DNA of 64,000 nt from Arthrobacter sp. H35-D1 (GTDB lineage Bacteria > Actinomycetota > Actinomycetes > Actinomycetales > Micrococcaceae). Below the pieces are notes generated by a model that had not been told where the DNA came from, did not search any database, and saw nothing but the letters and a program-made list of their open reading frames with translations. Positions 1 to 64,000 of this stretch are shown piece after piece. Position 1 is the stretch's first letter. Each line of letters opens with the position of its first letter. Where the stretch lies: NCBI RefSeq assembly GCF_030063185.1, contig NZ_JASISP010000004.1:104852-168851 (forward strand), in the 5' to 3' direction. A program made the position numbers and the translations under genes.

Positions 1-1467
1 CATGACTTCGGCTGCCACGCCGCGCTTGGCGGCCTCCACAATCATCCGGCCCAGCCGCGGGTCTACGGGCAGTTGCGAGAGCTGGCGCCCGACGCCGGTG
101 ATGCCGCCTTGGGCGTTCACCGCGCTGAGCTCGCGCAGCAGTGTCACGCCGTCGGTGATGGCCCGGGAATCCGGTGGCTGGACGAACGGAAACTTCTGCA
201 CGTCCTTGGGCCCCTTGGCCACGCCCATGGCCGTCATTTGGAGGATGACGGCGGCCAGGTTGGTGCGCAGGATTTCCGGATCGGTGAATTCACTCCGGGC
301 GTTGAAGTCCTCCTCGGAGTACAGCCGGATGCAGATACCGTCGGAAACGCGACCGCAACGGCCCGAGCGCTGGTTGGCCGAAGCCTGTGAGATGCGTTCA
401 ATGGGCAGGCGCTGGACTTTTGTCCTGTGTGAATAGCGGGAGATCCGGGCCGTGCCCGGGTCGATCACGTACTTGATGCCCGGCACGGTCAGCGACGTTT
501 CGGCCACATTCGTGGCCAGCACGATCCGCGGACGGGATCCCGGCGTGAACACGGCATGCTGCTCGGCCAGGGACAGCCGGGCAAAAAGTGGCAGGATCTG
601 CACGTTGCGCAACCGCGGGTTTGTTTTAACACGGCCGTGCAGCGCGTCCGCGGCGTCCCGGATTTCACGCTCGCCGGAGAAGAAGATCAAGATATCTCCT
701 GGTGCTTCCCTGGACAATTCATCCACCGCGTCGCACACGGCATCCAGCGGGTCTCGGTCCTCCTCGCTGTTGCCGCCGTCTCTTTGCCTGTCGGAGGCCC
801 CACGGTCCGCGCCCGGGCCGCCGTCGTCCCGGTCTTCCTCTTCATCTCCGGATGCCGGGCCGGAGAGCGGGCGGTAGCGGATGTCCACAGGGAAGGTGCG
901 CCCGGAAACCTCGATGATGGGCGCCGGGCCCTTCGGGGAGGCGAAGTGGGTGGCAAAGCGCTCGGGGTCGATCGTGGCCGAGGTGATGATGACCTTCAAG
1001 TCCGGGCGTTGGGGCAGGATCTGCCGGAGGTAGCCCAGGATGAAGTCGATGTTCAGGGAGCGTTCGTGGGCCTCGTCGATGATGATGACGGAATATTTGC
1101 GCAGCAGGCGGTCGCGCTGGATTTCCGCCAGCAGGATGCCGTCGGTCATGAGCTTGATCTTGGTGGCCGGGCCCACGTGGCCGGTGAAGCGGACCTGGAA
1201 GCCCACCTCTTGGCCGATTTCCACGCCGAGTTCGCTGGCGATGCGTTCTGCCACGGTGCGCGCGGCCAGGCGGCGCGGCTGCGTGTGGCCGATCAGGCCC
1301 TTTTCGGCCAGGCCCAGTTCCACACACATTTTGGGGATCTGCGTGGTTTTTCCGGAACCGGTTTCGCCGGCGATGATGGTGACCTGGTTGGCGGCGATGG
1401 CGGCCATGAGGTCCTCGCGGCGCTCCGAGACGGGCAGCGCGGGCGGGTAGCTGATAGTCAAAGTCAT
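1..1467 (-). CDS. hrpA: ATP-dependent RNA helicase HrpA (5' part only)
   Basis: DEAH-box SF2 helicase acting on RNA; the N-terminal 489 codons are present and the gene continues beyond base 1. Visible motifs are Walker A GETGSGKTTQ about 30 residues from the start, the GHTQPRRLAARTVAERIA motif typical of HrpA, DEAH in VIIIDEAHERS, SATI, and the motif VI stretch RSGRCGR. An acidic Asp/Glu/Gly-rich linker (around bases 790-870) lies between the two RecA-like domains. HrpA proteins are usually about 1300 residues, so roughly the C-terminal two thirds is missing because of the window edge, not a mutation. The ATG at 1467 is preceded by GGAAGG at 7 nt spacing. Its cellular role in actinobacteria is not defined by the sequence. 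Confidence 0.93.
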   Translation of the reverse strand, partial: MTLTISYPPALPVSERREDLMAAIAANQVTIIAGETGSGKTTQIPKMCVELGLAEKGLIGHTQPRRLAARTVAERIASELGVEIGQEVGFQVRFTGHVGPATKIKLMTDGILLAEIQRDRLLRKYSVIIIDEAHERSLNIDFILGYLRQILPQRPDLKVIITSATIDPERFATHFASPKGPAPIIEVSGRTFPVDIRYRPLSGPASGDEEEDRDDGGPGADRGASDRQRDGGNSEEDRDPLDAVCDAVDELSREAPGDILIFFSGEREIRDAADALHGRVKTNPRLRNVQILPLFARLSLAEQHAVFTPGSRPRIVLATNVAETSLTVPGIKYVIDPGTARISRYSHRTKVQRLPIERISQASANQRSGRCGRVSDGICIRLYSEEDFNARSEFTDPEILRTNLAAVILQMTAMGVAKGPKDVQKFPFVQPPDSRAITDGVTLLRELSAVNAQGGITGVGRQLSQLPVDPRLGRMIVEAAKRGVAAEVM

Positions 1468-1532
1468 GGTGCCTTCCAGTTTATGCGCTTTCGGGAGCGC
1501 CGGTGCCCGCACTTTCCCCGCACATGCGTGGG

Positions 1533-1576
1533 TTGGCTGCTTGTGGGGAGGTTCCTGGCCCCCCACAAGCAGCCAA
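1533..1576 (-). terminator. Strong hairpin between the membrane protein gene and hrpA
   Basis: A perfect 16-bp inverted repeat (arms 1533-1548 and 1561-1576, 12-nt loop) sits just downstream of the minus-strand gene ending at 1602 and before hrpA. No T-tract follows on either strand, so it may be an I-shaped (U-less) terminator or an RNA-stabilising hairpin. Base pairing is seen directly; the terminator role is inferred. Confidence 0.6.
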
Positions 1577-1601
1577 GGTGCGTTTGTGCGCTCCGGGCCG
1601 A

Positions 1602-2561
1602 CTATGGAGCAGCAGCCGGTTCTGGCTTGCTCTGGCGCGCCGTGGTGCGAATGGTCAGCGCGTCCCTGGCTGCCATGACAAGAAGCACGACGCCGGCCAG
1701 CGCCAGTGCCGCTCCCACAGCGGCGATGGCGACGCCCCAACCCTGCACCGACTCGAAGGACTTGCCGGCGTTGGCCATGGCCTGCCCCGCGACGAGGGCA
1801 ATGCCGCCAAGGTATCCCAGCAAGGCTCCTGTGGTGATCCTGAGCAGCGCCCGGATGGAAATTTCACGCCAGCGCCTGTCAAGTGCTGCCATCCGCGGGT
1901 CGGGCAGGGACGGGCTCCGGGAAACACGGACCAGGGCCAGGAGCGCCGAGCCTGCCATCAGCACGGCCACCACCAGCAGAGGCAGTCCGTAGAACCAGCC
2001 GGGGTACGGGCTGGCAGCGGCCGATACATCTGCGTTCTCCAGCCGCAACATGCGGTAGCGGCCGAGTTCGTCAGGGGACGACGTCAGGCCTGCCGCCACT
2101 ATGAAGGCGATGTAGACCAGCAAAACGACGGCGGGCAGCGCAAGTGCCCAACGTGAAGCAAACGCCCACGGGTTGCGCGGAAGCCCTGCGCCACTTCCGC
2201 CGGTGCCGAACGGTTGTTTGGCGACTTGCTGTTTGGCGACGGGGAGAGTCGAGTAAAGCAGCAATCCACCGCTGGCAGACAATCCCGCCGTGAGGGCAAG
2301 CGGCAGTCCCACCTGTCCCGTCAGGCCAATCGATGCCCGGAACAAGGCAAGGAACATCACAACGGCAAACACCAGTGAGCCAACAGCACGAACTTGGGCT
2401 GCGAGCATGGCTCTGTCCTCGGCCTGCCTGGATGCCACAGCGGATGCCGTCCCGGTTCCCAGGGCGCGCCGTGGCTTCCTGCGGGAAATCCAGGAGGCGA
2501 CGGCGGAGACGGCCATGGCAGCCGCGAGCAAAACAAGGGCCAGGGCAATCATGCGTGTCAT
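1602..2561 (-). CDS. Multi-pass membrane protein of unknown function
   Basis: 319-residue protein that I do not recognise. It has about seven hydrophobic segments: one at the extreme N-terminus (MIALALVLLAAAMAVSAVA), a pair around residues 60-110, one around 140-165, one around 195-215 and two near the C-terminus. No catalytic motif is visible. The start is set at the ATG at 2561 because AAAGG lies 8 nt upstream; a longer in-frame start at 2630 lacks such a site. A short Arg-rich cytoplasmic stretch follows the first segment. It is followed on the same strand by a strong hairpin, then hrpA, suggesting its own transcription unit. Confidence 0.7.
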   Translation of the reverse strand: MTRMIALALVLLAAAMAVSAVASWISRRKPRRALGTGTASAVASRQAEDRAMLAAQVRAVGSLVFAVVMFLALFRASIGLTGQVGLPLALTAGLSASGGLLLYSTLPVAKQQVAKQPFGTGGSGAGLPRNPWAFASRWALALPAVVLLVYIAFIVAAGLTSSPDELGRYRMLRLENADVSAAASPYPGWFYGLPLLVVAVLMAGSALLALVRVSRSPSLPDPRMAALDRRWREISIRALLRITTGALLGYLGGIALVAGQAMANAGKSFESVQGWGVAIAAVGAALALAGVVLLVMAARDALTIRTTARQSKPEPAAAP

Positions 2562-2692
2562 GGAAAAGCCTTTCGGGTACTGCACAAGTGATACAGGCCC
2601 AGTCGCTCGCGGGTCAATTCGTTGACGCATGCCGGTCAGGTGGCTGGCATGGTTTGCGGCCTGGGAGATTTAGGGACTGAAAGAATGGTTGC

Positions 2693-3184
2693 ATGACACT
2701 GGGAAAATTTGTGCTTGCAGACCGGAATTTTGAGCTTCGGAGAGCAGCGGAATCGGATGTTGGTCCCATTGTTGAGCTCCTTGCCCGCGACCAACTGCGG
2801 GCAGTAGTTGAATCCAATGCGCCTGAAGATCGTGCTCCCTATGTCGAGGCGTTTCGTGTGATTGACAACGATCCAGCGCATTTGCTGTGTGTCGTGGACG
2901 ACGCTGCCGGTTGCGTGGTCGGGACCATGCAACTGACGTTTCTTCCGGGACTGGCGCGTGCCGGTGCGACACGACTGCAGATCGAGGCGGTCAGGGTGGA
3001 TGAAAGGCTGCGCGGGAGTGGGCTTGGCTCGGCCATGATTTCCTGGGCCGTCGAGGAAGGTCGGCGGCGTGGTGCCGGGCTCGTGCAACTCACGAGCGAC
3101 AAATCCCGAATTGACGCCCACAGATTTTACGAACGGCTTGGATTTACCCTTTCCCATGCCGGGTTCAAGCTTCAGCTGCCGTGA
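2693..3184 (+). CDS. GNAT-family N-acetyltransferase
   Basis: 163-residue acetyltransferase of the GNAT fold that would transfer an acetyl group from acetyl-CoA to an amine; substrate unknown. The acetyl-CoA pyrophosphate-binding loop is visible as RLRGSGLG (residues 105-112), followed by the helix SAMISWAVEEGRRRGA and the C-terminal HRFYERLGF strand/helix found in most members. Length is normal for a single-domain GNAT. The ATG at 2693 has an AAGAAT hexamer six nucleotides upstream, which could be a -10 element giving a leaderless mRNA. It is monocistronic, divergent from the membrane protein gene. Confidence 0.85.
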   Translation: MTLGKFVLADRNFELRRAAESDVGPIVELLARDQLRAVVESNAPEDRAPYVEAFRVIDNDPAHLLCVVDDAAGCVVGTMQLTFLPGLARAGATRLQIEAVRVDERLRGSGLGSAMISWAVEEGRRRGAGLVQLTSDKSRIDAHRFYERLGFTLSHAGFKLQLP

Positions 3185-3366
3185 AGCAGGGATGGTGTGG
3201 ATACGAAAATAATTATCCACATTATTGGCTGCAGGGCCTGATTCCGGGCTTAAATGTCAGGGGTGCTTCATAGAATAGGAGTAGCAAAGGACCTTGGGAA
3301 GACCGTACAAAGATTCTCATTTGGGTCCGTTCCTACTCTCGCTGAACGTATAGGCAGGTGAGCGGC

Positions 3367-5244
3367 ATGGCGGCACAAAAGTGGTTCTTGACCAGCTCCG
3401 CAGATGCGCTCGGGGACAGTGCCTTCGGCGGGATCGGCGGGATTGGCGGGAACAGCGGGCTCGGGGACTGCGGCAGTGGTTCCGTGGCTGCGGTTCCCTG
3501 TGAATCCCTGCTGCGTCTGGGTGCCGACGCACTGAAACAGTGCAATAACTATTTCAACCCGGTGGTCTTGGCGCAGCTTGACGCGGCGTTGGCGTGCGAA
3601 CTTGCCCACCAAGCGCGGAACCGCGCGGTGCAATCTGCCGGTGCAGTGGAGCGGGCCATGCGTGAGGGGCACAGCGCAGCAGGATTGGTGCAGTTCGTGC
3701 GGAAATCTTCGGCGGACAAATCGGCCGCCACCAAGGCATGTGCACAGGCAGCCCTTGCCACGGACGTCGTCACGTCCTTGGGCGGAACAGCCACGGAACA
3801 GGGATTCGACCCCTCCCTGGTGGAGCAAGTCCCGGGTGCTGAACTGATCGATCTGATCGACTGCCTGGAGCAGGCGAAAAACGCGATGTCGGCCGTGCAG
3901 GCGCAAGCGCAAACAATCTTTGTTGCCCAGCAGCGGCTTGCTCAGGCGAAAGCTGGGGTTCCCAAGGAAAAACTGGGCAGAGGTGTGGCTGCGCAAGTGG
4001 CCCTGGCCCGGCACGAGTCCCCGCATCGTGGACGGCAGCTGTGCGAACTGGCTGAAGTCCTGGTGCGGGAGATGCCCTGCAGCATGCAGGCCTTCGTGAC
4101 GGGAAAGATCAGCGAGTACAGGGCATCACAGGTGGCCAAGGAAACCGTGTTTCTGTCCTTGGCCCACCGTGCCCATGTCGACGAGCTCGTTTGTGGCGAC
4201 CCGGACGCTGCAGCACTCATGGGAAACCGCGAATTGGCTGCCGCGAGCAGGAAGGCCGCCTATGCCCTTGACCCCGAAGCCTTCGTCAAGCGCAATGAAA
4301 AGGCTGTTGGGGAGCGCTATGTCTCCCTTCGCCCGGCCGCCGACGGAATGACATTTTTGACGGCATTGATCCCGTTGAAACATGGGGTGCGGATCCTGAC
4401 CACCCTGACCCGGGTTGCGGACATCGTCAGGGCCTCGGGTGACCAGCGCGGGAAGGGCCAGATCATGGCCGATGCCCTCATGCACCGGCTCATTCAGCAC
4501 ACCCCCTGCGACAAGGGGGCAGGAACTCTCAGCGACCACCGCGGTATGCCGGTACCTGCCGGGGGATCACCGAGTTCAGAATATTCGGAAGCCGTGCGCG
4601 ATCAGCGTCGCCACTCTGATCAGGACGGGCATCCGGGGGCCGCGCTGGAGCCATGGTGCACCACTGTGAACGAGCCGGACATCGCCCTTGAGCTTGTCAT
4701 GACCGACCGTTCGCTGTTCGGCAATGAAAACGAGCCTGCGGTCCTTGTGGGGCACGAAGCAATCCCCGCACCGCTCGCCCGCGAGTTGATACTTGGCAAT
4801 GGCGAAGGCCGCGTCGAACATGATGGCGATGAAATCGGAAACAGCTGTGGACCACGGGTGTGGTTGAAACGGCTTTTCACCCATCCGGAAAGCAACATGC
4901 TTTTAGCCATGGACTCACGGGCAAGACTCTTCCCGGACGGCATGAAGGAATTTCTCCGGGTGCGGGACCAACGATGCCAAACTCCGTATTGCGACGCACC
5001 CATCAGGGAGTACGACCACATCAAGGCGTATGCGGCGGGCGGTCCCACCACAACCAGCAACGGCCAAGGGCTGTGCACTGCCTGCAACCAGGCAAAGGAA
5101 GCCCCCGGCTGGTCCTCGCAACGGGACGGCCGGCCAAGCACTGAAATCAGCACACCAACAGGCCATCGATACATCTCCACCGCCCCGCCCCTGCCGGGAC
5201 CGTCCGGCCACAAACCAAGTCGCAGGACAAACAGGCGGTGCTGA
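3367..5244 (+). CDS. HNH endonuclease domain protein with DUF222
   Basis: 625-residue member of the DUF222/13E12-repeat group that occurs in many copies in Arthrobacter and mycobacterial genomes. The N-terminal two thirds is the helical DUF222 region. The C-terminus carries an HNH nuclease: CQTPYCDAPIREYDHI, then GGPTTTSNGQGLC and CNQAKE, with paired Cys residues that would hold a zinc. The ATG at 3367 is chosen because AGGCAGG lies upstream at good spacing; a GTG nine bases earlier overlaps that site. A Gly-rich stretch follows the N-terminus. The family may be selfish or DNA-maintenance nucleases; the function is unproven. Confidence 0.85.
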   Translation: MAAQKWFLTSSADALGDSAFGGIGGIGGNSGLGDCGSGSVAAVPCESLLRLGADALKQCNNYFNPVVLAQLDAALACELAHQARNRAVQSAGAVERAMREGHSAAGLVQFVRKSSADKSAATKACAQAALATDVVTSLGGTATEQGFDPSLVEQVPGAELIDLIDCLEQAKNAMSAVQAQAQTIFVAQQRLAQAKAGVPKEKLGRGVAAQVALARHESPHRGRQLCELAEVLVREMPCSMQAFVTGKISEYRASQVAKETVFLSLAHRAHVDELVCGDPDAAALMGNRELAAASRKAAYALDPEAFVKRNEKAVGERYVSLRPAADGMTFLTALIPLKHGVRILTTLTRVADIVRASGDQRGKGQIMADALMHRLIQHTPCDKGAGTLSDHRGMPVPAGGSPSSEYSEAVRDQRRHSDQDGHPGAALEPWCTTVNEPDIALELVMTDRSLFGNENEPAVLVGHEAIPAPLARELILGNGEGRVEHDGDEIGNSCGPRVWLKRLFTHPESNMLLAMDSRARLFPDGMKEFLRVRDQRCQTPYCDAPIREYDHIKAYAAGGPTTTSNGQGLCTACNQAKEAPGWSSQRDGRPSTEISTPTGHRYISTAPPLPGPSGHKPSRRTNRRC

Positions 5245-5277
5245 GGAGTGCATCAACCCACGGGCGGGGTGGGGTTG

Positions 5278-5922
5278 CTACGCCAGACGAACAGCCCGCA
5301 CGACCTCGTCATGGACGGTGATGGTCTCGCCATTGCGTCCCTTGTCCAGCCTGGGCCGTGATTCGGCCACCTCAACATTCCAACGGTCGGGCTCCAGCGC
5401 AGCGCTTGCCTCGACGGCCGTGAAGAAAAGCTCGGAACCCTTGGGCCGGCGTGCGCCTGCGAGGACATCGGATTCCGAATGGCCCACAATCAGCAGGGTT
5501 CCACCGGTCGCGACAGCTGCTGCAAGGAGGGCGTACACGCGCTCGCGGTCATTCGGCGGCAGGTGCATGAACTGGAGGCTGACCAGGCTAAAGGAGCAGG
5601 CCGGGGGAATCCACTGCAGCAGGTCGCGGTGCTCCCACGTGATGGAACCGCATAGTGACAGCTCCGCCGCATGGTCCCGGGCCCGCTGCAATGCAACTCG
5701 CGAAATGTCAACACCTGTCACATGCCAGCCCCGGCCAGCCAACCACACGGAGTCGGCACCTTCCCCGCAGCCAACGTCAAGGGCCGTCTTTCGCTCGGCT
5801 GTCGACAACGCGCCCAGCTCCGCCGTCTCGGTCACCAGTTGCGGATTGGGGTTCCCGCTCCACACCGAGCCCTTGCCAGCGTACCGTTCGTCCCAAAAGC
5901 CTTCATCAAAAACCCTTGTCAT
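5278..5922 (-). CDS. Class I SAM-dependent methyltransferase
   Basis: 214-residue Rossmann-fold methyltransferase. Motif I, the SAM-binding loop, is LDVGCGEGAD (residues 48-57), followed by the acidic strand-2 end in VTGVDIS and the motif IV region around HRDLLQW. The N-terminus (FWDERYAGKGSVWSGNPN) matches small methyltransferases of the TehB/thiopurine type, so a small-molecule substrate is more likely than nucleic acid. The gene lies 9 nt after the AhpD-like gene, so they may be cotranscribed, but TAGCCT six nucleotides before its ATG could also drive a leaderless transcript. Confidence 0.85.
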   Translation of the reverse strand: MTRVFDEGFWDERYAGKGSVWSGNPNPQLVTETAELGALSTAERKTALDVGCGEGADSVWLAGRGWHVTGVDISRVALQRARDHAAELSLCGSITWEHRDLLQWIPPACSFSLVSLQFMHLPPNDRERVYALLAAAVATGGTLLIVGHSESDVLAGARRPKGSELFFTAVEASAALEPDRWNVEVAESRPRLDKGRNGETITVHDEVVRAVRLA

Positions 5923-5928
5923 GTGTAC

Positions 5929-5934
5929 AGGCTA
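5929..5934 (-). promoter_or_regulatory. Candidate -10 for a leaderless methyltransferase mRNA
   Basis: Minus-strand TAGCCT (TANNNT type) ends six nucleotides before the ATG at 5922; its TAG is also the stop codon of the upstream gene. No good -35 is visible. Inferred from spacing only. Confidence 0.35.
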
Positions 5935-6387
5935 TACCGGCATGTTCGGCAGTTCCTGGTGCGTGGCAATGGCGAGCCGGTTCCACACGTTGATGGCGGA
6001 AATGGCCATCAACAACATGGGCATCTCGTTCTCGCGGAAATGAGTCTCGGCGGCGTCCCAGATCTCGTCCGGGACGCCGCCGGCACTGATCAGGGTGACG
6101 GCCTCGGTGAGGGCAATGGCAGCCTGTTCACGGTCTGAGAACAGGGCGGCGGCTTTACGCCAGCCAGCCAGTACGTCAAGCTTGCGCTGGTCCACGCCCG
6201 CGGCACGTGCTTCCTTGGCATGCATGTCCAGACAGTAGGCACAGGCGTTGATTTGGGAGGCACGGATCTTCACGAGTGCAAGCAAGTCCTCGCCGAGAGG
6301 TCCGCTGTGGATGTACTTTTCCATGTCGTACATGGACTGGACGGCTTGGGGATCGACGTGTTGGATATTCAGGCGCTCGGTGCTCAT
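5932..6387 (-). CDS. AhpD-like/carboxymuconolactone decarboxylase family protein
   Basis: 151-residue protein of the CMD/AhpD fold. The alkylhydroperoxidase-type redox motif is intact: CAYCLDMHAKEA, with Cys49, Cys52 and His56, the arrangement used by AhpD-like peroxidase partners. The later helix EMPMLLMAISAINVWNRLAIA is typical of the YciW/AhpD core subgroup. The start ATG at 6387 has AGAGGGA upstream; a longer in-frame reading to 6519 has no ribosome site and low-quality sequence. Likely function is antioxidant thiol peroxidase activity, inferred from the motif. It precedes the methyltransferase gene. Confidence 0.87.
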   Translation of the reverse strand: MSTERLNIQHVDPQAVQSMYDMEKYIHSGPLGEDLLALVKIRASQINACAYCLDMHAKEARAAGVDQRKLDVLAGWRKAAALFSDREQAAIALTEAVTLISAGGVPDEIWDAAETHFRENEMPMLLMAISAINVWNRLAIATHQELPNMPV

Positions 6388-6639
6388 TATGTCCCTCTTC
6401 CTTGGCAAAAAGGTTCCCATGGGGCTTGCTTCAGCTTCCCGCCCCGGGGACGATTGCGCAAGGAGACGGAACCATTGACGCTGGCAGCGAGACGGCTGTT
6501 TCAGCTCCCCACGCCTCATGATCGCCCGCCGTTTTGCCGTCTACCGGATCAAAGATATGCGCTGATCGGTGCCAAGTGGGCTGAGCGTCCCAGCCATGCA
6601 TTTCCCACAACTACCTGGAGCGAGGAGACACAGCATCCG

Positions 6640-6768
6640 ATGAAGGCCATCGTCGTTATGTTTGCCCCGCTCAACCGCCGGTTCCTGCCGCTATATGGCA
6701 ACGATTGGGTCTCCCAGGAACATAGGGATCAAGGCTGGGTGTGCCGGATCAGGTCCTGGTACCAGTAA
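6640..6768 (+). pseudogene. 5' stub of a sulfatase gene
   Basis: The plus-strand reading from the ATG at 6640, which has GAGGAG upstream, begins MKAIVVMFAPLNRRFLPLYG, matching the start of bacterial type-I sulfatases (normally MKAI-VMFDTLNR..LPPYG..W). Resemblance ends after about 27 residues, where the sequence runs into the 3' end of the oppositely oriented beta-glucosidase gene. The metal-binding Asp normally following MF is Ala here and no catalytic Cys/Ser motif exists. This is a truncated, decayed remnant. Identification rests on family memory, so it is moderately certain. Confidence 0.5.
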
Positions 6769-8099
6769 TAGGAGTCCTTGGGGGTGCGCTTTTGGGTTTC
6801 GTAGTCCACGTGCACCAGACCAAAGCGCTGGGAGAAGCCTGCGGCCCACTCGAAGTTGTCCATCAGGGACCAGTAGAAGTAGCCGCGAACGTCCACTCCG
6901 GCATCCATGGCGACCCTCAATGCATGGAGGTGGGCGTCCATGAAATCGATCCTGCGCTGGTCGGGCACCCTGCCGTCCACGTCGACTCCCGTGTTGATGG
7001 CGGCCCCGTTCTCCGTGATGTAAAGCGGGGGCAGTTTCTTCCCATAGCGTTCCTTGAAGCCCACGAGCAGCTCGGTGAAGGCCGCGGGAACCACCGGCCA
7101 GTCAAAGTCGGTGCGCGGGTACCCCTGAAGTTCCCGCAGCGAGAATGGCAGGGAGGCGTCGAGCTCGTGGCCGTCCATCAGGGCAGCTTCCCCCACGGTG
7201 GGAGCCCCGACGAGCATGGGGTTGTAGGAGTTGATGCCGTACCAGTCGATAGGCGTGGAAATAACGACCATGTCAGCTTCCGGAACCTCCGGCAGGAGGG
7301 AGGCAAGCTCTTGAGGGTAGGCCCCTGTCAAGATTGGGTCGGCAAAGATCCAATTGGCAATGTTGTCGTACAGACCAGCCGCCTGCACGTCTTCTTCACT
7401 GGTGCTCGCCGACCACGTCACGGCATGGTTGTTGGCAATTCCAATGTTGGATGCCCCGGCAGCGCGCAATGCCTGGACACCAAGGCCGTGGGCCAGCAGC
7501 AGATGGTGGGCGGCAGGGAGCGCACCAAAGCCGAGTTCAAGGCCTGGCGCATGGATGCCTGCCCCGTAGCCCAGCATTGTCAGGACCACGGGCTCGTTGA
7601 CGGTGATCCAGCGCGGAATCCGATCGGCAAAGTGTTCGCCAACAATCTGCGCATACTCGCCAAAGCGCTCGGCCGTGTCCCGGTTGAGCCAGCCGCCGGC
7701 CTGTTCCAATTCCAGCGGGGTGTCCCAGTGGAAAAGCGTGGGACTGGGGGCGATGCCGGCGTCGAGCAGGCCGTCAACGAGCTTGTCATAAAAGCCCAGG
7801 CCGGCCGGGTTCACCGGGCCCGTACCACCGGGCTGGATGCGGGACCAGGAGAAACTGAAACGGTAGGCGTCAACACCCAGCTCAGCCATGAGCCGGATGT
7901 CTTCCGGATAGCGGTGGTAGTGGTCGCAAGCGACATCGCCGGTGTCCCCGCCCAGGACTCGTCCGGGTTCGGCCACAAAGGCGTCCCAGCTGGAGGGCCC
8001 CCGGCCGTCCTCCTTGACTGCTCCTTCGATCTGGTAGGAGGCGGTGGAAACTCCCCAAACAAAGTCGGACGGGAAACGAGGGAGGGCTGGCTTTTCCAT
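6729..8099 (-). CDS. GH1 beta-glucosidase
   Basis: 456-residue glycoside hydrolase family 1 enzyme, full length for the family, that would hydrolyse terminal beta-D-glucosides such as cellobiose by a retaining mechanism. The N-terminal signature FVWGVSTASYQIEGA is present, the acid/base Glu is E169 in TVNEP, and the nucleophile Glu is E363 in YITENG. No signal peptide, so it is cytoplasmic and would act on imported sugars. GAAAGG upstream of the ATG at 8099 supports the start. No sugar transporter or LacI regulator is adjacent. The 340 bases upstream contain no clear gene. Confidence 0.95.
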   Translation of the reverse strand: MEKPALPRFPSDFVWGVSTASYQIEGAVKEDGRGPSSWDAFVAEPGRVLGGDTGDVACDHYHRYPEDIRLMAELGVDAYRFSFSWSRIQPGGTGPVNPAGLGFYDKLVDGLLDAGIAPSPTLFHWDTPLELEQAGGWLNRDTAERFGEYAQIVGEHFADRIPRWITVNEPVVLTMLGYGAGIHAPGLELGFGALPAAHHLLLAHGLGVQALRAAGASNIGIANNHAVTWSASTSEEDVQAAGLYDNIANWIFADPILTGAYPQELASLLPEVPEADMVVISTPIDWYGINSYNPMLVGAPTVGEAALMDGHELDASLPFSLRELQGYPRTDFDWPVVPAAFTELLVGFKERYGKKLPPLYITENGAAINTGVDVDGRVPDQRRIDFMDAHLHALRVAMDAGVDVRGYFYWSLMDNFEWAAGFSQRFGLVHVDYETQKRTPKDSYYWYQDLIRHTQP

Positions 8100-8156
8100 G
8101 AAGACCTTTCATCGGCGGCCTGTCGGCAGCTTGTTGACGGCTTGGCCCCGAGTTTC

Positions 8157-8294
8157 ATGGATGTGATGGAGGAAGTCAAGGAAGACGAGCTTCGAAACGA
8201 CCCGTATCCCGAGGATGCCATCCAGTTCAGGATTCCCGTCCTGCACGCCAGCTGGATGCAGGCAGTTGAACGCACCACGGTGGGCCTGGCCTGA
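8157..8294 (+). other. Possible small coding remnant upstream of the glucosidase
   Basis: A 45-codon plus-strand reading from the ATG at 8157 encodes an acidic peptide beginning MDVMEEVKEDELRNDPYPED and ending in TVGLA. Its composition looks protein-like rather than random, and it sits in a 340-base stretch (8100-8438) that otherwise holds no gene. I do not recognise it. There is no convincing ribosome site. It could be a gene remnant like the sulfatase stub on the other side of the glucosidase gene, or chance. Confidence 0.25.
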
Positions 8295-8438
8295 CCGCCT
8301 GGGAACACCGACACCCGGCCGCGATGGGAACTGCTCCCCATCGAACAACCGTGCCTGTCGTGCCTAGGATGGAGGCAGGCAGTTGTCGATGCCCGCCCAC
8401 CGCGCACGGAAAAACTATGATCAAAGAAAGCAGCCACC

Positions 8439-8762
8439 ATGCATGCACCCGCAACCAAAACGATGACCCTGCAACAACCAGTTGAACAGGTCTTTGCCGC
8501 CGTTGTGAAGACTGTTGAGGCTGGAAAGTATGTGCCGGGTGAGGTGGATGCAGGCAACTTCAGGATCGCCTTCGCCAGCGGCAAGACCGCCCTGTCCTGG
8601 GGCAATGAGTATATTGCCACGGTGAGCGCGGCATCCGGAGGCACCTTGCTTGAGCTGGAGTGCGGCGGCATTGACGGCGCACCCAAGGCCCTTATGGACA
8701 AATGGAAAAACGGCAAGCAGGCCGAGAAGGCACTGGCGGCCATTGCATCGAACCTGTCATAG
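8439..8762 (+). CDS. Small conserved-looking protein of unknown function
   Basis: 107-residue soluble protein with no signal peptide or membrane segment. The first two thirds alternates in a beta-rich way (FRIAFASGKTALSWGNEYIA, then GGTLLELECGG) and the C-terminus is an amphipathic Lys-rich helix. The layout resembles small proteins with one curled sheet and a helix, but I cannot assign a family. AAAGAAAG lies upstream of the ATG at 8439. It is followed by a hairpin shared with the convergent tRNA gene, so it is probably monocistronic. Confidence 0.6.
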   Translation: MHAPATKTMTLQQPVEQVFAAVVKTVEAGKYVPGEVDAGNFRIAFASGKTALSWGNEYIATVSAASGGTLLELECGGIDGAPKALMDKWKNGKQAEKALAAIASNLS

Positions 8763-8789
8763 CATCGAGCTTGGCGCGGTAAACAAGAA

Positions 8790-8833
8790 ATGGTGCCCGG
8801 CCCAGCGAAGTGATTCGCAAAGCCGGACACCAT
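8790..8833. terminator. Bidirectional terminator between small gene and tRNA-Arg
   Basis: Arms 8790-8801 and 8822-8833 pair over 12 bp with one mismatch. On the minus strand the hairpin is followed by a T-rich stretch, so it should end the tRNA transcript; it can also serve the plus-strand gene ending at 8762. Confidence 0.6.
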
Positions 8834-8842
8834 CAAACAATG

Positions 8843-8915
8843 TGCCCTCGATAGGATTCGAACCTACGACCTTCCGCTCCGGAGGCGGACGCTCTATCCC
8901 CTGAGCTACGAAGGC
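8843..8915 (-). tRNA. tRNA-Arg (anticodon CCG)
   Basis: The minus strand folds as a complete 73-nt cloverleaf: acceptor GCCTTCG pairs with CGAGGGC (one G-U), D stem GCTC/GAGC, anticodon stem TCCGC/GCGGA around loop CTCCGGA, giving anticodon CCG, and T stem GTAGG/CCTAT around TTCGAAT. Discriminator base is A. A complete CCA end is not encoded. It reads CGG arginine codons; argS lies about 2 kb away. Confidence 0.95.
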
Positions 8916-9088
8916 GTGGCAACCGTGGCTGCCAAAGGGAACGAGAAAGAGCTTAGCAGGTGTAGGGCTCCGGAAGTAAAACCCGCGCCGGGGGTGCTGC
9001 GCAGGAGCAGAAAATTTCAGCCGGAGCGCCACCAGTTCTGGGCGGTAGGCCGCCAATTACGGGGTAACGTTGGGGCAATGGTGAGAAC

Positions 9089-10375
9089 ATGATCGTGAAA
9101 AAGCAGCAGAAGGTGTGGCTTTTTGCGGTAGCCATTGTGCTGACGGCAATGACCTTGCGCGGCGCCGTGACAGTGGTGCCGCCGCTGATCTCAACCATTG
9201 ACCAGGACCTGCCGCTCACGGCGGCCTCGATTGGCATTCTTGGCATGCTCCCGACCGCCGCTTTCGGTCTCTTCGGCTTCCTGACCCCTTACGTGCTCCG
9301 CCTGGCGTCGCTGGAAAAGCTCATCGTCGCCTCCATTCTTCTGGGCATCGTGGGTCAGATCGCCCGCGTCATGGTCCCCACCACCCCGTTGTTCCTTGTC
9401 TTTTCGGTCGTGGCCTTTGGCGGACTTGGTGCCGGAAACGTGCTCCTGCCGCCTCTGGTGAAGAAGCATTTCCCCACGAAGATTGGCCTCATGACAGCCA
9501 CCTATGTCACGGCGATCTCGATCGGCACCGCGCTCCCGGCCCAGCTCGCCGTCCCCGTCGCCGACGCCGCAACCTGGCAATTTTCCCTCGCCTCCTGGGC
9601 CGGGCTTTCCACTGTCGCGTTGATTCCCTGGTTTGTGGCGTTTTTTTCGCCAAGAACGACGCCGGCCGCGGCCACTGCGCCTCCCTCTCCTGCCGCCGTG
9701 GCTCCCACGGACACCGGGCAGGTGGACATAGTTGTTCATTCGTCCACGCCCGCAGCGGCTGCACCTCCCGCCAAGATGAATCTGTGGCGCTCACCTACGG
9801 CGTGGGGGCTGACGTTCATGTTCGGCTGCACCTCGTTGAACACTTATGCGATGTTCGCGTGGCTGCCGGAAGTACTCACACAGGCAGGTTTGGACAGGGC
9901 CCATGCCGGTTCGATGCTGGCGCTTTTTGGTGCCCTTGGCCTGCCGTTGAGTTTGGGTATTCCGCTGATTGCTTCGAAGATGCGCAACCCGTTTCCGGCC
10001 GTGCTGGTGATGCTGGGATGTTTCACTGCCGGCTATTTGGGCCTACTGCTGTCGCCGGCCGACGGCACCTGGATTTGGGTGTCATTGACGGGGTTGGGGC
10101 CGGGCACTTTCCCGTTGGCCCTGCTGCTGATCAACCACAGAACCCGCACTCACGTAGGCGCAGGGGCGCTCTCGGGCTTTGGCCAGGGCATGGGTTACAC
10201 GCTGGCGTGCACGGGACCGTTGTTCTTCGGCTTGCTGCGCCAATGGACAGGCTCGTGGACTGCTCCGTTCCTGTTCCTGTTCGCCACGTTGCTGCTTTTG
10301 GGTGTTGGCGCCTACATGATTTGCCGCCCGCGGATGCTTGAGGACGATTTCGAGCCCATCCCCGCCGCCGCCTAA
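9089..10375 (+). CDS. MFS transporter, CynX/NimT-like
   Basis: 428-residue major facilitator with twelve predicted membrane segments split by a cytoplasmic Pro/Ala/Thr-rich loop around residues 190-230. The N-terminal segment AMTLRGAVTVVPPLI and the general layout match the CynX/NimT branch (cyanate or nitroimidazole transport names), but the substrate cannot be read from sequence. The ATG at 9089 is used; a GTG two codons later is possible. It is divergent from tRNA-Arg and separated from argS by 390 bases of repeat-rich sequence, so it is likely transcribed alone. Confidence 0.85.
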   Translation: MIVKKQQKVWLFAVAIVLTAMTLRGAVTVVPPLISTIDQDLPLTAASIGILGMLPTAAFGLFGFLTPYVLRLASLEKLIVASILLGIVGQIARVMVPTTPLFLVFSVVAFGGLGAGNVLLPPLVKKHFPTKIGLMTATYVTAISIGTALPAQLAVPVADAATWQFSLASWAGLSTVALIPWFVAFFSPRTTPAAATAPPSPAAVAPTDTGQVDIVVHSSTPAAAAPPAKMNLWRSPTAWGLTFMFGCTSLNTYAMFAWLPEVLTQAGLDRAHAGSMLALFGALGLPLSLGIPLIASKMRNPFPAVLVMLGCFTAGYLGLLLSPADGTWIWVSLTGLGPGTFPLALLLINHRTRTHVGAGALSGFGQGMGYTLACTGPLFFGLLRQWTGSWTAPFLFLFATLLLLGVGAYMICRPRMLEDDFEPIPAAA

Positions 10376-10457
10376 GCCACCAAACCGCGCCCGGGCCGCA
10401 CGCCTGCGTCCGGCCCGCGAAACCGTGGCTGGCCAACAGCGGGTTCGCGGGCCAGGC

Positions 10458-10518
10458 GCGGGCAAGCGGCCGAGACGCGGGCAAGCGGCCGAGACGCGGG
10501 CAAGCGGCCGAGACGCGG
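10458..10518. repeat. Three tandem copies of a 19-bp unit
   Basis: The unit GCGGGCAAGCGGCCGAGAC occurs three times head to tail without a mismatch, plus four bases of a fourth copy, in the MFS-argS spacer. No gene covers it. Confidence 0.9.
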
Positions 10519-10577
10519 CTTCGCGGACTCGATTGCCGTCGACAACACGGCAACGCGCCGCCTGCATGTGGGGCTGC

Positions 10578-10688
10578 GGGGCTGTGGGGTGCTGCGCTGC
10601 TGGGGCTGCGGGGCATGCGGGGCTGTGGGGTGCTGCGCTGCTGGGGCTGCGGGGCATGCGGGGCTGTGGGGTGCGGCGCTGCGGAGCG
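10578..10688. repeat. 41-bp tandem repeat, about 2.7 copies
   Basis: A G/C/T-rich 41-bp unit starts at 10578, 10619 and 10660; the first two copies are identical and the third degenerates after about 28 bases. Each unit contains two related half-units (GGGGCTGTGGGGTGCTGCG and GGGGCTGCGGGG). The plus strand is strikingly G-rich. It ends about 80 bases before argS. Confidence 0.9.
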
Positions 10689-10755
10689 AGGTTATGGTGC
10701 GCTCCACATTTTGGGCGGAACGGGTCCGGATTGGGGGTGGGTGCGGCCGGAACCG

Positions 10756-10761
10756 TACACT
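10756..10761 (+). promoter_or_regulatory. Candidate -10 for leaderless argS
   Basis: TACACT ends seven nucleotides before the GTG at 10769, and no ribosome site precedes that codon. TTGGGG 19 nt upstream is a weak -35. Inferred leaderless transcript. Confidence 0.4.
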
Positions 10762-10768
10762 TGTCTAT

Positions 10769-12421
10769 GTGACTCCTGAAGAACTTTCTGCCGCCATTAC
10801 CGCCTGCCTAAAAGATGCCGTCGACGCCGGTGAACTCAACGTCCCTGCCGAAGCCTTGCCGAAGGAAGTCCGGGTGGAGCGTCCCAAGAGTCGCGAGCAC
10901 GGCGACTGGGCCACCAACATTGCCCTCCAGCTGGCCAAGCCGGCAGGGGTTGCACCGCGCAAGATCGCCGAAGTTCTCAGTACCCGCTTGGCGCAGATCC
11001 CCGGCGTTTCCCAGGTGGACATTGCCGGCCCCGGCTTCTTGAACATCGTTCTTGACGCGGCCGCAGCGGGTGAATTGGCCAAGGCCATCGTGGAGGCCGG
11101 CGCGAGCTACGGCAGCAACTCCCAGATGGCCGGCACCAAGATCAACCTCGAATTTGTCTCCGCCAACCCCACTGGTCCCATCCACTTGGGCGGCACCCGC
11201 TGGGCCGCGGTGGGGGACTCCCTGGCACGGATCTTCCAGTCGCAGGGCGCGGATGTCACCCGTGAGTACTACTTCAACGACCACGGCAACCAGATCGACA
11301 AGTTTGCCCGCTCCCTGCTCGCCAGCGCCGCGGGCCAGCCCGCCCCCGAGGACGGCTACGGCGGAGCGTACATTGAGGACATCGCCGCCGAGGTCGTGGC
11401 GAAGAACCCGGAGATCCTCGCGAGCGAGGACCCGCAGGAAGGTTTCCGTGCGCAGGGCGTGGAGCTCATGTTCGCCGCCATCCGGGCGTCCCTGCACGAA
11501 TTCGGTGTCGATTTTGACGTGTACTTCCACGAAAATTCACTCTTTGAAGACGGTGCCGTGGAGAAGCTCCTCGAGCAGCTCAAGGGCTCGGGCAACATCT
11601 ACGCCAAGGACGGCGCCTGGTGGCTGAACTCCACCGAATATGGCGACGACAAGGACCGGGTGGTCATCAAGAGTGACGGCAACGCAGCCTACATCGCCGG
11701 TGACATCGCCTACTTCAAGAACAAGCGCGACCGCGGTTTCGACCTGTGCATTTACATGCTCGGCGCAGACCACCATGGCTACGTGGCCCGCCTCAAGGCA
11801 GCTGCGGCAGCCATGGGCGACGACGCCAACCGCGTTGAAGTGCTCATCGGGCAGATGGTGAACCTGGTCCAGGAAGGCAAGCCCGTGCGCATGTCCAAAC
11901 GGGCCGGAACGGTTGTCACCATGGAGGACCTGGTCGAGGTGGTCGGCACGGATGCCGCACGCTACTCGCTGGCCCGCTTCTCCTCCGACTCCAACATTGA
12001 CATCGACCTGGACGTACTGACCAAGCGCTCCAACGAGAACCCCGTGTTCTACGTCCAGTACGCCCACGCCCGCACCTCTGCGGTGGCCCGCAACGCCGCA
12101 GCTGCCGGTGTGGAGCGCACGTCCTTCGACGCCGCAGCACTGAACCACGCCACCGAATCCGAGCTGTTGGCGGTCCTGGGACAATACCCGGGCGTGCTCA
12201 GCCAAGCGGCCTCCTCCCGCGAACCGCACCGCGTGGCCCGCCACCTGGAGGTCATCGCCGGCGCCTACCACCGCTGGTACGACGCCTGCCGGGTCGCCCC
12301 CATGGGCGAGGAAGCCGTCACCGACACCAACCGCACACGCCTCTGGCTCAACGACGCCGTGGGCCAGGTCCTGGCCAACGGGCTGTCCCTGTTGGGCGTA
12401 ACAGCTCCGGAACGGATGTAG
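10769..12421 (+). CDS. argS: Arginine--tRNA ligase
   Basis: 550-residue class I aminoacyl-tRNA synthetase, the usual ArgS length, charging tRNA-Arg with arginine. Visible features are the N-terminal ArgS-specific domain, the HIGH-equivalent in SANPTGPIHLGGTRWAAVGD, the KMSK-equivalent VRMSKRAGTVVTM, and the C-terminal DALR anticodon-binding domain ending near LSLLGV. The GTG at 10769 gives the expected N-terminus; upstream in-frame sequence is the G-rich repeat and not protein-like. lysA starts three bases after the stop, so argS heads an argS-lysA-hom-thrC-thrB run, the same argS-lysA pairing known in Corynebacterium. Confidence 0.97.
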   Translation: MTPEELSAAITACLKDAVDAGELNVPAEALPKEVRVERPKSREHGDWATNIALQLAKPAGVAPRKIAEVLSTRLAQIPGVSQVDIAGPGFLNIVLDAAAAGELAKAIVEAGASYGSNSQMAGTKINLEFVSANPTGPIHLGGTRWAAVGDSLARIFQSQGADVTREYYFNDHGNQIDKFARSLLASAAGQPAPEDGYGGAYIEDIAAEVVAKNPEILASEDPQEGFRAQGVELMFAAIRASLHEFGVDFDVYFHENSLFEDGAVEKLLEQLKGSGNIYAKDGAWWLNSTEYGDDKDRVVIKSDGNAAYIAGDIAYFKNKRDRGFDLCIYMLGADHHGYVARLKAAAAAMGDDANRVEVLIGQMVNLVQEGKPVRMSKRAGTVVTMEDLVEVVGTDAARYSLARFSSDSNIDIDLDVLTKRSNENPVFYVQYAHARTSAVARNAAAAGVERTSFDAAALNHATESELLAVLGQYPGVLSQAASSREPHRVARHLEVIAGAYHRWYDACRVAPMGEEAVTDTNRTRLWLNDAVGQVLANGLSLLGVTAPERM

Positions 12422-12424
12422 AAA

Positions 12425-13888
12425 ATGACCGACACCAATACTTCACGCCAAGTGGCCGGCGCGCAGCTGGCGCCCGAGTGGCTGCCTGCCGCCGGCGACC
12501 CCAATGAGCTGGTGCCCGCCATGTGGGCGCACGACGTCGAACGTGGCGGACACGGCGAACTCGCCATCAGCGGAATCCCGGTCGGCGAGCTCAAGGCACA
12601 GTTTGGCACGCCCTTGTTCGTCATGAGCGAGGACGACTTCCGTGCCCGCGCCAGGATGTTCAAGGACGCTTTCGACGCGGCATTTGCAGATATCTGCGGC
12701 GGCGTGGACGTGTACTACGCAGGCAAGGCCTTCCTGTCCACCGAGGTGGCCCGCTGGGTGGACTCCGAGGGCCTGCGCCTTGACACTTGTTCCGGTGGCG
12801 AGCTGGCGGTGGCAAAGCGCGCCGGGCTCAAGGGCGAAAACCTTGGCCTGCACGGCAACAACAAGTCCGACGCCGAGATCAACCGTGCCCTGGACATGGG
12901 CCTGGGCCGCATTGTGGTGGACAGCCTGCACGAACTCAAGCGCGTGGCAGCCCTGGCCTCAGCGCGGAACGCGACGGCCAATGTGATGCTGCGCGTGACC
13001 CCCGGCGTGCACGCCCATACGCACGAATCAATCGCCACGGCCCACGAAGACCAGAAGTTCGGTCTTTCGCTTATCTCCGCGGACCCGGATGCTCCCGGCA
13101 TGGCTGCTGCGGAAGCCGCCTCCGAACTGGCCGTGGAAGCGGAAAGCATCAACTTCCTTGGCTTCCACGCGCATATCGGCTCGCAGATTTTCGAAGCCGA
13201 AGGCTTTGGCATCGCAGCCCGCAAGCTGCTGGCCTTCACCCATGACATCCAAAAAAAGCACGGCGTGAGCCTGCCCGAGCTTGACCTTGGCGGCGGCTAC
13301 GGCATCGCCTACACGGCCGTTGACACCCCCCGGCCGGCGGCCGAAGTCGCTGCGGCGATGGCCGACGTCGTGCGGGAGACGTGTGCTGAGCTGGGCATGG
13401 CGTGCCCGCGGATCTCCATTGAGCCGGGCCGCGCCATCGTGGGCAGCACCACGTTCACGCTGTATGAGACGGGCACGCTGAAAACCGTGCAGGTGGAAGT
13501 TGACGGGCAGCCGGATGTGACGGCCCCGCGCCGCTATGTGTCGGTGGACGGCGGCATGAGCGACAATGCCCGCCCGGTGCTTTATGAAGCGGATTATTCC
13601 GCAGTTCTGGCCAACCGCGCCTCCGCAGCCGCTCCCGCGCTGTCCCGAGTGGTGGGCAAACATTGCGAGAGTGGTGACATTGTTGTTAGAGATGTGTATC
13701 TGCCCCATGACGTGGCGGCTGGCGACCTGCTTGCGGTTCCCGGAACGGGCGCGTACTGCTGGGCACTGGCCAGCAACTACAACTACGTGCCCCGGCCGCC
13801 CGTGGTGGCAATAAAGAACGGCGTCGCACGCTTGATAGTGCGCGGCGAAACAGAAGACGATTTGCTGGCACGCGATTTAGGGGCCTAG
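12425..13888 (+). CDS. lysA: Diaminopimelate decarboxylase
   Basis: 487-residue PLP enzyme of fold type III that decarboxylates meso-diaminopimelate to L-lysine, the last step of lysine synthesis. The PLP lysine is K101 in VYYAGKAFLS; HIGSQI, GGGYGIAY and EPGR (phosphate and substrate binding) follow, and the dimer-interface catalytic Cys is in CESGDIV near the C-terminus. The N-terminus has an extra 40 residues relative to E. coli LysA. It begins three bases after argS and ends seven bases before hom, consistent with a single transcript. Confidence 0.97.
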   Translation: MTDTNTSRQVAGAQLAPEWLPAAGDPNELVPAMWAHDVERGGHGELAISGIPVGELKAQFGTPLFVMSEDDFRARARMFKDAFDAAFADICGGVDVYYAGKAFLSTEVARWVDSEGLRLDTCSGGELAVAKRAGLKGENLGLHGNNKSDAEINRALDMGLGRIVVDSLHELKRVAALASARNATANVMLRVTPGVHAHTHESIATAHEDQKFGLSLISADPDAPGMAAAEAASELAVEAESINFLGFHAHIGSQIFEAEGFGIAARKLLAFTHDIQKKHGVSLPELDLGGGYGIAYTAVDTPRPAAEVAAAMADVVRETCAELGMACPRISIEPGRAIVGSTTFTLYETGTLKTVQVEVDGQPDVTAPRRYVSVDGGMSDNARPVLYEADYSAVLANRASAAAPALSRVVGKHCESGDIVVRDVYLPHDVAAGDLLAVPGTGAYCWALASNYNYVPRPPVVAIKNGVARLIVRGETEDDLLARDLGA

Positions 13889-13895
13889 AGAGACT

Positions 13896-15293
13896 TTGAC
13901 AGAGCGCAACACCGTGGACACCAACGTGTCCGAAAACATTAAAACCCTGAAAGTGGCGCTCCTGGGCGCCGGAAATGTGGGCTCGCAGGTTGCCCGCATT
14001 CTGCTCGAGGACGCCGACGCGTTGGCTGCCCGCACGGGTGCCCGACTCAAGCTCGTGGGGATTGCCGTGCGCAACGTCGACGCCCCGCGCGACGTTGCGG
14101 CCCCCCGGGAGCTGTACACCACCGACGCCTCGGCCCTTGTGCGCAATGCCGACATTGTCATTGAGCTCATGGGCGGCATGGAACCGGCCCGCACGCTGAT
14201 TCTTGAAGCCATTGAGCACGGGGCCGCCGTGGTCACGGGCAACAAGGCACTGCTGGCGGTTGACGGACCCACCTTGTACGAGAAAGCGGATGCCGCCGGC
14301 GTGCAGCTTTCCTACGAGGCCGCCGTGGCCGGGGCCATCCCCATCCTGCGCCCCATTACGGACAGCCTGGCGGGGGACAAGATCACCCGCGTCATGGGCA
14401 TTGTCAACGGCACCACCAACTACATCCTCGACGCCATGGATTCCACCGGCGCGCAGTTTTCCGACGCACTGGCCGACGCCACCCGTCTGGGCTATGCCGA
14501 AGCTGATCCCACCGCGGATATCGAAGGGCACGACGCCGCAGCCAAGGGAGCCATTTTGGCCTCGCTGGCCTTCCATACGCGTTTCGCGCTGTCGGACGTG
14601 CACTGCCAGGGCATCACGGGCGTGACGGCCGAGGACATTGCCGCGGCCAAGGATGCTGGCTACGTCATCAAGCTGCTGGCCATCGCCGAGAAGCTGAGCA
14701 ATCCCGAGGCGGGCCGGACGGACGGGACGGACGACGGCGGCGCCCCGGACTTGGGCGTCAGCGTGCGGGTGCACCCGACACTGTTGCCGCGCGAACATCC
14801 GCTGGCTGCCGTGCGCGGTGCGTACAACGCCGTGTTTGTGGAAGCCGAGTCCGCCGGGGAGCTCATGTTCTACGGCCGCGGTGCCGGTGGAGCTCCCACG
14901 GCCTCGGCCGTCATGGGCGATGTTGTTTCCGCAGCCCGCCGCTTGGTGTTGGGCGGCCCGGGCCGCACTGATTCGACTATTGAAGTGCTGCCGGTGCTGC
15001 CCATCGAGGCCGTGTCCACGCGCTACTACATAGACATGGATGCCGCGGACCAGCCCGGCGTGCTGTCGAAGATTTCCGCGCTGTTTGCCGAGCACGGCGT
15101 CTCCATTGAGACGATGCGCCAGAGCACGCACCGTGAGCGCGAGGAAGCCGTGAATGCGGGGCCCGGTTCCGCCGAGCTGCGCATTGTCACGCACCGTGCC
15201 AGCGAAGCTGCCCTGGCAGCAACCGTCGAAGCCATCAAGGGCCTTGACGTTATTAATTCAGTGACAAGTGTCTTGAGGGTGGAGGGAGTCTAA
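13896..15293 (+). CDS. hom: Homoserine dehydrogenase
   Basis: 465-residue enzyme reducing aspartate-semialdehyde to homoserine. The NAD(P) loop is [12 protein letters not shown], the catalytic core includes [11 protein letters not shown] and the [16 protein letters not shown] stretch, and the C-terminus holds an ACT domain beginning [17 protein letters not shown], which in this family binds threonine for feedback inhibition. The start is drawn at TTG 13896; a GTG at 13914 is an alternative. A D/G-rich insertion ([15 protein letters not shown]) lies before the ACT domain. thrC starts inside its stop codon. Confidence 0.96.
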
Positions 15294-16396
15294 TGGCTCA
15301 CCAGTGGCGCGGAGTGGTCCGCGAATATGCAGAGCGTTTGCCGGTAACGGCGGAAACCAAGGTCATCACGCTGGGGGAGGGTGGCACACCATTGGTGTAC
15401 GCCCAGCAGCTCTCCGCCCTGACGGGGTCCGAGGTGTACTTGAAGGTCGAGGGCATGAACCCCACCGGATCCTTCAAGGACCGCGGCATGACCATGGCCA
15501 TGACGGCGGCTGTCGCCGCCGGCGCCAAGGCCGTGGTGTGCGCCTCGACGGGCAACACCTCGGCGTCGGCCGCTGCCTACGCCAAGGCCGCAGGCCTGAC
15601 GTGCGCCGTGCTGGTGCCCGAAGGCAAGATCTCCATGGGCAAGCTCAGCCAGGCGGTGGCCCACGGCGCCACCCTCCTGCAGGTCGACGGCAACTTCGAC
15701 AACTGCTTGGACGTTGCGCGCAAGCTGGCCGACTCCTACCCGGTGTTCCTGGTGAACTCGGTCAACCCGGCACGCATCGAGGGCCAGAAGACCGGTGCCT
15801 TTGAGGTGGTTGATGCCCTGGGTGACGCCCCCGACTACCATGTGTTGCCTGTCGGCAACGCAGGGAACATCAGCGCCTATTGGCGCGGATACAAGGAATA
15901 CTGCGCACCGTACGAGTCCGTGGAAAACGGCACCTTGGCGCCGGTTTCCACCCACACCCCCATCATGTGGGGTTTTCAGGCTGCCGGGGCTGCCCCGTTT
16001 GTGGCAGGCCACCCCATCACCGAACCGGACACCATTGCCACCGCCATCCGCATTGGCAACCCGGCCTCGTGGGACTTGGCCATTGCCGCCCGCGACGAAT
16101 CAGGCGGACTCATTGAAGCTGTCACGGATGAGGAAATTCTCGCCGCACACCGCTGGCTCTCCGCCAAGGAAGGCGTCTTTGTGGAGCCTGGCTCCGCAGC
16201 AGGCGTTGCAGGCCTCATCAAGAAGCACGCGGCCGGAGAAGTCCCCACCGGCAAGACCTTCGTCATCACTGTCACCGGCCACGGCTTGAAGGATCCCGAC
16301 TGGGCCTTGAAGAACGCCGACGGCAGTTCCGTCACGCCCACCTCAGTGCCCTTTGACGTGGTCACAGTTGCCGGCGCACTGGGTTTGACGGACTAG
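15293..16396 (+). CDS. thrC: Threonine synthase
   Basis: 367-residue PLP enzyme converting O-phosphohomoserine to threonine. The PLP lysine is K62 in [11 protein letters not shown], with the Gly-rich phosphate loop in PVGNAGN and the [13 protein letters not shown] segment of the type II fold. The length matches the short (class with plant/actinobacterial) form. Its ATG overlaps the hom stop by one base (TAATG), implying translational coupling, so the two enzymes should be made in fixed ratio. Confidence 0.97.
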
Positions 16397-16423
16397 CAGC
16401 ACACCATCATGACAGGGTCCACC

Positions 16424-17392
16424 ATGACATCCCCGCTTTTAAAAACACCCCTGGCCGGGGTCACCGCCACAGTGCGCGTGCCCGGCACCAGCGCCAACCT
16501 CGGTCCGGGCTTTGACTCCCTGGGCTTGGCGGTATCGCTCTACGACACGTTGAGCATCACCACCTTGGATACGCCGGAACTGGAATTTGAGCTAAGCGGG
16601 GAAGGGGTGGATCAACTTCCCCGGGATGCCAGCCACCTTGTGGTGAAGACCCTTGACCTTGCTTTGGAACGTCTGGGCTACAGCCGTGCGGGACTGCGGG
16701 TTGCTGCAGCCAATGTACTCCCGCACGGCCGTGGCCTGGGCTCCTCGGCGTCGGCCATCGTGGCGGCCGTCCTGGCAGCCAACGCCCTTGTCGAGGATGC
16801 CGACCAACAGGATTCTGCCTGGGTGCTGCAGCTCGCCTCCGAGCTGGAAGGCCACCCGGACAACGTGGCGCCGGCCCTCTTTGGTGCCGTGGCCGTCTCG
16901 TGGCAGGAAGGCGACGGATACTCCAGCGCCAAGGTCACGCCGTCGGACTTGGTTGTGCCGGTGGTGGCCATTCCCAACGTTGAATTGAAAACCGAGCGGG
17001 CCCGCGGCATGCTGCCTGCCACCGTGCCGCACGCCGATGCGGCTGCGAACTCGGGCAGGGCGGCGCTGCTCATGCACGCCTTGACGGCCGATCCCTCCCT
17101 GCTGCTGGCCGGCACACGCGACTACCTGCACCAGGACTACCGTGCAGCAGCCATGCCCGAAAGCGCGGCACTGGTCGCAGAACTGCGGGCTGCGGGCCAT
17201 GCGGCCTTTATTTCCGGTGCCGGTCCCACGGTCATGGTGTTGGCCAATGGCGGTGCGGAAGCGGACGTAATTGTGCAAAGCATCACCGAATGGGGTGCAA
17301 ATGCGAAAAAAGTTGCCGAACACGGCCTGTCTTGGCGAGTTTTGCGGCTGCAGCTTGACCTTGAAGGTGCTAAAGTGGAAGTGCATCCTTAG
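16424..17392 (+). CDS. thrB: Homoserine kinase
   Basis: 322-residue GHMP-family kinase that phosphorylates homoserine for ThrC. The N-terminal PGTSANLGPGFDSLG strand-loop and the ATP loop LPHGRGLGSSASAIVAA are intact, and a C-terminal GAGPTVMVLA motif 3 is present. The ATG at 16424 has CAGGG seven bases upstream; the ATG at 16409 has no such site but would add only five residues. It is the last gene of the lysine/threonine run; 340 bases without a gene follow. Confidence 0.96.
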   Translation: MTSPLLKTPLAGVTATVRVPGTSANLGPGFDSLGLAVSLYDTLSITTLDTPELEFELSGEGVDQLPRDASHLVVKTLDLALERLGYSRAGLRVAAANVLPHGRGLGSSASAIVAAVLAANALVEDADQQDSAWVLQLASELEGHPDNVAPALFGAVAVSWQEGDGYSSAKVTPSDLVVPVVAIPNVELKTERARGMLPATVPHADAAANSGRAALLMHALTADPSLLLAGTRDYLHQDYRAAAMPESAALVAELRAAGHAAFISGAGPTVMVLANGGAEADVIVQSITEWGANAKKVAEHGLSWRVLRLQLDLEGAKVEVHP

Positions 17393-17730
17393 CTTGTAGA
17401 CAAGTTCCACCGACCACTTGATATTCGGCCGGTGTGGACATGTTCAATGCTTGTAGAACTCTTGATGCCGCTATTGCGGTCCGTGCCATCTAGCACAGTG
17501 ACTGCTGGATCAATGTACGGCAGCCGTCGAATTGTTCCTAGGATCGTTCCCATGTGAGAAAAGATTCAAGGCGTGAATTGCACCATACTCCTAGCCCCTT
17601 CGGGTGGCATTGGAGCATGGAACCTCAGATATTTCCCTCGGCCAGCCAGTGCGGCTGCACTTGGGGGACTCTGACACTAATCATCGCGGCCCCAATAATT
17701 GGGCCCGCCATCGAGGGGGAAGGATCCTTC
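17393..17730 (+). other. Long spacer/leader before rho, no gene
   Basis: 338 bases with no supportable gene. The rho frame stays open back to 17554 but the sequence before 17731 does not read like Rho. Short inverted repeats occur, including CCGC-TATT-GCGG near 17467, and GCTTGTAGA occurs twice (around 17391 and 17449). I find no promoter I would defend. A long 5' leader would fit Rho's known autoregulation, but that is inference. Confidence 0.4.
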
Positions 17731-20037
17731 GTGACCGAAACCGTAATTTCAGCCGCTGATTCCCAAGCAGCTGATGTGGACACCACTGCCAAGTCGGCAC
17801 CTGTCAAGTCTGCCGGACTTGCCGGATTGAAATTGGCACAGTTGCAGGTTCTGGCAGGCCAGCTGGGCATCACGGGAGGCTCCAGGATGCGCAAGGGCGA
17901 TCTCGTTGACGCGATTTCCGCTCATCAGCGCGGTTCCTCCGTGGCGGACCGCTCCAGCCGCTCGCCGGAGAAGTCCGCCGAGCAGGCCGACGCCAAGTCC
18001 GCTCCCAACGAGTCGGCTCCGGCCAAGCGCGGCGGTTCCCGCAAGGGCGCGGCAACTCAGGCGGCCGCCGAGTCGGGCACCGCCAAAACTGTTGAAGCCA
18101 AGACCAGCGAGACCAAATCCGACGAGGCAAAGTCGAGCACTGCAGCAGCCTCCGGTGAGTCCGACACAGCCGGCGATCGCCCGGCCCGTGGTCGTGGCCG
18201 CAGCCGCCGGGCAGCAAGCAGCGACGGCATCATCACCACCGGTGCAGACTCCGCTGGCCGGGAATCAGGAACGCAGGCAGCTGCACAGGAACCTACGGCC
18301 CCCGCAGAGTCGAATGAAAACACTGCCGCCGCGGATCACGACGGCGACAACCGCCGCCAGCCCCGCACCCGCAACCGCCGTGCACAGGGTGGTGGACGCC
18401 AGCAGGAAGCCAGCAACGATGCTTCCACAAGCAGCGAATCCGCACCCGCAGAGTCGGGCGAAAACGCCCAGACAACGTCCGGACAGGGCTCGGCAGGCCA
18501 AGCAACCTCCGGCCAGGGCGAAAACGGTGAAGGCAGCGGCCGCAACCAGCGCGGCAACAATCAGCGCAACCAGCGCGGCAATGAGCGCAACAACAACGAC
18601 CGTTCCAACAGCGATCGTTCAACCAACGACCGTTCAAGCAGCGATCGCAGCCAAGACGATCGCAATGACGAAGATGGCTCGCGGAACAACCGCAACCGCC
18701 GCAACCGTCGCGACCGCAACACCAACGACTCCAATGATCGCAATGACCGCGGTGGAAACAACAACCGCAGCGACCGCAACGATCGCAACGACCGTTTCCG
18801 GGATCGCAACGAACGCCGCCGCGGCCGCGGCCAGGGCCCGGATTTTGATGACACGGAGTTGACCGAGGACGACGTGCTGTTGCCCGTGGCCGGTATCTTG
18901 GACATCTTGGAGAACTACGCCTTTGTGCGCACCTCCGGCTACCTGCCCGGCTCCAATGATGTTTACGTTTCACTGGCGCAGGTGAAGAAGCACAACCTGC
19001 GCAAGGGAGACGCCGTGGTTGGCGCCATTCGTGCGCCGCGCGAAGATGAAGATCGCAGCCAGGCCCAGAGCGCACGCCAGAAGTTCAACGCCCTGGTGCG
19101 CGTCACAAGCGTCAACGGCAAGAACCCCGAGGAACTCAAGAACCGCGTGGAGTTTGCCAAGCTGGTGCCGTTGTATCCGTCCGAGCGCCTGCGCTTGGAA
19201 ACCGATCCCAAGGTTATTGGCACCCGTGTCATCGACTTGGTGGCACCCATCGGCAAGGGCCAGCGTGGTTTGATCGTGTCCCCGCCCAAGGCTGGCAAGA
19301 CCTTGATCCTGCAGTCGATTGCCAATGCGATCACGATCAACAACCCTGAGGTTCACCTCATGATGGTGCTTGTTGACGAACGCCCTGAAGAAGTCACCGA
19401 CATGCAGCGCACTGTCAAGGGTGAGGTCATTGCCTCAACCTTCGACCGGCCTGCGGACGACCACACCCAGGTTGCCGAGCTGTCCATTGAACGCGCCAAG
19501 CGCCTGGTGGAAATGGGCATGGACGTTGTTGTGCTGTTGGACTCCATGACCCGTCTGGGCCGTGCCTACAACAACTCGGCTCCGTCTTCGGGACGCATTC
19601 TCTCCGGAGGTGTGGATTCGGCCGCGCTGTACCCGCCCAAGCGCTTCTTCGGTGCCGCCCGCAACATTGAAAACGGTGGCTCGCTGACCATTTTGGCCAC
19701 GGCACTGGTGGAAACCGGTTCCAAGGCCGACGAGGTCATCTTTGAAGAGTTCAAGGGCACAGGCAACATGGAGCTTCGCTTGGCACGCCAGTTGGCCGAC
19801 AAGCGCATCTTCCCGGCTGTCGACGTCAACGGCTCGGGTACCCGTCGTGAGGAAAACCTGCTCTCACCCGAAGAGGTCAAGATCATGTGGCGCCTGCGCC
19901 GCGTCCTCTCCGGTCTGGAGATGCAGCAGTCGCTTGAACTGCTGACCTCAAAGATTCGCGAGACGCAGTCCAACGTCGAGTTCCTCATGCAGATCCAGAA
20001 GACAACGCTGGGTTCCAAGGCCGAACAAGACAAATAG
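17731..20037 (+). CDS. rho: Transcription termination factor Rho
   Basis: 768-residue hexameric RNA helicase that ends transcription. The N-terminal Rho_N helical domain (about residues 30-63) is followed by a roughly 300-residue insert that is first Ser/Ala/Glu-rich and then, from about 271 to 370, dominated by Asn, Asp and Arg. The RNA-binding OB fold (ILDILENYAFVRTSGYLPG), P-loop PPKAGKT (about 518-524), LLDSMTRLGRAYN and GGVDSAALYPPKRFFGAARN follow. Such inserts are typical of high-GC actinobacteria, for example Micrococcus Rho. The GTG at 17731 is chosen for the GGGGGAAGGA site just upstream. Confidence 0.97.
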   Translation: MTETVISAADSQAADVDTTAKSAPVKSAGLAGLKLAQLQVLAGQLGITGGSRMRKGDLVDAISAHQRGSSVADRSSRSPEKSAEQADAKSAPNESAPAKRGGSRKGAATQAAAESGTAKTVEAKTSETKSDEAKSSTAAASGESDTAGDRPARGRGRSRRAASSDGIITTGADSAGRESGTQAAAQEPTAPAESNENTAAADHDGDNRRQPRTRNRRAQGGGRQQEASNDASTSSESAPAESGENAQTTSGQGSAGQATSGQGENGEGSGRNQRGNNQRNQRGNERNNNDRSNSDRSTNDRSSSDRSQDDRNDEDGSRNNRNRRNRRDRNTNDSNDRNDRGGNNNRSDRNDRNDRFRDRNERRRGRGQGPDFDDTELTEDDVLLPVAGILDILENYAFVRTSGYLPGSNDVYVSLAQVKKHNLRKGDAVVGAIRAPREDEDRSQAQSARQKFNALVRVTSVNGKNPEELKNRVEFAKLVPLYPSERLRLETDPKVIGTRVIDLVAPIGKGQRGLIVSPPKAGKTLILQSIANAITINNPEVHLMMVLVDERPEEVTDMQRTVKGEVIASTFDRPADDHTQVAELSIERAKRLVEMGMDVVVLLDSMTRLGRAYNNSAPSSGRILSGGVDSAALYPPKRFFGAARNIENGGSLTILATALVETGSKADEVIFEEFKGTGNMELRLARQLADKRIFPAVDVNGSGTRREENLLSPEEVKIMWRLRRVLSGLEMQQSLELLTSKIRETQSNVEFLMQIQKTTLGSKAEQDK

Positions 20038-20044
20038 CTGTTCA

Positions 20045-20085
20045 CAAGGGGCGGGACCGTACATCACTGTGCGGCCCGCCCCTTG
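20045..20085 (+). terminator. Hairpin after rho
   Basis: Perfect 11-bp inverted repeat CAAGGGGCGGG / CCCGCCCCTTG (20045-20055 and 20075-20085) begins seven bases after the rho stop. It lacks a T-tract. The next 230 bases up to prfA hold no gene. Confidence 0.6.
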
Positions 20086-20315
20086 GCGTTGGTGCGGTGG
20101 CCGGTTCCGTCGACGGACCTGCGTTTTCCCGTCCGGCTATCCGACCCGTCGGCCGCGGGCGGCCTTTGGGGTCTCCTTTACGCCGGACTACATAAAACGC
20201 CGGCTCCGCCGCCTGCGGCCGACTTCTCACCGGACGACCATGCGCGTGGGAACGGCTGTTCGGAGCAGCCCCGCAGAAGTAATTAGACTTGACATACGCC
20301 GAGAGAGGTTTTGAA

Positions 20316-21389
20316 ATGTTTGAATCCATCCACGGGCTCCTTGATGAGCACGCAGAATTGCAGATGCGCCTCAGCGAGCCGGAGGTGCATGCCGATCAGC
20401 GGCTGGCTCGAAAGCTGGGTCGCCGCTATGCGGAATTGTCCAACGTGGTGGAGGGCTACCATCAGGTGGAGTCGCTCGAGGACGACCTTGGAGCGGCCCG
20501 GGAAATGGCTGCCGAAGACGCTGATTTTGCCGCCGAGGTGCCGGTGCTGGAACAGCAGCTGGCGGCCGCGCAGGAAAAGCTGCGCCGCTTGTTGATCCCG
20601 CGCGATCCGGATGATGCCCGTGATGTGATTCTGGAAGTAAAGGCTGGTGAAGGCGGAGACGAAGCGGCCCTCTTTGCAGCTGACTTGGTACGCATGTACA
20701 CCCGCTACGCCGATTCCTGTGGCTGGAAAACTGAAGTCATTTCCGCCACGGAGTCCGATCTGGGTGGTTACAAGGACATCTCCATCGCTGTGAAGGGCCG
20801 TTCCAACGACCCGGCCGAAGGCGTGTTTGCCCGGCTGAAATTTGAAGGCGGCGTGCACCGCGTGCAGCGAGTACCGGCCACCGAGTCGCAGGGACGCATT
20901 CACACTTCGGCCGCCGGCGTGCTGGTGCTCCCCGAAGTGGATGAGCCTGAAGAAGTGGACATCAGCCAAAACGATCTCAAGATAGACGTCTACCGCTCTT
21001 CGGGCCCGGGCGGCCAGTCGGTGAACACCACCGACTCCGCCGTGCGCATCACCCACATTCCCACAGGAATTGTGGTGGCCATGCAGAACGAAAAGTCGCA
21101 GCTGCAGAACCGTGAAGCCGGCATGCGTGTGCTGCGTGCCCGCATCCTGGCACACCGGCAGGCCATTGTGGACGCGGAGAACTCTGCCACACGCAAGTCG
21201 CAGATCCGCACCATGGACCGTTCGGAGCGCATTCGCACCTACAACTACCCGGAGAACCGGATTGCCGACCACCGCACCGGCTACAAGGCGTACAACCTTG
21301 ATGCCGTGATGAACGGCGACCTCGAACCCGTGGTGCAGTCGGCCATTGAAATGGACGAGCAGTCACGCCTGGACGCACTGGGTGACTGA
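20316..21389 (+). CDS. prfA: Peptide chain release factor 1
   Basis: 357-residue class I release factor ending translation at UAA and UAG. The peptidyl-tRNA hydrolysis motif GGQ is at residues 232-234 within [18 protein letters not shown], and the stop-codon discriminator tripeptide PAT at 187-189 marks it as RF1 rather than RF2. The ATG at 20316 follows GAGAGAGG at seven bases; the frame stays open a little further upstream but without a site. It overlaps prmC, whose product methylates the GGQ glutamine. Confidence 0.97.
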
Positions 21390-22392
21390 TCCCCACGCCC
21401 TCCCGGACCCTGACGCTGGCGCGTCAGTTTCCGGGGCCCTCGGGCGCGTGGGCCCAGAATTGCCGGCCGAAGAAATCGCTGGCGCGATTTTTTCGGAACC
21501 TGGCAAACGTGGGCCCAGCCGCGCGCTGCCTGGCACGCCATTGGCAGACGCCGTGCGGGATGCGACGGCGGCCCTTGCGGCCGCCGGCGTGCCCTCGCCT
21601 GCCGTGGATGCGCAGCTTTTGGCTGCCCACCTGGTGGGCGTGGGACGCGGGGAACTGGCTGCCATGTTATTTGGCACAACTGCGACACCAACGGGTTATG
21701 CGGAACTGGTGGCCCGGCGAGCCGCCCGTGAGCCCTTGCAGCACATCACCGGAGTGGCGTACTTCAGGCACCTCGAGTTGGCCGTCGGCAAGGGTGTCTT
21801 TGTGCCCAGGCCGGAAACGGAATCGGTGGTGCAATTGGGCATTGATGTATTAACTCATCTGCACCAAAAACGGGGGCGTGAGTCCGAAGTTGTTGCCGTG
21901 GATCTCGGGACAGGCTCCGGCGCCATTGCTGCGGCCATGGCCACCGAAGTGCCGGGCAGCAGGGTGTACGCCGTGGAACTCAGTGCGGACGCCTACCCAT
22001 GGGCGGCCAGGAACTTGGCGGGCACGGGAGTCGTGCTTGTGCAGGGAGACATGCGTGATGCCTTTGCCGAGCTTGACGGCTGTGTGGATGTGGTGGTGTC
22101 CAATCCGCCGTATATTCCAGCCGGCGCCGTTCCGCGAGATGTGGAAGTTCAGCGCCATGATCCGCACATGGCACTGTACGGCGGAGGAGCGGACGGCATG
22201 GAAATGCCCACCGCGGCCATGGCCACCGCGGCACGGCTGCTGCGACCCGGAGGCTTCTTTGTCATGGAGCATGCCGAAGTGCAGGCAGCACAGATGGCTG
22301 AACTTCTTGAAGCTGGCGGACATTGGAAAGATGTGTGCACGCACCATGACCTGACAGGGCGGGAGCGGGCCACCAGCGGCATTCGCCGCTAA
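21382..22392 (+). CDS. prmC: Release-factor glutamine methyltransferase PrmC
   Basis: 336-residue enzyme that N5-methylates the Gln of GGQ in release factors. The SAM loop [11 protein letters not shown] and catalytic SNPPYIP are present, with the N-terminal helical release-factor-binding domain beginning at [17 protein letters not shown]. The GTG at 21382 overlaps the last eight bases of prfA, so the pair is translationally coupled. Compared with the usual 280 residues, there are about 45 extra residues at the N-terminus, rich in Gly/Pro/Ala and encoded by sequence with direct and inverted repeats. Confidence 0.93.
21473..21490. repeat. Perfect hairpin inside the prmC N-terminal extension
   Basis: AAATCGC-TGGC-GCGATTT, a 7-bp inverted repeat with a 4-base loop followed by three more T residues, lies in the coding region. 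The neighbouring CGTGGGCCCAG occurs twice (21447-21457 and 21508-21518), flanking the hairpin. Confidence 0.6.
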
Positions 22393-22479
22393 GAGTTTGC
22401 GCCGATGTTTCACGGTCGATATTTCAGGGCCGGCCAATCGCGTTCGATTCCATGGGCGCCGTGATGAAAGAATGAACTT

Positions 22480-23304
22480 GTGAGCACCTCTTCTTATAAC
22501 TGCACAAATGAAACCCAGCGTGTCGAGGGTTTGGCCGAGGCGAAGAAGGCCATTGACGCAAAGCAACTCATCGTCATGCCTACAGACACCGTCTACGGTA
22601 TCGCCGCCGATGCGTTTTCACCCCGGGCCGTTGCCACCTTGTTGGCAGCCAAGGGCCGTGGCCGGAACATGCCGCCACCGGTGCTGATCCCGCGGATCGG
22701 CACCATGGAGGGGTTGGCAACGGACATCTCCGACGACGCACGCAAGCTTGCGGAAAAGTACTGGCCAGGGCCCCTGACCCTGATTTTCCACTCACAGCCG
22801 TCGCTGACCTGGGACCTGGGCGAGACGCAAGGGACGGTGGGGCTGCGTGTTCCCGACGATCAGCTTGCCCTTGACCTGCTCACGCTGACAGGTCCACTGG
22901 CTGTTTCCAGCGCCAACCGCACCGGGCAGCCGGCAGCGCAAACAGCTTCCGCGGCTCGCGAGCAGTTGGCTGAATCCGTGGAAGTTTACCTTGAGGGCGG
23001 ATTCCGCCCCTTGGAGGGGACGGAGCCGGAGCCGTCCACCATTGTTGATGCCACGGGATTACGCCTGCGCGTGGTGCGTGAGGGCGCCATCTCGCTGGCG
23101 GAGATTCAGCGCGTTGTCCCCAGCGCACTGGGTGCGGATGTGGAGCCTGAAATGTGGTCCCCGCCCAGCCTGGCCAAGGAAGAACCTGCCGTTGACCTGA
23201 CGAAGGTCCAGGCCACCGCTGATCCGGTCGATGAAGAGCTGGCCATTGACCTGGCCAAAGCCGAGCCTGCCGTGGACTTGGTCAAGCACGACTCTGCCGA
23301 GTAA
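22480..23304 (+). CDS. L-threonylcarbamoyladenylate synthase (TsaC/Sua5 family)
   Basis: 274-residue YrdC-domain enzyme making threonylcarbamoyl-AMP from threonine, bicarbonate and ATP for the t6A37 tRNA modification. The conserved stretch LIVMPTDTVYGIAADAF and the later GTVGLRVPDD and SSANRTGQPA segments identify the family. The catalytic domain ends near residue 210; the rest is an acidic tail with repeated DLTK/DLAK-EPAVDL units and no Sua5 domain. The GTG start at 22480 has AAGAAT six bases upstream and may be leaderless. It follows prmC, the usual actinobacterial order. Confidence 0.92.
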   Translation: MSTSSYNCTNETQRVEGLAEAKKAIDAKQLIVMPTDTVYGIAADAFSPRAVATLLAAKGRGRNMPPPVLIPRIGTMEGLATDISDDARKLAEKYWPGPLTLIFHSQPSLTWDLGETQGTVGLRVPDDQLALDLLTLTGPLAVSSANRTGQPAAQTASAAREQLAESVEVYLEGGFRPLEGTEPEPSTIVDATGLRLRVVREGAISLAEIQRVVPSALGADVEPEMWSPPSLAKEEPAVDLTKVQATADPVDEELAIDLAKAEPAVDLVKHDSAE

Positions 23305-23381
23305 ACGGATCGCGGAGACACTGTGGAGCCGGAGCAAATGGAGCCGGGCCAGTGGAGGGGGAGCAACGGGGGACAGGGCGG

Positions 23382-24392
23382 TTAGCTGCCGCTGCGGGCT
23401 TGCTCGAGGAGGGCGCTTACGGCGGCGGCGGGCAGCACGCCTGCGGACTCGGCCCATCCCGGGGTTTGGGCCTGGCCAAACCACATCAGCTCAACCCTCC
23501 GGATGGGTCCGTGCAGCCGTTCTCCCAACAGCCGCGACAACAGGTATCCGACGTTCAAGACGGCCCGGCACAACCACGCGGGAAGTTTGATCGGTGTGCG
23601 TCCGCCTGCGGCAGCCAGCACCTCGGTGACGGAGAGGCCCTCCCACGGCTGCAGCACGAGTGCAGGCACATCCGCGGCATGCTGCCCGGCCTCTGCCACA
23701 AACCAGGCCAGGCCATGAATGGAACTCACCGGTGTGGGAGCGGTTCCCGGTGAAGCCACCGAGGCCAGCGGAGAACTGGCAACCTTGACGAGGGAGACGG
23801 TGGTGGGCCGGCTGGGTCCCTGCACCGAAGTGGCCCGGACCGTCACCAAGGCCGAAGAGGCAGGCGCCGTCCACTGGGCGTCGGCAGCCAACTGTTCAAG
23901 GACTTCCTCGCCCAAGGCTTTTGCACGTGAATACGCAGAAAACGGCGAACGGTCGCTGCTTTCGTCGATGACCCTACGATTTCCCTGAACAGACGCGCTG
24001 CTCAGATGCACCATGCGTCGGACTCCCGCGGCGTGGGCGGCCAAGGCCACCACGGCCGGCAGCAGGGCGTTGGCGCCGGTCAATTCAGCCGATTCCCCGC
24101 CCCCGGGCGTGGCGAGCCCTGCTGCGTTGACCACAACATCGACCCCCGTAAATGCTTGCACGAGGGTTGTGAAATCTTCCGCTTGTGATTTCCCCCGGGC
24201 TTCGGTGAGCAGCTCGGTTGCCGTCGAGGCATCGCTGCGCAGCCGGGGCGCCGCCAGGGTGGTCACCCGAGTGCCCCGGGCGAGAAGCTCGGCCACCAGT
24301 GCACTGCCCACAAACCCGGTGGCGCCCAGCACAAGCCATGTCTGCGGCCCCTGCCGGTCATTTCCCGGCGTTGCCTGTGCGTCAGTTGCCAT
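23382..24392 (-). CDS. NAD-dependent epimerase/dehydratase (extended SDR)
   Basis: 336-residue Rossmann-fold enzyme likely acting on a nucleotide sugar. The cofactor loop is LGATGFVGSAL near residues 22-32, the catalytic YxxxK is YSRAK with the upstream HLSSASV serine. The C-terminus is less conserved and contains a hydrophobic segment (LPAWLCRAVLNVGYLLSRLLG) that could be a membrane-associated helix. Its ATG overlaps the stop of the upstream glycosyltransferase (TGATG), so it is the last of three coupled genes. The product sugar is unknown. Confidence 0.85.
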   Translation of the reverse strand: MATDAQATPGNDRQGPQTWLVLGATGFVGSALVAELLARGTRVTTLAAPRLRSDASTATELLTEARGKSQAEDFTTLVQAFTGVDVVVNAAGLATPGGGESAELTGANALLPAVVALAAHAAGVRRMVHLSSASVQGNRRVIDESSDRSPFSAYSRAKALGEEVLEQLAADAQWTAPASSALVTVRATSVQGPSRPTTVSLVKVASSPLASVASPGTAPTPVSSIHGLAWFVAEAGQHAADVPALVLQPWEGLSVTEVLAAAGGRTPIKLPAWLCRAVLNVGYLLSRLLGERLHGPIRRVELMWFGQAQTPGWAESAGVLPAAAVSALLEQARSGS

Positions 24393-25381
24393 CAGCTGTT
24401 CCCTGCCCGCCCATGCCCGCGAACAATCGCGGGCATGGGCTCAAAGTCGTTGGCCGCCATGATGCGGCGGGATTCGCGCCAGCCGTGGAGGAGCCGGCCT
24501 GTGCCACGCAAAGTCTTTTCCACGACGACCAGCCGCACGAGCTCCTTCGCCGCAGTCAGTGCAGTCCCCAGGCCAAACCCGAAGGCGTTGAAGTGGCCGT
24601 GGATGCGCAGGTAGTGCGCAAGAAGGCCGCGGTTGCGCATGACGTAGTAGCGGCTGAGATCGGATGAATCATTCAGGTGCCGAATGCCCAAGTCCACGCT
24701 GCGCTGGGCACGTGCCTTGTGCAACACAAACTCGTTCACGTAGCGCACGGGACGCTGCAGCGACATCAACCAGCCGTAAGTGGTGTCGTCCCAGTTCAGG
24801 AAGAAGCGCGGGTCCGGCAGTCCCGCCGCGCGGACGGCATCCTCGTGCAAGAGGATGCCCTCAAAACAGCCCACATTCGTGGTGAATTCATTGGATCGGG
24901 CAAAAACGTCGCCCCGCACAGGCAGGGGAATGCCGAGGAAGGTGTTGAAGGTGTGTTGCCAGAAAAAAGGCTCGCCGGCCGCGTCGTACCGCCGGCCCAC
25001 CAGCACATCGTACTTGTCCATCCACGGACCGAAGGCGCCGATCGCCCCGGGAACGCAGGTGACGTCGTCGTCCATGAGCCACATCCACTGGGCGCCCTCG
25101 GCCAGGGCACGTTCAACACCGGCCGAAAAGCCGCCCGCGCCGCCGGAATTCCGCTCCAGCTGGTGCTCAACGACGGGAATGGGGAGCGGCAGGGCAGCCA
25201 GCTGCTCCCGTGCACGGCCAATCACGGACGCCGTCGAGTCGGTGCTGGCGTTGTTGACCACAATGACGCCGTCGGGGGCAGGATCCAGCGCCGCGACGGA
25301 ATCCATGAGCCCTGCCAGATAGTTGGCCCGGTTGAAGGTGGTGATGACGATGAAGAACCGCCCGCGCCGTTGCAGGCTCAA
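24392..25381 (-). CDS. GT2-family glycosyltransferase
   Basis: 329-residue cytoplasmic GT-A glycosyltransferase. The N-terminal TTFNRANYLAGLM strand, NNASTDSTA, and the metal-binding MDDDV (in WMWLMDDDVTCVPG) are intact, with the WDDTTYGW acceptor-side motif typical of galactofuranosyl/rhamnosyl transferases related to GlfT and WbbL. The TTG at 25381 overlaps the stop of the preceding glycosyltransferase gene; a longer frame to 25447 reads through that gene and is unlikely. It probably adds one residue to a cell-wall glycan. Confidence 0.87.
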   Translation of the reverse strand: MSLQRRGRFFIVITTFNRANYLAGLMDSVAALDPAPDGVIVVNNASTDSTASVIGRAREQLAALPLPIPVVEHQLERNSGGAGGFSAGVERALAEGAQWMWLMDDDVTCVPGAIGAFGPWMDKYDVLVGRRYDAAGEPFFWQHTFNTFLGIPLPVRGDVFARSNEFTTNVGCFEGILLHEDAVRAAGLPDPRFFLNWDDTTYGWLMSLQRPVRYVNEFVLHKARAQRSVDLGIRHLNDSSDLSRYYVMRNRGLLAHYLRIHGHFNAFGFGLGTALTAAKELVRLVVVEKTLRGTGRLLHGWRESRRIMAANDFEPMPAIVRGHGRAGNS

Positions 25382-26277
25382 AACTTCTGGTCCTTCATGG
25401 GGCCGAACTTCGCTCCGCGCAGGCCCGCCCCATACGTCCCGGCCCACTTCAGCAGGCCCTTGACGTCGCCCTTTTTCAGGAAGAACAGGGGATAGCCGAC
25501 GGCGTCCGCCACCAAGGAGCGCACGCGGCGGTGCTTGCGGGTGAGGTAGCCGCGGTTGCGGTAGTAGTAGAACCGCTTGAAGGGTGTCTCGGGAACCAGC
25601 ACGTGAAGGCGGTCGCCCAGCACCTCCTTGACCTCGCCCCAGCCGACCGGATGGGTCAGCGCCACGGATGTCACCGTGCCAAACTGCACTTTGGCCTCGC
25701 GCAGGCGCAACATGAAGTCGGTTTCGTCCCCGCGGATGAACAGGCGAAGATCGGGCAGGCCCACCTTGAAGAAGACGTCGCTGCGAATCAGTGCACCGTT
25801 GAAGAACTGGCCCACGTTCTCGATGAAGCCCAGTGGTTCCACCACGCTGCGCTCATGGGTCAGGTGGCCGTCGATGCGGAAAGGGAAAGACAGCTTTTCG
25901 GGGGAGCCGGGAGCCACAATCAACGGCACCACAACATCGAGCCGGCGGGCCTTGGCGGCCTCCAGCAGCGTGGCCAGGCAGGCCGGATCTTCGGGATGGG
26001 CGTCGTCGTCCATGATCCACACCCATTCGGCGCCCGAGGCGATGGCATTCAGGATGGCCAGCGAGAAGCCGCCGGCGCCGCCCAAGTTGGCCAGCGAACG
26101 CACATACCTCACGTCGGCGGGCGCCTCCGCAGCAATGGCCGCCACGGATTCCTGGCCGGAATCCACCAAGGCGATGGCATGCGGGGTGTGGGTTTGCTGC
26201 GAAAGGGCCCCCAACAAGGTGCGTACGTCCTCGGGCCTGTCAAAGGTGACGGCAGCGACGGCTACGGTATCGGTCAA
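25378..26277 (-). CDS. GT2-family glycosyltransferase, first gene of the glycan operon
   Basis: 299-residue GT-A enzyme similar in plan to its downstream neighbour: VAVAAVTFDRPEDV at the N-terminus, IMDDDAHPED for nucleotide-sugar and metal binding, and IRGDETDFMLR for catalysis. The ending is Lys-rich and could contact the membrane surface. The TTG at 26277 is used because GAAAGGA lies six bases upstream. The operon of two GT2 enzymes and an epimerase, divergent from a CapD-like dehydratase and a lipid-linked sugar transferase, points to a cell-surface polysaccharide pathway. Confidence 0.87.
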   Translation of the reverse strand: MTDTVAVAAVTFDRPEDVRTLLGALSQQTHTPHAIALVDSGQESVAAIAAEAPADVRYVRSLANLGGAGGFSLAILNAIASGAEWVWIMDDDAHPEDPACLATLLEAAKARRLDVVVPLIVAPGSPEKLSFPFRIDGHLTHERSVVEPLGFIENVGQFFNGALIRSDVFFKVGLPDLRLFIRGDETDFMLRLREAKVQFGTVTSVALTHPVGWGEVKEVLGDRLHVLVPETPFKRFYYYRNRGYLTRKHRRVRSLVADAVGYPLFFLKKGDVKGLLKWAGTYGAGLRGAKFGPMKDQKF

Positions 26278-26406
26278 GGATGGTCCTTTCGGGTGCTGCC
26301 CGCAGTGTTGCGGCATCCGGCACGGCTAAACAGGGGGTAAACCTTATGAAGGGATTAGTATTCATGTGTAGCCCCCACTTTAGTACAGCCGCCGCGGAGG
26401 ATTGTT

Positions 26407-28353
26407 GTGCCGTGGACAACAGTGCCCTGGCAGGCAATCACAAGGCAGAATACGGAAATACGAATCACGTTGAATACCACCAGGACAGAGCCCGACGGAA
26501 AACCGGCAGTCACCCCAGGGGACAGTGACCGAAAACCTCGGCTGTGGCTTTGGTCACAAGCCGTGCTCGATTCGTTGGCCTGGGTGGTCGCCCTGTCATT
26601 GGCCGTCCTGTTGCGGTACGAGCTTGACGTGCACCTCATCAACTTCGCCGGGCTGGCGGTGCTGCTGGTGGTGGCGATCGCCACGCAGCTCATTGCCGGC
26701 TGGTACATGGCCCTGTACCGCGGACGTTACACCTTTGGCAGCATCCACGAAGCACGCGTGCTCATCGCCGTCACGCTGGTGGTGGGAGTGGTCACCAGCA
26801 TCTTCCTCTCCATATTCATCAATGAGCTCCACGTTGCCCGTTCCGTCGCGGTCATAGCGTTTCCCTTTGCTGCACTGATCATGGCCGCCATGCGGTACGC
26901 CAAGCGCCTTTACGTCGAGGGCAAGCCGATTTTCGGCGAAGAAGCCCAAAAAACGCTGATCTACGGCGCCGGTTTTCTGGGCAATTCCTTGGTCACCCGC
27001 ATGGTGCAGGACCCCGAGTCGCCCTACGTTCCCATGGGCCTGGTCGACGACGACTCCACCAAGAAGCACCTGCGGCTTAGTTCCGTGGGGGTCTTGGGCG
27101 GCGGCGACGAGCTCGCAGACATCATCAAGCGCACCAAGTCAACGGTGGTGGTCCTGGCCATGGCGCACATCAGCGCCAAGCGGATCCGCGAGATCTCCGA
27201 CAGCGTCTCGGGCCTGGGCGTGAAGGTGCTGGTGCTGCCCCCGCTGCAGGAAATGCTCAGTGCCGACACAAACCGCGACAACACGGGCGGACTGACGGAC
27301 TTCCGCGAGATCGACGTCGCCGACCTCATCGGCCGCACGCCCGTGGAAACCCAGGTGGAGCAAATTGCCGGCTACGTGCGCGGCAAGCGGGTGCTCGTCA
27401 CCGGCGCCGGAGGCTCCATCGGCTCCGAACTGTGCCGCCAGCTGAATAGTTTCAAGCCGTCCGAACTGATCATGCTCGACCGCGACGAATCCGGTCTCCA
27501 GCAAACACAGCTTTCCATCGTCGGCCACGGGCTGCTCGACGATGCGAACATCGTGCTGGCAGACATCAGGGACGCTGAATCCCTACACCAAGTTTTTTCG
27601 GACCGGCGCCCGGAAGTCGTCTTCCACGCCGCCGCCCTCAAACATGCACCACTGTTGCAGATGTACCCGCAGGAAGGCTGGAAGACGAATGTCCTTGGCT
27701 CCCTGAACGTCCTGCAGGCCGCCCGCAGCGTTGAGGTGGAGACTTTTGTCAACGTCTCCACCGACAAGGCCGCCAGCCCCACCACCGCCCTGGGACACTC
27801 CAAACGGGCGGCGGAAAAGTTGACGTCCTGGATGGCGGGGGAGACGGGCAAGGGCTATGTATCGGTCCGTTTTGGCAACGTCATTGGCAGCCGTGGCTCA
27901 ATGCTCCCGCTGTTCACCGACCAGATCAACAAGGGTGGCCCCGTCACGGTGACACACCCCGATGTGACGCGCTTTTTCATGACCATCCCGGAAGCTTGCC
28001 AGCTTGTCATCCAGGCCGGCGCCATCGGCCACGGCGGCGACGTGCTGATTCTTGACATGGGCGAGCCCGTGCGCATCATGGACGTGGCCGAGCGCATGAT
28101 CGCGATGTCGGGCAAGGACATCAAAATTAGAATTACCGGCCTGCGCCCGTCCGAGAAGCTGCACGAACAGCTGACCGGTGAAGACGAAATCCAGGATGCC
28201 GACGGCCACGCCAAGATTTCACACACGCATGCCCGGCCGCTGAGTCCGACAGACTTGGACCTTGACCTGTGGCTGAAACGCTGCCGGGACGAATCAGGTC
28301 CCGAGGCCCCCTCCATTGACGAGTCCGACGGCGACATCGCGGCGGGTGCCTGA
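26407..28353 (+). CDS. Membrane-bound nucleotide-sugar dehydratase/epimerase, CapD/FlaA1 type
   Basis: 648-residue protein with four N-terminal membrane segments (about residues 40-155), a CoA-binding-like Rossmann domain, then an SDR domain with LVTGAGGSIGSEL (about 330-342), STDKAASPTT and GHSKRAAE (about 460-468). Family members remove water from UDP-GlcNAc-type sugars at C4/C6 to start surface polysaccharide synthesis. GGAGG lies seven bases before the GTG at 26407, fixing the start. The next gene, a polyprenyl-phosphate sugar transferase, begins in its stop codon, so the product sugar may be handed directly to it. Confidence 0.92.
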   Translation: MPWTTVPWQAITRQNTEIRITLNTTRTEPDGKPAVTPGDSDRKPRLWLWSQAVLDSLAWVVALSLAVLLRYELDVHLINFAGLAVLLVVAIATQLIAGWYMALYRGRYTFGSIHEARVLIAVTLVVGVVTSIFLSIFINELHVARSVAVIAFPFAALIMAAMRYAKRLYVEGKPIFGEEAQKTLIYGAGFLGNSLVTRMVQDPESPYVPMGLVDDDSTKKHLRLSSVGVLGGGDELADIIKRTKSTVVVLAMAHISAKRIREISDSVSGLGVKVLVLPPLQEMLSADTNRDNTGGLTDFREIDVADLIGRTPVETQVEQIAGYVRGKRVLVTGAGGSIGSELCRQLNSFKPSELIMLDRDESGLQQTQLSIVGHGLLDDANIVLADIRDAESLHQVFSDRRPEVVFHAAALKHAPLLQMYPQEGWKTNVLGSLNVLQAARSVEVETFVNVSTDKAASPTTALGHSKRAAEKLTSWMAGETGKGYVSVRFGNVIGSRGSMLPLFTDQINKGGPVTVTHPDVTRFFMTIPEACQLVIQAGAIGHGGDVLILDMGEPVRIMDVAERMIAMSGKDIKIRITGLRPSEKLHEQLTGEDEIQDADGHAKISHTHARPLSPTDLDLDLWLKRCRDESGPEAPSIDESDGDIAAGA

Positions 28354-29432
28354 TGGAACTCTGGGCACAACTTGCCGTAGGTGCCATCGCGCTTGTCCTG
28401 GCCCTGGCGCTGCCGTTGGTGGTGCGCCCGTTGCTGGCCCGCGCGGGGGTTCTCGACGTCCCCAACGCCAGGTCCTCGCACTCCGTCCCCACCATCCGGG
28501 GCATGGGAATCACGACGGCGGCCGCCCTGTCTGCTGCCGTTCTGGCCGCCATCTTCCTGCCCCAGTCGGGAACGGCGGGGCGCGGGGCCCTGACGCTCGT
28601 GGTGATTCTCGCCGTCGTGCTTGCCGCCTCGACGATTGGCTGGCTTGAGGACATTCACGGGCTGTCGGTGAAGGTCCGGGCGGGTTCGCAACTTCTTGTC
28701 GGCGGTCTGGCGACAGCCGCAGTGGCCATCATCGATCCGGGGCAGCAACAGTTGTGGCTGATTCCCGTCGGTGCCCTGGCGGTGGCCGCGTACATCAACG
28801 TTGCCAACTTCATGGATGGCATCAACGGCATTTCAGGCACGCACGGCCTGCTGGTGGGCGGCTTTTATGCCTATGCCGGGTTGGTGAGCGGGCATGCTTG
28901 GCTGGTGTATGTGGGCATTGCCATTGCGATGGCCTTTGCCGGGTTCCTGCCCTGGAACCTGGGCCGAAATCGCGTGTTTCTCGGCGACGTGGGCAGCTAT
29001 TTGCTTGGCGCCTCGATCGCCGTTGCGGCCATGTGCGCCTTCTTGACGGGCGTGCCCGTGGAGTACGTTTTCTCGCCTGTGCTCATCTATCTGACGGACA
29101 CGTTCGTCACGTTCCTGCGCAGGCTGCTGGCCGGCGAGCGTTGGTACGCGGCGCACCGCCAGCATGTGTACCAGCGCCTGACCATTGTTGGCTTGAGCCA
29201 TGTGCAGGCCACGGCAGTGGTGAGTGCGGCGACCATCCTGGTGAGCCTGCTGGGCATCGCTGCAGTCCAAGGAGGGGAAGTCATCCAAATTGCGGCAACT
29301 GCGGCCGGCTTTGCCGTGGTGCTGGTCTATTTGCGCACCCCCACCTTGTTTCAAAACCATCTGCACAAGCGGGCCAAGCGGACGGCTGCAGGGGCCGCCC
29401 ACGGCGAAAACTCGCCGGAACAATCGCGCTGA
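28353..29432 (+). CDS. Polyprenyl-phosphate sugar-1-phosphate transferase (WecA/MraY family)
   Basis: 359-residue integral membrane enzyme with about ten segments, expected to place a sugar phosphate on undecaprenyl or decaprenyl phosphate. The family motif NFMDGINGISGTHGLLVGG and the LSVKVRAGSQLLVGG loop are present, and the cytosolic HRQHVYQRL His-box is intact. The first Asp pair, normally DD, reads ED in WLEDIHGLS. The ATG overlaps the dehydratase stop by one base. The usual members of this subgroup are WbpL-like rather than essential MraY. Confidence 0.9.
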   Translation: MELWAQLAVGAIALVLALALPLVVRPLLARAGVLDVPNARSSHSVPTIRGMGITTAAALSAAVLAAIFLPQSGTAGRGALTLVVILAVVLAASTIGWLEDIHGLSVKVRAGSQLLVGGLATAAVAIIDPGQQQLWLIPVGALAVAAYINVANFMDGINGISGTHGLLVGGFYAYAGLVSGHAWLVYVGIAIAMAFAGFLPWNLGRNRVFLGDVGSYLLGASIAVAAMCAFLTGVPVEYVFSPVLIYLTDTFVTFLRRLLAGERWYAAHRQHVYQRLTIVGLSHVQATAVVSAATILVSLLGIAAVQGGEVIQIAATAAGFAVVLVYLRTPTLFQNHLHKRAKRTAAGAAHGENSPEQSR

Positions 29433-29454
29433 CGGGCTCGTGTTGGGCCGCGCG

Positions 29455-29483
29455 TCGAAATGAACTTCTATCTCATGTAGAAT
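29455..29483 (+). promoter_or_regulatory. Candidate ATP synthase operon promoter
   Basis: TCGAAA at 29455-29460 and TAGAAT at 29478-29483 are separated by 17 bases. Expected transcript start is near 29490. Two small hairpins (GGTGA-CGT-TCACC and CCGACC...GGTCGG) lie between it and the atpI ATG. An in-frame GTG at 29492 would give a leaderless, 20-codon longer AtpI. Confidence 0.45.
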
Positions 29484-29551
29484 TTCCACTGGTGACGTTC
29501 ACCCCCTCCGACCTCCACCTGGGGTCGGCCTCCCAAGATGACGGAGTTCCC

Positions 29552-30049
29552 ATGAAGGACAAAAGCACCCGCAACGGTGCTGCGGCCGGCCACGTGGTCG
29601 CCGCAGGTCCCTCGGAGAGTCCCAGCTGGAACATCCTGAAAAGATGTCTTTTGGTTGACGGCATTGCCGTGGTCGTCATGGTGGTGCTGGCCTTGATCTT
29701 CACGGATTCCGACGGCGTGCTTAGCGTGGTCTTTGGCTCCCTGCTTGTTATGGCCTTCTTTGGCCTGAGCTTGCTGGTGGGCCATATCTTCAGCAAGCGC
29801 ATGCCACGGGCGGTCATCAGCATCTTTTTCATGACGTATTTTGTCAAGGTGGTGGGATTTGCCGTCGTGCTTTTTGCCGTGGGAACACCCGACTGGCTCA
29901 ACAAACCCTGGTTTCTGGCCGGTGCCGTGGTGTGTGTCCTTTTGTGGCAGGCAACAGAGGTGGTCATCTTCAGCAGGCAGCGTTTTTTGCTGTTTGACGA
30001 CTCGTCCGACTCCAGTGATGCGGTCAAGCCGAAGGATGCCTCTTCATGA
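29552..30049 (+). CDS. atpI: ATP synthase protein I-like membrane protein
   Basis: 165-residue protein with four membrane segments (about 35-150) placed directly before the ATP synthase genes, where AtpI normally lies; AtpI assists assembly of the c-ring. The N-terminus is a short soluble stretch and the C-terminus is Ser/Asp-rich. ATG 29552 is chosen for GGAG at six bases; GTG 29492 is a possible leaderless alternative. The stop overlaps the next ATG (ATGA). Sequence similarity to AtpI is weak in general, so position contributes much of the assignment. Confidence 0.75.
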   Translation: MKDKSTRNGAAAGHVVAAGPSESPSWNILKRCLLVDGIAVVVMVVLALIFTDSDGVLSVVFGSLLVMAFFGLSLLVGHIFSKRMPRAVISIFFMTYFVKVVGFAVVLFAVGTPDWLNKPWFLAGAVVCVLLWQATEVVIFSRQRFLLFDDSSDSSDAVKPKDASS

Positions 30050-30300
30050 CGAACGGCTTTCCCGACTCCAATGAACCCGACCATGTGGTGGTGCCGCCGA
30101 AGGCGAACGCCGAAAAGCTGGACTACACCTACATTGTTGGCGGAATCCTGCTCTTGGGTTTGATAGGGTGGGGACTGGATAATTTGTTGCATACTGCTTG
30201 GATTCTGTACGCTTCCCTGCCTGTTGGGGTGGTTTCCGGTTATTTCCTGGCCCGGCACCATCAACGGCACAGCCGCCGCGATGATGCGGGGCAACAGTGA
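30046..30300 (+). CDS. AtpZ-like small membrane protein
   Basis: 84-residue protein with two membrane segments (YIVGGILLLGLIGWGLDNLL and WILYASLPVGVVSGYFLA), a polar N-terminus and a basic C-terminal tail. The pattern GGILLLGLIGWGLDNLL matches AtpZ/F0F1-associated proteins, which with AtpI are proposed to supply Mg2+ or help c-ring assembly. It overlaps atpI by four bases (ATGA), so the two are coupled and likely work together. Confidence 0.75.
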   Translation: MTNGFPDSNEPDHVVVPPKANAEKLDYTYIVGGILLLGLIGWGLDNLLHTAWILYASLPVGVVSGYFLARHHQRHSRRDDAGQQ

Positions 30301-30338
30301 TCTCCACCATCAGACTTTCTTACGGTGCTGACCATCTT

Positions 30339-30367
30339 TTGACGGGTCGCCACACTTGCCCTATGAC
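30339..30367 (+). promoter_or_regulatory. Candidate internal promoter before atpB
   Basis: TTGACG (30339-30344), a 17-base spacer and TATGAC (30362-30367) form a near-consensus housekeeping promoter 24 bases before the atpB start. It would allow atpB-atpC to be transcribed without the two assembly genes. Confidence 0.45.
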
Positions 30368-30391
30368 CGAAACTGCAGAGAGGACAGCGCG

Positions 30392-31204
30392 TTGACCGCG
30401 TTTGCGCTTCCGATGGCCTCGAATGACGGTGGATTCGTTCCACCGACGATTAGTGACACCCACCTCCCGGACATCTTCCCCTGGATGGCCGAATACGGCA
30501 CTGGGTTCGGCAAGCAGATGGTCATGATCATCTTGTCGGTCATTTTGATCGTCTGGTTCTTCAAGGCTGCTATCCGACACCCGAAACTGGTTCCCGGCCG
30601 GGTCCAGTTCTTTGCCGAAGGCTTCTACAGCTTCGCCCGCAACACCGTTGGCCGCGACATCATGGGTGAAAAGAATTTCCGCCCGTGGGTGCCGCTGCTC
30701 TTCTCGGTGTTCCTGTTCGTGCTGCTGAACAATATCTTTGGTGCTATTCCGTTCCTGCAGCTGCCCTCCTTCTCCCATGCGGGCAGTGCCTATGCCATTG
30801 CCCTCATCATCTACTTCACGTGGATTGGTGTTGGCGTGCAGAAGCACGGCATCCGCTACTTCAAGCTGGCAGTTGTTCCCACCGGTGTTCCCGGTTGGAT
30901 CCTGCCGTTGCTGATTCCCTTGGAAATTATTTCCAACTTCATTGTTCGCCCGCTGACGCACTCCTTGCGTTTGATGGCAACCATGCTGGCCGGCCACATG
31001 ATTGTGGTCCTGGCGGGCAGCGGTGCCCAGTACTTGATCATGGAACAGGACAACATCCTGCTCAACGCCACAGGCGTTGCAGTGATTGCCGGTTCCGTGG
31101 CCATGTACGCACTGGAACTGTTGATCATGGTCCTGCAGGCATTTGTGTTCACGCTGCTGACCGCGATCTACATCCAGGGCAGCCTGGAAGCGGATGCGCA
31201 CTAA
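30392..31204 (+). CDS. atpB: F1Fo ATP synthase subunit a
   Basis: 270-residue membrane subunit that forms the proton half-channels against the c-ring. The essential stator arginine lies in [14 protein letters not shown]. Five to six membrane segments are evident, with ILVPLLIP-like hydrophobic stretches and the GSLEADAH C-terminus. The TTG at 30392 follows AGAGGA at good spacing; ATG 30413 would be a shorter alternative. An upstream candidate promoter is separately listed. Confidence 0.96.
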
Positions 31205-31296
31205 AGCTTGTCACTGCAGCACCCCTAGTTTTCTCCACAAAAGAAGCACCTCACAACCTGCCGGCACAACGCCGGTATCTTGAAAGGAACGAAATA

Positions 31297-31506
31297 ATGC
31301 ACGGCTCCCTTAATATGATTGGCTACGGCCTGGCAACAATCGGCTCGGCAATTGGCGTGGGCATGATCTTTGCTGCGTACATCAACGGTGTTGCTCGTCA
31401 GCCGGAAGCTCAGCGCATCCTGCAGCCCATCGCCCTGCTTGGCTTCGCCCTTGCAGAAGCACTGGCCATCCTGGCCCTGGTCTTCGCCTTCGTCGTTGGC
31501 GTCTAG
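31297..31506 (+). CDS. atpE: F1Fo ATP synthase subunit c
   Basis: 69-residue hairpin membrane protein that forms the rotating proton ring. The polar loop is ARQPEAQ and the proton-carrying carboxylate is Glu54 in [22 protein letters not shown] precedes the ATG by nine bases. The 92-base spacer from atpB contains a small hairpin (31259-31277) just ahead of the ribosome site, and a GC-rich hairpin follows the stop, both plausible devices for the higher dose of c needed per complex. Confidence 0.97.
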
Positions 31507-31522
31507 TCCAAGGACTTTGCAG

Positions 31523-31539
31523 GCCCCGCCCTGCGGGGC
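31523..31539 (+). repeat. Hairpin in the atpE-atpF spacer
   Basis: GCCCCGC-CCT-GCGGGGC, a perfect 7-bp stem with a 3-base loop, 17 bases after the atpE stop. No T-tract. Likely an mRNA-stabilising or processing element. Confidence 0.6.
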
Positions 31540-31582
31540 TGAAATGTTCACGGACTAATATCAGATTAAGGAAAAGTGAGAA

Positions 31583-32137
31583 ATGATTACCGCAGAAGTA
31601 ATCCTCGCTGCTGGTGAGGGTGCAAACCCGCTGATTCCCAACTGGTGGGAAATTCTAGTCACGGCTGTTTCTTTCGCTGTTCTGCTCATCGTGGTGAAGA
31701 AATTCATCGCCCCGGCCTTCGAAAAGTCATACACGGATCGCGTGGAAGCCATCGAGGGTGGGATCGAGAAGGCAGAAGAGGCTCAGGCCGAAGCTAACGC
31801 CCTCTTGGAGCAGTACAAGGCCCAGTTGATGGACGCCCGCACGGAAGCCAATGGCATCCGCGAGGCCGCCCGAAGCGAAGGTGCCAACATCCTGGCCGAC
31901 CTGAAGGCGAAGGCTGCAGAGGAATCTGCTCGCATCACCGCCCAGGCCCAGGTCCAGATCGAAGCCGAGCGCGTTGCAGCAGTGAACTCCCTCCGCAACG
32001 AGGTTGGCACTTTGGCCACATCGCTGGCAGGCAAAATCGTCGGCGAAGCCCTCGACGACGATGCGCGTTCCAACCGTGTGGTTGAACGCTTCCTGACCGA
32101 TCTGGAAAACCAGGCGAACGCGGGTGCAACGAAGTAA
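31583..32137 (+). CDS. atpF: F1Fo ATP synthase subunit b
   Basis: 184-residue stator stalk protein: one N-terminal membrane segment (WEILVTAVSFAVLLIVVKKF, about residues 22-41) followed by a long charged, Ala/Glu/Lys-rich coiled coil that reaches the delta subunit. AAGGAAAAG lies upstream of the ATG. Its stop overlaps the atpH start by one base. Confidence 0.96.
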   Translation: MITAEVILAAGEGANPLIPNWWEILVTAVSFAVLLIVVKKFIAPAFEKSYTDRVEAIEGGIEKAEEAQAEANALLEQYKAQLMDARTEANGIREAARSEGANILADLKAKAAEESARITAQAQVQIEAERVAAVNSLRNEVGTLATSLAGKIVGEALDDDARSNRVVERFLTDLENQANAGATK

Positions 32138-32952
32138 TGGCAGGTGTATCGAGCAAGTCATTGGCAGCGGCTTTGGAGTCGCTGGAACCCAAGCTCGCCA
32201 CTGCGACGACCGCATTGGCCCGGGAACTCTTCGAAATCTTGGAGCTTCTGGACAGCAACGCCGGCCTGCGCCGCGCCCTGACCGATCCCACTCGTGAGAG
32301 TGCGTCCAAGTCAGCCTTGGCGAACCAGCTTCTGGCAGGAAAGGTCGGTGCCCAGGCACAAGAGATTTTCCTGGAGCTGGTTTCCGCACGATGGAGCTTG
32401 GCTCGTGACCTGGGCGATGCACTGGAAGTCTTGGCAGCAACATCGGCGATCGCAGTTGCTGAAGGCCACGGCGACGGCTCTGCCAACCTGGACAAGCTGG
32501 AAGAGGAACTCTTCGGGTTTATCCGGGTTGTTGGGTCCAGTCACGATCTGCAGCGCGCATTCGACGATGCGCAGGCGACGGACGCAGCCAAGGGCGCCTT
32601 GGCGCAGAAGGTTGTTCCCGGAGCCGGCGAAGTCGGCGAACTGTTGGTCCGCCAGGCCGCAACCGCCCCCCGCGGGCTCAAACCCACGGCCTTGGTGCAA
32701 CGTTTCGTGGAATTGGTTGCCAAACGCCAGCAGCGTTGGATTGCCTACGTCAAGGTCACTCGTGGCCTGAGCGCAGAGCAGCTCAACCGCCTGCAAGCCG
32801 GTTTGAACCACCTCTATGGTCGCGAATTGAAGATCAATGTCACCATTGATCCGACATTAGTTGGCGGAATCAAGGTAGTTGTGGGAGCTGAGGTTGTAGA
32901 CGCAACCGCAGCCACCCGGCTGTCCGAACTTCGCCGCCGGTTGGCAGTGTAG
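32137..32952 (+). CDS. atpH: F1Fo ATP synthase subunit delta
   Basis: 271-residue peripheral stalk subunit linking b to the top of F1. It is the longer actinobacterial form (E. coli has 177 residues), with an N-terminal helical region of about 90 extra residues. The C-terminal signature DPTLVGGIKVVVGAEVVDAT is intact. It is translationally coupled to atpF through TAATG. A perfect hairpin begins in its stop codon. Confidence 0.95.
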   Translation: MAGVSSKSLAAALESLEPKLATATTALARELFEILELLDSNAGLRRALTDPTRESASKSALANQLLAGKVGAQAQEIFLELVSARWSLARDLGDALEVLAATSAIAVAEGHGDGSANLDKLEEELFGFIRVVGSSHDLQRAFDDAQATDAAKGALAQKVVPGAGEVGELLVRQAATAPRGLKPTALVQRFVELVAKRQQRWIAYVKVTRGLSAEQLNRLQAGLNHLYGRELKINVTIDPTLVGGIKVVVGAEVVDATAATRLSELRRRLAV

Positions 32953-32970
32953 GAAACACTTTTGTTTCCT
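32951..32970 (+). repeat. Hairpin in the atpH-atpA spacer
   Basis: AGGAAACA-CTTT-TGTTTCCT, a perfect 8-bp stem overlapping the last two bases of the atpH stop codon. A+T-rich arms unlike the surroundings. The spacer continues to 33066 without a gene. Confidence 0.6.
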
Positions 32971-33066
32971 TGACAGCCAGTCCACAACAGACTGAATCAA
33001 ACATTTCGGTTGCCACGCATGATTTTTAGCGGAGGCAGCCACAACTTAGGAGAGCAGGGACTGCAG

Positions 33067-34704
33067 ATGGCCGACTTGACCATCAATGCCGACGACGTCC
33101 GCAATGCCTTGAATGAGTTCGCAGCGTCCTATGAACCGGGCAACGCGGAGCGCGTCGAGGTTGGCCGCGTCACGGCGGCGAGTGACGGCATTGCCAAGGT
33201 GGAGGGTCTTCCCTCCGTCATGGCCAACGAACTTCTTCGTTTCGAAGATGGCACACTGGGCCTGGCCCAGAACCTGGACACTCGCGAGATCGGTGTGGTT
33301 GTCCTAGGCGACTTCGGCGGGATCGCCGAGGGCCAGCAGGTTCACCGTACCGGGGAGATCCTCTCCGTGCCGGTGGGCGACAACTTCCTAGGCCGCGTCG
33401 TTGACCCCCTGGGTCAGCCGATGGACGACCTCGGCGAGATCGAAGCCGAAGGCCGCCGTGCCTTGGAACTTCAGGCACCGGGTGTTACCGAGCGCCAGTC
33501 GGTGACCGAACCGCTGCAGACCGGTATGAAGGCCATCGACGCCATGATCCCGATCGGCCGTGGTCAGCGCCAGCTGATTATTGGTGACCGCCAGACGGGC
33601 AAGACGGCACTGGCCGTTGACGCCATCATCAACCAGAAGGCCAACTGGGCTTCGGGCGACGTCAAGAAGCAGGTTCGCTGCGTTTACGTGGCAATCGGCC
33701 AGAAGGCTTCCACCATTGCAGCCGTACGCCAGACCCTGGCAGACAACGGCGCCTTGGAATACACCACGATCATTGCTTCGCCGGCGTCCGACCCGGCTGG
33801 GTTCAAGTACTTGGCTCCTTACACCGGTTCGGCCATTGGCCAGCACTGGATGTACGCCGGCAAGCATGTATTGATCGTGTTTGACGACCTGTCCAAGCAG
33901 GCTGAGGCCTACCGTGCCGTTTCACTGCTGCTGCGACGCCCGCCGGGCCGCGAGGCATACCCTGGCGACGTGTTCTACCTGCACTCGCGCCTGCTGGAAC
34001 GCTGTGCGAAGCTCTCCGACGCACTCGGAGCAGGTTCAATGACCGGCCTGCCGATCATTGAAACCAAGGCAAATGACGTCTCGGCCTTCATCCCGACCAA
34101 CGTCATCTCGATCACCGACGGCCAGATCTTCTTGCAGTCGGACCTGTTCAACGCCAACCAGCGCCCCGCCGTTGACGTGGGTGTCTCGGTGTCCCGCGTT
34201 GGTGGTGCTGCCCAGGTCAAGGCCATGAAGAAGGTTTCAGGCACCTTGAAGCTGGAACTGGCCCAGTACCGCGACATGCAGGCATTCGCCATGTTCGCCT
34301 CCGATTTGGATGCCGCTTCCAAGCAGCAGCTGACCCGTGGTGCGCGCTTGATGGAACTGCTCAAGCAGGGCCAGTACGCTCCGTTCCCGGTCGAAAACCA
34401 GGTTGTTTCAATCTGGATGGGCACCAACGGCTACTTGGACAATGTCCCGGTTGAAGATGTGCGCCGCTTCGAGACGGAGTTCCTCGAGCACTTGCGTTTG
34501 CGCACGTCGGTTTTGACCACCTTGGCGCAAACCAACCTGCTCGAAGACTCGACAGTTGAAGCGCTCAAGTCCAACATCGTTGACTTCAAGAAGGGCTTCT
34601 TCGGGGAGGGCGACGACCGTTTGGTCGGTGCCGGCCACGAAGAGTTCGATGCGCTTGCCGCAGAAGACGTCGGCCAGGAAAAGATCGTCAAGCAGAAACG
34701 CTGA
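33067..34704 (+). CDS. atpA: F1Fo ATP synthase subunit alpha
   Basis: 545-residue F1 subunit with regulatory nucleotide sites. The P-loop [11 protein letters not shown] and the family signature region [17 protein letters not shown] are present, and the N-terminal beta-barrel starts at [19 protein letters not shown]. The ATG at 33067 has TAGGAGAGCAGGG upstream; further upstream in-frame codons look non-coding. Followed by a very stable hairpin before atpG. Confidence 0.98.
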
Positions 34705-34718
34705 CACCATCCCTGAGA

Positions 34719-34751
34719 CGGGTTGTTGGCCCGTGATGGGCCAACAACCCG
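34719..34751 (+). repeat. Very stable hairpin in the atpA-atpG spacer
   Basis: CGGGTTGTTGGCCC-GTGAT-GGGCCAACAACCCG: a perfect 14-bp stem with a 5-base loop, 14 bases after atpA and 24 before atpG. It has the strength of a terminator but lies in the middle of an operon and lacks a T-tract. Confidence 0.75.
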
Positions 34752-34775
34752 AACAAGGATAAGGAAAGGACAAAC

Positions 34776-35669
34776 ATGGGAGCCCAGATCCGGGTCTACC
34801 GCCAGAAGATCGCCTCGACCACGTCGATGCAAAAGATCTTCAAGGCGATGGAACTGATCGCTACGTCCCGCATTGGAAAGGCACGCCAGCGTGTCGCGGC
34901 ATCGTTGCCGTACTCCAATGCGATCACCCGTGCCGTTTCTGCCGTTGCGTCCCAGTCCGAGGTCGACCACCCGCTGACAACCGAGCCGGATAGCATCCGC
35001 CGGGCTGCAGTATTGGTGATGACTTCCGACCGTGGTCTTGCCGGTTCCTACTCCGCCAGCGTTTTGAAGCAGGCAGAGCACCTCATCGAATTGCTCCACG
35101 GAGAAGGAAAAGACGTCACGACCTATTTGGTCGGCCGCAAGGCGCAGGCGTATTTCGAGTTCCGTGGCCGCGATTACGCGAAGGTGTGGACCGGTGGAAC
35201 CGATGCGCCGGAGTTTGAAACTGCACGTGAACTGCGCGAGGCTTTGCTGACCGACTTTGCCACCGACTTTGACGAGGGCGGCGTGGATGAAATCCATGTT
35301 GTCTACACCCAGTTCAAGTCAATGGTCGTTCAGGAGCCGGCAGTAATTCGTTTGCTGCCGTTGGAAGTTGTTGAGGAAGAAGTTGAATCCTCATCCGAGC
35401 TTCTGCCGCTGTACGAATTCGAGCCGAAGCCGGAGGACGTCCTTGACGCCCTTTTGCCGCGGTACATTGAATCACGCATCTTCGCAGCACTTTTGCAGGC
35501 TGCTGCTTCCGAACTCGCGGCACGTCAGCGGGCCATGAAGTCCGCAGGCGACAATGCCAACGATCTGATCAAGAAGTACACGCGTCTTCGTAACAACGCC
35601 CGGCAGGCTGAAGTTACGCAGGAGCTCTCCGAGATTGTTGCCGGCGCTGACGCGCTCAACGCCTCTTAG
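34776..35669 (+). CDS. atpG: F1Fo ATP synthase subunit gamma
   Basis: 297-residue central rotor shaft. The N-terminal helix [19 protein letters not shown] and the C-terminal helix with [18 protein letters not shown], which form the coiled coil inside the alpha/beta ring, are conserved, as is [27 protein letters not shown] precedes the ATG. Normal length. Confidence 0.97.
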
Positions 35670-37178
<1,509 letters not shown>

Positions 37179-37180
37179 GC

Positions 37181-37471
37181 ATGGCTAACCTCGAAGTTGA
37201 AATCGTAGCGGCGGACCACTTTGTTTGGTCCGGTGCAGCGACCCTTGTCAAGGGTTTCACCAGCGAGGGCGAGATCGGCATTTTGCCCGGTCACACCCCG
37301 TTGCTCGCGGTTTTGGCGCCGGGCTTGCTGGAGATCGCCCCCGCGGACGGATCCCGCTTCTTTGTTGAAGTGGACGGTGGCTTCTTCTCGGTTGACAGCA
37401 ACCGGGTCGTGATCGTTGCTGACAATGCGCAGTTGAAAGACGGCGCATCGTCTGGCGCTGGGATTCGCTAG
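37181..37471 (+). CDS. atpC: F1Fo ATP synthase subunit epsilon
   Basis: 96-residue subunit made almost only of the N-terminal beta-sandwich (VEIVAADHFVWSGAA, GEIGILPGHTPLLAVL). The C-terminal helical hairpin that inhibits rotation in E. coli is absent, as is common in actinobacteria. It starts two bases after the atpD stop. Confidence 0.96.
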   Translation: MANLEVEIVAADHFVWSGAATLVKGFTSEGEIGILPGHTPLLAVLAPGLLEIAPADGSRFFVEVDGGFFSVDSNRVVIVADNAQLKDGASSGAGIR

Positions 37472-37481
37472 AAATCACTTG

Positions 37482-37913
37482 ATGAACGATCTGGGTCTTC
37501 CGTTCATCGCACTGGCTGGAGCATTCCTGCTGGTTGTTATTGCACTGTGCTTGTTCGGGGTGCGCCGCATAATGTTGCGGCGTGCCCTGGGCACAGTGGA
37601 CGCCTCCATTTGCACAGCGGAAAATCGCTGGGCAATGGGGGTTTGTCGTTATCGGGAGTCGGTCCTTGAATGGGTCCGGCTCCTTTCGTTAAGCCCGTTG
37701 CCAACGAAAACGATGCAACGGAGCAAGATTGAGCTGGTGGGACGCCGCGAACCCACCGAATCGGAGCTGACACGGATCCCTCCCGGCGTCGTCGTAGTGA
37801 TCCTGTCCTATGAAGGCACCGAAGTGCTCCTGGCCATGAAGTTTGGCGCCTATGCCGGGCTTTCCGCTTGGCTTGAGGCGGGCCCGCACATCGGTGTGGG
37901 CACTTGGCGCTGA
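37482..37913 (+). CDS. DUF2550 family membrane protein
   Basis: 143-residue protein with one N-terminal membrane segment (LPFIALAGAFLLVVIALCLF) and a soluble C-terminal domain containing MQRSKIELVGRREP and the ELVGRREPTESE charged stretch. The DUF2550 family follows atpC in many actinobacteria; its function is unknown. TTG 37479 directly precedes the ATG used here. It is ten bases from atpC, so it is probably the last gene of the ATP synthase transcript, before a strong terminator. Confidence 0.88.
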   Translation: MNDLGLPFIALAGAFLLVVIALCLFGVRRIMLRRALGTVDASICTAENRWAMGVCRYRESVLEWVRLLSLSPLPTKTMQRSKIELVGRREPTESELTRIPPGVVVVILSYEGTEVLLAMKFGAYAGLSAWLEAGPHIGVGTWR

Positions 37914-37924
37914 GCCGGACGCAC

Positions 37925-37956
37925 AACAGCCCCCGACGAGTCCGCCGGGGGCTGTT
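37925..37956. terminator. Terminator between DUF2550 and the cold-shock gene
   Basis: Perfect 10-bp inverted repeat AACAGCCCCC / GGGGGCTGTT with a 12-base loop, located between two convergent genes, so it can serve both. No long T-tract. Confidence 0.75.
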
Positions 37957-37986
37957 GGCAAAGCTGCTGCTTGCTGGGTAGGGCGC

Positions 37987-38190
37987 CTAGATTGCGATGA
38001 CGCCGGTAGCCTGGGGGCCCTTGGTGCCCTGGCCAATCTCAAACTCAACCCGGGCATTTTCATCCAAGGTCTTGAATCCGCCGCTTTGGATTTCCGAGTA
38101 GTGGACGAATACATCTCCCTCGGCGTTGTCGGGGGTGATGAAGCCGAAGCCCTTTTCGGCGTTAAACCACTTGACGGTTCCCTGTGCCAT
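37987..38190 (-). CDS. Cold-shock protein, CspA family
   Basis: 67-residue single-stranded nucleic-acid-binding OB-fold protein. RNP1 KGFGFI (13-18) and RNP2 VFVHY (27-31) are intact, plus GTVKWFN at the start. The ATG at 38190 is preceded by AAGGAG at eight bases; a second ATG six bases upstream would be too close. The 3' end faces the ATP synthase operon across the shared terminator. Likely an RNA chaperone. Confidence 0.96.
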
Positions 38191-38338
38191 GTACATTTCT
38201 CCTTGTGATGAAAGCTCATACTGTACTGCCCTGTGTATCGTTCAGCCATTGGCCGAACGCCCTACACCGAACCGTCTTCAGCATGACATGGCTCACATGC
38301 AAGTTCAATGAAGGGCAGCAATGAGTCGCCTTTGTTTC

Positions 38339-39583
38339 TTAATCCAGCCACACTCCGGCTCGCATGACGCGCTGGAGGTCCAGTTCGGCGTCGACTATGA
38401 GGAAATCGGCGCGCAGTCCGCGCCGTAGGGAGCCCACCTCATCGTTCAATCCAAGCACCGATGCGGGGACCACGGTGGCCGACTTCAGCGCGTCGGTGAA
38501 CTTGACGCCTGCGGCCGTGGTGCGACGAAGCACGTCAAGCAAGGTGGCCGTGCCGCCGGCGATTGAGCCGGTGGCGTCCAGGGTGGCAACGCCGTCGGCA
38601 ACGGTGACGGGGGACGGCCCGAGCATGTATTGCCCGTCCGCCAAGCCCGCAGCCGCCATGGAGTCGGTGACAAGAACAATGTTCTCCGCGCCAACCAGCC
38701 CAAAGACGGTTTTGACGGTTTCCGGGTCAAGGTGGGTGTTGTCTGCCACCAGCTCGACGGCGGCGTCTCCGGTGTGGGCGATGCGCAGGCAGGCGGCCAC
38801 GGGGCCGGGGGAGCGATGATGCATGGGCGGCATGCCATTGAAGAGGTGTGTGACGGTGGGGCGGCCCGACGTGCCGCCAAACCCTGTCGAATCAAGACCC
38901 TCTCGGGCTTGCGCCAAGGATGCGGCCGCCGTGGCTGTGTCGCAGTCGGTGTGGCCCACCGAAGGCGTGATGCCGTGCGCAGTGAGCAGGTCGACAAGAT
39001 CAGCGGCACCGGGCAGTTCAGGTGCGTACGTCATGGTGGTGATGGTGCCGCGGCCGGCCTCGATGAGCGTGGACATCAGCTCAAGGTCCGGCTCCAACAA
39101 GAAGGCAGGGTTTTGCGCCCCGCACCGTGCGTGCGAGAGGAAGGGGCCCTCCAAGTGGATGCCCGCCACCAGGCCTTCATCCGTCAAACCGGCATAGACG
39201 CCAATGCCCTTGATGAGGTCCTCGGGAGCTGCGGTCACCATGCTTGCCAGCAGCGTGGTGGTGCCTGCACGGTGCAGGAAGTCGATGGCAGTGCGGGCGG
39301 AAGCCTCGTTGCCGCTGGGGAAATCCCCGCCGTTGCCGCCGTGGTTGTGGATGTCCACCAGGCCCGGAAGAATCAGCTGCCCGGCTGGCAGCGTGATGAT
39401 ATTGGCAGCTTCCATGTCTGCCGGCTCGAACCCCGGTTCGTCAAAGTGGTCGGCACGGCCCGCATAGACAATCCTGTCGTCTTCAATGGCGAGCAGGCCG
39501 TTGTTGAGGACGCCGCGATCCGTGGCAATGGCGCCGTGGATCAAGAACTTGGTGGACACGGTTGCGGGGATTGGATCAGTCAT
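38339..39583 (-). CDS. nagA: N-acetylglucosamine-6-phosphate deacetylase
   Basis: 414-residue amidohydrolase converting GlcNAc-6-P to glucosamine-6-P and acetate. The metal site begins with DIHNHGG (His79, His81) and continues with HLEGPFLS; the late catalytic Asp is in TDSMAAAGL. It works with nagB, which lies 10 kb away on the other strand rather than beside it. TAGACT six bases before the ATG suggests a leaderless transcript. Confidence 0.95.
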   Translation of the reverse strand: MTDPIPATVSTKFLIHGAIATDRGVLNNGLLAIEDDRIVYAGRADHFDEPGFEPADMEAANIITLPAGQLILPGLVDIHNHGGNGGDFPSGNEASARTAIDFLHRAGTTTLLASMVTAAPEDLIKGIGVYAGLTDEGLVAGIHLEGPFLSHARCGAQNPAFLLEPDLELMSTLIEAGRGTITTMTYAPELPGAADLVDLLTAHGITPSVGHTDCDTATAAASLAQAREGLDSTGFGGTSGRPTVTHLFNGMPPMHHRSPGPVAACLRIAHTGDAAVELVADNTHLDPETVKTVFGLVGAENIVLVTDSMAAAGLADGQYMLGPSPVTVADGVATLDATGSIAGGTATLLDVLRRTTAAGVKFTDALKSATVVPASVLGLNDEVGSLRRGLRADFLIVDAELDLQRVMRAGVWLD

Positions 39584-39589
39584 GGAACA

Positions 39590-39595
39590 AGTCTA
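39590..39595 (-). promoter_or_regulatory. Candidate -10 for leaderless nagA
   Basis: Minus-strand TAGACT ends six nucleotides before the nagA ATG; there is no ribosome site between them. No clear -35. Confidence 0.4.
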
Positions 39596-39617
39596 GTCAG
39601 GATGCGGTCCCGGATGC

Positions 39618-40313
39618 CTAGAACAGCCGTGACGCGCTGTCATCGACGCCGCGCATGGCGTCGTAATCGAGGGTTTTGCACTCAATGCCGCGGTCGGTGG
39701 CAAGCGTCTTGGCTTGCGGCTTGATTTGCTGGGCGGCAAAAATGCCTCGCACGGGGGCCAACCGTGGGTCGCGGTTGAGCAGTTCCAAGTACCGGGTGAG
39801 TTGTTCCACGCCGTCAATGTCGCCGCGGCGCTTGAGTTCAATGGCCACCGTGGCGCCTGCTGCGTCACGGGCCAGGAGATCGACGGGGCCAATGGCGGTG
39901 AAATACTCGCGCCTGATCAAGGTAAATCCGGTGCCCAACAGCTCGATCTGCTCTGCCAGCAGCCGCTGCAGGTCGGCTTCGACGCCGTCCTTGATAAGGC
40001 CCGGGTCAAGGCCCAAGTCGTGGCTGGAATCGCTGAAAAGTTCGTAAATGTTGATGATCAGCTTGTCGTCGGCCTTGGTGGACTGCACCACCCACTGCTC
40101 CACCACGCCGTCCTCAAGCTCGGATTCCTCGGGGCCCACCGTGCGCAGCGTTGCCGGCGGACTCATCCAGTTCAACGGCTTGTAGGAGCCGCCGTCGGAG
40201 TGCACCAAGACTGAGCCGTCGGACTTGACCAGCAGCAGCCGTACGGCGAGGGGAAGATGGGCTTTGAGGCGTCCGACGTAGTCGACGGAGCACTTGGCAA
40301 TCACTAAACGCAC
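39618..40313 (-). CDS. nucS: Endonuclease NucS
   Basis: 231-residue mismatch-specific DNA endonuclease that replaces MutS/MutL repair in actinobacteria and archaea, cutting both strands at mismatches with help from the sliding clamp. The catalytic PD-(D/E)xK set is Asp145, Glu159 and Lys161 (GPVDLLARD...[10 protein letters not shown]), with the spacing seen in archaeal NucS. The GTG at 40313 gives the family's usual length; it is preceded by TAGAGT at seven bases, indicating a leaderless message. Confidence 0.97.
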
Positions 40314-40320
40314 GTCGTCC

Positions 40321-40326
40321 ACTCTA
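40321..40326 (-). promoter_or_regulatory. Candidate -10 for leaderless nucS
   Basis: Minus-strand TAGAGT ends seven nucleotides before the nucS GTG. No ribosome site, no clear -35. Confidence 0.45.
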
Positions 40327-40371
40327 GCGGTTCGCCGCCGGGGTTGCGTCGGCGCACCGGCAACAGTGCGG

Positions 40372-40377
40372 CACAAT
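40372..40377 (+). promoter_or_regulatory. Candidate -10 for the zinc-ribbon-like gene
   Basis: CACAAT lies seven nucleotides before the ATG at 40385. GGAAGG in the gap is too close to the ATG to be a normal ribosome site. Confidence 0.3.
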
Positions 40378-40384
40378 GGAAGGC

Positions 40385-40735
40385 ATGCCCCGATCCAACC
40401 GCCCACGCCGCAGCCCCGGTTCCCCAGCGCGCAGCTCCAAATGGACCAAGGGCGCGCAGCGGAACGATGACGACGGCGAAGACTTGAATCGGACGCGCCT
40501 GGGAGTGCCTGCCACCGAAGCGGCGCCCGACGGCGTATGGGCGGTCCGGAGCATCAGTGCCGGGAACGCGCAAAAGGCTTATACCTGCCCAGGCTGCAAC
40601 CATCCCGTCATGCCCGGGGTGGCACATCTGGTGGTGTGGCAGGAGGATGCCTTGTTCGGCGCCGAGGCGGGGCTGCGCGAGCGCCGCCATTGGCACAGCA
40701 ATTGCTGGCGGGGACGCAGTTACCGCTACAGATAG
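40385..40735 (+). CDS. Small zinc-ribbon-like protein of unknown function
   Basis: 116-residue protein starting MPRSNRPRR, with a basic, disordered first half and a compact C-terminus carrying [12 protein letters not shown] and RRHWHSNCW, a Cys/Cys/His/Cys set fit for one zinc. Actinobacterial homologues are often labelled ATP/GTP-binding protein, but no P-loop is visible here. It is divergent from nucS and 60 bases ahead of the hydrolase gene. An ATG at 40376 would add three residues. Confidence 0.75.
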
Positions 40736-40781
40736 CCGCACAGGCTGCGGCGCAAGGGGCACTGCCGCCGCAAACCACCGG

Positions 40782-40787
40782 TAGGCT
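40782..40787 (+). promoter_or_regulatory. Candidate -10 for the hydrolase gene
   Basis: TAGGCT ends seven nucleotides before the ATG at 40795. The 11 bases TGGAAGGCATG here are identical to those at the start of the preceding gene. Confidence 0.35.
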
Positions 40788-40794
40788 GGAAGGC

Positions 40795-41598
40795 ATGGTT
40801 TTTGATCCTTCCTCCCTTGCCTACGTTGACGACGGCGCACCGGTTGCCGTGCGTGCCTCGACCATCCTGCCCGCAGTGCGGGAGAACGTTGAACTGCGCA
40901 CCGCCGACGGCCTGACTCTTGTGGGTGAACTGGCCATGCCTTCCGATGGGGTTGTGCGGGCCACGCTCATCACTTTCCACCCGCTGCCCACGCACGGCGG
41001 CTTCATGGACTCGCACGTGTACAAAAAAGCCTCCTACCGACTGCCTGCCCTCGCCGGCATTGCGGTGTTGCGCTTTAATACGCGCGGCACCGTCTCGCCC
41101 CGGGGAACAAGCGAAGGGTCCTTCGAAGAAGGAGTTGGGGAGCGGCTGGACGTGGAGGCCGCCGTGGAATTTGCCGTTGACCGCGGACTGCCCAACCGTT
41201 GGCTGCTGGGGTGGTCGTTCGGCACGGAGCTGGTCTTGAAGTACGGGGCCGTGCCTCCTGTTGCCGCAGAGATTGAAGGTGCCGTGCTGCTTTCGCCGCC
41301 CCTGCACCGTGCCGGCGATGCCGATCTTGAGGCTTGGGCGGCCTATGGCAAGCCATTGACAGTGCTTGTTCCGGAGCTTGACGACTATCTGCAGCCCGAA
41401 GCCGCGACAGCGCGTTTTGCCAGGATCCCGCAAGCCCGGCTGGTCCCCGTTGCCGGGGCCAAACACCTGTGGGTGGGGGAGAAGTACGCAGCGCGTGCCC
41501 TGAACGAAATTGCCGCCGCCGTGCTCGGTGTTCCCGTTGAACTGCCTGCCGAATGGCGTGGACCGGTGGCGAGCCTTCCGGTCCAGCTGCCCGGTTAG
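40795..41598 (+). CDS. Alpha/beta hydrolase
   Basis: 267-residue hydrolase-fold protein. After a 35-residue lead come FHPLPTHGG, the FNTRGT(V)SPRG loop and the nucleophile elbow GWSFGTE, with a late Asp in PELDDYLQP and the catalytic His in AGAKHLW. This is the YpfH/dienelactone-like KANL3/Tex30 pattern; the substrate is unknown. Its 3' end overlaps the convergent AI-2E transporter gene by four bases. Confidence 0.85.
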   Translation: MVFDPSSLAYVDDGAPVAVRASTILPAVRENVELRTADGLTLVGELAMPSDGVVRATLITFHPLPTHGGFMDSHVYKKASYRLPALAGIAVLRFNTRGTVSPRGTSEGSFEEGVGERLDVEAAVEFAVDRGLPNRWLLGWSFGTELVLKYGAVPPVAAEIEGAVLLSPPLHRAGDADLEAWAAYGKPLTVLVPELDDYLQPEAATARFARIPQARLVPVAGAKHLWVGEKYAARALNEIAAAVLGVPVELPAEWRGPVASLPVQLPG

Positions 41599-43010
41599 TG
41601 CTTGTCCTGGTGGGCTATGTAAACTTCCCTGACCAAAAGCATGATCGCGGCTGCCGTGGGAATGGCGATCAGGGCTCCGAGCACTCCCAGCAGGGTGCCG
41701 CCGGCGATCACTGAAATCACGGCGACGGCGCCGGGCACGGCGACGGCCTTTTGCATGATGCGCGGGGAGACGAAGTATGCCTCAAACTGCAGGTACGCAA
41801 AGTAGCAAATGGCATAGATGAGCGCTGTCTGCCAGCCTGCCGTCAGACTGACGGCGATGACAACGACTGCTGCGATCATGCCGCCCACCAGCGGGATAAA
41901 GGCCAGCAACGCCACGACAAAGGTCAGCAGCAGGCTGAACGGCACGCCCAGGATCGACATCACTATGAAGGCAAACGTGGCGTTCAACACAGCTACGCAG
42001 ACCTGGCCGATCACGTAGTAGCCCACGCCTCGGGTGATTTCCTCGCTGAGGTCTTCAACCCGATCGCGGCGCGAGCGCGGGGCCAGGCGGTAGCTCCACT
42101 TTTTCAGGGCTGGCAGGGCTGCCAGGAAGTACAGGCTGAGCACAAGCACAATCAAGGTGCCAAAGAGCCCGTTGGCAAGCGTGGATCCCACGCCCAGCAC
42201 ACCGCCAAAGATCCCGCCCACTGCCTGTGCGTCCTGGAAGAACTTGGCGACCTGCTCGTTGATCGTGTCAAGGACGTGGTATTGCCCGTCCAGCTGCTTG
42301 AAGAAATCAGAAGCAAGGAAGTCCTTGATCCAGATGGGGGCGTTTGTCACCAACTGGGTGGTCTGATCAACGATGGTGGGGATGAGCGTGGCGAAGAAGA
42401 TTGCCACCAGGCCCAGCAGGGCCAGCAGCACCAGGATGATCCCCAACGGGCGGGGGACCTTGCGACGTTCGAGCCACCGCACTACGGGGTCCAAGCCCAG
42501 TGCAATGAAAAGCGCCGTGACGATCCACAACAACAACGACTGCGTGTTGGCCAGGATGTAGCTGAGGAACAAGGCAATGCCAACGCCCACAGTGCCCATG
42601 AAGCCCAAATAAATGGGGTGGCGGAAGAAGTTGGAGGACGCGGAGCCTGGATCAGCCGGCTCCGCTGTTGCCTCGCCGCTGCCGGCAGGAGGCTCCAACG
42701 GGACGTCAAAGCGGACGCGCGGCTGGGCGCCCGGAATCGGTTGGCTTAGCTTCATGAGCACCCACGCCCGCCAACCCTTGGCCTGCGGGGTGCTCTGGGC
42801 TGGCTTTGAAGCCGTTGCTGCTGCCACGGGCGCTGCAGCAACGGCTTCCGTCGAGTCCGACCCTCCCTTTTCACCACGGCCCGTTTGACCAAGGCCCGTT
42901 TCGTCGGGTTGGCGAATCTGCGGGTTGGGCGCGTCGGCAGGGGCATCGGGGGACTCCGGCTGGTCTTTGGGGACATGGCCGGCAGCGCTTGGTTCAGGTG
43001 AAGAACTCAC
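41595..43010 (-). CDS. AI-2E family transporter (TqsA/PerM type)
   Basis: 471-residue membrane protein. A cytoplasmic, Pro/Glu-rich disordered tail of about 125 residues precedes a core of eight segments, with the family regions VVALLAFIPLVGGMIAAV and LGALIAIPTAAAIMLLVREV near the C-terminus. Family members export autoinducer-2 or act as ion exchangers, so the substrate cannot be set. The GTG start has GAAAG upstream. The core is typical, the N-terminal tail unusually long. Confidence 0.9.
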   Translation of the reverse strand: MSSSPEPSAAGHVPKDQPESPDAPADAPNPQIRQPDETGLGQTGRGEKGGSDSTEAVAAAPVAAATASKPAQSTPQAKGWRAWVLMKLSQPIPGAQPRVRFDVPLEPPAGSGEATAEPADPGSASSNFFRHPIYLGFMGTVGVGIALFLSYILANTQSLLLWIVTALFIALGLDPVVRWLERRKVPRPLGIILVLLALLGLVAIFFATLIPTIVDQTTQLVTNAPIWIKDFLASDFFKQLDGQYHVLDTINEQVAKFFQDAQAVGGIFGGVLGVGSTLANGLFGTLIVLVLSLYFLAALPALKKWSYRLAPRSRRDRVEDLSEEITRGVGYYVIGQVCVAVLNATFAFIVMSILGVPFSLLLTFVVALLAFIPLVGGMIAAVVVIAVSLTAGWQTALIYAICYFAYLQFEAYFVSPRIMQKAVAVPGAVAVISVIAGGTLLGVLGALIAIPTAAAIMLLVREVYIAHQDKH

Positions 43011-43200
43011 GGATTTGCTTTCAGGTTAGGGGACGGCAGCGGTCGTTGCCTCCAACTCTCGATAGTCAGTCGAGAGTATCAGCGCAGCTACGGCGCAGCT
43101 GCGAGCCACAGCAGGCCAACGTGAGAAATGTCAAAAGGGAATGACCTATTGATAACGGTTCGGTTACCCTTGGAACATCGACCACAGCAGTGTTCCGCCG

Positions 43201-45489
43201 ATGTTAGGTAGTTTCTTGCGTTTAAAAATTGCAATCGTCTTGGCTGTCTTGGGCCTTCTGGTGCTGGGTACGGGCATTGGCCAGCGCACCATTTGGCTCC
43301 CGCCGTCCACGCTCACGGCCGCGGTCCCGGCAGATGTCAAGGCAGCCCCGGCAGTCAAGACGTCCCCGCTGACAGTCATTGGCCCCGGCGTGCTCAAAAC
43401 CCACGACGGCAAGTTCACGCTGACCGTCAAGAGCGACGGCCCCATCCAGTTGGCCGTGGGACGTGTGGATGACGTCTTCGGTTGGGTTGACGACGCCGCC
43501 TACACCACCATTGGCGCTGCCAGCGACGACTTCAGCGAGCTGAACGTCGAGAGCACACCAGGTGTTGAAAAAGTGCCCAACCCGAGCGGTTCGGACCTGT
43601 GGGTCAGCGAGGAAAAGGCCACCGGAGAGCTGACCTACACGTGGCAAGCCCCGGGCCGCGGCGACTGGGCCTTGCTGGTCTCCTCCGACGGCACCGCACC
43701 TGCCCCCATCGACATCTCAGTCACCGCGGACAACGACGCCGCGACGCCCTGGGCGGTGCCTTTGATGATCATCGGCTCGGCACTGCTGGCCTTGGCCGCC
43801 CTGCTGTTCTTCATCGCCCCCCGCAAGCCCAAGCAAGCCCAGGCTGTGGCCGGACGTCGCGCAGCCGGCCGCACCCCGGCCGACCCGGCCACGGGCGCGC
43901 TGGAAGTGGACAAAATCGTCGCCTCCCGCAGAAACCGCGCGCCCGCAGCTGCAGATGGTACAGCCGCGGACAGTGCTGCCCAGGACAGTGCGGCCCAGGA
44001 CAGTGCTGCCCCAGACAGTGCTGCCACAGACAGTGCCGCCCCAGACAGTGCTGCCGACGCGAAACTGCCCACCGCTGATGCCACTTCCGCCCTGCCTGCA
44101 ACGTTGACGAAAAAGGACACTGGCATCCCCGCCGAGGCTGATTCCAAGCCCGACGCCGCTCCGGGCTCCAAGCCCGACGCCGCTCCGGGCTCCAAGCCCA
44201 ACGCCGCTCCGGGCTCCAAGCCCAACCCAGAACCCAACTCCAAGGACGACTCAGGGCACGATGCAGGCTCCAACGGCGGGACGCCTTCCGGGGCTGCCGC
44301 CACCGACGCTTCCCCCGGCACCACGAAGGGTGCCACCAAGGACGACTCAACAAAGGGCGCAGAGAAGGACCCAGCGAAAGATGCTAAAAAGAACGACGGC
44401 AAGGCGAAGTTCACTGCACCTGCTGCACAGTTGCGAACTGTGAAGAACAGCGTGAAGGCTCGTTGGGGGGCCATTTTGGCCGCCGCGCTGCTGGCCGGAA
44501 GCATCAGCCCGGCCGTCGCCGCCGATCCAACCACCCCGGCTCCTGAGCCCAGCGCCAGTGTTCCGGCAAGCGAACTCGCCAGCGGTGCCCCCGCAGCCTC
44601 GGAGGACCCTGCTGCCGCAGCGTTCCCGAATCTGTTGGACAGTCAGGTGGAGCGCATCTCGGCGTCCGTGGCCGCTGTGGTGGCTTCCGGAGACAATGCC
44701 AAGAACGCCAAGGAACTATCGCCACGCGTCGCGGGCATGGCACTGGCCGTCCGCACCTCGAACTACAAGATTCGCGCCAAGGTGGCCGAGCATCCCGCCA
44801 TCGAGCCCGTCGATGCCACGAAGATGCTGGCAAAGGTAGTCACCACCACCCGCACCTGGCCGCGGTCGGCCATGCTTGTCACGCAGGGGGAGAACAATGA
44901 GCTGCCCCAGCTGCTGACCCTTGTCCAGGCAAGTCCGCGCGAAAATTACAAGCTCATCCAGGCGACGCCCCTCTTGCCGGGACAGACCTTCCCCAAGGTG
45001 GACAAGGAAGGGACCCAGGCCGTGCCGCTTGATTCCGCCGAGGGTCTGATATTCAGCCCCAAGTCGGCCATTGCGGTGCTGAGCGACCGCCTGACCACGT
45101 CCAAGAGCAAGTACAAGGACTCCTTCAATGACAGTGTTTACATCAGCAGTGTCCTTGACCTGCAGAAGAAAATTGTTGCCGATGCGAAGGATGCCAGCTA
45201 CGTGTTCAGCCACAAGGGCGACCTTGACTCCGCGGTGGCCATGCGCACTGCCGACGGCGGCGCCATGGTTGTCGTGGGCAACAACTTTGGCATTGCTGCA
45301 ACCAGCAAGGATGAGGCCACATTGAAAGTGGGCGAGGATGCTGCCGTATTCACAGGGGGCAGGGAGACCGTCAAGGGGTTCACCTTGAACTACGCCGAAC
45401 CCATTGTCATGTACATTCCGCCGGCGGGGGATGGCAAGATCACGGTCCTCTCGGCCACCAGAAACTTGGTGAGCGGGAAGTTCAAGTAA
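43201..45489 (+). CDS. Large membrane protein with tandem-repeat linker and DUF8094-like C-terminus
   Basis: 762 residues with three hydrophobic segments: N-terminal (about 5-26), middle (LMIIGSALLALAALLFFIAP, about 182-202) and a signal-like one near 420-440 ending in SPAVAADPT. Between the second and third lies a low-complexity linker with a 5-residue repeat DSAA(Q/P/T) six times and an 8-residue repeat SKPDAAPG. The C-terminal 300 residues resemble exported actinobacterial DUF8094 domains, which carry the NPREN(YKL) type motif seen here as SPRENYKLIQA. Function unknown; likely envelope-associated. Confidence 0.65.
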   Translation: MLGSFLRLKIAIVLAVLGLLVLGTGIGQRTIWLPPSTLTAAVPADVKAAPAVKTSPLTVIGPGVLKTHDGKFTLTVKSDGPIQLAVGRVDDVFGWVDDAAYTTIGAASDDFSELNVESTPGVEKVPNPSGSDLWVSEEKATGELTYTWQAPGRGDWALLVSSDGTAPAPIDISVTADNDAATPWAVPLMIIGSALLALAALLFFIAPRKPKQAQAVAGRRAAGRTPADPATGALEVDKIVASRRNRAPAAADGTAADSAAQDSAAQDSAAPDSAATDSAAPDSAADAKLPTADATSALPATLTKKDTGIPAEADSKPDAAPGSKPDAAPGSKPNAAPGSKPNPEPNSKDDSGHDAGSNGGTPSGAAATDASPGTTKGATKDDSTKGAEKDPAKDAKKNDGKAKFTAPAAQLRTVKNSVKARWGAILAAALLAGSISPAVAADPTTPAPEPSASVPASELASGAPAASEDPAAAAFPNLLDSQVERISASVAAVVASGDNAKNAKELSPRVAGMALAVRTSNYKIRAKVAEHPAIEPVDATKMLAKVVTTTRTWPRSAMLVTQGENNELPQLLTLVQASPRENYKLIQATPLLPGQTFPKVDKEGTQAVPLDSAEGLIFSPKSAIAVLSDRLTTSKSKYKDSFNDSVYISSVLDLQKKIVADAKDASYVFSHKGDLDSAVAMRTADGGAMVVVGNNFGIAATSKDEATLKVGEDAAVFTGGRETVKGFTLNYAEPIVMYIPPAGDGKITVLSATRNLVSGKFK
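43969..44058 (+). repeat. Six tandem 15-bp in-frame units
   Basis: GACAGTGCTGCCCAG-type unit at 43969, 43984, 43999, 44014, 44029 and 44044 with few changes, coding DSAA plus Q, P, T or D. A slippage-prone tract. Confidence 0.9.
44143..44238 (+). repeat. 24-bp in-frame tandem repeat, about four copies
   Basis: Units start at 44143, 44167 and 44191 (coding SKPDAAPG or SKPNAAPG) and a diverged fourth at 44215. Near identity between the first three suggests recent expansion. Confidence 0.9.
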
Positions 45490-45558
45490 CCGGCATCCGC
45501 CGGTGCAGGTGAACTCGTCCAAGTCTGTCCTGCTCCATCGTTCGCAATCCCATGTTTC

Positions 45559-45589
45559 GCCCGCGGCGAGAAGCCACACCGCCGCGGGC
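45559..45589 (+). terminator. Hairpin before the YbbN-like gene
   Basis: Perfect 10-bp repeat GCCCGCGGCG / CGCCGCGGGC with an 11-base loop, 70 bases after the large membrane protein gene and just ahead of the next gene's candidate promoter. Confidence 0.55.
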
Positions 45590-45598
45590 CGGCACAGT

Positions 45599-45604
45599 TA
45601 GAGT
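45599..45604 (+). promoter_or_regulatory. Candidate -10 for the YbbN-like gene
   Basis: TAGAGT ends six nucleotides before the ATG at 45611, with no ribosome site between. Suggests a leaderless message. Confidence 0.4.
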
Positions 45605-45610
45605 GATTTT

Positions 45611-46558
45611 ATGAGTCAAAACAGCCCCATGCCACCCAACGCCTCGCCCGGGATCAACCTGCGCGGCGCCGTCGACCTTTCAGCCTTGAAGAACCGGGCC
45701 ACCACAACTGAGCCAATCGCTCCCTCCGGCGGTTCGCCCTACGCCGTGGACGTCAACGAGCAGAGCTTCCAGGAGTTTGTCCAGCTCTCACAGAAGGTGC
45801 CCGTGGTGGTGGCGCTGGGGTCAGGGCGCTCACAGCAGTCGGCGCAGGTCAACGCGCTGCTGGAGAAGCTGATGAATGAGCACGGCGGGAAGATCGCGTT
45901 GGGCCGGGTTGATGTGGATGCCAGTCCACAGATTGCCCAGGCCTTCGGAGCTGCGGCCGTGCCCACCGTCATCGCCCTCATCAAGGGCCAGCCCGTTCCC
46001 ATGTTTGAGGGCGACCTGCCCGAGGACCAGGTGCGGGAGTTCCTCGCCGAACTGCTCAAGGTCGCTGCCAGCAACGGCGTGACGGGCAACCTGGGCGGCG
46101 CTCCGGAACCCGACGCCGAGCAGCAGGAACCACCCTTGCCGCCGCTGCACCAGGCGGCCCGGGATGCCATCGACGCCGGGGACCTTGAACTGGCACAGGC
46201 AAGCTACGAGAAGGCGCTGGCGGAAAAACCCAACGACGCCGACGCCAAGATCGGGCTGGCGCAGGTGAACCTGATGCGGCGCGCGGCACAGCTCAATGTG
46301 GTCCAGGCCGAGGAATTCCGGTCCTTGGCCGCCGGCGACCCGGACGACCTCGACGCCGCCCTGGCCGTGTCCGACTTGGATGTCACGGGCGGCCATGTGG
46401 AGGACGCGCTGGCCCGCCTGGTCAAATACATTGGCACCCACTTCGGCCCTGAGCGCGACACCGCCAGAGTTCGCCTGCTGGCACTCTACGACGTGGTGGG
46501 CGTGGGCGACCCCCGTGTCTCGGCATCCCGCCAAGCCTTGGCCCGCGCCTTGTTCTAA
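45611..46558 (+). CDS. YbbN/CnoX-like thioredoxin-TPR protein
   Basis: 315-residue co-chaperone-type protein: a thioredoxin fold (about residues 45-145) followed by TPR helices (about 165-300, beginning ARDAIDAGDLELAQASYEKAL). The thioredoxin active site is replaced by GSGRSQQS, so there is no CxxC and no disulfide chemistry; E. coli CnoX has an SxxC motif instead. Predicted role is a holdase that passes unfolded proteins to chaperones. A strong terminator follows. Confidence 0.88.
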   Translation: MSQNSPMPPNASPGINLRGAVDLSALKNRATTTEPIAPSGGSPYAVDVNEQSFQEFVQLSQKVPVVVALGSGRSQQSAQVNALLEKLMNEHGGKIALGRVDVDASPQIAQAFGAAAVPTVIALIKGQPVPMFEGDLPEDQVREFLAELLKVAASNGVTGNLGGAPEPDAEQQEPPLPPLHQAARDAIDAGDLELAQASYEKALAEKPNDADAKIGLAQVNLMRRAAQLNVVQAEEFRSLAAGDPDDLDAALAVSDLDVTGGHVEDALARLVKYIGTHFGPERDTARVRLLALYDVVGVGDPRVSASRQALARALF

Positions 46559-46584
46559 GCTGTTCAAGCGGAGCAGGAACCCAA

Positions 46585-46638
46585 GCAAAAAGCCCCCTTC
46601 GCAGGTGCAGCAATCGCTGCGCGGAGGGGGCTTTTTGC
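46585..46638 (+). terminator. Intrinsic terminator after the YbbN-like gene
   Basis: 14-bp perfect arms GCAAAAAGCCCCCT / AGGGGGCTTTTTGC (46585-46598 and 46625-46638) with T5 at the 3' side, the best intrinsic terminator of the window. Confidence 0.85.
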
Positions 46639-46726
46639 ACCCGCCGGGCCCGCGCCTCCGCCTTTCCTTCTTGCTGGGACGTCAAGTTCATCCTTTCGGA
46701 TGGCCGGTTGCGCCACTGCCGCTTGT

Positions 46727-46732
46727 TAGTGT
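46727..46732 (+). promoter_or_regulatory. Candidate -10 for the ABC transporter operon
   Basis: TAGTGT ends six nucleotides before the ATG at 46739; no ribosome site. Candidate leaderless operon start. Confidence 0.35.
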
Positions 46733-46738
46733 GTGGAC

Positions 46739-47533
46739 ATGGAGAATATCTCAGCTGAACAGCACCCGGCAGCAGGGCTCCCGCCTGCGCTTTCCATTCG
46801 TGGATTGAGCAAACGGTTTGGCGCGAAGCTTGCCGTTGACGGCATTGACCTTGACGTTCCCGCAGGCTCCTTTTATGGCCTGGTGGGCCCCAACGGGGCA
46901 GGCAAAACCACGTCCCTGTCCATGGCCACGGGCCTGCTGCGTCCGGATGCCGGCCAAGTTTGGGTGCACGGTGTGGATGTCTGGCAGCAGCCCCTCGTGG
47001 CCAAGCGCCTTATGGGCCTGTTGCCCGACGGCGTGCGCCTCTTCGACCGCCTCAGCGGCGAGCAGCTTGTCAGCTACGCGGGGTTGCTGCGCGGGATGGA
47101 CAAGGACACGGTGGCCAGCCGGGTCAAGGACCTGCTGGCCGCGCTTGACCTTGGCAAGGACGCCGGGACGCTTGTGGTGGACTACTCGGCCGGCATGACA
47201 AAGAAAATCGCCTTGGCCGCCGCATTGATCCATGCACCCAGGCTGCTTGTCCTCGACGAGCCCTTTGAATCGGTCGATCCGGTCTCGGCCGCCAACATCC
47301 GCGACATCCTTGCCGACTACGTCAAGTCAGGGGGCACCGTCATTGTCTCCAGCCACGTCATGGACCTTGTGCAACGCATGTGCGACCACGTGGCTGTCAT
47401 CGCGGCAGGTCGCGTGCTGGCTGCCGGCACCGTCGATGAGGTGCGCGGCAACCAGAGTCTGGAAGAAAAGTTCGTCGCACTGGTCGGCGGACGCAACGAG
47501 ACGGCGGGGTTGTCATGGTTGCGCACCTCGTAA
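46739..47533 (+). CDS. ABC transporter ATP-binding protein
   Basis: 264-residue ATPase. Walker A GPNGAGKTTS, Walker B LLVLDEPFESVD and the H-loop SSHVMDL are present. The signature motif is YSAGMTKKIAL rather than the canonical LSGGQ, a variant seen in some exporters. It pairs with the permease gene, whose ATG lies inside its 3' end, so they form one exporter of ABC-2 type. The start is ATG 46739; a GTG two codons upstream is possible. Confidence 0.9.
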   Translation: MENISAEQHPAAGLPPALSIRGLSKRFGAKLAVDGIDLDVPAGSFYGLVGPNGAGKTTSLSMATGLLRPDAGQVWVHGVDVWQQPLVAKRLMGLLPDGVRLFDRLSGEQLVSYAGLLRGMDKDTVASRVKDLLAALDLGKDAGTLVVDYSAGMTKKIALAAALIHAPRLLVLDEPFESVDPVSAANIRDILADYVKSGGTVIVSSHVMDLVQRMCDHVAVIAAGRVLAAGTVDEVRGNQSLEEKFVALVGGRNETAGLSWLRTS

Positions 47534-49098
47534 GGCTGAAGCTGGCGCTGCTGCGCAACTCCCTCAAGCGCAGCCCATGGCAGCTGGTGGGCTTGATTAT
47601 TGGCGGCCTGTACGGGCTGGGCATACTGGCTCTGCTGTTGGCGGGGCTGGCTGCTCTGGGTGCGGCGGATCCGGAAGCCATTGGCACCGTGGTGGTGCTG
47701 GCCGGCGCGGCGGTGGTACTGGGCTGGCTGGTGGTCCCGGTGGTGCTCAATGGACTGGACATGACCCTTGACCCGGCACGGTTCACCACGTACTCCATAC
47801 CCATGAAGTCGCTGCTGGCGGGACTGTTGCTGAGCAGTTTCATCGGCATACCGGGGGCAATAACGCTGCTGGCGTCGGTGGGTACGGCAGCGTCGTGGTG
47901 GAGCCATCCGTTGGCTGGCGTGGTTGCCCTGCTCTGCGGCGCCCTGGGCGCCGTGACATGCATCACGGCCTCCCGCGCCGTGACTGCAGCCAGTGCCAGC
48001 TTGGCTTCTTCCCGGCGGTTCAAGGACGTGAGCGGCATTGTTGTCCTGCTGCCGCTGCTCTTCCTGGGCCCCATCATCAATGGCATCTCCAGCGGTGTGA
48101 GCAACTTCAGTGCTTACCTTCCGCAACTGGCCAACAGTATTTCCTGGACACCGCTGGGGGCCGTCTGGGCGGTTCCGGCCGAGATTGCCCAGGGCCATTA
48201 CGGCCCGGCGGGCCTGAAGTTCCTGATTGCCCTGGCCACCATTGCCGCTCTTGTCTGGGTGTGGAAGGCGTGCCTGGCACGGGCGCTTGTCACACCGGCC
48301 TTTGCCGGAGGGGCACGCCGCGGAGCCGGCAAAATGGGTTTCTTTGGCTGGTTCCCCGCCACGCCTGCCGGAGCCGTCGCCGCACGCTGCTTGACCTACT
48401 GGTTCAGGGACCCGCGCTACAGTGCGGGGCTGCTGATGGCCCCGCTGCTGCCGCTGGTGTTCGTTTTTGCCGGTTCACAGTTTGGCGGCGGGACCGCCAT
48501 TGGGGTCGCGCTGGGCTTTGGTGCCGCCTTGGCCGCATTCCTGGTGGCCTGGTCCATCAGCGCCGACATCTCCTACGACAACACGGCTTTTGCCCTGCAC
48601 GTTGCCACAGGCATCAGTGGTTTGGCGGACCGTACGGGCCGTGCCATGGCAGCCGGGGTGCTGGCGCTGCCGCTGGGAGTGCTGTACGCCGTCGTCGGTG
48701 CCATTTTCTCCAAGGACATGAGCCAGCTGCCGGGAACCTTGGGACTTGTCCTCGCAGTGGTGGGTTCGGGGCTGGGGCTGGCCAGCGTGTTCTCCGCGCG
48801 GTTTACCAGCAACGTTCCGCTGCCCGGAGACAGTCCCCTGAAGACCCGGCCCGGGAATGGATTTTCCGCTGCACTGATCCAGTTGGCCGGGTTTGCCGGA
48901 CTGGGCGTGCTGGTGCTGCCCGAGTTGATTTTGCTCATTGTGGCCCTGGTGTCCGGGCAGGTGCTGTATTCCTGGCTGGCTCTCGTGGTGGGGATGATCC
49001 TTGGCGCCGTGTTCCTGGCCATCGGCGTACGCCAAGGTGCCAAGATCTACGACAAGCGCGCCCCCGAGCTGCTGCTGTCGGTTTCAGTGGACCGTTAG
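47515..49098 (+). CDS. ABC transporter permease
   Basis: 527-residue membrane protein with about twelve segments and no ATP motifs, overlapping the ATPase gene by 19 bases, hence translationally coupled. The hydrophobic block count and the large size fit the actinobacterial exporter permeases annotated only as transporter. Charged loops such as ARRGAGKMGFFGWFPATPAG between halves are cytosolic. Cargo unknown. Confidence 0.8.
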   Translation: MVAHLVRLKLALLRNSLKRSPWQLVGLIIGGLYGLGILALLLAGLAALGAADPEAIGTVVVLAGAAVVLGWLVVPVVLNGLDMTLDPARFTTYSIPMKSLLAGLLLSSFIGIPGAITLLASVGTAASWWSHPLAGVVALLCGALGAVTCITASRAVTAASASLASSRRFKDVSGIVVLLPLLFLGPIINGISSGVSNFSAYLPQLANSISWTPLGAVWAVPAEIAQGHYGPAGLKFLIALATIAALVWVWKACLARALVTPAFAGGARRGAGKMGFFGWFPATPAGAVAARCLTYWFRDPRYSAGLLMAPLLPLVFVFAGSQFGGGTAIGVALGFGAALAAFLVAWSISADISYDNTAFALHVATGISGLADRTGRAMAAGVLALPLGVLYAVVGAIFSKDMSQLPGTLGLVLAVVGSGLGLASVFSARFTSNVPLPGDSPLKTRPGNGFSAALIQLAGFAGLGVLVLPELILLIVALVSGQVLYSWLALVVGMILGAVFLAIGVRQGAKIYDKRAPELLLSVSVDR

Positions 49099-49197
49099 TT
49101 GATGGCTGTCCGCACTGGATAAGGTGGAGGGCAGCAACTTTGCATAAAAGTTTCGAATTCCACAGGCACGTGTGTGCCGCGAAAGGAAGCGTGTTCC

Positions 49198-49980
49198 ATG
49201 GAGGTAATTGTCCTCCCCAGCAGCAAGGAAATTGGCGCCCTGGCTGCCGACGCCATCGAGTCGTTGGTGCGCACCAAGGCCAACGCCGTCATCGGCCTGG
49301 CCACAGGGTCCTCCCCGTTGCCGATCTACGACGAGCTGGCACGCCGCCACGACGAGGAGGGCTTGAGCTTCGCCGAAACCAGCGGCTTTGCCTTGGATGA
49401 GTACGTTGGCTTGCCCGTTGGCCACTACGAGTCGTACCGCGAAGTGATCCGCCGCGAGTTCACCCACCGCGTGGACGTCAAGGCCGAAAATGTGCACGGC
49501 CCCAACGGTGCAAGCGAGAACTTGGAGGACGCCTGCCAGTCGTACGAGGACGCCATTGCCGCGGCTGGCGGCATTGATCTGCAGATCCTTGGCGTTGGCA
49601 CCAACGGCCACATCGGCTTCAACGAGCCCGGCTCGTCCCTTGCCTCGCGTACCCGCATCAAGACCTTGGCCGAGCAGACACGCCAGGACAACGCGCGCTT
49701 CTTTGACAGCATCGCACAGGTTCCGCACCACGTGGTGACGCAGGGCCTGGGCACCATCATGGACGCCCGCCACCTTGTTCTGGTGGCCTTCGGCGCAGGC
49801 AAGGCCGACGCCGTGCGTGACTTCGTTGAAGGTCCGGTCTCGGCCGCGTGCCCTGCCTCAATCCTGCAGTTCCACCCGCGCGCCACCGTCATCATTGACG
49901 AGGCCGCGGCGTCCAAGCTCGAAGGTGCGGCGGCATACCGCAACGCCTTCAACAACAAGCCGGAGTGGCAGAGTCTCTAA
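49198..49980 (+). CDS. nagB: Glucosamine-6-phosphate deaminase
   Basis: 260-residue enzyme converting glucosamine-6-P to fructose-6-P and ammonia, feeding amino sugars to glycolysis after NagA. Conserved segments are GLATGSSPLPIYDEL (phosphate loop), FALDEYVGL (catalytic Asp) and GVGTNGHIGFNEPGSS with its catalytic His. GAAAGGAAG precedes the ATG at 49198. A terminator hairpin follows. It is not adjacent to nagA. Confidence 0.96.
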   Translation: MEVIVLPSSKEIGALAADAIESLVRTKANAVIGLATGSSPLPIYDELARRHDEEGLSFAETSGFALDEYVGLPVGHYESYREVIRREFTHRVDVKAENVHGPNGASENLEDACQSYEDAIAAAGGIDLQILGVGTNGHIGFNEPGSSLASRTRIKTLAEQTRQDNARFFDSIAQVPHHVVTQGLGTIMDARHLVLVAFGAGKADAVRDFVEGPVSAACPASILQFHPRATVIIDEAAASKLEGAAAYRNAFNNKPEWQSL

Positions 49981-49992
49981 CAGCGGCAGCTT

Positions 49993-50030
49993 GGCGGGAG
50001 GCAAGTGATATTCGCGTTTCGCCTCCCGCC
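49993..50030 (+). terminator. Terminator after nagB
   Basis: Perfect 10-bp arms GGCGGGAGGC / GCCTCCCGCC with an 18-base loop, 12 bases after the nagB stop. No T-tract. Confidence 0.65.
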
Positions 50031-50122
50031 GTCGTCCGCGCTCCACCCCGGCTCGCCGAGAGATTCCGGCGCGTGAGGTCCCCGTGGAACTTTGCCTCGG
50101 TGAGTCGCGATGGAGATGACGC

Positions 50123-50128
50123 TAGAAT
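50123..50128 (+). promoter_or_regulatory. Candidate -10 for the DUF3039 gene
   Basis: TAGAAT, five of six matches to consensus, ends six nucleotides before the ATG at 50135 without a ribosome site, so a leaderless transcript is likely. Confidence 0.5.
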
Positions 50129-50134
50129 GGATCC

Positions 50135-50458
50135 ATGAGTTTGCCTCCAGACCCCTTCGAAAATGATCCCACTGGCAATCCCGGCACCGGTGGCGGATCG
50201 ACTGCCGTGATTGAACGCGAGGAACTGCGCCAGGAAGTCGAGCCCGGCGACAGCGAACGGTTCTCGCACTATGTCCGCAAGGAAAAGATCATGGAATCGG
50301 CCCTGTCGGGCGATCCCGTGGTGGCCCTGTGCGGAAAGGTGTGGACGCCGGGACGCGATCCGCACAAGTTTCCGGTCTGCCCCGATTGCAAGGCCATCTA
50401 CGACGGCCTGATGCCCGAAGGCGGCAAGGGCAAGGGTCCCAAGAAACCCAAAGAGTAG
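50135..50458 (+). CDS. DUF3039 protein
   Basis: 107-residue protein of the actinobacterial DUF3039 family. The first 30 residues are disordered; the core has FSHYVRKEKIMESALSG and a zinc-type cluster ALCGKVWTPGRDP...FPVCPDCKAIYD with three Cys. The tail is Lys/Gly-rich. It precedes the SF2 helicase gene on the same strand, a common pairing in the order, so the two may work together on nucleic acids; this is inference from neighbourhood. Confidence 0.88.
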   Translation: MSLPPDPFENDPTGNPGTGGGSTAVIEREELRQEVEPGDSERFSHYVRKEKIMESALSGDPVVALCGKVWTPGRDPHKFPVCPDCKAIYDGLMPEGGKGKGPKKPKE

Positions 50459-50597
50459 CCCTTCGGCCCGAACCACAGCGGCCGCAACAACATTGGCCAC
50501 AAAAACAGTGGCAAGGACGGCGCAACCGCCGTTGTTCCACCGTGCCCGGTACAGGGTGCGCAGTGCAGGAAGAAGTGACAAGGATGGCGGGAAATAC

Positions 50598-52370
50598 GTG
50601 ACGGAAACATTGTTTGGCGGCCCGTCGCTGCCTCCCGCCTACCCGGAGCGTGCCGCTTGGGGAACGGCCCAGAAACTGCGTGCCTGGCAGACCGAGGCCA
50701 TGGAAAAGTACTTCAGTGAGAATCCGAAGGACTTCATGGCCGTGGCCACCCCCGGCGCCGGCAAGACGACGTTTGCCCTGCACATCGCCACGGAGCTGAT
50801 TGCGCGCGGCACCATCAACAGGGTCACGATTGTCACGCCCACCGACCACCTCAAGCGGCAGTGGGCGGACGCGGCCGCAAGGGTTGGGATCGCCATTGAC
50901 CCCAACTTCAAAAACGCCGACGGCCGCCATGGCAAGGGCTTTGCCGGCGTGGCCGTGACGTATGCGCAGGTGGCCAGCAAACCCATGCTGCACCGGGCCA
51001 AGACCGAGGCCGCACGCACTCTTGTCATCATGGATGAAATCCACCATGGCGGCGACGCACTGTCGTGGGGCGACGGCATCCGGGAAGCTTTCGACCCTGC
51101 CACCCGGCGCCTTGCCCTGACGGGAACGCCTTTCCGCTCCGACACGGCCGCCATCCCGTTTGTCGAATATGCCGAGGACCGCGACGGCATCCGTCGTTCA
51201 CAGGCCGACTACACCTACGGCTACGGCGAGGCGCTGCGGGACCACGTGGTGCGCCCCGTCATGTTCATGGCCTACTCGGGAAAAATGCGCTGGCGGACAA
51301 GTGCCGGCGAGGAAATGGCGGCCACGCTTGGCGAAGCCGTCACCAAGGATGTCACGTCCCAGGCCTGGCGTACGGCCCTGAACCCGCTGGGGGAGTGGAT
51401 TCCCGCCGTGTTGGCTGCCGCCGACAAGCGCCTGACCGAGGTGCGCCGTGCCGTGCCCGACGCCGGCGCCATGGTCATTGCCACGGACCACGAAGACGCC
51501 CGTGCCTATGCCGCGCAGCTGAAGAAGATCACCGGCGAGTCGCCCACGGTGATCTTGTCCGACGACGCCAAGGCCTCGGACAAGATTGATGCGTTCTCCT
51601 CCGGCGAGCAGCGTTGGATGGTGGCCGTGCGCATGGTTTCCGAAGGCGTTGACGTGCCGCGTCTGGCTGTGGGCGTCTACGCGACCTCCACCGCCACGCC
51701 GTTGTTCTTTGCCCAGGCCGTGGGACGTTTTGTGCGCGCCCGCAGGAGGGGCGAGACGGCGTCGATCTTCCTGCCGTCGGTGCCGAACTTGATGGAACTG
51801 GCCAACCAGCTGGAGCTTGAACGCGACCACGCGTTGGACCGCCCCGACAAGGACCCGGACGGTTTCATCGAAGAAGACGATGAAATGGAGGAGGCCAACC
51901 GCGAGGAAAAGGCCTCCGACACGCTGGAAAAGTTCAAGTTCGAGGCACTGGAATCCCAAGCCTCCTTTGACCGCGTCTTGTTCGACGGCGGCGAGTTCGG
52001 CACCGGCGGCGCCATCGGCAGCGAGGATGAACTGGACTTCCTCGGCATCCCCGGACTGCTTGACGCCGACCAGATGGGCCTCCTGCTGCGCCAGCACCAG
52101 GCCGACCAGCAAACCCGGAGGCGCAAAAACGCCCCGGCAGCGGCCGAACCCGATGCCGCACCGCTGGTGGACCACCGCATGCTCATGGACCTGCGCGGTG
52201 AATTGGCCAAGAACGTCTCCGCGTGGAGCGCCCGTTCGGGCATGCCGCACGGAATGGTGCACAGCGAGCTGCGCAGGATCTGCGGGGGCCCGGCAGTTGC
52301 ACAGGCCAACGAACCTCAGCTCCAGACGCGGCTGAAGAAGCTGCAGGACTGGTTCATCGGCCGCAAGTAG
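50598..52370 (+). CDS. DEAD/DEAH-box SF2 helicase
   Basis: 590-residue ATPase related to UvrB/type III restriction-type helicases. Walker A ATPGAGKTTFA (about 49-59), DEIHH in VIMDEIHHGGD, motif III TGTPFRSD, and motif VI QAVGRFVRARR are present. The C-terminal 170 residues are acidic then helical and specific to the actinobacterial form. The GTG at 50598 is used; the frame stays open to 50493 but that part looks like intergenic sequence. The function is probably DNA repair or RNA remodelling. Confidence 0.87.
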   Translation: MTETLFGGPSLPPAYPERAAWGTAQKLRAWQTEAMEKYFSENPKDFMAVATPGAGKTTFALHIATELIARGTINRVTIVTPTDHLKRQWADAAARVGIAIDPNFKNADGRHGKGFAGVAVTYAQVASKPMLHRAKTEAARTLVIMDEIHHGGDALSWGDGIREAFDPATRRLALTGTPFRSDTAAIPFVEYAEDRDGIRRSQADYTYGYGEALRDHVVRPVMFMAYSGKMRWRTSAGEEMAATLGEAVTKDVTSQAWRTALNPLGEWIPAVLAAADKRLTEVRRAVPDAGAMVIATDHEDARAYAAQLKKITGESPTVILSDDAKASDKIDAFSSGEQRWMVAVRMVSEGVDVPRLAVGVYATSTATPLFFAQAVGRFVRARRRGETASIFLPSVPNLMELANQLELERDHALDRPDKDPDGFIEEDDEMEEANREEKASDTLEKFKFEALESQASFDRVLFDGGEFGTGGAIGSEDELDFLGIPGLLDADQMGLLLRQHQADQQTRRRKNAPAAAEPDAAPLVDHRMLMDLRGELAKNVSAWSARSGMPHGMVHSELRRICGGPAVAQANEPQLQTRLKKLQDWFIGRK

Positions 52371-52403
52371 CGAGCGTTGGCGCATCGGATCCTGCAGGAA
52401 GCC

Positions 52404-53474
52404 CTAGCTCGGCGGATTCTGGGGGAAAACGGCAAAGGATGCTTCTCCGGTAAATCCATCCTGCTGGACAGTGACGGTTGCCGCTGTACCGACCGGATCG
52501 GTGGATTGTCCCTCCACCGGGGGAGGAGCCTGACTGGTGCCGACGGCCACTGCCAATCCGTTCTGATCAACCTGCACCACTTTGTCATTGCTTGTTGACC
52601 AGACGGCCCTGTCAGCAAGACGGGTGTTGCCGTCATTGAGCACGAACTCGGCCTTCAGCTGCTGGCTTTGTCCCACTTGGAGCTCGGTTGCAGGCGGGTC
52701 GATCCGCAGGCCCACGATCGCCACCGGGACATCAATGTGAGCCTGGGCTGTCTGCCCGTCCTCGGTCAATGTGATCAGCGCGCTGCCCGTTCCGGTCGCT
52801 GTCACCAGCCCCCCTCCGTCAACGGCAGCCACGGCCGGGTTGTTGGATCGCCAGATTCCCGTGGCTCCAACCGGTCTGCTGGAACCGTCGCTGAACGTGC
52901 CAACGGCAGCCAGCTGCAAGGATTGTCTCAGTCCCAAGGTGACAGTTGGAGGCGTCAGTGAAATTGACGTCAGTGAGGGACTGGCAGTTTGCAGGACAGT
53001 GAACTGCAGACGGCCCTGAATGGATTCCCGAGTGGCCTCGATGGTAATCCTGCCCGGATTCAGTGCCCTGACCACTCCGGCGGAATCGACTGTGGCGATG
53101 TCCGCATCGCTCGAAGCCCAACGCACTCCATCGGTCAATGGCTGCACAGACCCATCACTGAAACGGCCCTCCGCATCCATTTGCACTGACTGCCCCGTTT
53201 CCGCACTGGCCCCATCGGCATGGACTGTGATCGACACCAAGGTACGTGCCAGCGAAGGCTCCGGCGCCGTGTCAGCTCCGGCCGCCAGCGAATGGGCCAA
53301 AAAAAGGGAAGCTGTGAGAGCCAACATCACTGTCATGACGGCGGCATAAGTGACAATGAGGCGGAGGCGGTATCGTTGCCAGCCGCGCGTCAGGGCACGC
53401 TCGCCGTCGACGGCTTGCAGAGTGGCACGTTCGGCCGCCTCCAGCCAAAGACTCTGCTTCAACGAGGGGTTCAC
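52404..53474 (-). CDS. Single-pass protein with three Ig-like (Big_2) domains
   Basis: 356 residues: a basic cytoplasmic stretch (1-37), one membrane segment (about 38-62) and three bacterial Ig-like domains (about 78-161, 168-250 and 252-350), each with the Big_2 pattern V-x-G-Q/L-x-x-x-L-x-A...W-x-S-x-D/N-x-x-V-A-x-V-D-x-x-G-x-V-x-A. The domains lie outside the cell. Its GTG overlaps the stop of the membrane-linked sigma-like gene (GTGA), so the pair is coupled. The short cytosolic end could bind that protein; this is a guess. It shows no known enzyme motif. Confidence 0.75.
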   Translation of the reverse strand: MNPSLKQSLWLEAAERATLQAVDGERALTRGWQRYRLRLIVTYAAVMTVMLALTASLFLAHSLAAGADTAPEPSLARTLVSITVHADGASAETGQSVQMDAEGRFSDGSVQPLTDGVRWASSDADIATVDSAGVVRALNPGRITIEATRESIQGRLQFTVLQTASPSLTSISLTPPTVTLGLRQSLQLAAVGTFSDGSSRPVGATGIWRSNNPAVAAVDGGGLVTATGTGSALITLTEDGQTAQAHIDVPVAIVGLRIDPPATELQVGQSQQLKAEFVLNDGNTRLADRAVWSTSNDKVVQVDQNGLAVAVGTSQAPPPVEGQSTDPVGTAATVTVQQDGFTGEASFAVFPQNPPS

Positions 53475-54139
53475 GGTCCCGTTCCGCCCGAAGCCAATCG
53501 ATTGACAGCAGCTTCCGCAGCGTTCAGTGTGGCGGCTGTCTGTCGCAGCGACGAACCCGTGATGGATGCAATCTGGGACAGAGGGAGGTCGGCGAACTCG
53601 TGGAGAACCACCACGACCCGCTGCGTTGGGGACAGGCTCGCCAGCGCAGCCACTGGCGTTGGGGCAGCATTGTTGGGGGCCGGAAGCTGCGCCCACTTCC
53701 TGTGCGAGTCAAGCAATTTCACTAAAACGCACAAAATGTAAAGGCGGGTCTCTTCGGTAATGGGGCCGCGCCACGTGGCAGTTGTTTTGGCCCATGCGGA
53801 CTCCAACAGCGAGGCGGCGAGCACGGGGTCGTCACACAGCAATTGGGCGCACAATTCCAGTTCCCCGGAATCCCCCCTGATCTCTGTGGACAGTTCTTGC
53901 CTGCGGTTTCTCACGGCTGCCAGAACTTTCACTCCTGTGGGGAAGCCCAACTCGATCTCGCGCACGGATGGAAGCAGAATCACCACCACGAACAGGACAA
54001 TTCCAATGCCCATCGGAACGAGGCCGAGCGTGTTGGGAATTTGCCACCCGGCGATCACAATGGCTGCAGCGAGGAGAGACAGCAGCAGCCTGGCTGGACG
54101 GAGAACCGACTGCCACTTTCGTTTGGGAACATCGCACAT
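53471..54139 (-). CDS. Sigma-factor-like protein with two N-terminal membrane segments
   Basis: 222 residues. Segments 14-33 and 38-58 form a membrane hairpin flanked by basic residues on the cytoplasmic side. Residues 100-145 weakly resemble sigma region 2, and 168-215 (SLSPTQRVVVVLHEFADLPL through ASITGSSLRQTAATLNAAEA) are a clear ECF-type region 4 helix-turn-helix. A sigma fused to membrane anchors is unusual. AGGAAG precedes the ATG at 54139. It is divergent from the injection system genes with 416 bases between, and overlaps the Big_2 gene downstream. Probable regulator of the locus, inferred. Confidence 0.7.
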   Translation of the reverse strand: MCDVPKRKWQSVLRPARLLLSLLAAAIVIAGWQIPNTLGLVPMGIGIVLFVVVILLPSVREIELGFPTGVKVLAAVRNRRQELSTEIRGDSGELELCAQLLCDDPVLAASLLESAWAKTTATWRGPITEETRLYILCVLVKLLDSHRKWAQLPAPNNAAPTPVAALASLSPTQRVVVVLHEFADLPLSQIASITGSSLRQTAATLNAAEAAVNRLASGGTGP

Positions 54140-54555
54140 GGTAACTTCCTGGTGAAGCCGTCAAAGAGTGGAGCTGCTAAAGACCGGACCGCCCAGTCTG
54201 AATTTGGGGGCCAATGCCCCATGGTGTCAACTGCCATTGAAGCAAATTCGCGGACATTGCTGATCCCCTTCGCTGACCCATGAAGAGCCGATGGAAGGCA
54301 AGCATGCAACATGAGCTGGATATGGCTCATCCCAGGCCCTCGCTGCACGCACTGAACAGTGTTCTGCAGCAAGTAGCGAGGTGGTTGACAGCAGTCACTT
54401 CACTGCCACTTCAGTCCTCCCATGGCACCGCCCCCAGTGGTTGACTGACGCCACGGGAATGGGCACAGCAAAATAGTTGTTCGTGACGGAGCTCACAGTT
54501 GAGAGTAGTCTGGGTCTATCCCCTTGGCGGGGGCGGTCAGGAACGGGGTGCAGCC
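54140..54555. other. Divergent control region of the injection system locus
   Basis: 416 bases without a gene. Plus strand: GTGACG (54483-54488), 17 bases, TAGTCT (54506-54511) is a weak promoter candidate 44 bases before the first tail gene. A perfect TTGACA at 54385 has no partner -10 at 16-18 bases. No ECF-type pair I can defend. Short GGGGC-CAAT-GCCCC inverted repeat near 54206. Confidence 0.3.
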
Positions 54556-55206
54556 GTGAGCGTGGTGAGAACTGAGCTGGCCGCACTGGTGGAAATACTC
54601 CGCTCTGCTGTCCCGCCCGACGATGTTCGCCTGGTCGATGACGATGAAAATGACCGCGAGCCTGCGCCGGTGGCTGTCCGGGCCATCGCACTCAGCCGGG
54701 TCGGACGGTCACGCCGGGCCGGACCTGTTTTGGATCTGGAACTGGCTGTTTCCGTGGTTTGCACAGGGGATCAGCGGTTGGAGAATCTGGAAAGGCTGAT
54801 AACCACCATCGAGGGCGGCAGCCGGTATTCCACCAGCACATTGGATCGGAGGTGGCCTCCGGCAACGCCCGCAGGCATCGGCTTTCAGGTTCAGGTGCCG
54901 GTTGCCATCCCGCTCGACGAGCCGATGGCAGTGACCGTCCGGGAGCCGCTGCAGGTGAAAATGCAAGTGGGGCGGCATCTCACCGGAGTCGTTATTGACA
55001 CTCACGGTAACGGTCTTGGCGGTGCACGCGTCCGATCCGCAGCCTCCAGTGTTGCCGTAGCCTGCGATCCGCAGGGACGGTTTGAATGCTTTTCCACGTC
55101 GGACACGGAACAGTTGCTGACTGTCGAGTTTCAGGATTCAATCAGGCAGTTCACCGCCAACGCGAGAATGCTTCCCATCACCCTTCGATGGGATGGAAAG
55201 GATTAG
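54556..55206 (+). CDS. DUF4255-like protein (Pvc16/Afp16-type cap), extended
   Basis: 216 residues. The first 110 residues have the DUF4255-type plan (helix, then LDLELAVSVVCTGDQRLENLERL), found in proteins that end the tail tube in contractile injection systems. Residues about 138-205 look like a carboxypeptidase-regulatory-like beta-sandwich (GVVIDTHGNGLGGARVR...DPQGRFECF). It is the first gene of the plus-strand run, one base pair group ahead of the sheath. The GTG at 54556 has GGGGTG upstream; an earlier GTG/ATG start at 54499 reads less well. Confidence 0.6.
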   Translation: MSVVRTELAALVEILRSAVPPDDVRLVDDDENDREPAPVAVRAIALSRVGRSRRAGPVLDLELAVSVVCTGDQRLENLERLITTIEGGSRYSTSTLDRRWPPATPAGIGFQVQVPVAIPLDEPMAVTVREPLQVKMQVGRHLTGVVIDTHGNGLGGARVRSAASSVAVACDPQGRFECFSTSDTEQLLTVEFQDSIRQFTANARMLPITLRWDGKD

Positions 55207-55208
55207 CC

Positions 55209-56513
55209 ATGCCCAACTATCTGGCCCCGGGAGTTTATGTACAGGAGGTGCCCAGCGGCGCCCGGTCCATTGGCCGCGTAAATACCAGCATTGCCGCGTT
55301 CATTGGGGTGGCGCCCATGGCGTCAGCCCGGCTGGACGAAGCAGTGGTCATCGACAATTACACCCAGTTCGCCGACATGTACGTGGGAGAGTCGACGGCA
55401 GGGACGGCCCTTGCCAACGCCGTTTACGGGTTCTTTGATGAGGGTGGCGGACGGTGTTACGTCGTCAACATCGGCCTGAACGGATCCCTTACGGGCACGT
55501 CTGCCAAGCCGACGGGCCTGAAGCTGCTGGAAGCCATCGATGACATCTCCATGGTGGCTGCCCCAGGCTATGCGGATCCAGCGGCCTATGCCGCGTTGAT
55601 TGGCCACTGTGAACATCCGCTCCGACAGGACCGCATGGCGATTTTGGACACCGTGGAAGTGGTTGATGACGTCTCTGCACTGACCCGGGTCGGAACTGTG
55701 GGGGACTCCGATTCCGCACCCGGCGGTGACAGCTCCGCGAGCACCGGGTCGGGGCACGATACGGCGCCGGACGGCGGCGATGCGGACTCCGGGTCCAGCC
55801 CGCCCACCCCACCTGCGAAAAAAGTTCCTGCTGCGGAATTGGCGCTCGGTGCGCCGCAGTCACCCGGAGGCTACGCAGCACTGTATTACCCCTGGATTCG
55901 GGTAAAGGACGTGGTGACAGGCAATCTCGTCAACCAGCCGCCATCTGGACATGTCGCGGGCGTCTGGGCGCGGGTGGACAACAGCAGAGGTGTCCACAAG
56001 GCCCCGGCCAATGAGCCAATCCGGAACGCGCTTGGCTTGGTACGTCGCATTAGCAGGGGCGAGCAGGAGGTGCTGAACCCTGCCGGGGTCAACTGCATTC
56101 GGTATTTCCCCACGGAGGGAACACTGGTGTGGGGTACCCGCACGCGCGCCGCAGAGGCCAGTCCGTACCGGTATATTCCCGTGCGTCGGCTGACAAACAT
56201 GATCAAGGAGTCAATTGCCGATGGCACCCGGTGGTGTCTCTTTGAACCGAACGGCTTCGAATTGTGGCGCTCAATTCATCGGGAGATCAGCGCATTTCTT
56301 ACAGGTGTGTGGCGTGACGGGGGATTGCTGGGGCGCACCCCACAGGAAGCCTTCTTCGTCCAGTGCGACGCGACCACCAATCCACCGGATGTTCGGGATG
56401 CCGGTCAGGTCATCGCCATCGTTGGCATCGCGCCCGTGAAGCCCGCTGAGTTCGTCATTTTCAAGGTGATGCAGTCGGCGGACATCACCGAGATCCAGAA
56501 TGTAGGAGCTTAG
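55209..56513 (+). CDS. Contractile tail sheath protein
   Basis: 434-residue sheath subunit. The N-terminus APGVYVQEVPSGARSIGRVNTSIAAFIGVA is the sheath signature and the C-terminal block (RIRSIFREISAFL-like: SIHREISAFLTGVWRDGGLLG, then AFFVQCDATTNPP) forms the interlocking arm. Residues about 161-207 are a Ser/Gly/Asp/Pro insert in the exposed domain. AAAGGA precedes the ATG. Only one sheath gene is present, where PVC/Afp have several. The tube gene follows one base after the stop. Confidence 0.93.
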   Translation: MPNYLAPGVYVQEVPSGARSIGRVNTSIAAFIGVAPMASARLDEAVVIDNYTQFADMYVGESTAGTALANAVYGFFDEGGGRCYVVNIGLNGSLTGTSAKPTGLKLLEAIDDISMVAAPGYADPAAYAALIGHCEHPLRQDRMAILDTVEVVDDVSALTRVGTVGDSDSAPGGDSSASTGSGHDTAPDGGDADSGSSPPTPPAKKVPAAELALGAPQSPGGYAALYYPWIRVKDVVTGNLVNQPPSGHVAGVWARVDNSRGVHKAPANEPIRNALGLVRRISRGEQEVLNPAGVNCIRYFPTEGTLVWGTRTRAAEASPYRYIPVRRLTNMIKESIADGTRWCLFEPNGFELWRSIHREISAFLTGVWRDGGLLGRTPQEAFFVQCDATTNPPDVRDAGQVIAIVGIAPVKPAEFVIFKVMQSADITEIQNVGA

Positions 56514-56514
56514 G

Positions 56515-57000
56515 ATGAGTGAACAACCAGCGTCCGTGCCCGCTGCTCAGCCGGGAAATATTGTGGACCCATACCGCCAATACAACTTCAAACTGGTCAT
56601 TCAAGGCGTGGTCCAGGGACATTTCACCCGGATTGACCCGTTTGAAATCATTGTCCATCACCTGGACCACCGTGAGGGAACCGATCACGCCACCACCACG
56701 ACCCTGATGGGCAGGGTCGAATATCCGCCCGTGACACTCCGCTATGGTCTGACAGAGTCGAGAGAAATGTGGCGGTGGCTCTTCAATGCCGTGTCCGGCG
56801 TGTCGGACCGCCGCAACGTCTCGATCGTGCTGCTCAACGAGTCGGGAACTGACGAGGTTCGGCGCTGGAACCTCATCCGGGCCTGGCCTTGCCGTTGGCG
56901 CAGCCCGTCCTTCAAGGCGTTGGGAAACGGCTTGGCCATCGAACACATGACACTTGCCTATGACCGGCTGGAGCTCGACGATGCTGGCGCGGCTGGGTAA
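56515..57000 (+). CDS. Contractile tail tube protein
   Basis: 161-residue inner tube subunit of the T4 gp19/Pvc1 family. Conserved segments are DPYRQYNFKLVI, ESREMWRWLFNAVSG, RRNVSIVLLNESG and the near-C-terminal RRWNLIRAWPCRW with GLAIEHMTLAYDRLEL. A Pro/Ala/Gln-rich N-terminal tail of about 16 residues precedes the fold. It starts one base after the sheath gene and overlaps the next gene by 20 bases. Confidence 0.92.
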   Translation: MSEQPASVPAAQPGNIVDPYRQYNFKLVIQGVVQGHFTRIDPFEIIVHHLDHREGTDHATTTTLMGRVEYPPVTLRYGLTESREMWRWLFNAVSGVSDRRNVSIVLLNESGTDEVRRWNLIRAWPCRWRSPSFKALGNGLAIEHMTLAYDRLELDDAGAAG

Positions 57001-58198
57001 GAGGGTGGGGGCCTTGCTCCGGAAGGCCGCCCAAGCCCTGGAAGGCGAACCGGCCGGGAAGTCCGCAACCACAGCTCAGCGGAATCAAACTCTGGACATG
57101 GATTTGAGCGGCATGGACTTTCACGATGCCCCCGAACACTGGATTCAAATGCTGCGTGACGGTGGCATGGAACCCGCCATGTCCCACGACTCCACCAATG
57201 TTGCGCCATGGTCACCCAGCTGGGGGCCACCGCTGGAAGGGCCTGTTGGTGCAGACATTGGCGCAGACAATCCGTCGCAGCAGGTCGGGGGTTCGGCAGG
57301 TCCCAGCCGTGATGACGTGTCCCGTCCACCCGACCCGGTGTTGGCTCCACCACATGGCAGCGGCGGCGCACGGCGCTGGGCAGACAAGAGTCAAAGCGGC
57401 CGCCTCAACCTGTCTCGTCGAGCGGCCGCACCAGAGGCCGGGGAGACGGGCAAGTTGAAACGGCCCGCTGGACAGACGGATACAGCCTCAGGAAAAGGGC
57501 AAATCGGGAAGACCGCCGCAGACGCCCATGTACATCGTCCACCGGCCGCTGAAACCATCACGGAATCTAGGCATCCTGATGGACACAGCCACAGCGTGGC
57601 CCGTGCGGTTGATCCTGCGCGGTTCGGGCTCCCGGACCACAAAACAGTCACGGCGGCCAGTCCCCCTGCAGTGCAGGAGACACCCGGCAATCCGCCCGCC
57701 GCCCGCCCGCAACTCGGACAACAGCACAAGGCGCAACGCGAATCCGGGACAACGGGGGAACCTTCCGATCTGCGGCAGGGAGCAGCTGAACCAGATGCAA
57801 GATTCCGAAAGGTCCGCAGCCGGAAGCAGAGGCGCCAAAGGATCAGTCGCCCTGGACTGAACCAGCACCGGAGCGAAGCTGGCGCTTCGCCGGGGCAGCG
57901 TGGGGGACAGGGACAGGGCCGTGCAGTGAGGCAGAACGGCCCTGCCGAAACCCGGCCTCAAGAGCACGCAAAAGCGCAGGGCCAGGCCCGCACAAACATT
58001 CAGACTCTCGTCCAAAACCAGCCCCGTGCCACGTCTACCGGACAAAAATCGGATACGGCCAGCCAGTCACCGTGGCCTGAGCTGAACCACGCTTTCCCGG
58101 CACCAATTACCGTGATGGCTCCGCCTGCCGATGCACCCGCCCTTGAACGTTCCCTGGCACGTGCCCATCGGCTGCGCGCCGAGCAGGCTGAGGTGTGA
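56981..58198 (+). CDS. Long disordered protein of the injection system locus
   Basis: 405 residues, unrecognised. The N-terminus is a basic amphipathic helix (MLARLGKRVGALLRKAAQAL) and APEHWIQMLRDGG (about 50-62) is the only other segment that looks ordered. From about 75 to 380 the sequence is Pro/Gln/Gly/Ala/Arg-rich low complexity. The C-terminus ends in a short charged helix (LERSLARAHRLRAEQAEV). ATG 56981 has GGAG at seven bases and lies in the 3' end of the tube gene. Its place between tube and hub suggests a structural linker, tape-like or cargo-adaptor part; unknown. Confidence 0.6.
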   Translation: MLARLGKRVGALLRKAAQALEGEPAGKSATTAQRNQTLDMDLSGMDFHDAPEHWIQMLRDGGMEPAMSHDSTNVAPWSPSWGPPLEGPVGADIGADNPSQQVGGSAGPSRDDVSRPPDPVLAPPHGSGGARRWADKSQSGRLNLSRRAAAPEAGETGKLKRPAGQTDTASGKGQIGKTAADAHVHRPPAAETITESRHPDGHSHSVARAVDPARFGLPDHKTVTAASPPAVQETPGNPPAARPQLGQQHKAQRESGTTGEPSDLRQGAAEPDARFRKVRSRKQRRQRISRPGLNQHRSEAGASPGQRGGQGQGRAVRQNGPAETRPQEHAKAQGQARTNIQTLVQNQPRATSTGQKSDTASQSPWPELNHAFPAPITVMAPPADAPALERSLARAHRLRAEQAEV

Positions 58199-58199
58199 C

Positions 58200-58964
58200 A
58201 TGGAGAGAGTCGCGTTTTTGATCGAGGACACCGGCGAGCACTTTGGGGCCCTGCTTAATCCTGAAACTGTCCTCATGTCGCGAACGGCCGGCGTCGAACC
58301 GCATCGTTCCGGTGGCGGCAGGCTGGCTGGTGCAGCCCTGGCGGACGACCCCCTGCTGTTTACGGGCGGCGGCCACACCGAACTTCGAATGGATCTGGTT
58401 TTTGACGTTGACCTGGCCCCGGCGCATCTGTCCGTTTCTGATGTACGCCAAATGACCAGACACATCTGGAGTTTGGCTGAGAACTCAACCGAAGTTGAGC
58501 AACAGCGCCGACCGCCGTCCGTCCGTTTTGTGTGGGGCCGGGCATGGAATGTGCCGGGAGTTGTCACGGAGGTGGCTGAACGCTTTGACCGTTTCGCCCC
58601 GGACGGGTCACCTTTGCGGTCATGGATGCGTTTGGTTTTTGTCCGCGTCGGCCAAAACCCGGACGAAGAAGGCGGGGAGAATTACGAGTTGGCCCAGCGG
58701 CTGCCCGCTGTGGATCTGACGGCACCCCCCGTGGGTGCATTGGAGGTCATTGGTGATGGCGCCGACGAGGACTTGATGGAGGAAGACGACGGGAACTCCA
58801 TGGTGTCTCTGCCGCACGTTCCCCCCGGAGAGCTGGGAATTCTGTCCTGGCGTGCGTTTGGAACACCGCTGCAGTGGAAACTCCTGCTCGGCTACAACAA
58901 TATCGACAACCCCTTTGGGTTCGCCGGTCCGTTGGCAGTTCCACCTGTTGTGGAGGACAGATGA
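58200..58964 (+). CDS. LysM-like hub/tube-adaptor protein (Pvc7/CIS-tube type)
   Basis: 254 residues. The N-terminal domain, MERVAFLIEDTGEHFGALLN followed by PETVLMSR, matches the CIS tube-adaptor group that joins tube to spike. The C-terminal 45 residues, PGELGILSWRAFGTPLQWKL...NNIDNPFGFAGPLAVPP, have the LysM-type plan with the final VPP. An acidic linker (EVIGDGADEDLMEEDDGN) joins them. ATG 58200 has GAGGTG upstream; the next gene starts in its stop (ATGA). Confidence 0.85.
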   Translation: MERVAFLIEDTGEHFGALLNPETVLMSRTAGVEPHRSGGGRLAGAALADDPLLFTGGGHTELRMDLVFDVDLAPAHLSVSDVRQMTRHIWSLAENSTEVEQQRRPPSVRFVWGRAWNVPGVVTEVAERFDRFAPDGSPLRSWMRLVFVRVGQNPDEEGGENYELAQRLPAVDLTAPPVGALEVIGDGADEDLMEEDDGNSMVSLPHVPPGELGILSWRAFGTPLQWKLLLGYNNIDNPFGFAGPLAVPPVVEDR

Positions 58965-60475
58965 AAGCCATCCAGGGACTGCCGGAACTCGTCGTCACCC
59001 TCGGGCGGCGGCGGCTCTCTGCCGCCGAACTGGCGGGCATGACCCGGATCCAGGTCCGGTCGGCGCTGGCCCAGCCGACGCAGTGTCTGGCCGTTTGGCA
59101 GGTCGGTGATGCCGGCGGTTCCCGCCGAGTTGAGCCGGCTCCGGGGGATTCCTTGAAAGTGGAGCTGGCTGGTCACCGCACCCCATTGTTCGTGGGAGAA
59201 GTGACGGTTGTTGAGCACGGCTACGGCTCCGGCCGGCTTCAGGAAGTCAGAGTTCGGGCCTATGACGCGCTGCACCGCCTGCGTAAACGCCAACATACCC
59301 GGCGGCACGAAGCCGGTAACCTTGCCGAATTGGCTGCGCGCTTGGCGGAGGGCACCGGACTTCGGATAGTGGGGGGTGGGAATCGTATTGGGGCCGTGTA
59401 CCAGTGTGCGCGCTCGGACCTGGATCTGCTGGTTGAGGCCAGCGCACGGCTCGGACTCTATCCAGTTGTTGATGAATCCACGCTGCGTCTGGTGGGCCTG
59501 GGCGGGGACGGGGAACCGATTGAGCTGGCATTGGGTTCCACTCTGCATTCGGCGGAGCTGGAAGTGAGCCAAGAACCGTCCTTCCGCAGTGCGGCCGTCA
59601 ATGCCTGGAATCCGGACGGGGCGGGCACTGTCAGCGGCAGCGCCCGCAGCGAACGGGCACGTCCTTCTGTTCGCGCCGATCCGGCACCTCAGGGAGTAGG
59701 CGGAGGCGGGCTGCTGCAACGGTCCAATGAAACGTTCGACGACGGGAGTATTGCCGCGGAGCTGGCCCAGGCAGATCTCGACGTACGTTTGGCTGCCGAA
59801 GTTGGGGGCGTGCTTGTTGCCGCGGGCAATCCGGCCATGCAGGCCGGACGGCGAGTGCAGATCAGCGGGGTGGCGAGGGACTTTGAAGGCACCTACCCCA
59901 TATGCAGCGCGCTGCACACTCTCAGCGGCGACGGGTATGAAACCACCCTGTCAACCCTCCCACCACCGCCACCGCGTACCCGGGCAGCGGATGTGACGAC
60001 GCTCGGCGTGATCACCGATGTTGAAGATCCGCAACAACGCGGACGGGTGCTGGTCCGTCTTCCGGCCTATCCGGACTTGCTGACGCAGTGGGCTCCCGTT
60101 CTGGTGATGGGTGCCGGCGCCAACAAGGGCGCGGTGATACTGCCTGACACCGGGGATACCGTGCTGGTGCTGCTGGTCGCGGGAAGTCCGGAAGACGCCG
60201 TCGTACTCGGAGGGCTCTTTGGCGAAAACCAGCCCCCGGACGCCAGCGTCCCCGGTGAGCGGGGCAGCCGTTACACGGTCCGGACCGCCGACGGCCAGGA
60301 ATTGGTCCTGAACGGGGCGGCTCATGGTGTGCGGTTGAGCGACGGGCGCGGATCGCTGGTGGAGATGGGTCCGGATCTGCTGCGAATCACCGCGGCCACC
60401 GATCTGGTGCTGGAGGCGCCCGGCCATGCCATCCGCATTCGGGCCCGAGCGGTGGATTTTGAGGAGGCGACATGA
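58961..60475 (+). CDS. VgrG-like spike protein (Pvc8 type)
   Basis: 504-residue central spike. The first 330 residues resemble the gp27/phage D-type hub, then an OB-fold begins at GVITDVEDPQQRGRVLVRLP and ends near VVLGGLFGENQPPD, which is the gp5/VgrG-type pattern. The C-terminal 70 residues (RYTVRTADGQELVLNGA...VLEAPGHAIRI) are short strands that would form the trimeric needle. TGGAGG precedes the ATG. It overlaps its neighbours by four bases each. Confidence 0.9.
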   Translation: MKAIQGLPELVVTLGRRRLSAAELAGMTRIQVRSALAQPTQCLAVWQVGDAGGSRRVEPAPGDSLKVELAGHRTPLFVGEVTVVEHGYGSGRLQEVRVRAYDALHRLRKRQHTRRHEAGNLAELAARLAEGTGLRIVGGGNRIGAVYQCARSDLDLLVEASARLGLYPVVDESTLRLVGLGGDGEPIELALGSTLHSAELEVSQEPSFRSAAVNAWNPDGAGTVSGSARSERARPSVRADPAPQGVGGGGLLQRSNETFDDGSIAAELAQADLDVRLAAEVGGVLVAAGNPAMQAGRRVQISGVARDFEGTYPICSALHTLSGDGYETTLSTLPPPPPRTRAADVTTLGVITDVEDPQQRGRVLVRLPAYPDLLTQWAPVLVMGAGANKGAVILPDTGDTVLVLLVAGSPEDAVVLGGLFGENQPPDASVPGERGSRYTVRTADGQELVLNGAAHGVRLSDGRGSLVEMGPDLLRITAATDLVLEAPGHAIRIRARAVDFEEAT

Positions 60476-60810
60476 AAATTCTGGTTGCGCGTGGCATCCT
60501 CCGTTGTGGACACGATGGCAGTGTTGTCAACGTTCCGTCCCAAACGTGGGTGCGGATCAATTCCTCGCCTGTGCTTGTTGAAGCTGATCCGCAAGGACGG
60601 GGCATACGAATGTGTCCCAACATGGGTGTCAACATCAAACCGTGCACCTTGACGCTGGCCGTGCACCATGGCTATTCGGGGTTCATCCGGATCGGCCGGC
60701 AGGCAATTTGTCTTGACTCTGTCGAAGGCTTCACCGATGGGACGCCGCCAGGCTCTGTGATGTACACAGTCCGCGCTCCGGGGCAGCTGTTCGTGGAGGC
60801 GGCACGATGA
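60472..60810 (+). CDS. PAAR-like spike tip protein
   Basis: 112-residue small tip protein. CPNMGVNIKPCTLTLAVHHG and GQAICLD-type Cys placement (Cys12, Cys48, Cys58, Cys80) plus His14, His65 and His66 could bind a metal at the tip apex, as PAAR proteins do. The canonical PAAR triplet is not evident, so the fold is inferred from size, Cys pattern and position after the spike gene. In tail locus order it sits where the tip gene normally is. Confidence 0.65.
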   Translation: MKILVARGILRCGHDGSVVNVPSQTWVRINSSPVLVEADPQGRGIRMCPNMGVNIKPCTLTLAVHHGYSGFIRIGRQAICLDSVEGFTDGTPPGSVMYTVRAPGQLFVEAAR

Positions 60811-61241
60811 ATCAGCCCCGCTACCGTTCACTGATGCTGGTTCATCCGGACTTTGATGCCGCACAGGGCCCTGCCGGGTTGCGCGTTGGTGCCGGCGGCA
60901 GGCTGGCCACTGTTCACGATGCTGTTTCGGTGCGGCAGGCGGTGCTGCTGCTGCTGAGTACGCGGCCAGGGGAACGCATCAACCGGCCTGACTATGGCTG
61001 CTACCTGTTTCGGCTGGCGTTCGCGCCGAACGATGACACCACGGCGGGCCTGGCCATCCACTATGTCGCCCGTGCCCTTGAACGGTGGGAGAAGCGGATA
61101 ATCGTGCTTTCACTTGACGCAGCTGGGACTCCCGACGATCCGTCTCTGCTGGAAGTGCGGTTGCGCTATCGGGTCAGGGCCTCTGCGCATGAAGACGACA
61201 TCGCCATTGTGGTCCCCGTTGAGACAAGAGGTGCAGGATGA
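60807..61241 (+). CDS. Gp25-like baseplate wedge protein
   Basis: 144-residue member of the GPW/gp25 family, part of the baseplate that starts sheath contraction. The motif SVRQAVLLLLSTRPGERINRPDYGC is the family hallmark, with the helix LAIHYVARALERWEKRI and strands EVRLRYRVRAS after it. Overlaps the tip gene by four bases and the baseplate-J gene by four. Confidence 0.92.
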   Translation: MNQPRYRSLMLVHPDFDAAQGPAGLRVGAGGRLATVHDAVSVRQAVLLLLSTRPGERINRPDYGCYLFRLAFAPNDDTTAGLAIHYVARALERWEKRIIVLSLDAAGTPDDPSLLEVRLRYRVRASAHEDDIAIVVPVETRGAG

Positions 61242-63814
61242 GCATCCCCATCCCCAATCTGGACGACCGCTCCTTTGCCGACCTGGTGGAAAGTGCGCGC
61301 GAACGGATCCGGCAGATTGACCCGGACTGGACCGACCTGTCAGTGCATGATCCAGGCATGGTCCTCATTGAAGCGTTTGCGCATCTCACCGACATGCTCA
61401 TGTACAGGCTCAACAGGGTGCCGGAGAAACTCTATGCGGTCTACCTGAACCTGCTGGGAACAGCACTTCGGCCACCCAGTGCTGCCGAAACGATCCTTGA
61501 ATTTACCCGTGTCGCCGCCGGCGGCAACGAGATGCTCATTCCACGCGGCACCCAGGTGGGTGGTGCGCCCGGTCTCCCAGGCACGCCGCAACCATTGTTT
61601 GTCACGACGGCCGACGGGGTGCTGCCGGCCAACGCCGCGGGTGTCAAAATCCACGCGGTGGATGCGACTTTTTACGATGCCGTTCTCATCGGAACCGGGA
61701 CGGGCCGTCCCGGACAGACGTTCACCCTGCCCAACTCACCAGCAGTTTCGGGCCCGGGCATGGCCATCGCAGTGGAAGTGTCCGATGGTTCTGAACTTGT
61801 CAGCGGGGAGGCGGTTCTGGTGGATGGTGCGGCTTACAGATATTGCCGCGAGGTGGAGGCTTTCGCCGATGCGCGACCGGGTGAGACGGCAGTCCGCGTT
61901 GACCGGTCATCGGGCACCATCTCGTTCGCTTGGTGGAACGGGACTGACCATGACCGCCCAGGTGTGCCGGCCCCCGGTGCCCAGATACGGGCGTGGTACC
62001 GCTGTGGGGGCGGCGAACGGGGCAATGTTGCCGCTGGAAATTTGTCAGTCCTGCGCACACAAATCTCCGGTTTGCGGGTCAGCAACCCGGAGCCTGCCAC
62101 GGGGGGCCGTGAGGCGGAGCCATTGCAGGACGCCCTGCGCCGGGCGCCACAGGACTTCCAGGCCCGTGACCGGGCCGTCACGGCGCGGGACTATGAAGCG
62201 CTCGCGGTTCGCAATGGGGCAGTGGCCAGAAGCCGGGCCTTTACGCGGAAGGACGCGTGGGAGTTCGCCAACCCGGGGGAAGTCGAGGTGGTCCTGGTGC
62301 CCCAGATCCCGGACGTGTCCAGGCCGGATGGACGCGTCGATGCCGAGTCCCTGGCCGCGCATGAACGGGAGGACGTGCGTCTGGAGGTGGAGCGGTATCT
62401 GCAGGAGCGGGCGACGATCGGGGCCCAGCCTGTTGTCCGGTGGGGGCTGTACAAACAGGTGCTGGTTCAGGCGATTGTCGTGGTGCGCCCGGAAGAGGAC
62501 CCGGAGGCCGTCAGAACCCGCATATCCCGACGTTTGGCGCAGTCCATCAATCCATTGCCGACGGGCCTGCCAGGCTACGGCTCCGGTTTCGGGAAGGCGC
62601 TGAGGGTGTCAAATCTCTTCCGTATCATGGAGGAAGCCGAACCGGGCGTGAAATACGTTGAGTCTGTGCGGCTTCGACTGGACAAGGCTCCCGACTCCGA
62701 CGCCGCCGCACTTGTCCAGGCCCAGGGGCAGCCCAGGACATGGTTTGTGGCGCAGAATGGCATCCTCTTCCGGACCACCAATTCGGCAGCCGGGTGGGAA
62801 GCCTGCGGTGAGTTTCCGAGGGAGGTGATCCGTGCGGTTGCACCGTTCCCCACGTTCGGTCCCGGCGGTTCCGGGGGAAACGCGCATCCTGGAAAAGTTG
62901 CTGTGGCCACCAGCTCGGGCCAGGGCTCCCGGGTGTACATCAGTGATGATCTGGGCGAGAGTTGGCGCCGTGCCGCCGAACTGGGGTTTCCGCTGTCGGA
63001 TCTGGCCTGGGTGGACCGGAACGGACATGCGGAGCTGCTTGTGGTGGGTCAGAACGGACTGTACGAGCTTGGCGAGGAAGGCACGGTGCCCGTGCAAAAC
63101 CTTGTGGATCCGGCTAAACCCGACCGTGGCTTCTACACCGTGGACTCCTTTGTTGATGTGCGCGGGAGAACCGGCGTCGTTGTCGCGGCTGAGGCGTCCG
63201 CGGGCATTTGGCTCTCTCCGGACGCAGGCGCTCCCGAAAGCTTTTACCAAATCAGGGATGCAGGGGAAGACGTGCGCTGCATGTCCGTGCAATATGAGGG
63301 CCCAACGACGTTCCTGTGGATGGGACGGTCCGTGGCCGAGGGCGATGGAACGGGGTGTGCACGGCTAAAAATCGATGAACTCGGGCGTACGAATTTTGAT
63401 ACCACGCTCCGGAACTCCTGGGAACAGTTGAGCCGGGGTTGGGGCGGGGGAAGCTGTTGGGGCATGAACATAGTTGGTGATTCAGCCTATGCTGCAACGC
63501 AGAGCGGAGGCGTACTGCGCCTGAGGCTCGGCGGCGGCCAGCCTTCATGGGAACAGTGCGATGTAAACTGCGGCCTTCCGCTGCGTGACCGGGCCCGGTT
63601 TGAACCCGTCAGATCAGTTTCCGGGGCCATCCGGGATGATGGTGCCCCGCTGGTCATCGCCGCGGGCCCCCGTGGGGTGTACTTGTGTGGCGATGCGGCA
63701 CCCGATTGGGAAAATTGCGGTTCCCGCGTGGTCTCTGACGTTGTGACAATTCCAGAAACCTGGCTGTTTTGTTCAGGAGATCACCGGGTGGAGGTGATGC
63801 GGGAGCATGGCTAG
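61238..63814 (+). CDS. Baseplate-J-type protein fused to a probable beta-propeller
   Basis: 858 residues. The N-terminal 480 residues are a baseplate wedge of Pvc11/Afp11 type: DPDWTDLSVHDPGMVLIEAFAHLTDML, RGNVAAGNLS and VTARDYEALA are family marks. Residues about 490-858 are a different domain with Asp-box-like repeats (YISDDLGESWRR at 567-578, FRTTNSAAGW at 511-520) and repeated Gly/Trp strands, resembling BNR or sialidase-type beta-propellers. Such a fusion is not part of the classic PVC/Afp subunit. It overlaps the next gene by eight bases. Confidence 0.85.
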   Translation: MSIPIPNLDDRSFADLVESARERIRQIDPDWTDLSVHDPGMVLIEAFAHLTDMLMYRLNRVPEKLYAVYLNLLGTALRPPSAAETILEFTRVAAGGNEMLIPRGTQVGGAPGLPGTPQPLFVTTADGVLPANAAGVKIHAVDATFYDAVLIGTGTGRPGQTFTLPNSPAVSGPGMAIAVEVSDGSELVSGEAVLVDGAAYRYCREVEAFADARPGETAVRVDRSSGTISFAWWNGTDHDRPGVPAPGAQIRAWYRCGGGERGNVAAGNLSVLRTQISGLRVSNPEPATGGREAEPLQDALRRAPQDFQARDRAVTARDYEALAVRNGAVARSRAFTRKDAWEFANPGEVEVVLVPQIPDVSRPDGRVDAESLAAHEREDVRLEVERYLQERATIGAQPVVRWGLYKQVLVQAIVVVRPEEDPEAVRTRISRRLAQSINPLPTGLPGYGSGFGKALRVSNLFRIMEEAEPGVKYVESVRLRLDKAPDSDAAALVQAQGQPRTWFVAQNGILFRTTNSAAGWEACGEFPREVIRAVAPFPTFGPGGSGGNAHPGKVAVATSSGQGSRVYISDDLGESWRRAAELGFPLSDLAWVDRNGHAELLVVGQNGLYELGEEGTVPVQNLVDPAKPDRGFYTVDSFVDVRGRTGVVVAAEASAGIWLSPDAGAPESFYQIRDAGEDVRCMSVQYEGPTTFLWMGRSVAEGDGTGCARLKIDELGRTNFDTTLRNSWEQLSRGWGGGSCWGMNIVGDSAYAATQSGGVLRLRLGGGQPSWEQCDVNCGLPLRDRARFEPVRSVSGAIRDDGAPLVIAAGPRGVYLCGDAAPDWENCGSRVVSDVVTIPETWLFCSGDHRVEVMREHG

Positions 63815-64000
63815 TGTCCCATTGCTGCCGCTGTTGCCTGAGGTCTTTCAGGTTTGCGCACCGGCCAGCGCACCGCTGCGGGCGATTGCCGCTGTTGCCG
63901 GGGACATGCACGTGCCGATTCACGAGGTGCTCGATTCCGTGGACCGGCTGGTGGACCCCTTCAGAACACCTGACACTTTGCTCGGATACCTGTCCCGGTG
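63807..64000 (+). CDS. Tail-protein-I-like (TIGR02242-type) protein, 5' end only
   Basis: 64 full codons, cut off by the window end. The start MASVPLLPLLPEVFQVCAPA and DSVDRLVDPFRTPDTLLGYL match the pattern L-P-x-x-F, then L-D-x-x-D-x-x-x-D-P-x-x-T-P-x-x-x-x-x-x-L of the phage tail protein I family that follows baseplate J. ATG 63807 overlaps the preceding gene by eight bases, with GGGAG just upstream (gap of one base), a weak site. Confidence 0.65.
   Translation, partial: MASVPLLPLLPEVFQVCAPASAPLRAIAAVAGDMHVPIHEVLDSVDRLVDPFRTPDTLLGYLSR

Follow-up and report, generated by a model that had tools for sequence, protein, structure and literature searches.

The window analysed here, a stretch of 64,000 nucleotides from Arthrobacter sp. 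H35-D1, ends within a run of contractile-tail genes on the plus strand, and reading of the neighbouring genes confirmed the core chromosome context proposed by an earlier sequence-only reading, the flanks being core genes. Judged by its sequence, the locus is a contractile injection system (CIS) with sheath, tube, hub, spike, gp25 and J wedge in one cluster. The run of these genes and tail-I described in that reading was borne out by Pfam and TIGR profile matches, and its count of one sheath and one tube agrees with the single PF04984 and single PF06841 match found across the whole genome. The last two genes of the operon, reached 2 kb beyond the window, encode single-pass membrane proteins; a convergent gene for a polytopic membrane protein (mem4) and then core genes follow. 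Counting mem4, this compact system extends over ~12 kb, from 54556 to about 66670. The right half that had been expected beyond the window (AAA+ ATPase, tape measure, fibres and effectors) proved to be absent there, the membrane proteins being found instead. The features are as follows, with the evidence for each in brackets:

52404..53510, minus strand: accessory protein combining Big_2 domains with a single hydrophobic segment (PF02368, E 5e-30; hydropathy)
53471..54139, minus strand: accessory protein encoded divergently from the operon, in which a sigma-70 region-4 domain occurs together with two hydrophobic segments (PF08281, E 7e-7; hydropathy)
54556..55206, plus strand: cap or tail-terminator candidate, 216 aa, with a C-terminal CarboxypepD_reg-like domain (position and conservation)
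55209..56513, plus strand: tail sheath, single copy (PF04984, E 2.4e-16; PF17482)
56515..57000, plus strand: inner tube, single copy (PF06841, E 8e-31; TIGR02241)
56960..58198, plus strand: Ala/Pro/Gly-rich low-complexity protein (place kept in relatives)
58203..58964, plus strand: hub/tube adaptor, Pvc7/Cis7-like (PF19266, E 7e-16)
58961..60475, plus strand: VgrG-like spike (PF04717, E 3e-18; NF033848)
60472..60810, plus strand: PAAR-like tip candidate (position and conservation)
60807..61241, plus strand: baseplate wedge gp25 (PF04965, E 4e-22)
61238..63814, plus strand: baseplate J wedge (about residues 1-480) with C-terminal Asp-box domain (about 490-858) (PF04865; TIGR02243)
63807..64000, continuing to 64448 beyond the window, plus strand: tail-I wedge, Cis12-like (PF09684, E 5e-5)

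The starts of the sheath (55209), low-complexity ORF (56960), hub (58203) and VgrG (58961) were refined from relatives. Comparison of 16 gene pairs with the Paenarthrobacter PH39-S1 locus found all frames open and dN/dS values of 0.05-0.36, with synonymous sites near saturation, which matches expectation under purifying selection.

Components of the particle

The particle gene set identified by sequence consists of the cap candidate, sheath, one tube, hub, spike, tip candidate, gp25, J and tail-I. The cap candidate gene opens the operon in 13/13 unbroken relatives. It has no match to the Pvc16 model (PF14065) at E up to 1, and its identification as a distant Pvc16_N protein was rejected after a profile-profile comparison with Pvc16_N yielded nothing. 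A profile search of the PDB returned a SusC-homologue chain alone (E 0.04). When the distant actinomycete G439 and four plasmids were searched, the cap profile found one homologue outside the Micrococcaceae, in Deinococcus, with a sub-threshold hint of Pvc16_N (E 0.07).

The structure comparison suggested in the sequence-only reading gave a divided answer. The best solved matches for the sheath (8bky, a Streptomyces CIS sheath, E 4e-97), J (9gtp Cis11, E 7e-58, strongest over residues 137-479), VgrG-like spike (9gtr spike, E 2e-16) and tail-I (9gtp_E, E 3e-8) come from the intracellular, type IId CIS of Streptomyces coelicolor, this closeness of sheath and J holding among solved structures only, and the best solved match of the tube is Afp1. 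For the hub, weak matches were obtained to 9rce_H (E 0.002) and to the 9gtp LysM chain (E 0.01); of the LysM-like hub first described, the hub is supported by PF19266 and the LysM part was seen by eye only. The proposed PAAR-like tip exists as a conserved gene in the expected place, with C12, H14, C48, C58 and C80 invariant in 10/10 Micrococcaceae rows, and this Cys/His set is incompletely retained in plasmid homologues; it has no PAAR model match at E up to 1 and no PDB profile match.

The low-complexity protein has short conserved ends, seen by eye, and is probably disordered. An ORF of 344-441 aa was picked by script at the same position in 11/13 relatives, those of L042 and L044 being missed by the script, and its dN/dS against PH39-S1 was 0.36. 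Profile scans gave no family match, and its own profile found no homologue beyond the Micrococcaceae among G439 and the four plasmids, where it is equated by place. The foremost candidate for a tape measure, or for cargo carried in the lumen, is this protein encoded between tube and hub. Neither this ORF (56960-58198) nor the C-terminal extension of J was mentioned in the sequence-only reading.

J scores E 7e-76 with TIGR02243 and E 2.5e-8 with PF04865, and pairwise gaps place its middle part ~150 residues shorter than in J proteins of the ATPase-bearing type. Asp-box-like motifs occur in its C-terminal part in 14/14 rows, and this part was also found in distant relatives. Asp-box domains commonly bind glycans. 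The predicted structure of J was poor (pLDDT 43) and the model could not be used, so the putative propeller is proposed from the motifs, together with a glycosylhydrolase-type match that is weak (E 2e-4). In a tree of 22 rows the compact type formed one side of a branch with support 100/100, against eight other CIS J proteins; L087, L090 and L091 (ORF picks without similarity) and L028, L041, L044 and L045 (near-copies) were left out and L086 is absent.

Genes missing from the compact type, and the membrane module it carries

It has been stated, in a passage of PMC10020575, that an AAA+ ATPase is invariably encoded in extracellular CIS (eCIS), and that the ATPase and Pvc16_N mark eCIS loci. 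Whole-genome searches of Arthrobacter sp. H35-D1 found neither a CIS AAA+ ATPase nor Pvc16_N, and the idea of an ATPase hidden elsewhere in the genome was rejected. The CIS ATPase is absent from 15/16 compact genomes, in which only AAA-core matches were obtained (best E 1e-17 to 4e-15); where other CIS are present the ATPase was detected at E 2e-54 or better, and the 16th compact genome has a second, ATPase-type CIS on a separate contig. With matches admitted up to E 1, Pvc16_N (PF14065) was found in 0/8 genomes that have the compact type only; it was present in 4/4 genomes with an ATPase-type CIS. By the published criterion, as applied to these sequences, the compact type is not an eCIS, and the extracellular assignment made by the sequence-only reading is left unsupported, the right end of the locus consisting of membrane proteins. 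A caveat is that, in the part of PMC10020575 concerned, deletion of the S. coelicolor ATPase gave particles that looked normal but were functionless, so a missing ATPase could mean a different activity or a lost one.

No tail fibre was recognised past tail-I by reading of the genes and a Pfam scan, the operon has no second tube gene and no effector gene that could be seen, and the expected tape measure and effector genes are not present to its right. What accompanies the particle genes is a linked membrane module: the polytopic mem4 and two single-pass proteins, an anchor and a small one. The anchor combines a conserved Ig-like N-terminal domain with a swappable outer part, which carries PASTA domains in 13 cases, TIG in two and Big_2 in one; a carbohydrate-binding look of the outer part in G439 was dropped for want of a Pfam match. 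One hydrophobic segment is present in 16/16 rows and the number of cysteines past residue 150 is even in 15/15 complete copies. A structure model (mean pLDDT 77, pTM 0.36) has an Ig-like sandwich, a helix and two further domains.

Mem4 closely tracks the compact CIS type. It was found in 15/15 compact genomes as against 0/4 controls, in 2/394 class genomes, both compact, as strong matches in 5/245 family genomes, all compact, and in 6/72,556 plasmid records, five with a full-length J and one an apparent remnant. G025, in which no matching sheath was found, gave a weak match (E 2e-4) that is probably due to chance.

Distribution and comparison with known systems

Gene order is identical in 13/13 unbroken Micrococcaceae relatives, with L029 (contig end) and L049 (frameshifted) excluded and L030 taken as the same place as L039. 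Profiles built from the Micrococcaceae recovered 8/8 of sheath, tube, hub, VgrG, PAAR-like, gp25, J (C-terminal part included) and tail-I in G439, and the same 8/8 on four plasmids, from Deinococcus, two Rhodovulum and Paracoccus; for these searches 6/13 hub rows were left out and the L045 hub row was an upstream piece only, and among the mem4 rows L028 and L069 were missing and L039 and L050 partial. Anchor and mem4 accompany the particle genes in all of these, across three phyla, mem4 sitting upstream of the operon in Paracoccus. For the two Rhodovulum copies PASTA may account for the anchor match, since they are out of reach of the N-terminal profile on its own. At class level that profile gave four marginal matches besides G439 (E 9e-6 to 9e-4), three of which had no particle gene in their flanks by tblastn, and the N-domain as a single query had no plasmid match. 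The small membrane protein profile found no homologue beyond the Micrococcaceae in G439 and the four plasmids, where the protein is equated by place. CIS preparations have been described from Deinococcus grandis (in a portion of PMC12998442); they are not counted for the compact type, as the CIS of its plasmid pDEGR-1, the only part searched, was of the ATPase-bearing type and was rejected.

Among known systems, the Streptomyces NBC_01324 cluster shares the compact order of tube, hub, VgrG, PAAR, gp25, J, tail-I and membrane protein, and the S. coelicolor cluster likewise has no fibre or tape measure gene. Unlike Streptomyces CIS, the compact type has no ATPase, DUF4255/Pvc16 cap, second tube or large protein preceding the second tube; its J has a shorter middle part and an extra C-terminal domain, and it adds mem4. 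CisA, a membrane protein encoded right behind the baseplate genes, is needed for contraction of intracellular Streptomyces CIS, according to a passage of PMC12237407. The anchor was rejected as a CisA homologue, having no significant similarity to the NBC_01324 protein, which was taken as CisA from its place and architecture, S. coelicolor CisA lying outside the comparison. Sheath, tube, VgrG and J are homologous to those of the eCIS PVC, Afp and AlgoCIS, whereas the AAA+ ATPase, Pvc16_N, a recognised fibre and a second sheath or tube gene are lacking. The thylakoid-anchored CIS (tCIS) of cyanobacteria has the membrane-bound mode that is only proposed here, and its sheath 7b5h is related to the compact sheath; however, the tCIS is anchored via a baseplate extension (same paper, in part), whereas the compact type has separate membrane proteins.

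One survey demanded at least ten core genes, as set out in part of PMC8213781, and with about nine recognisable ones the compact type may be under-counted.

Proposed membrane docking and its alternatives

We consider it likely that the locus represents an ATPase-less compact CIS lineage, with particles assembled in the cytoplasm that would dock on a membrane complex of their own, in the manner of Streptomyces CIS and CisA. The dock in the cytoplasmic membrane would be formed by anchor, small protein and mem4, and the C-terminal domains of J at the baseplate, or tail-I, may attach to the anchor at its Ig-like domain, while the outer PASTA, TIG or Big_2 part of the anchor may grip or sense the cell wall. 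Contraction would then be set off by contact or by damage to the wall, pushing the tube across the membrane; as a direct result, either the producer would have its own envelope punctured (programmed death or release) or a neighbour would. More tentatively, and with rather more doubt than conviction, this may be a separate evolutionary class, a minimal membrane-docked and ATPase-free CIS of Actinomycetota, Deinococcota and Alphaproteobacteria, partly spread by plasmids, with interchangeable wall-binding sensors and a complex unrelated to CisA or the base of type VI secretion systems (T6SS).

With its three membrane proteins, this short operon may show how contractile systems other than T6SS gain access to membranes. 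Carriers include culturable soil bacteria, among them Arthrobacter cupressi (locus L048) and A. silvisoli (locus L043); should the outer part of the anchor be the trigger, natural PASTA, TIG and Big_2 swaps would allow comparison of the sensed cue, and a natural ATPase-free system informs the role of the CIS ATPase.

A true extracellular CIS freed by lysis, with membrane proteins that do no more than regulate, secrete or protect and with the J C-terminal domain binding the target, is unlikely. The homology of the particle genes to eCIS genes, the tube match to Afp1 and the frequency of glycan binding among Asp-box domains speak for it, whereas no gene for a fibre, an ATPase, Pvc16_N or an effector could be seen in the operon, and anchor and mem4 travel with the particle genes in three phyla. 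We give similarly little credence to a contact-dependent, T6SS-like weapon, with the membrane module as base and the tube shot outward into neighbours. A membrane-docked compact type would resemble a T6SS, gp25 and VgrG are similar to their T6SS counterparts (TssE for gp25), the dedicated module includes a polytopic protein, and plasmid carriage and scattered chromosomal sites fit a competition trait. However, no TssJ, TssL or TssM, whose presence the sequence-only reading had named as a sign of type VI secretion, was recognised at the locus, its membrane proteins are without a match among Tss families, no effector-immunity pair was recognised, and the cell wall of a Gram-positive host is an obstacle. 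An R-type tailocin or prophage-tail remnant is highly improbable and was rejected: although the particle genes have their origin in contractile tails and 9 of 50,697 phage records weakly match J, 80% of J was covered by no record, two IMG/VR scans with short peptide patterns found no relative, no capsid, terminase, portal or integrase gene was recognised in the window, where the sequence-only reading had seen none either, or in the 30 kb or so that follow, and no lysis or fibre gene in the stretches read, and J is of the TIGR02243 type and the hub of the CIS type.

A PHROGs scan of 10 neighbours found no capsid, terminase, portal or integrase, apart from cross-matches of the Big_2 accessory protein to Ig-bearing head and tail families. 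The longest frame of this protein starts at 53696. The sigma-70 region-4 accessory gene is absent from the available flanks of other relatives, and both accessory genes are present at the PH39-S1 locus.

Particle genes and missing eCIS hallmarks

The window (C44:104852-168851) belongs to a genome of 4.46 Mb in 86 contigs, whose closest named relatives are Arthrobacter, Paenarthrobacter and Pseudarthrobacter. The contractile-tail gene run proposed in the sequence-only reading proved to be real, with sheath, tube, hub, VgrG, gp25, J and tail-I identified by Pfam and NCBIfam models, and a search of the whole genome gave a single match each for sheath and tube, as had been claimed. The PAAR-like tip candidate is placed by position and conservation; no PAAR model matched it. 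The cap candidate, the first gene of the operon, likewise matched no cap model and is assigned by position and conservation. Comparison with relatives refined the starts of sheath (55209), the Ala/Pro/Gly-rich low-complexity ORF between tube and hub (56960), hub (58203) and VgrG (58961), while tail-I ends at 64448, beyond the window's right end. Between the window and the Paenarthrobacter PH39-S1 locus dN/dS was 0.05-0.36 over 16 gene pairs, with synonymous sites near saturation.

A right half with ATPase, tape measure, fibres and effectors had been expected outside the window. Genes were read for ~30 kb beyond it (two 20 kb stretches starting 10 kb before its right end), and none of them was recognisable as coding for a CIS ATPase, a usual tape measure, a fibre or a toxin. 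The operon instead ends in two membrane protein genes, followed by a third on the opposite strand:

about 64445-64915, plus strand: small single-pass protein of 156 aa, directly after tail-I
65020-65931, plus strand: anchor, 303 aa, after the small single-pass protein
about 65900-66670 (start uncertain), minus strand: mem4, a polytopic membrane protein, after the anchor and on the opposite strand to the operon

Past mem4 lie what we take, from reading, to be nicotinamidase, nicotinate phosphoribosyltransferase, ClpS, glutamate racemase, RNase PH and RdgB-like genes. Leftward, the operon is flanked by genes for a sigma-70 region-4 protein and a Big_2 membrane protein, with a helicase gene beyond them. 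The sigma-70 region-4 protein (53471-54139, minus strand, divergent from the operon) has two hydrophobic segments and is possibly a membrane-bound regulator.

According to PMC10020575, every extracellular contractile injection system (eCIS) region codes for an AAA+ ATPase and for a terminator of the Pvc16_N type. A search with the ATPase from a CIS of the same genus detected no CIS ATPase in 15 of 16 compact genomes, the window genome among them, where only the AAA core was matched (best E 1e-17 to 4e-15); E was 2e-54 or better in genomes carrying other CIS types. The exception is G098 (one genome with G633, to judge from contig and coordinates), where a separate contig holds an additional CIS whose genes include sheaths, ATPase and Pvc16_N. 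PF14065 was not found in any of the eight compact-only genomes tested and was present in 4/4 genomes with an ATPase-type CIS. With ATPase and Pvc16_N missing, the compact type falls outside the eCIS as defined in print, contrary to the reading favoured earlier; it is a real and coherent CIS variant that lacks the ATPase and has membrane proteins of its own.

In the open-licence PMC literature no publication was found linking a contractile injection system with a PASTA domain or with Rhodovulum and, judging by titles and abstract starts, no report of an Arthrobacter CIS. Nor, among the matches listed and on the same basis, was a similar system described under CisA, minimal, eCIS, membrane-anchored, propeller or ATPase wording. 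Fibreless systems are mentioned in PMC12923769, in the accessible part of which the compact type was not found.

The J protein, the membrane module and a possible dock

J matches TIGR02243, with a middle ~150 residues shorter than in ATPase-type J, and continues ~370 residues past the wedge part. This extension carries Asp-box-like motifs by a loose pattern made for this analysis (two in the window J vs 0.13 expected in shuffles; 2-3 per row in 14/14 J rows) and is taken, from sequence, for a putative beta-propeller; a structure prediction of poor quality neither backs nor denies this. J homologues occur in 63/394 class genomes, and among the matches listed the far C-terminal part was matched only in the window genome and G439, a distant actinomycete. 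In a tree of 22 J proteins, which contains long branches, the compact group forms one side of a branch with support 100/100.

A single hydrophobic segment is present in 16/16 anchor rows, and the anchor is most conserved in its N-terminal part. Its outer part is variously PASTA (13), TIG (2) or Big_2 (1), and the number of cysteines beyond residue 150 is even in 15/15 complete copies, which suits an oxidising outside. In a model of a Pseudarthrobacter copy (mean pLDDT 77, pTM 0.36) residues 4-112 form an Ig-like sandwich and 124-147 a helix, and two more domains stand at the expected PASTA sites. Mem4, which has no Pfam family, was present in 15/15 compact genomes and 0/4 controls; it occurred in 2/394 class genomes, both compact. 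Among 245 family genomes it was matched strongly in five, each of them compact, and a single further match, a marginal one, fell elsewhere.

By analogy with CisA, the best-supported picture is a cytoplasmic particle with a proposed membrane dock. The CisA gene lies right after the baseplate genes and is required for Streptomyces CIS contraction, according to PMC12237407. The compact anchor holds the same gene place and has a like predicted topology, but lacks significant similarity to a CisA-position protein. Among solved structures the tube is closer to Afp1 than to the Streptomyces tube, a result that counts neither for nor against the dock picture. Our guess is that the J C-terminal domain would meet the anchor, because both are peculiar to the compact type. 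PASTA domains bind wall fragments in PknB-type kinases; binding of wall fragments by the outer PASTA domain of the anchor is suggested.

Relatives in Micrococcaceae and on plasmids

Sheath matches were found in 19/245 family genomes, five of them of compact type at 66-100% identity (G000, G122, G176, G105, G098), and named genome contigs, when scanned, yielded 12 loci. All 13 of 13 unbroken loci have one order: cap candidate, sheath, tube, hub, VgrG, PAAR-like, gp25, J, tail-I, small membrane protein, anchor. Their chromosomal sites differ (upstream flanks, named by reading: dnaK/grpE-like neighbours 3/5, flagellar cluster 1/5, transposase-like frame 1/5), which suggests that the cassette moves horizontally. 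Upstream of the operon, the PH39-S1 locus (L039, 8284-9255) encodes another anchor-type protein, whose outer domains are Big_2, and tandem anchor pairs occur in four Arthrobacter loci (L040, L043, L045, L048). In the deposited genome of Arthrobacter sp. Hiyo8 (L049) the CIS genes are broken by many frameshifts, through assembly error or decay. A different type of CIS, in which there are two large sheath genes, is present in other Micrococcaceae (L034 and G141:C1:3371110-3376250).

In G439, a member of a different family of the class, one strand carries tail-I, anchor, small single-pass protein and mem4 in that order. Full-length J was found in 5/72,556 plasmid records (Deinococcus AJ005, three Rhodovulum and one Paracoccus), and the loci of Deinococcus, two Rhodovulum and Paracoccus were examined gene by gene. 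Gene order is kept in all four, a PASTA protein following tail-I (in Deinococcus after one intervening gene). The right end is closed by a convergent mem4 in Deinococcus and Rhodovulum; in Paracoccus mem4 sits upstream of the operon. Micrococcaceae profiles for sheath, tube, hub, VgrG, PAAR-like, gp25, J including its C-terminal part, tail-I, anchor and mem4 matched in G439 and all four plasmids. The anchor N-terminal profile alone reached G439, Deinococcus and Paracoccus and not the two Rhodovulum, the cap profile reached Deinococcus only, and the low-complexity and small membrane protein profiles matched in none of the five. A local search that detected the D. grandis ATPase found no CIS ATPase within the four plasmid loci.

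A sixth plasmid record with mem4, Rhodovulum sulfidophilum AP014802.1 (L097, 14863-16072), has mem4 and a neighbouring small gene, with the particle genes absent, flanked by acyl-CoA dehydrogenase and ABC transporter genes like those around the CIS in DSM 1374; it is apparently a deletion remnant of a compact CIS. On another Rhodovulum plasmid (L094, 4612-6920) the genes immediately upstream of the compact CIS are an orphan VgrG and PAAR pair of T6SS type. The Deinococcus plasmid (L093) encodes an extra predicted multi-pass protein with no Pfam match between tail-I and anchor (17046-17963), and a tyrosine-type recombinase/integrase gene (2297-3238) ~4.5 kb upstream of the compact CIS.
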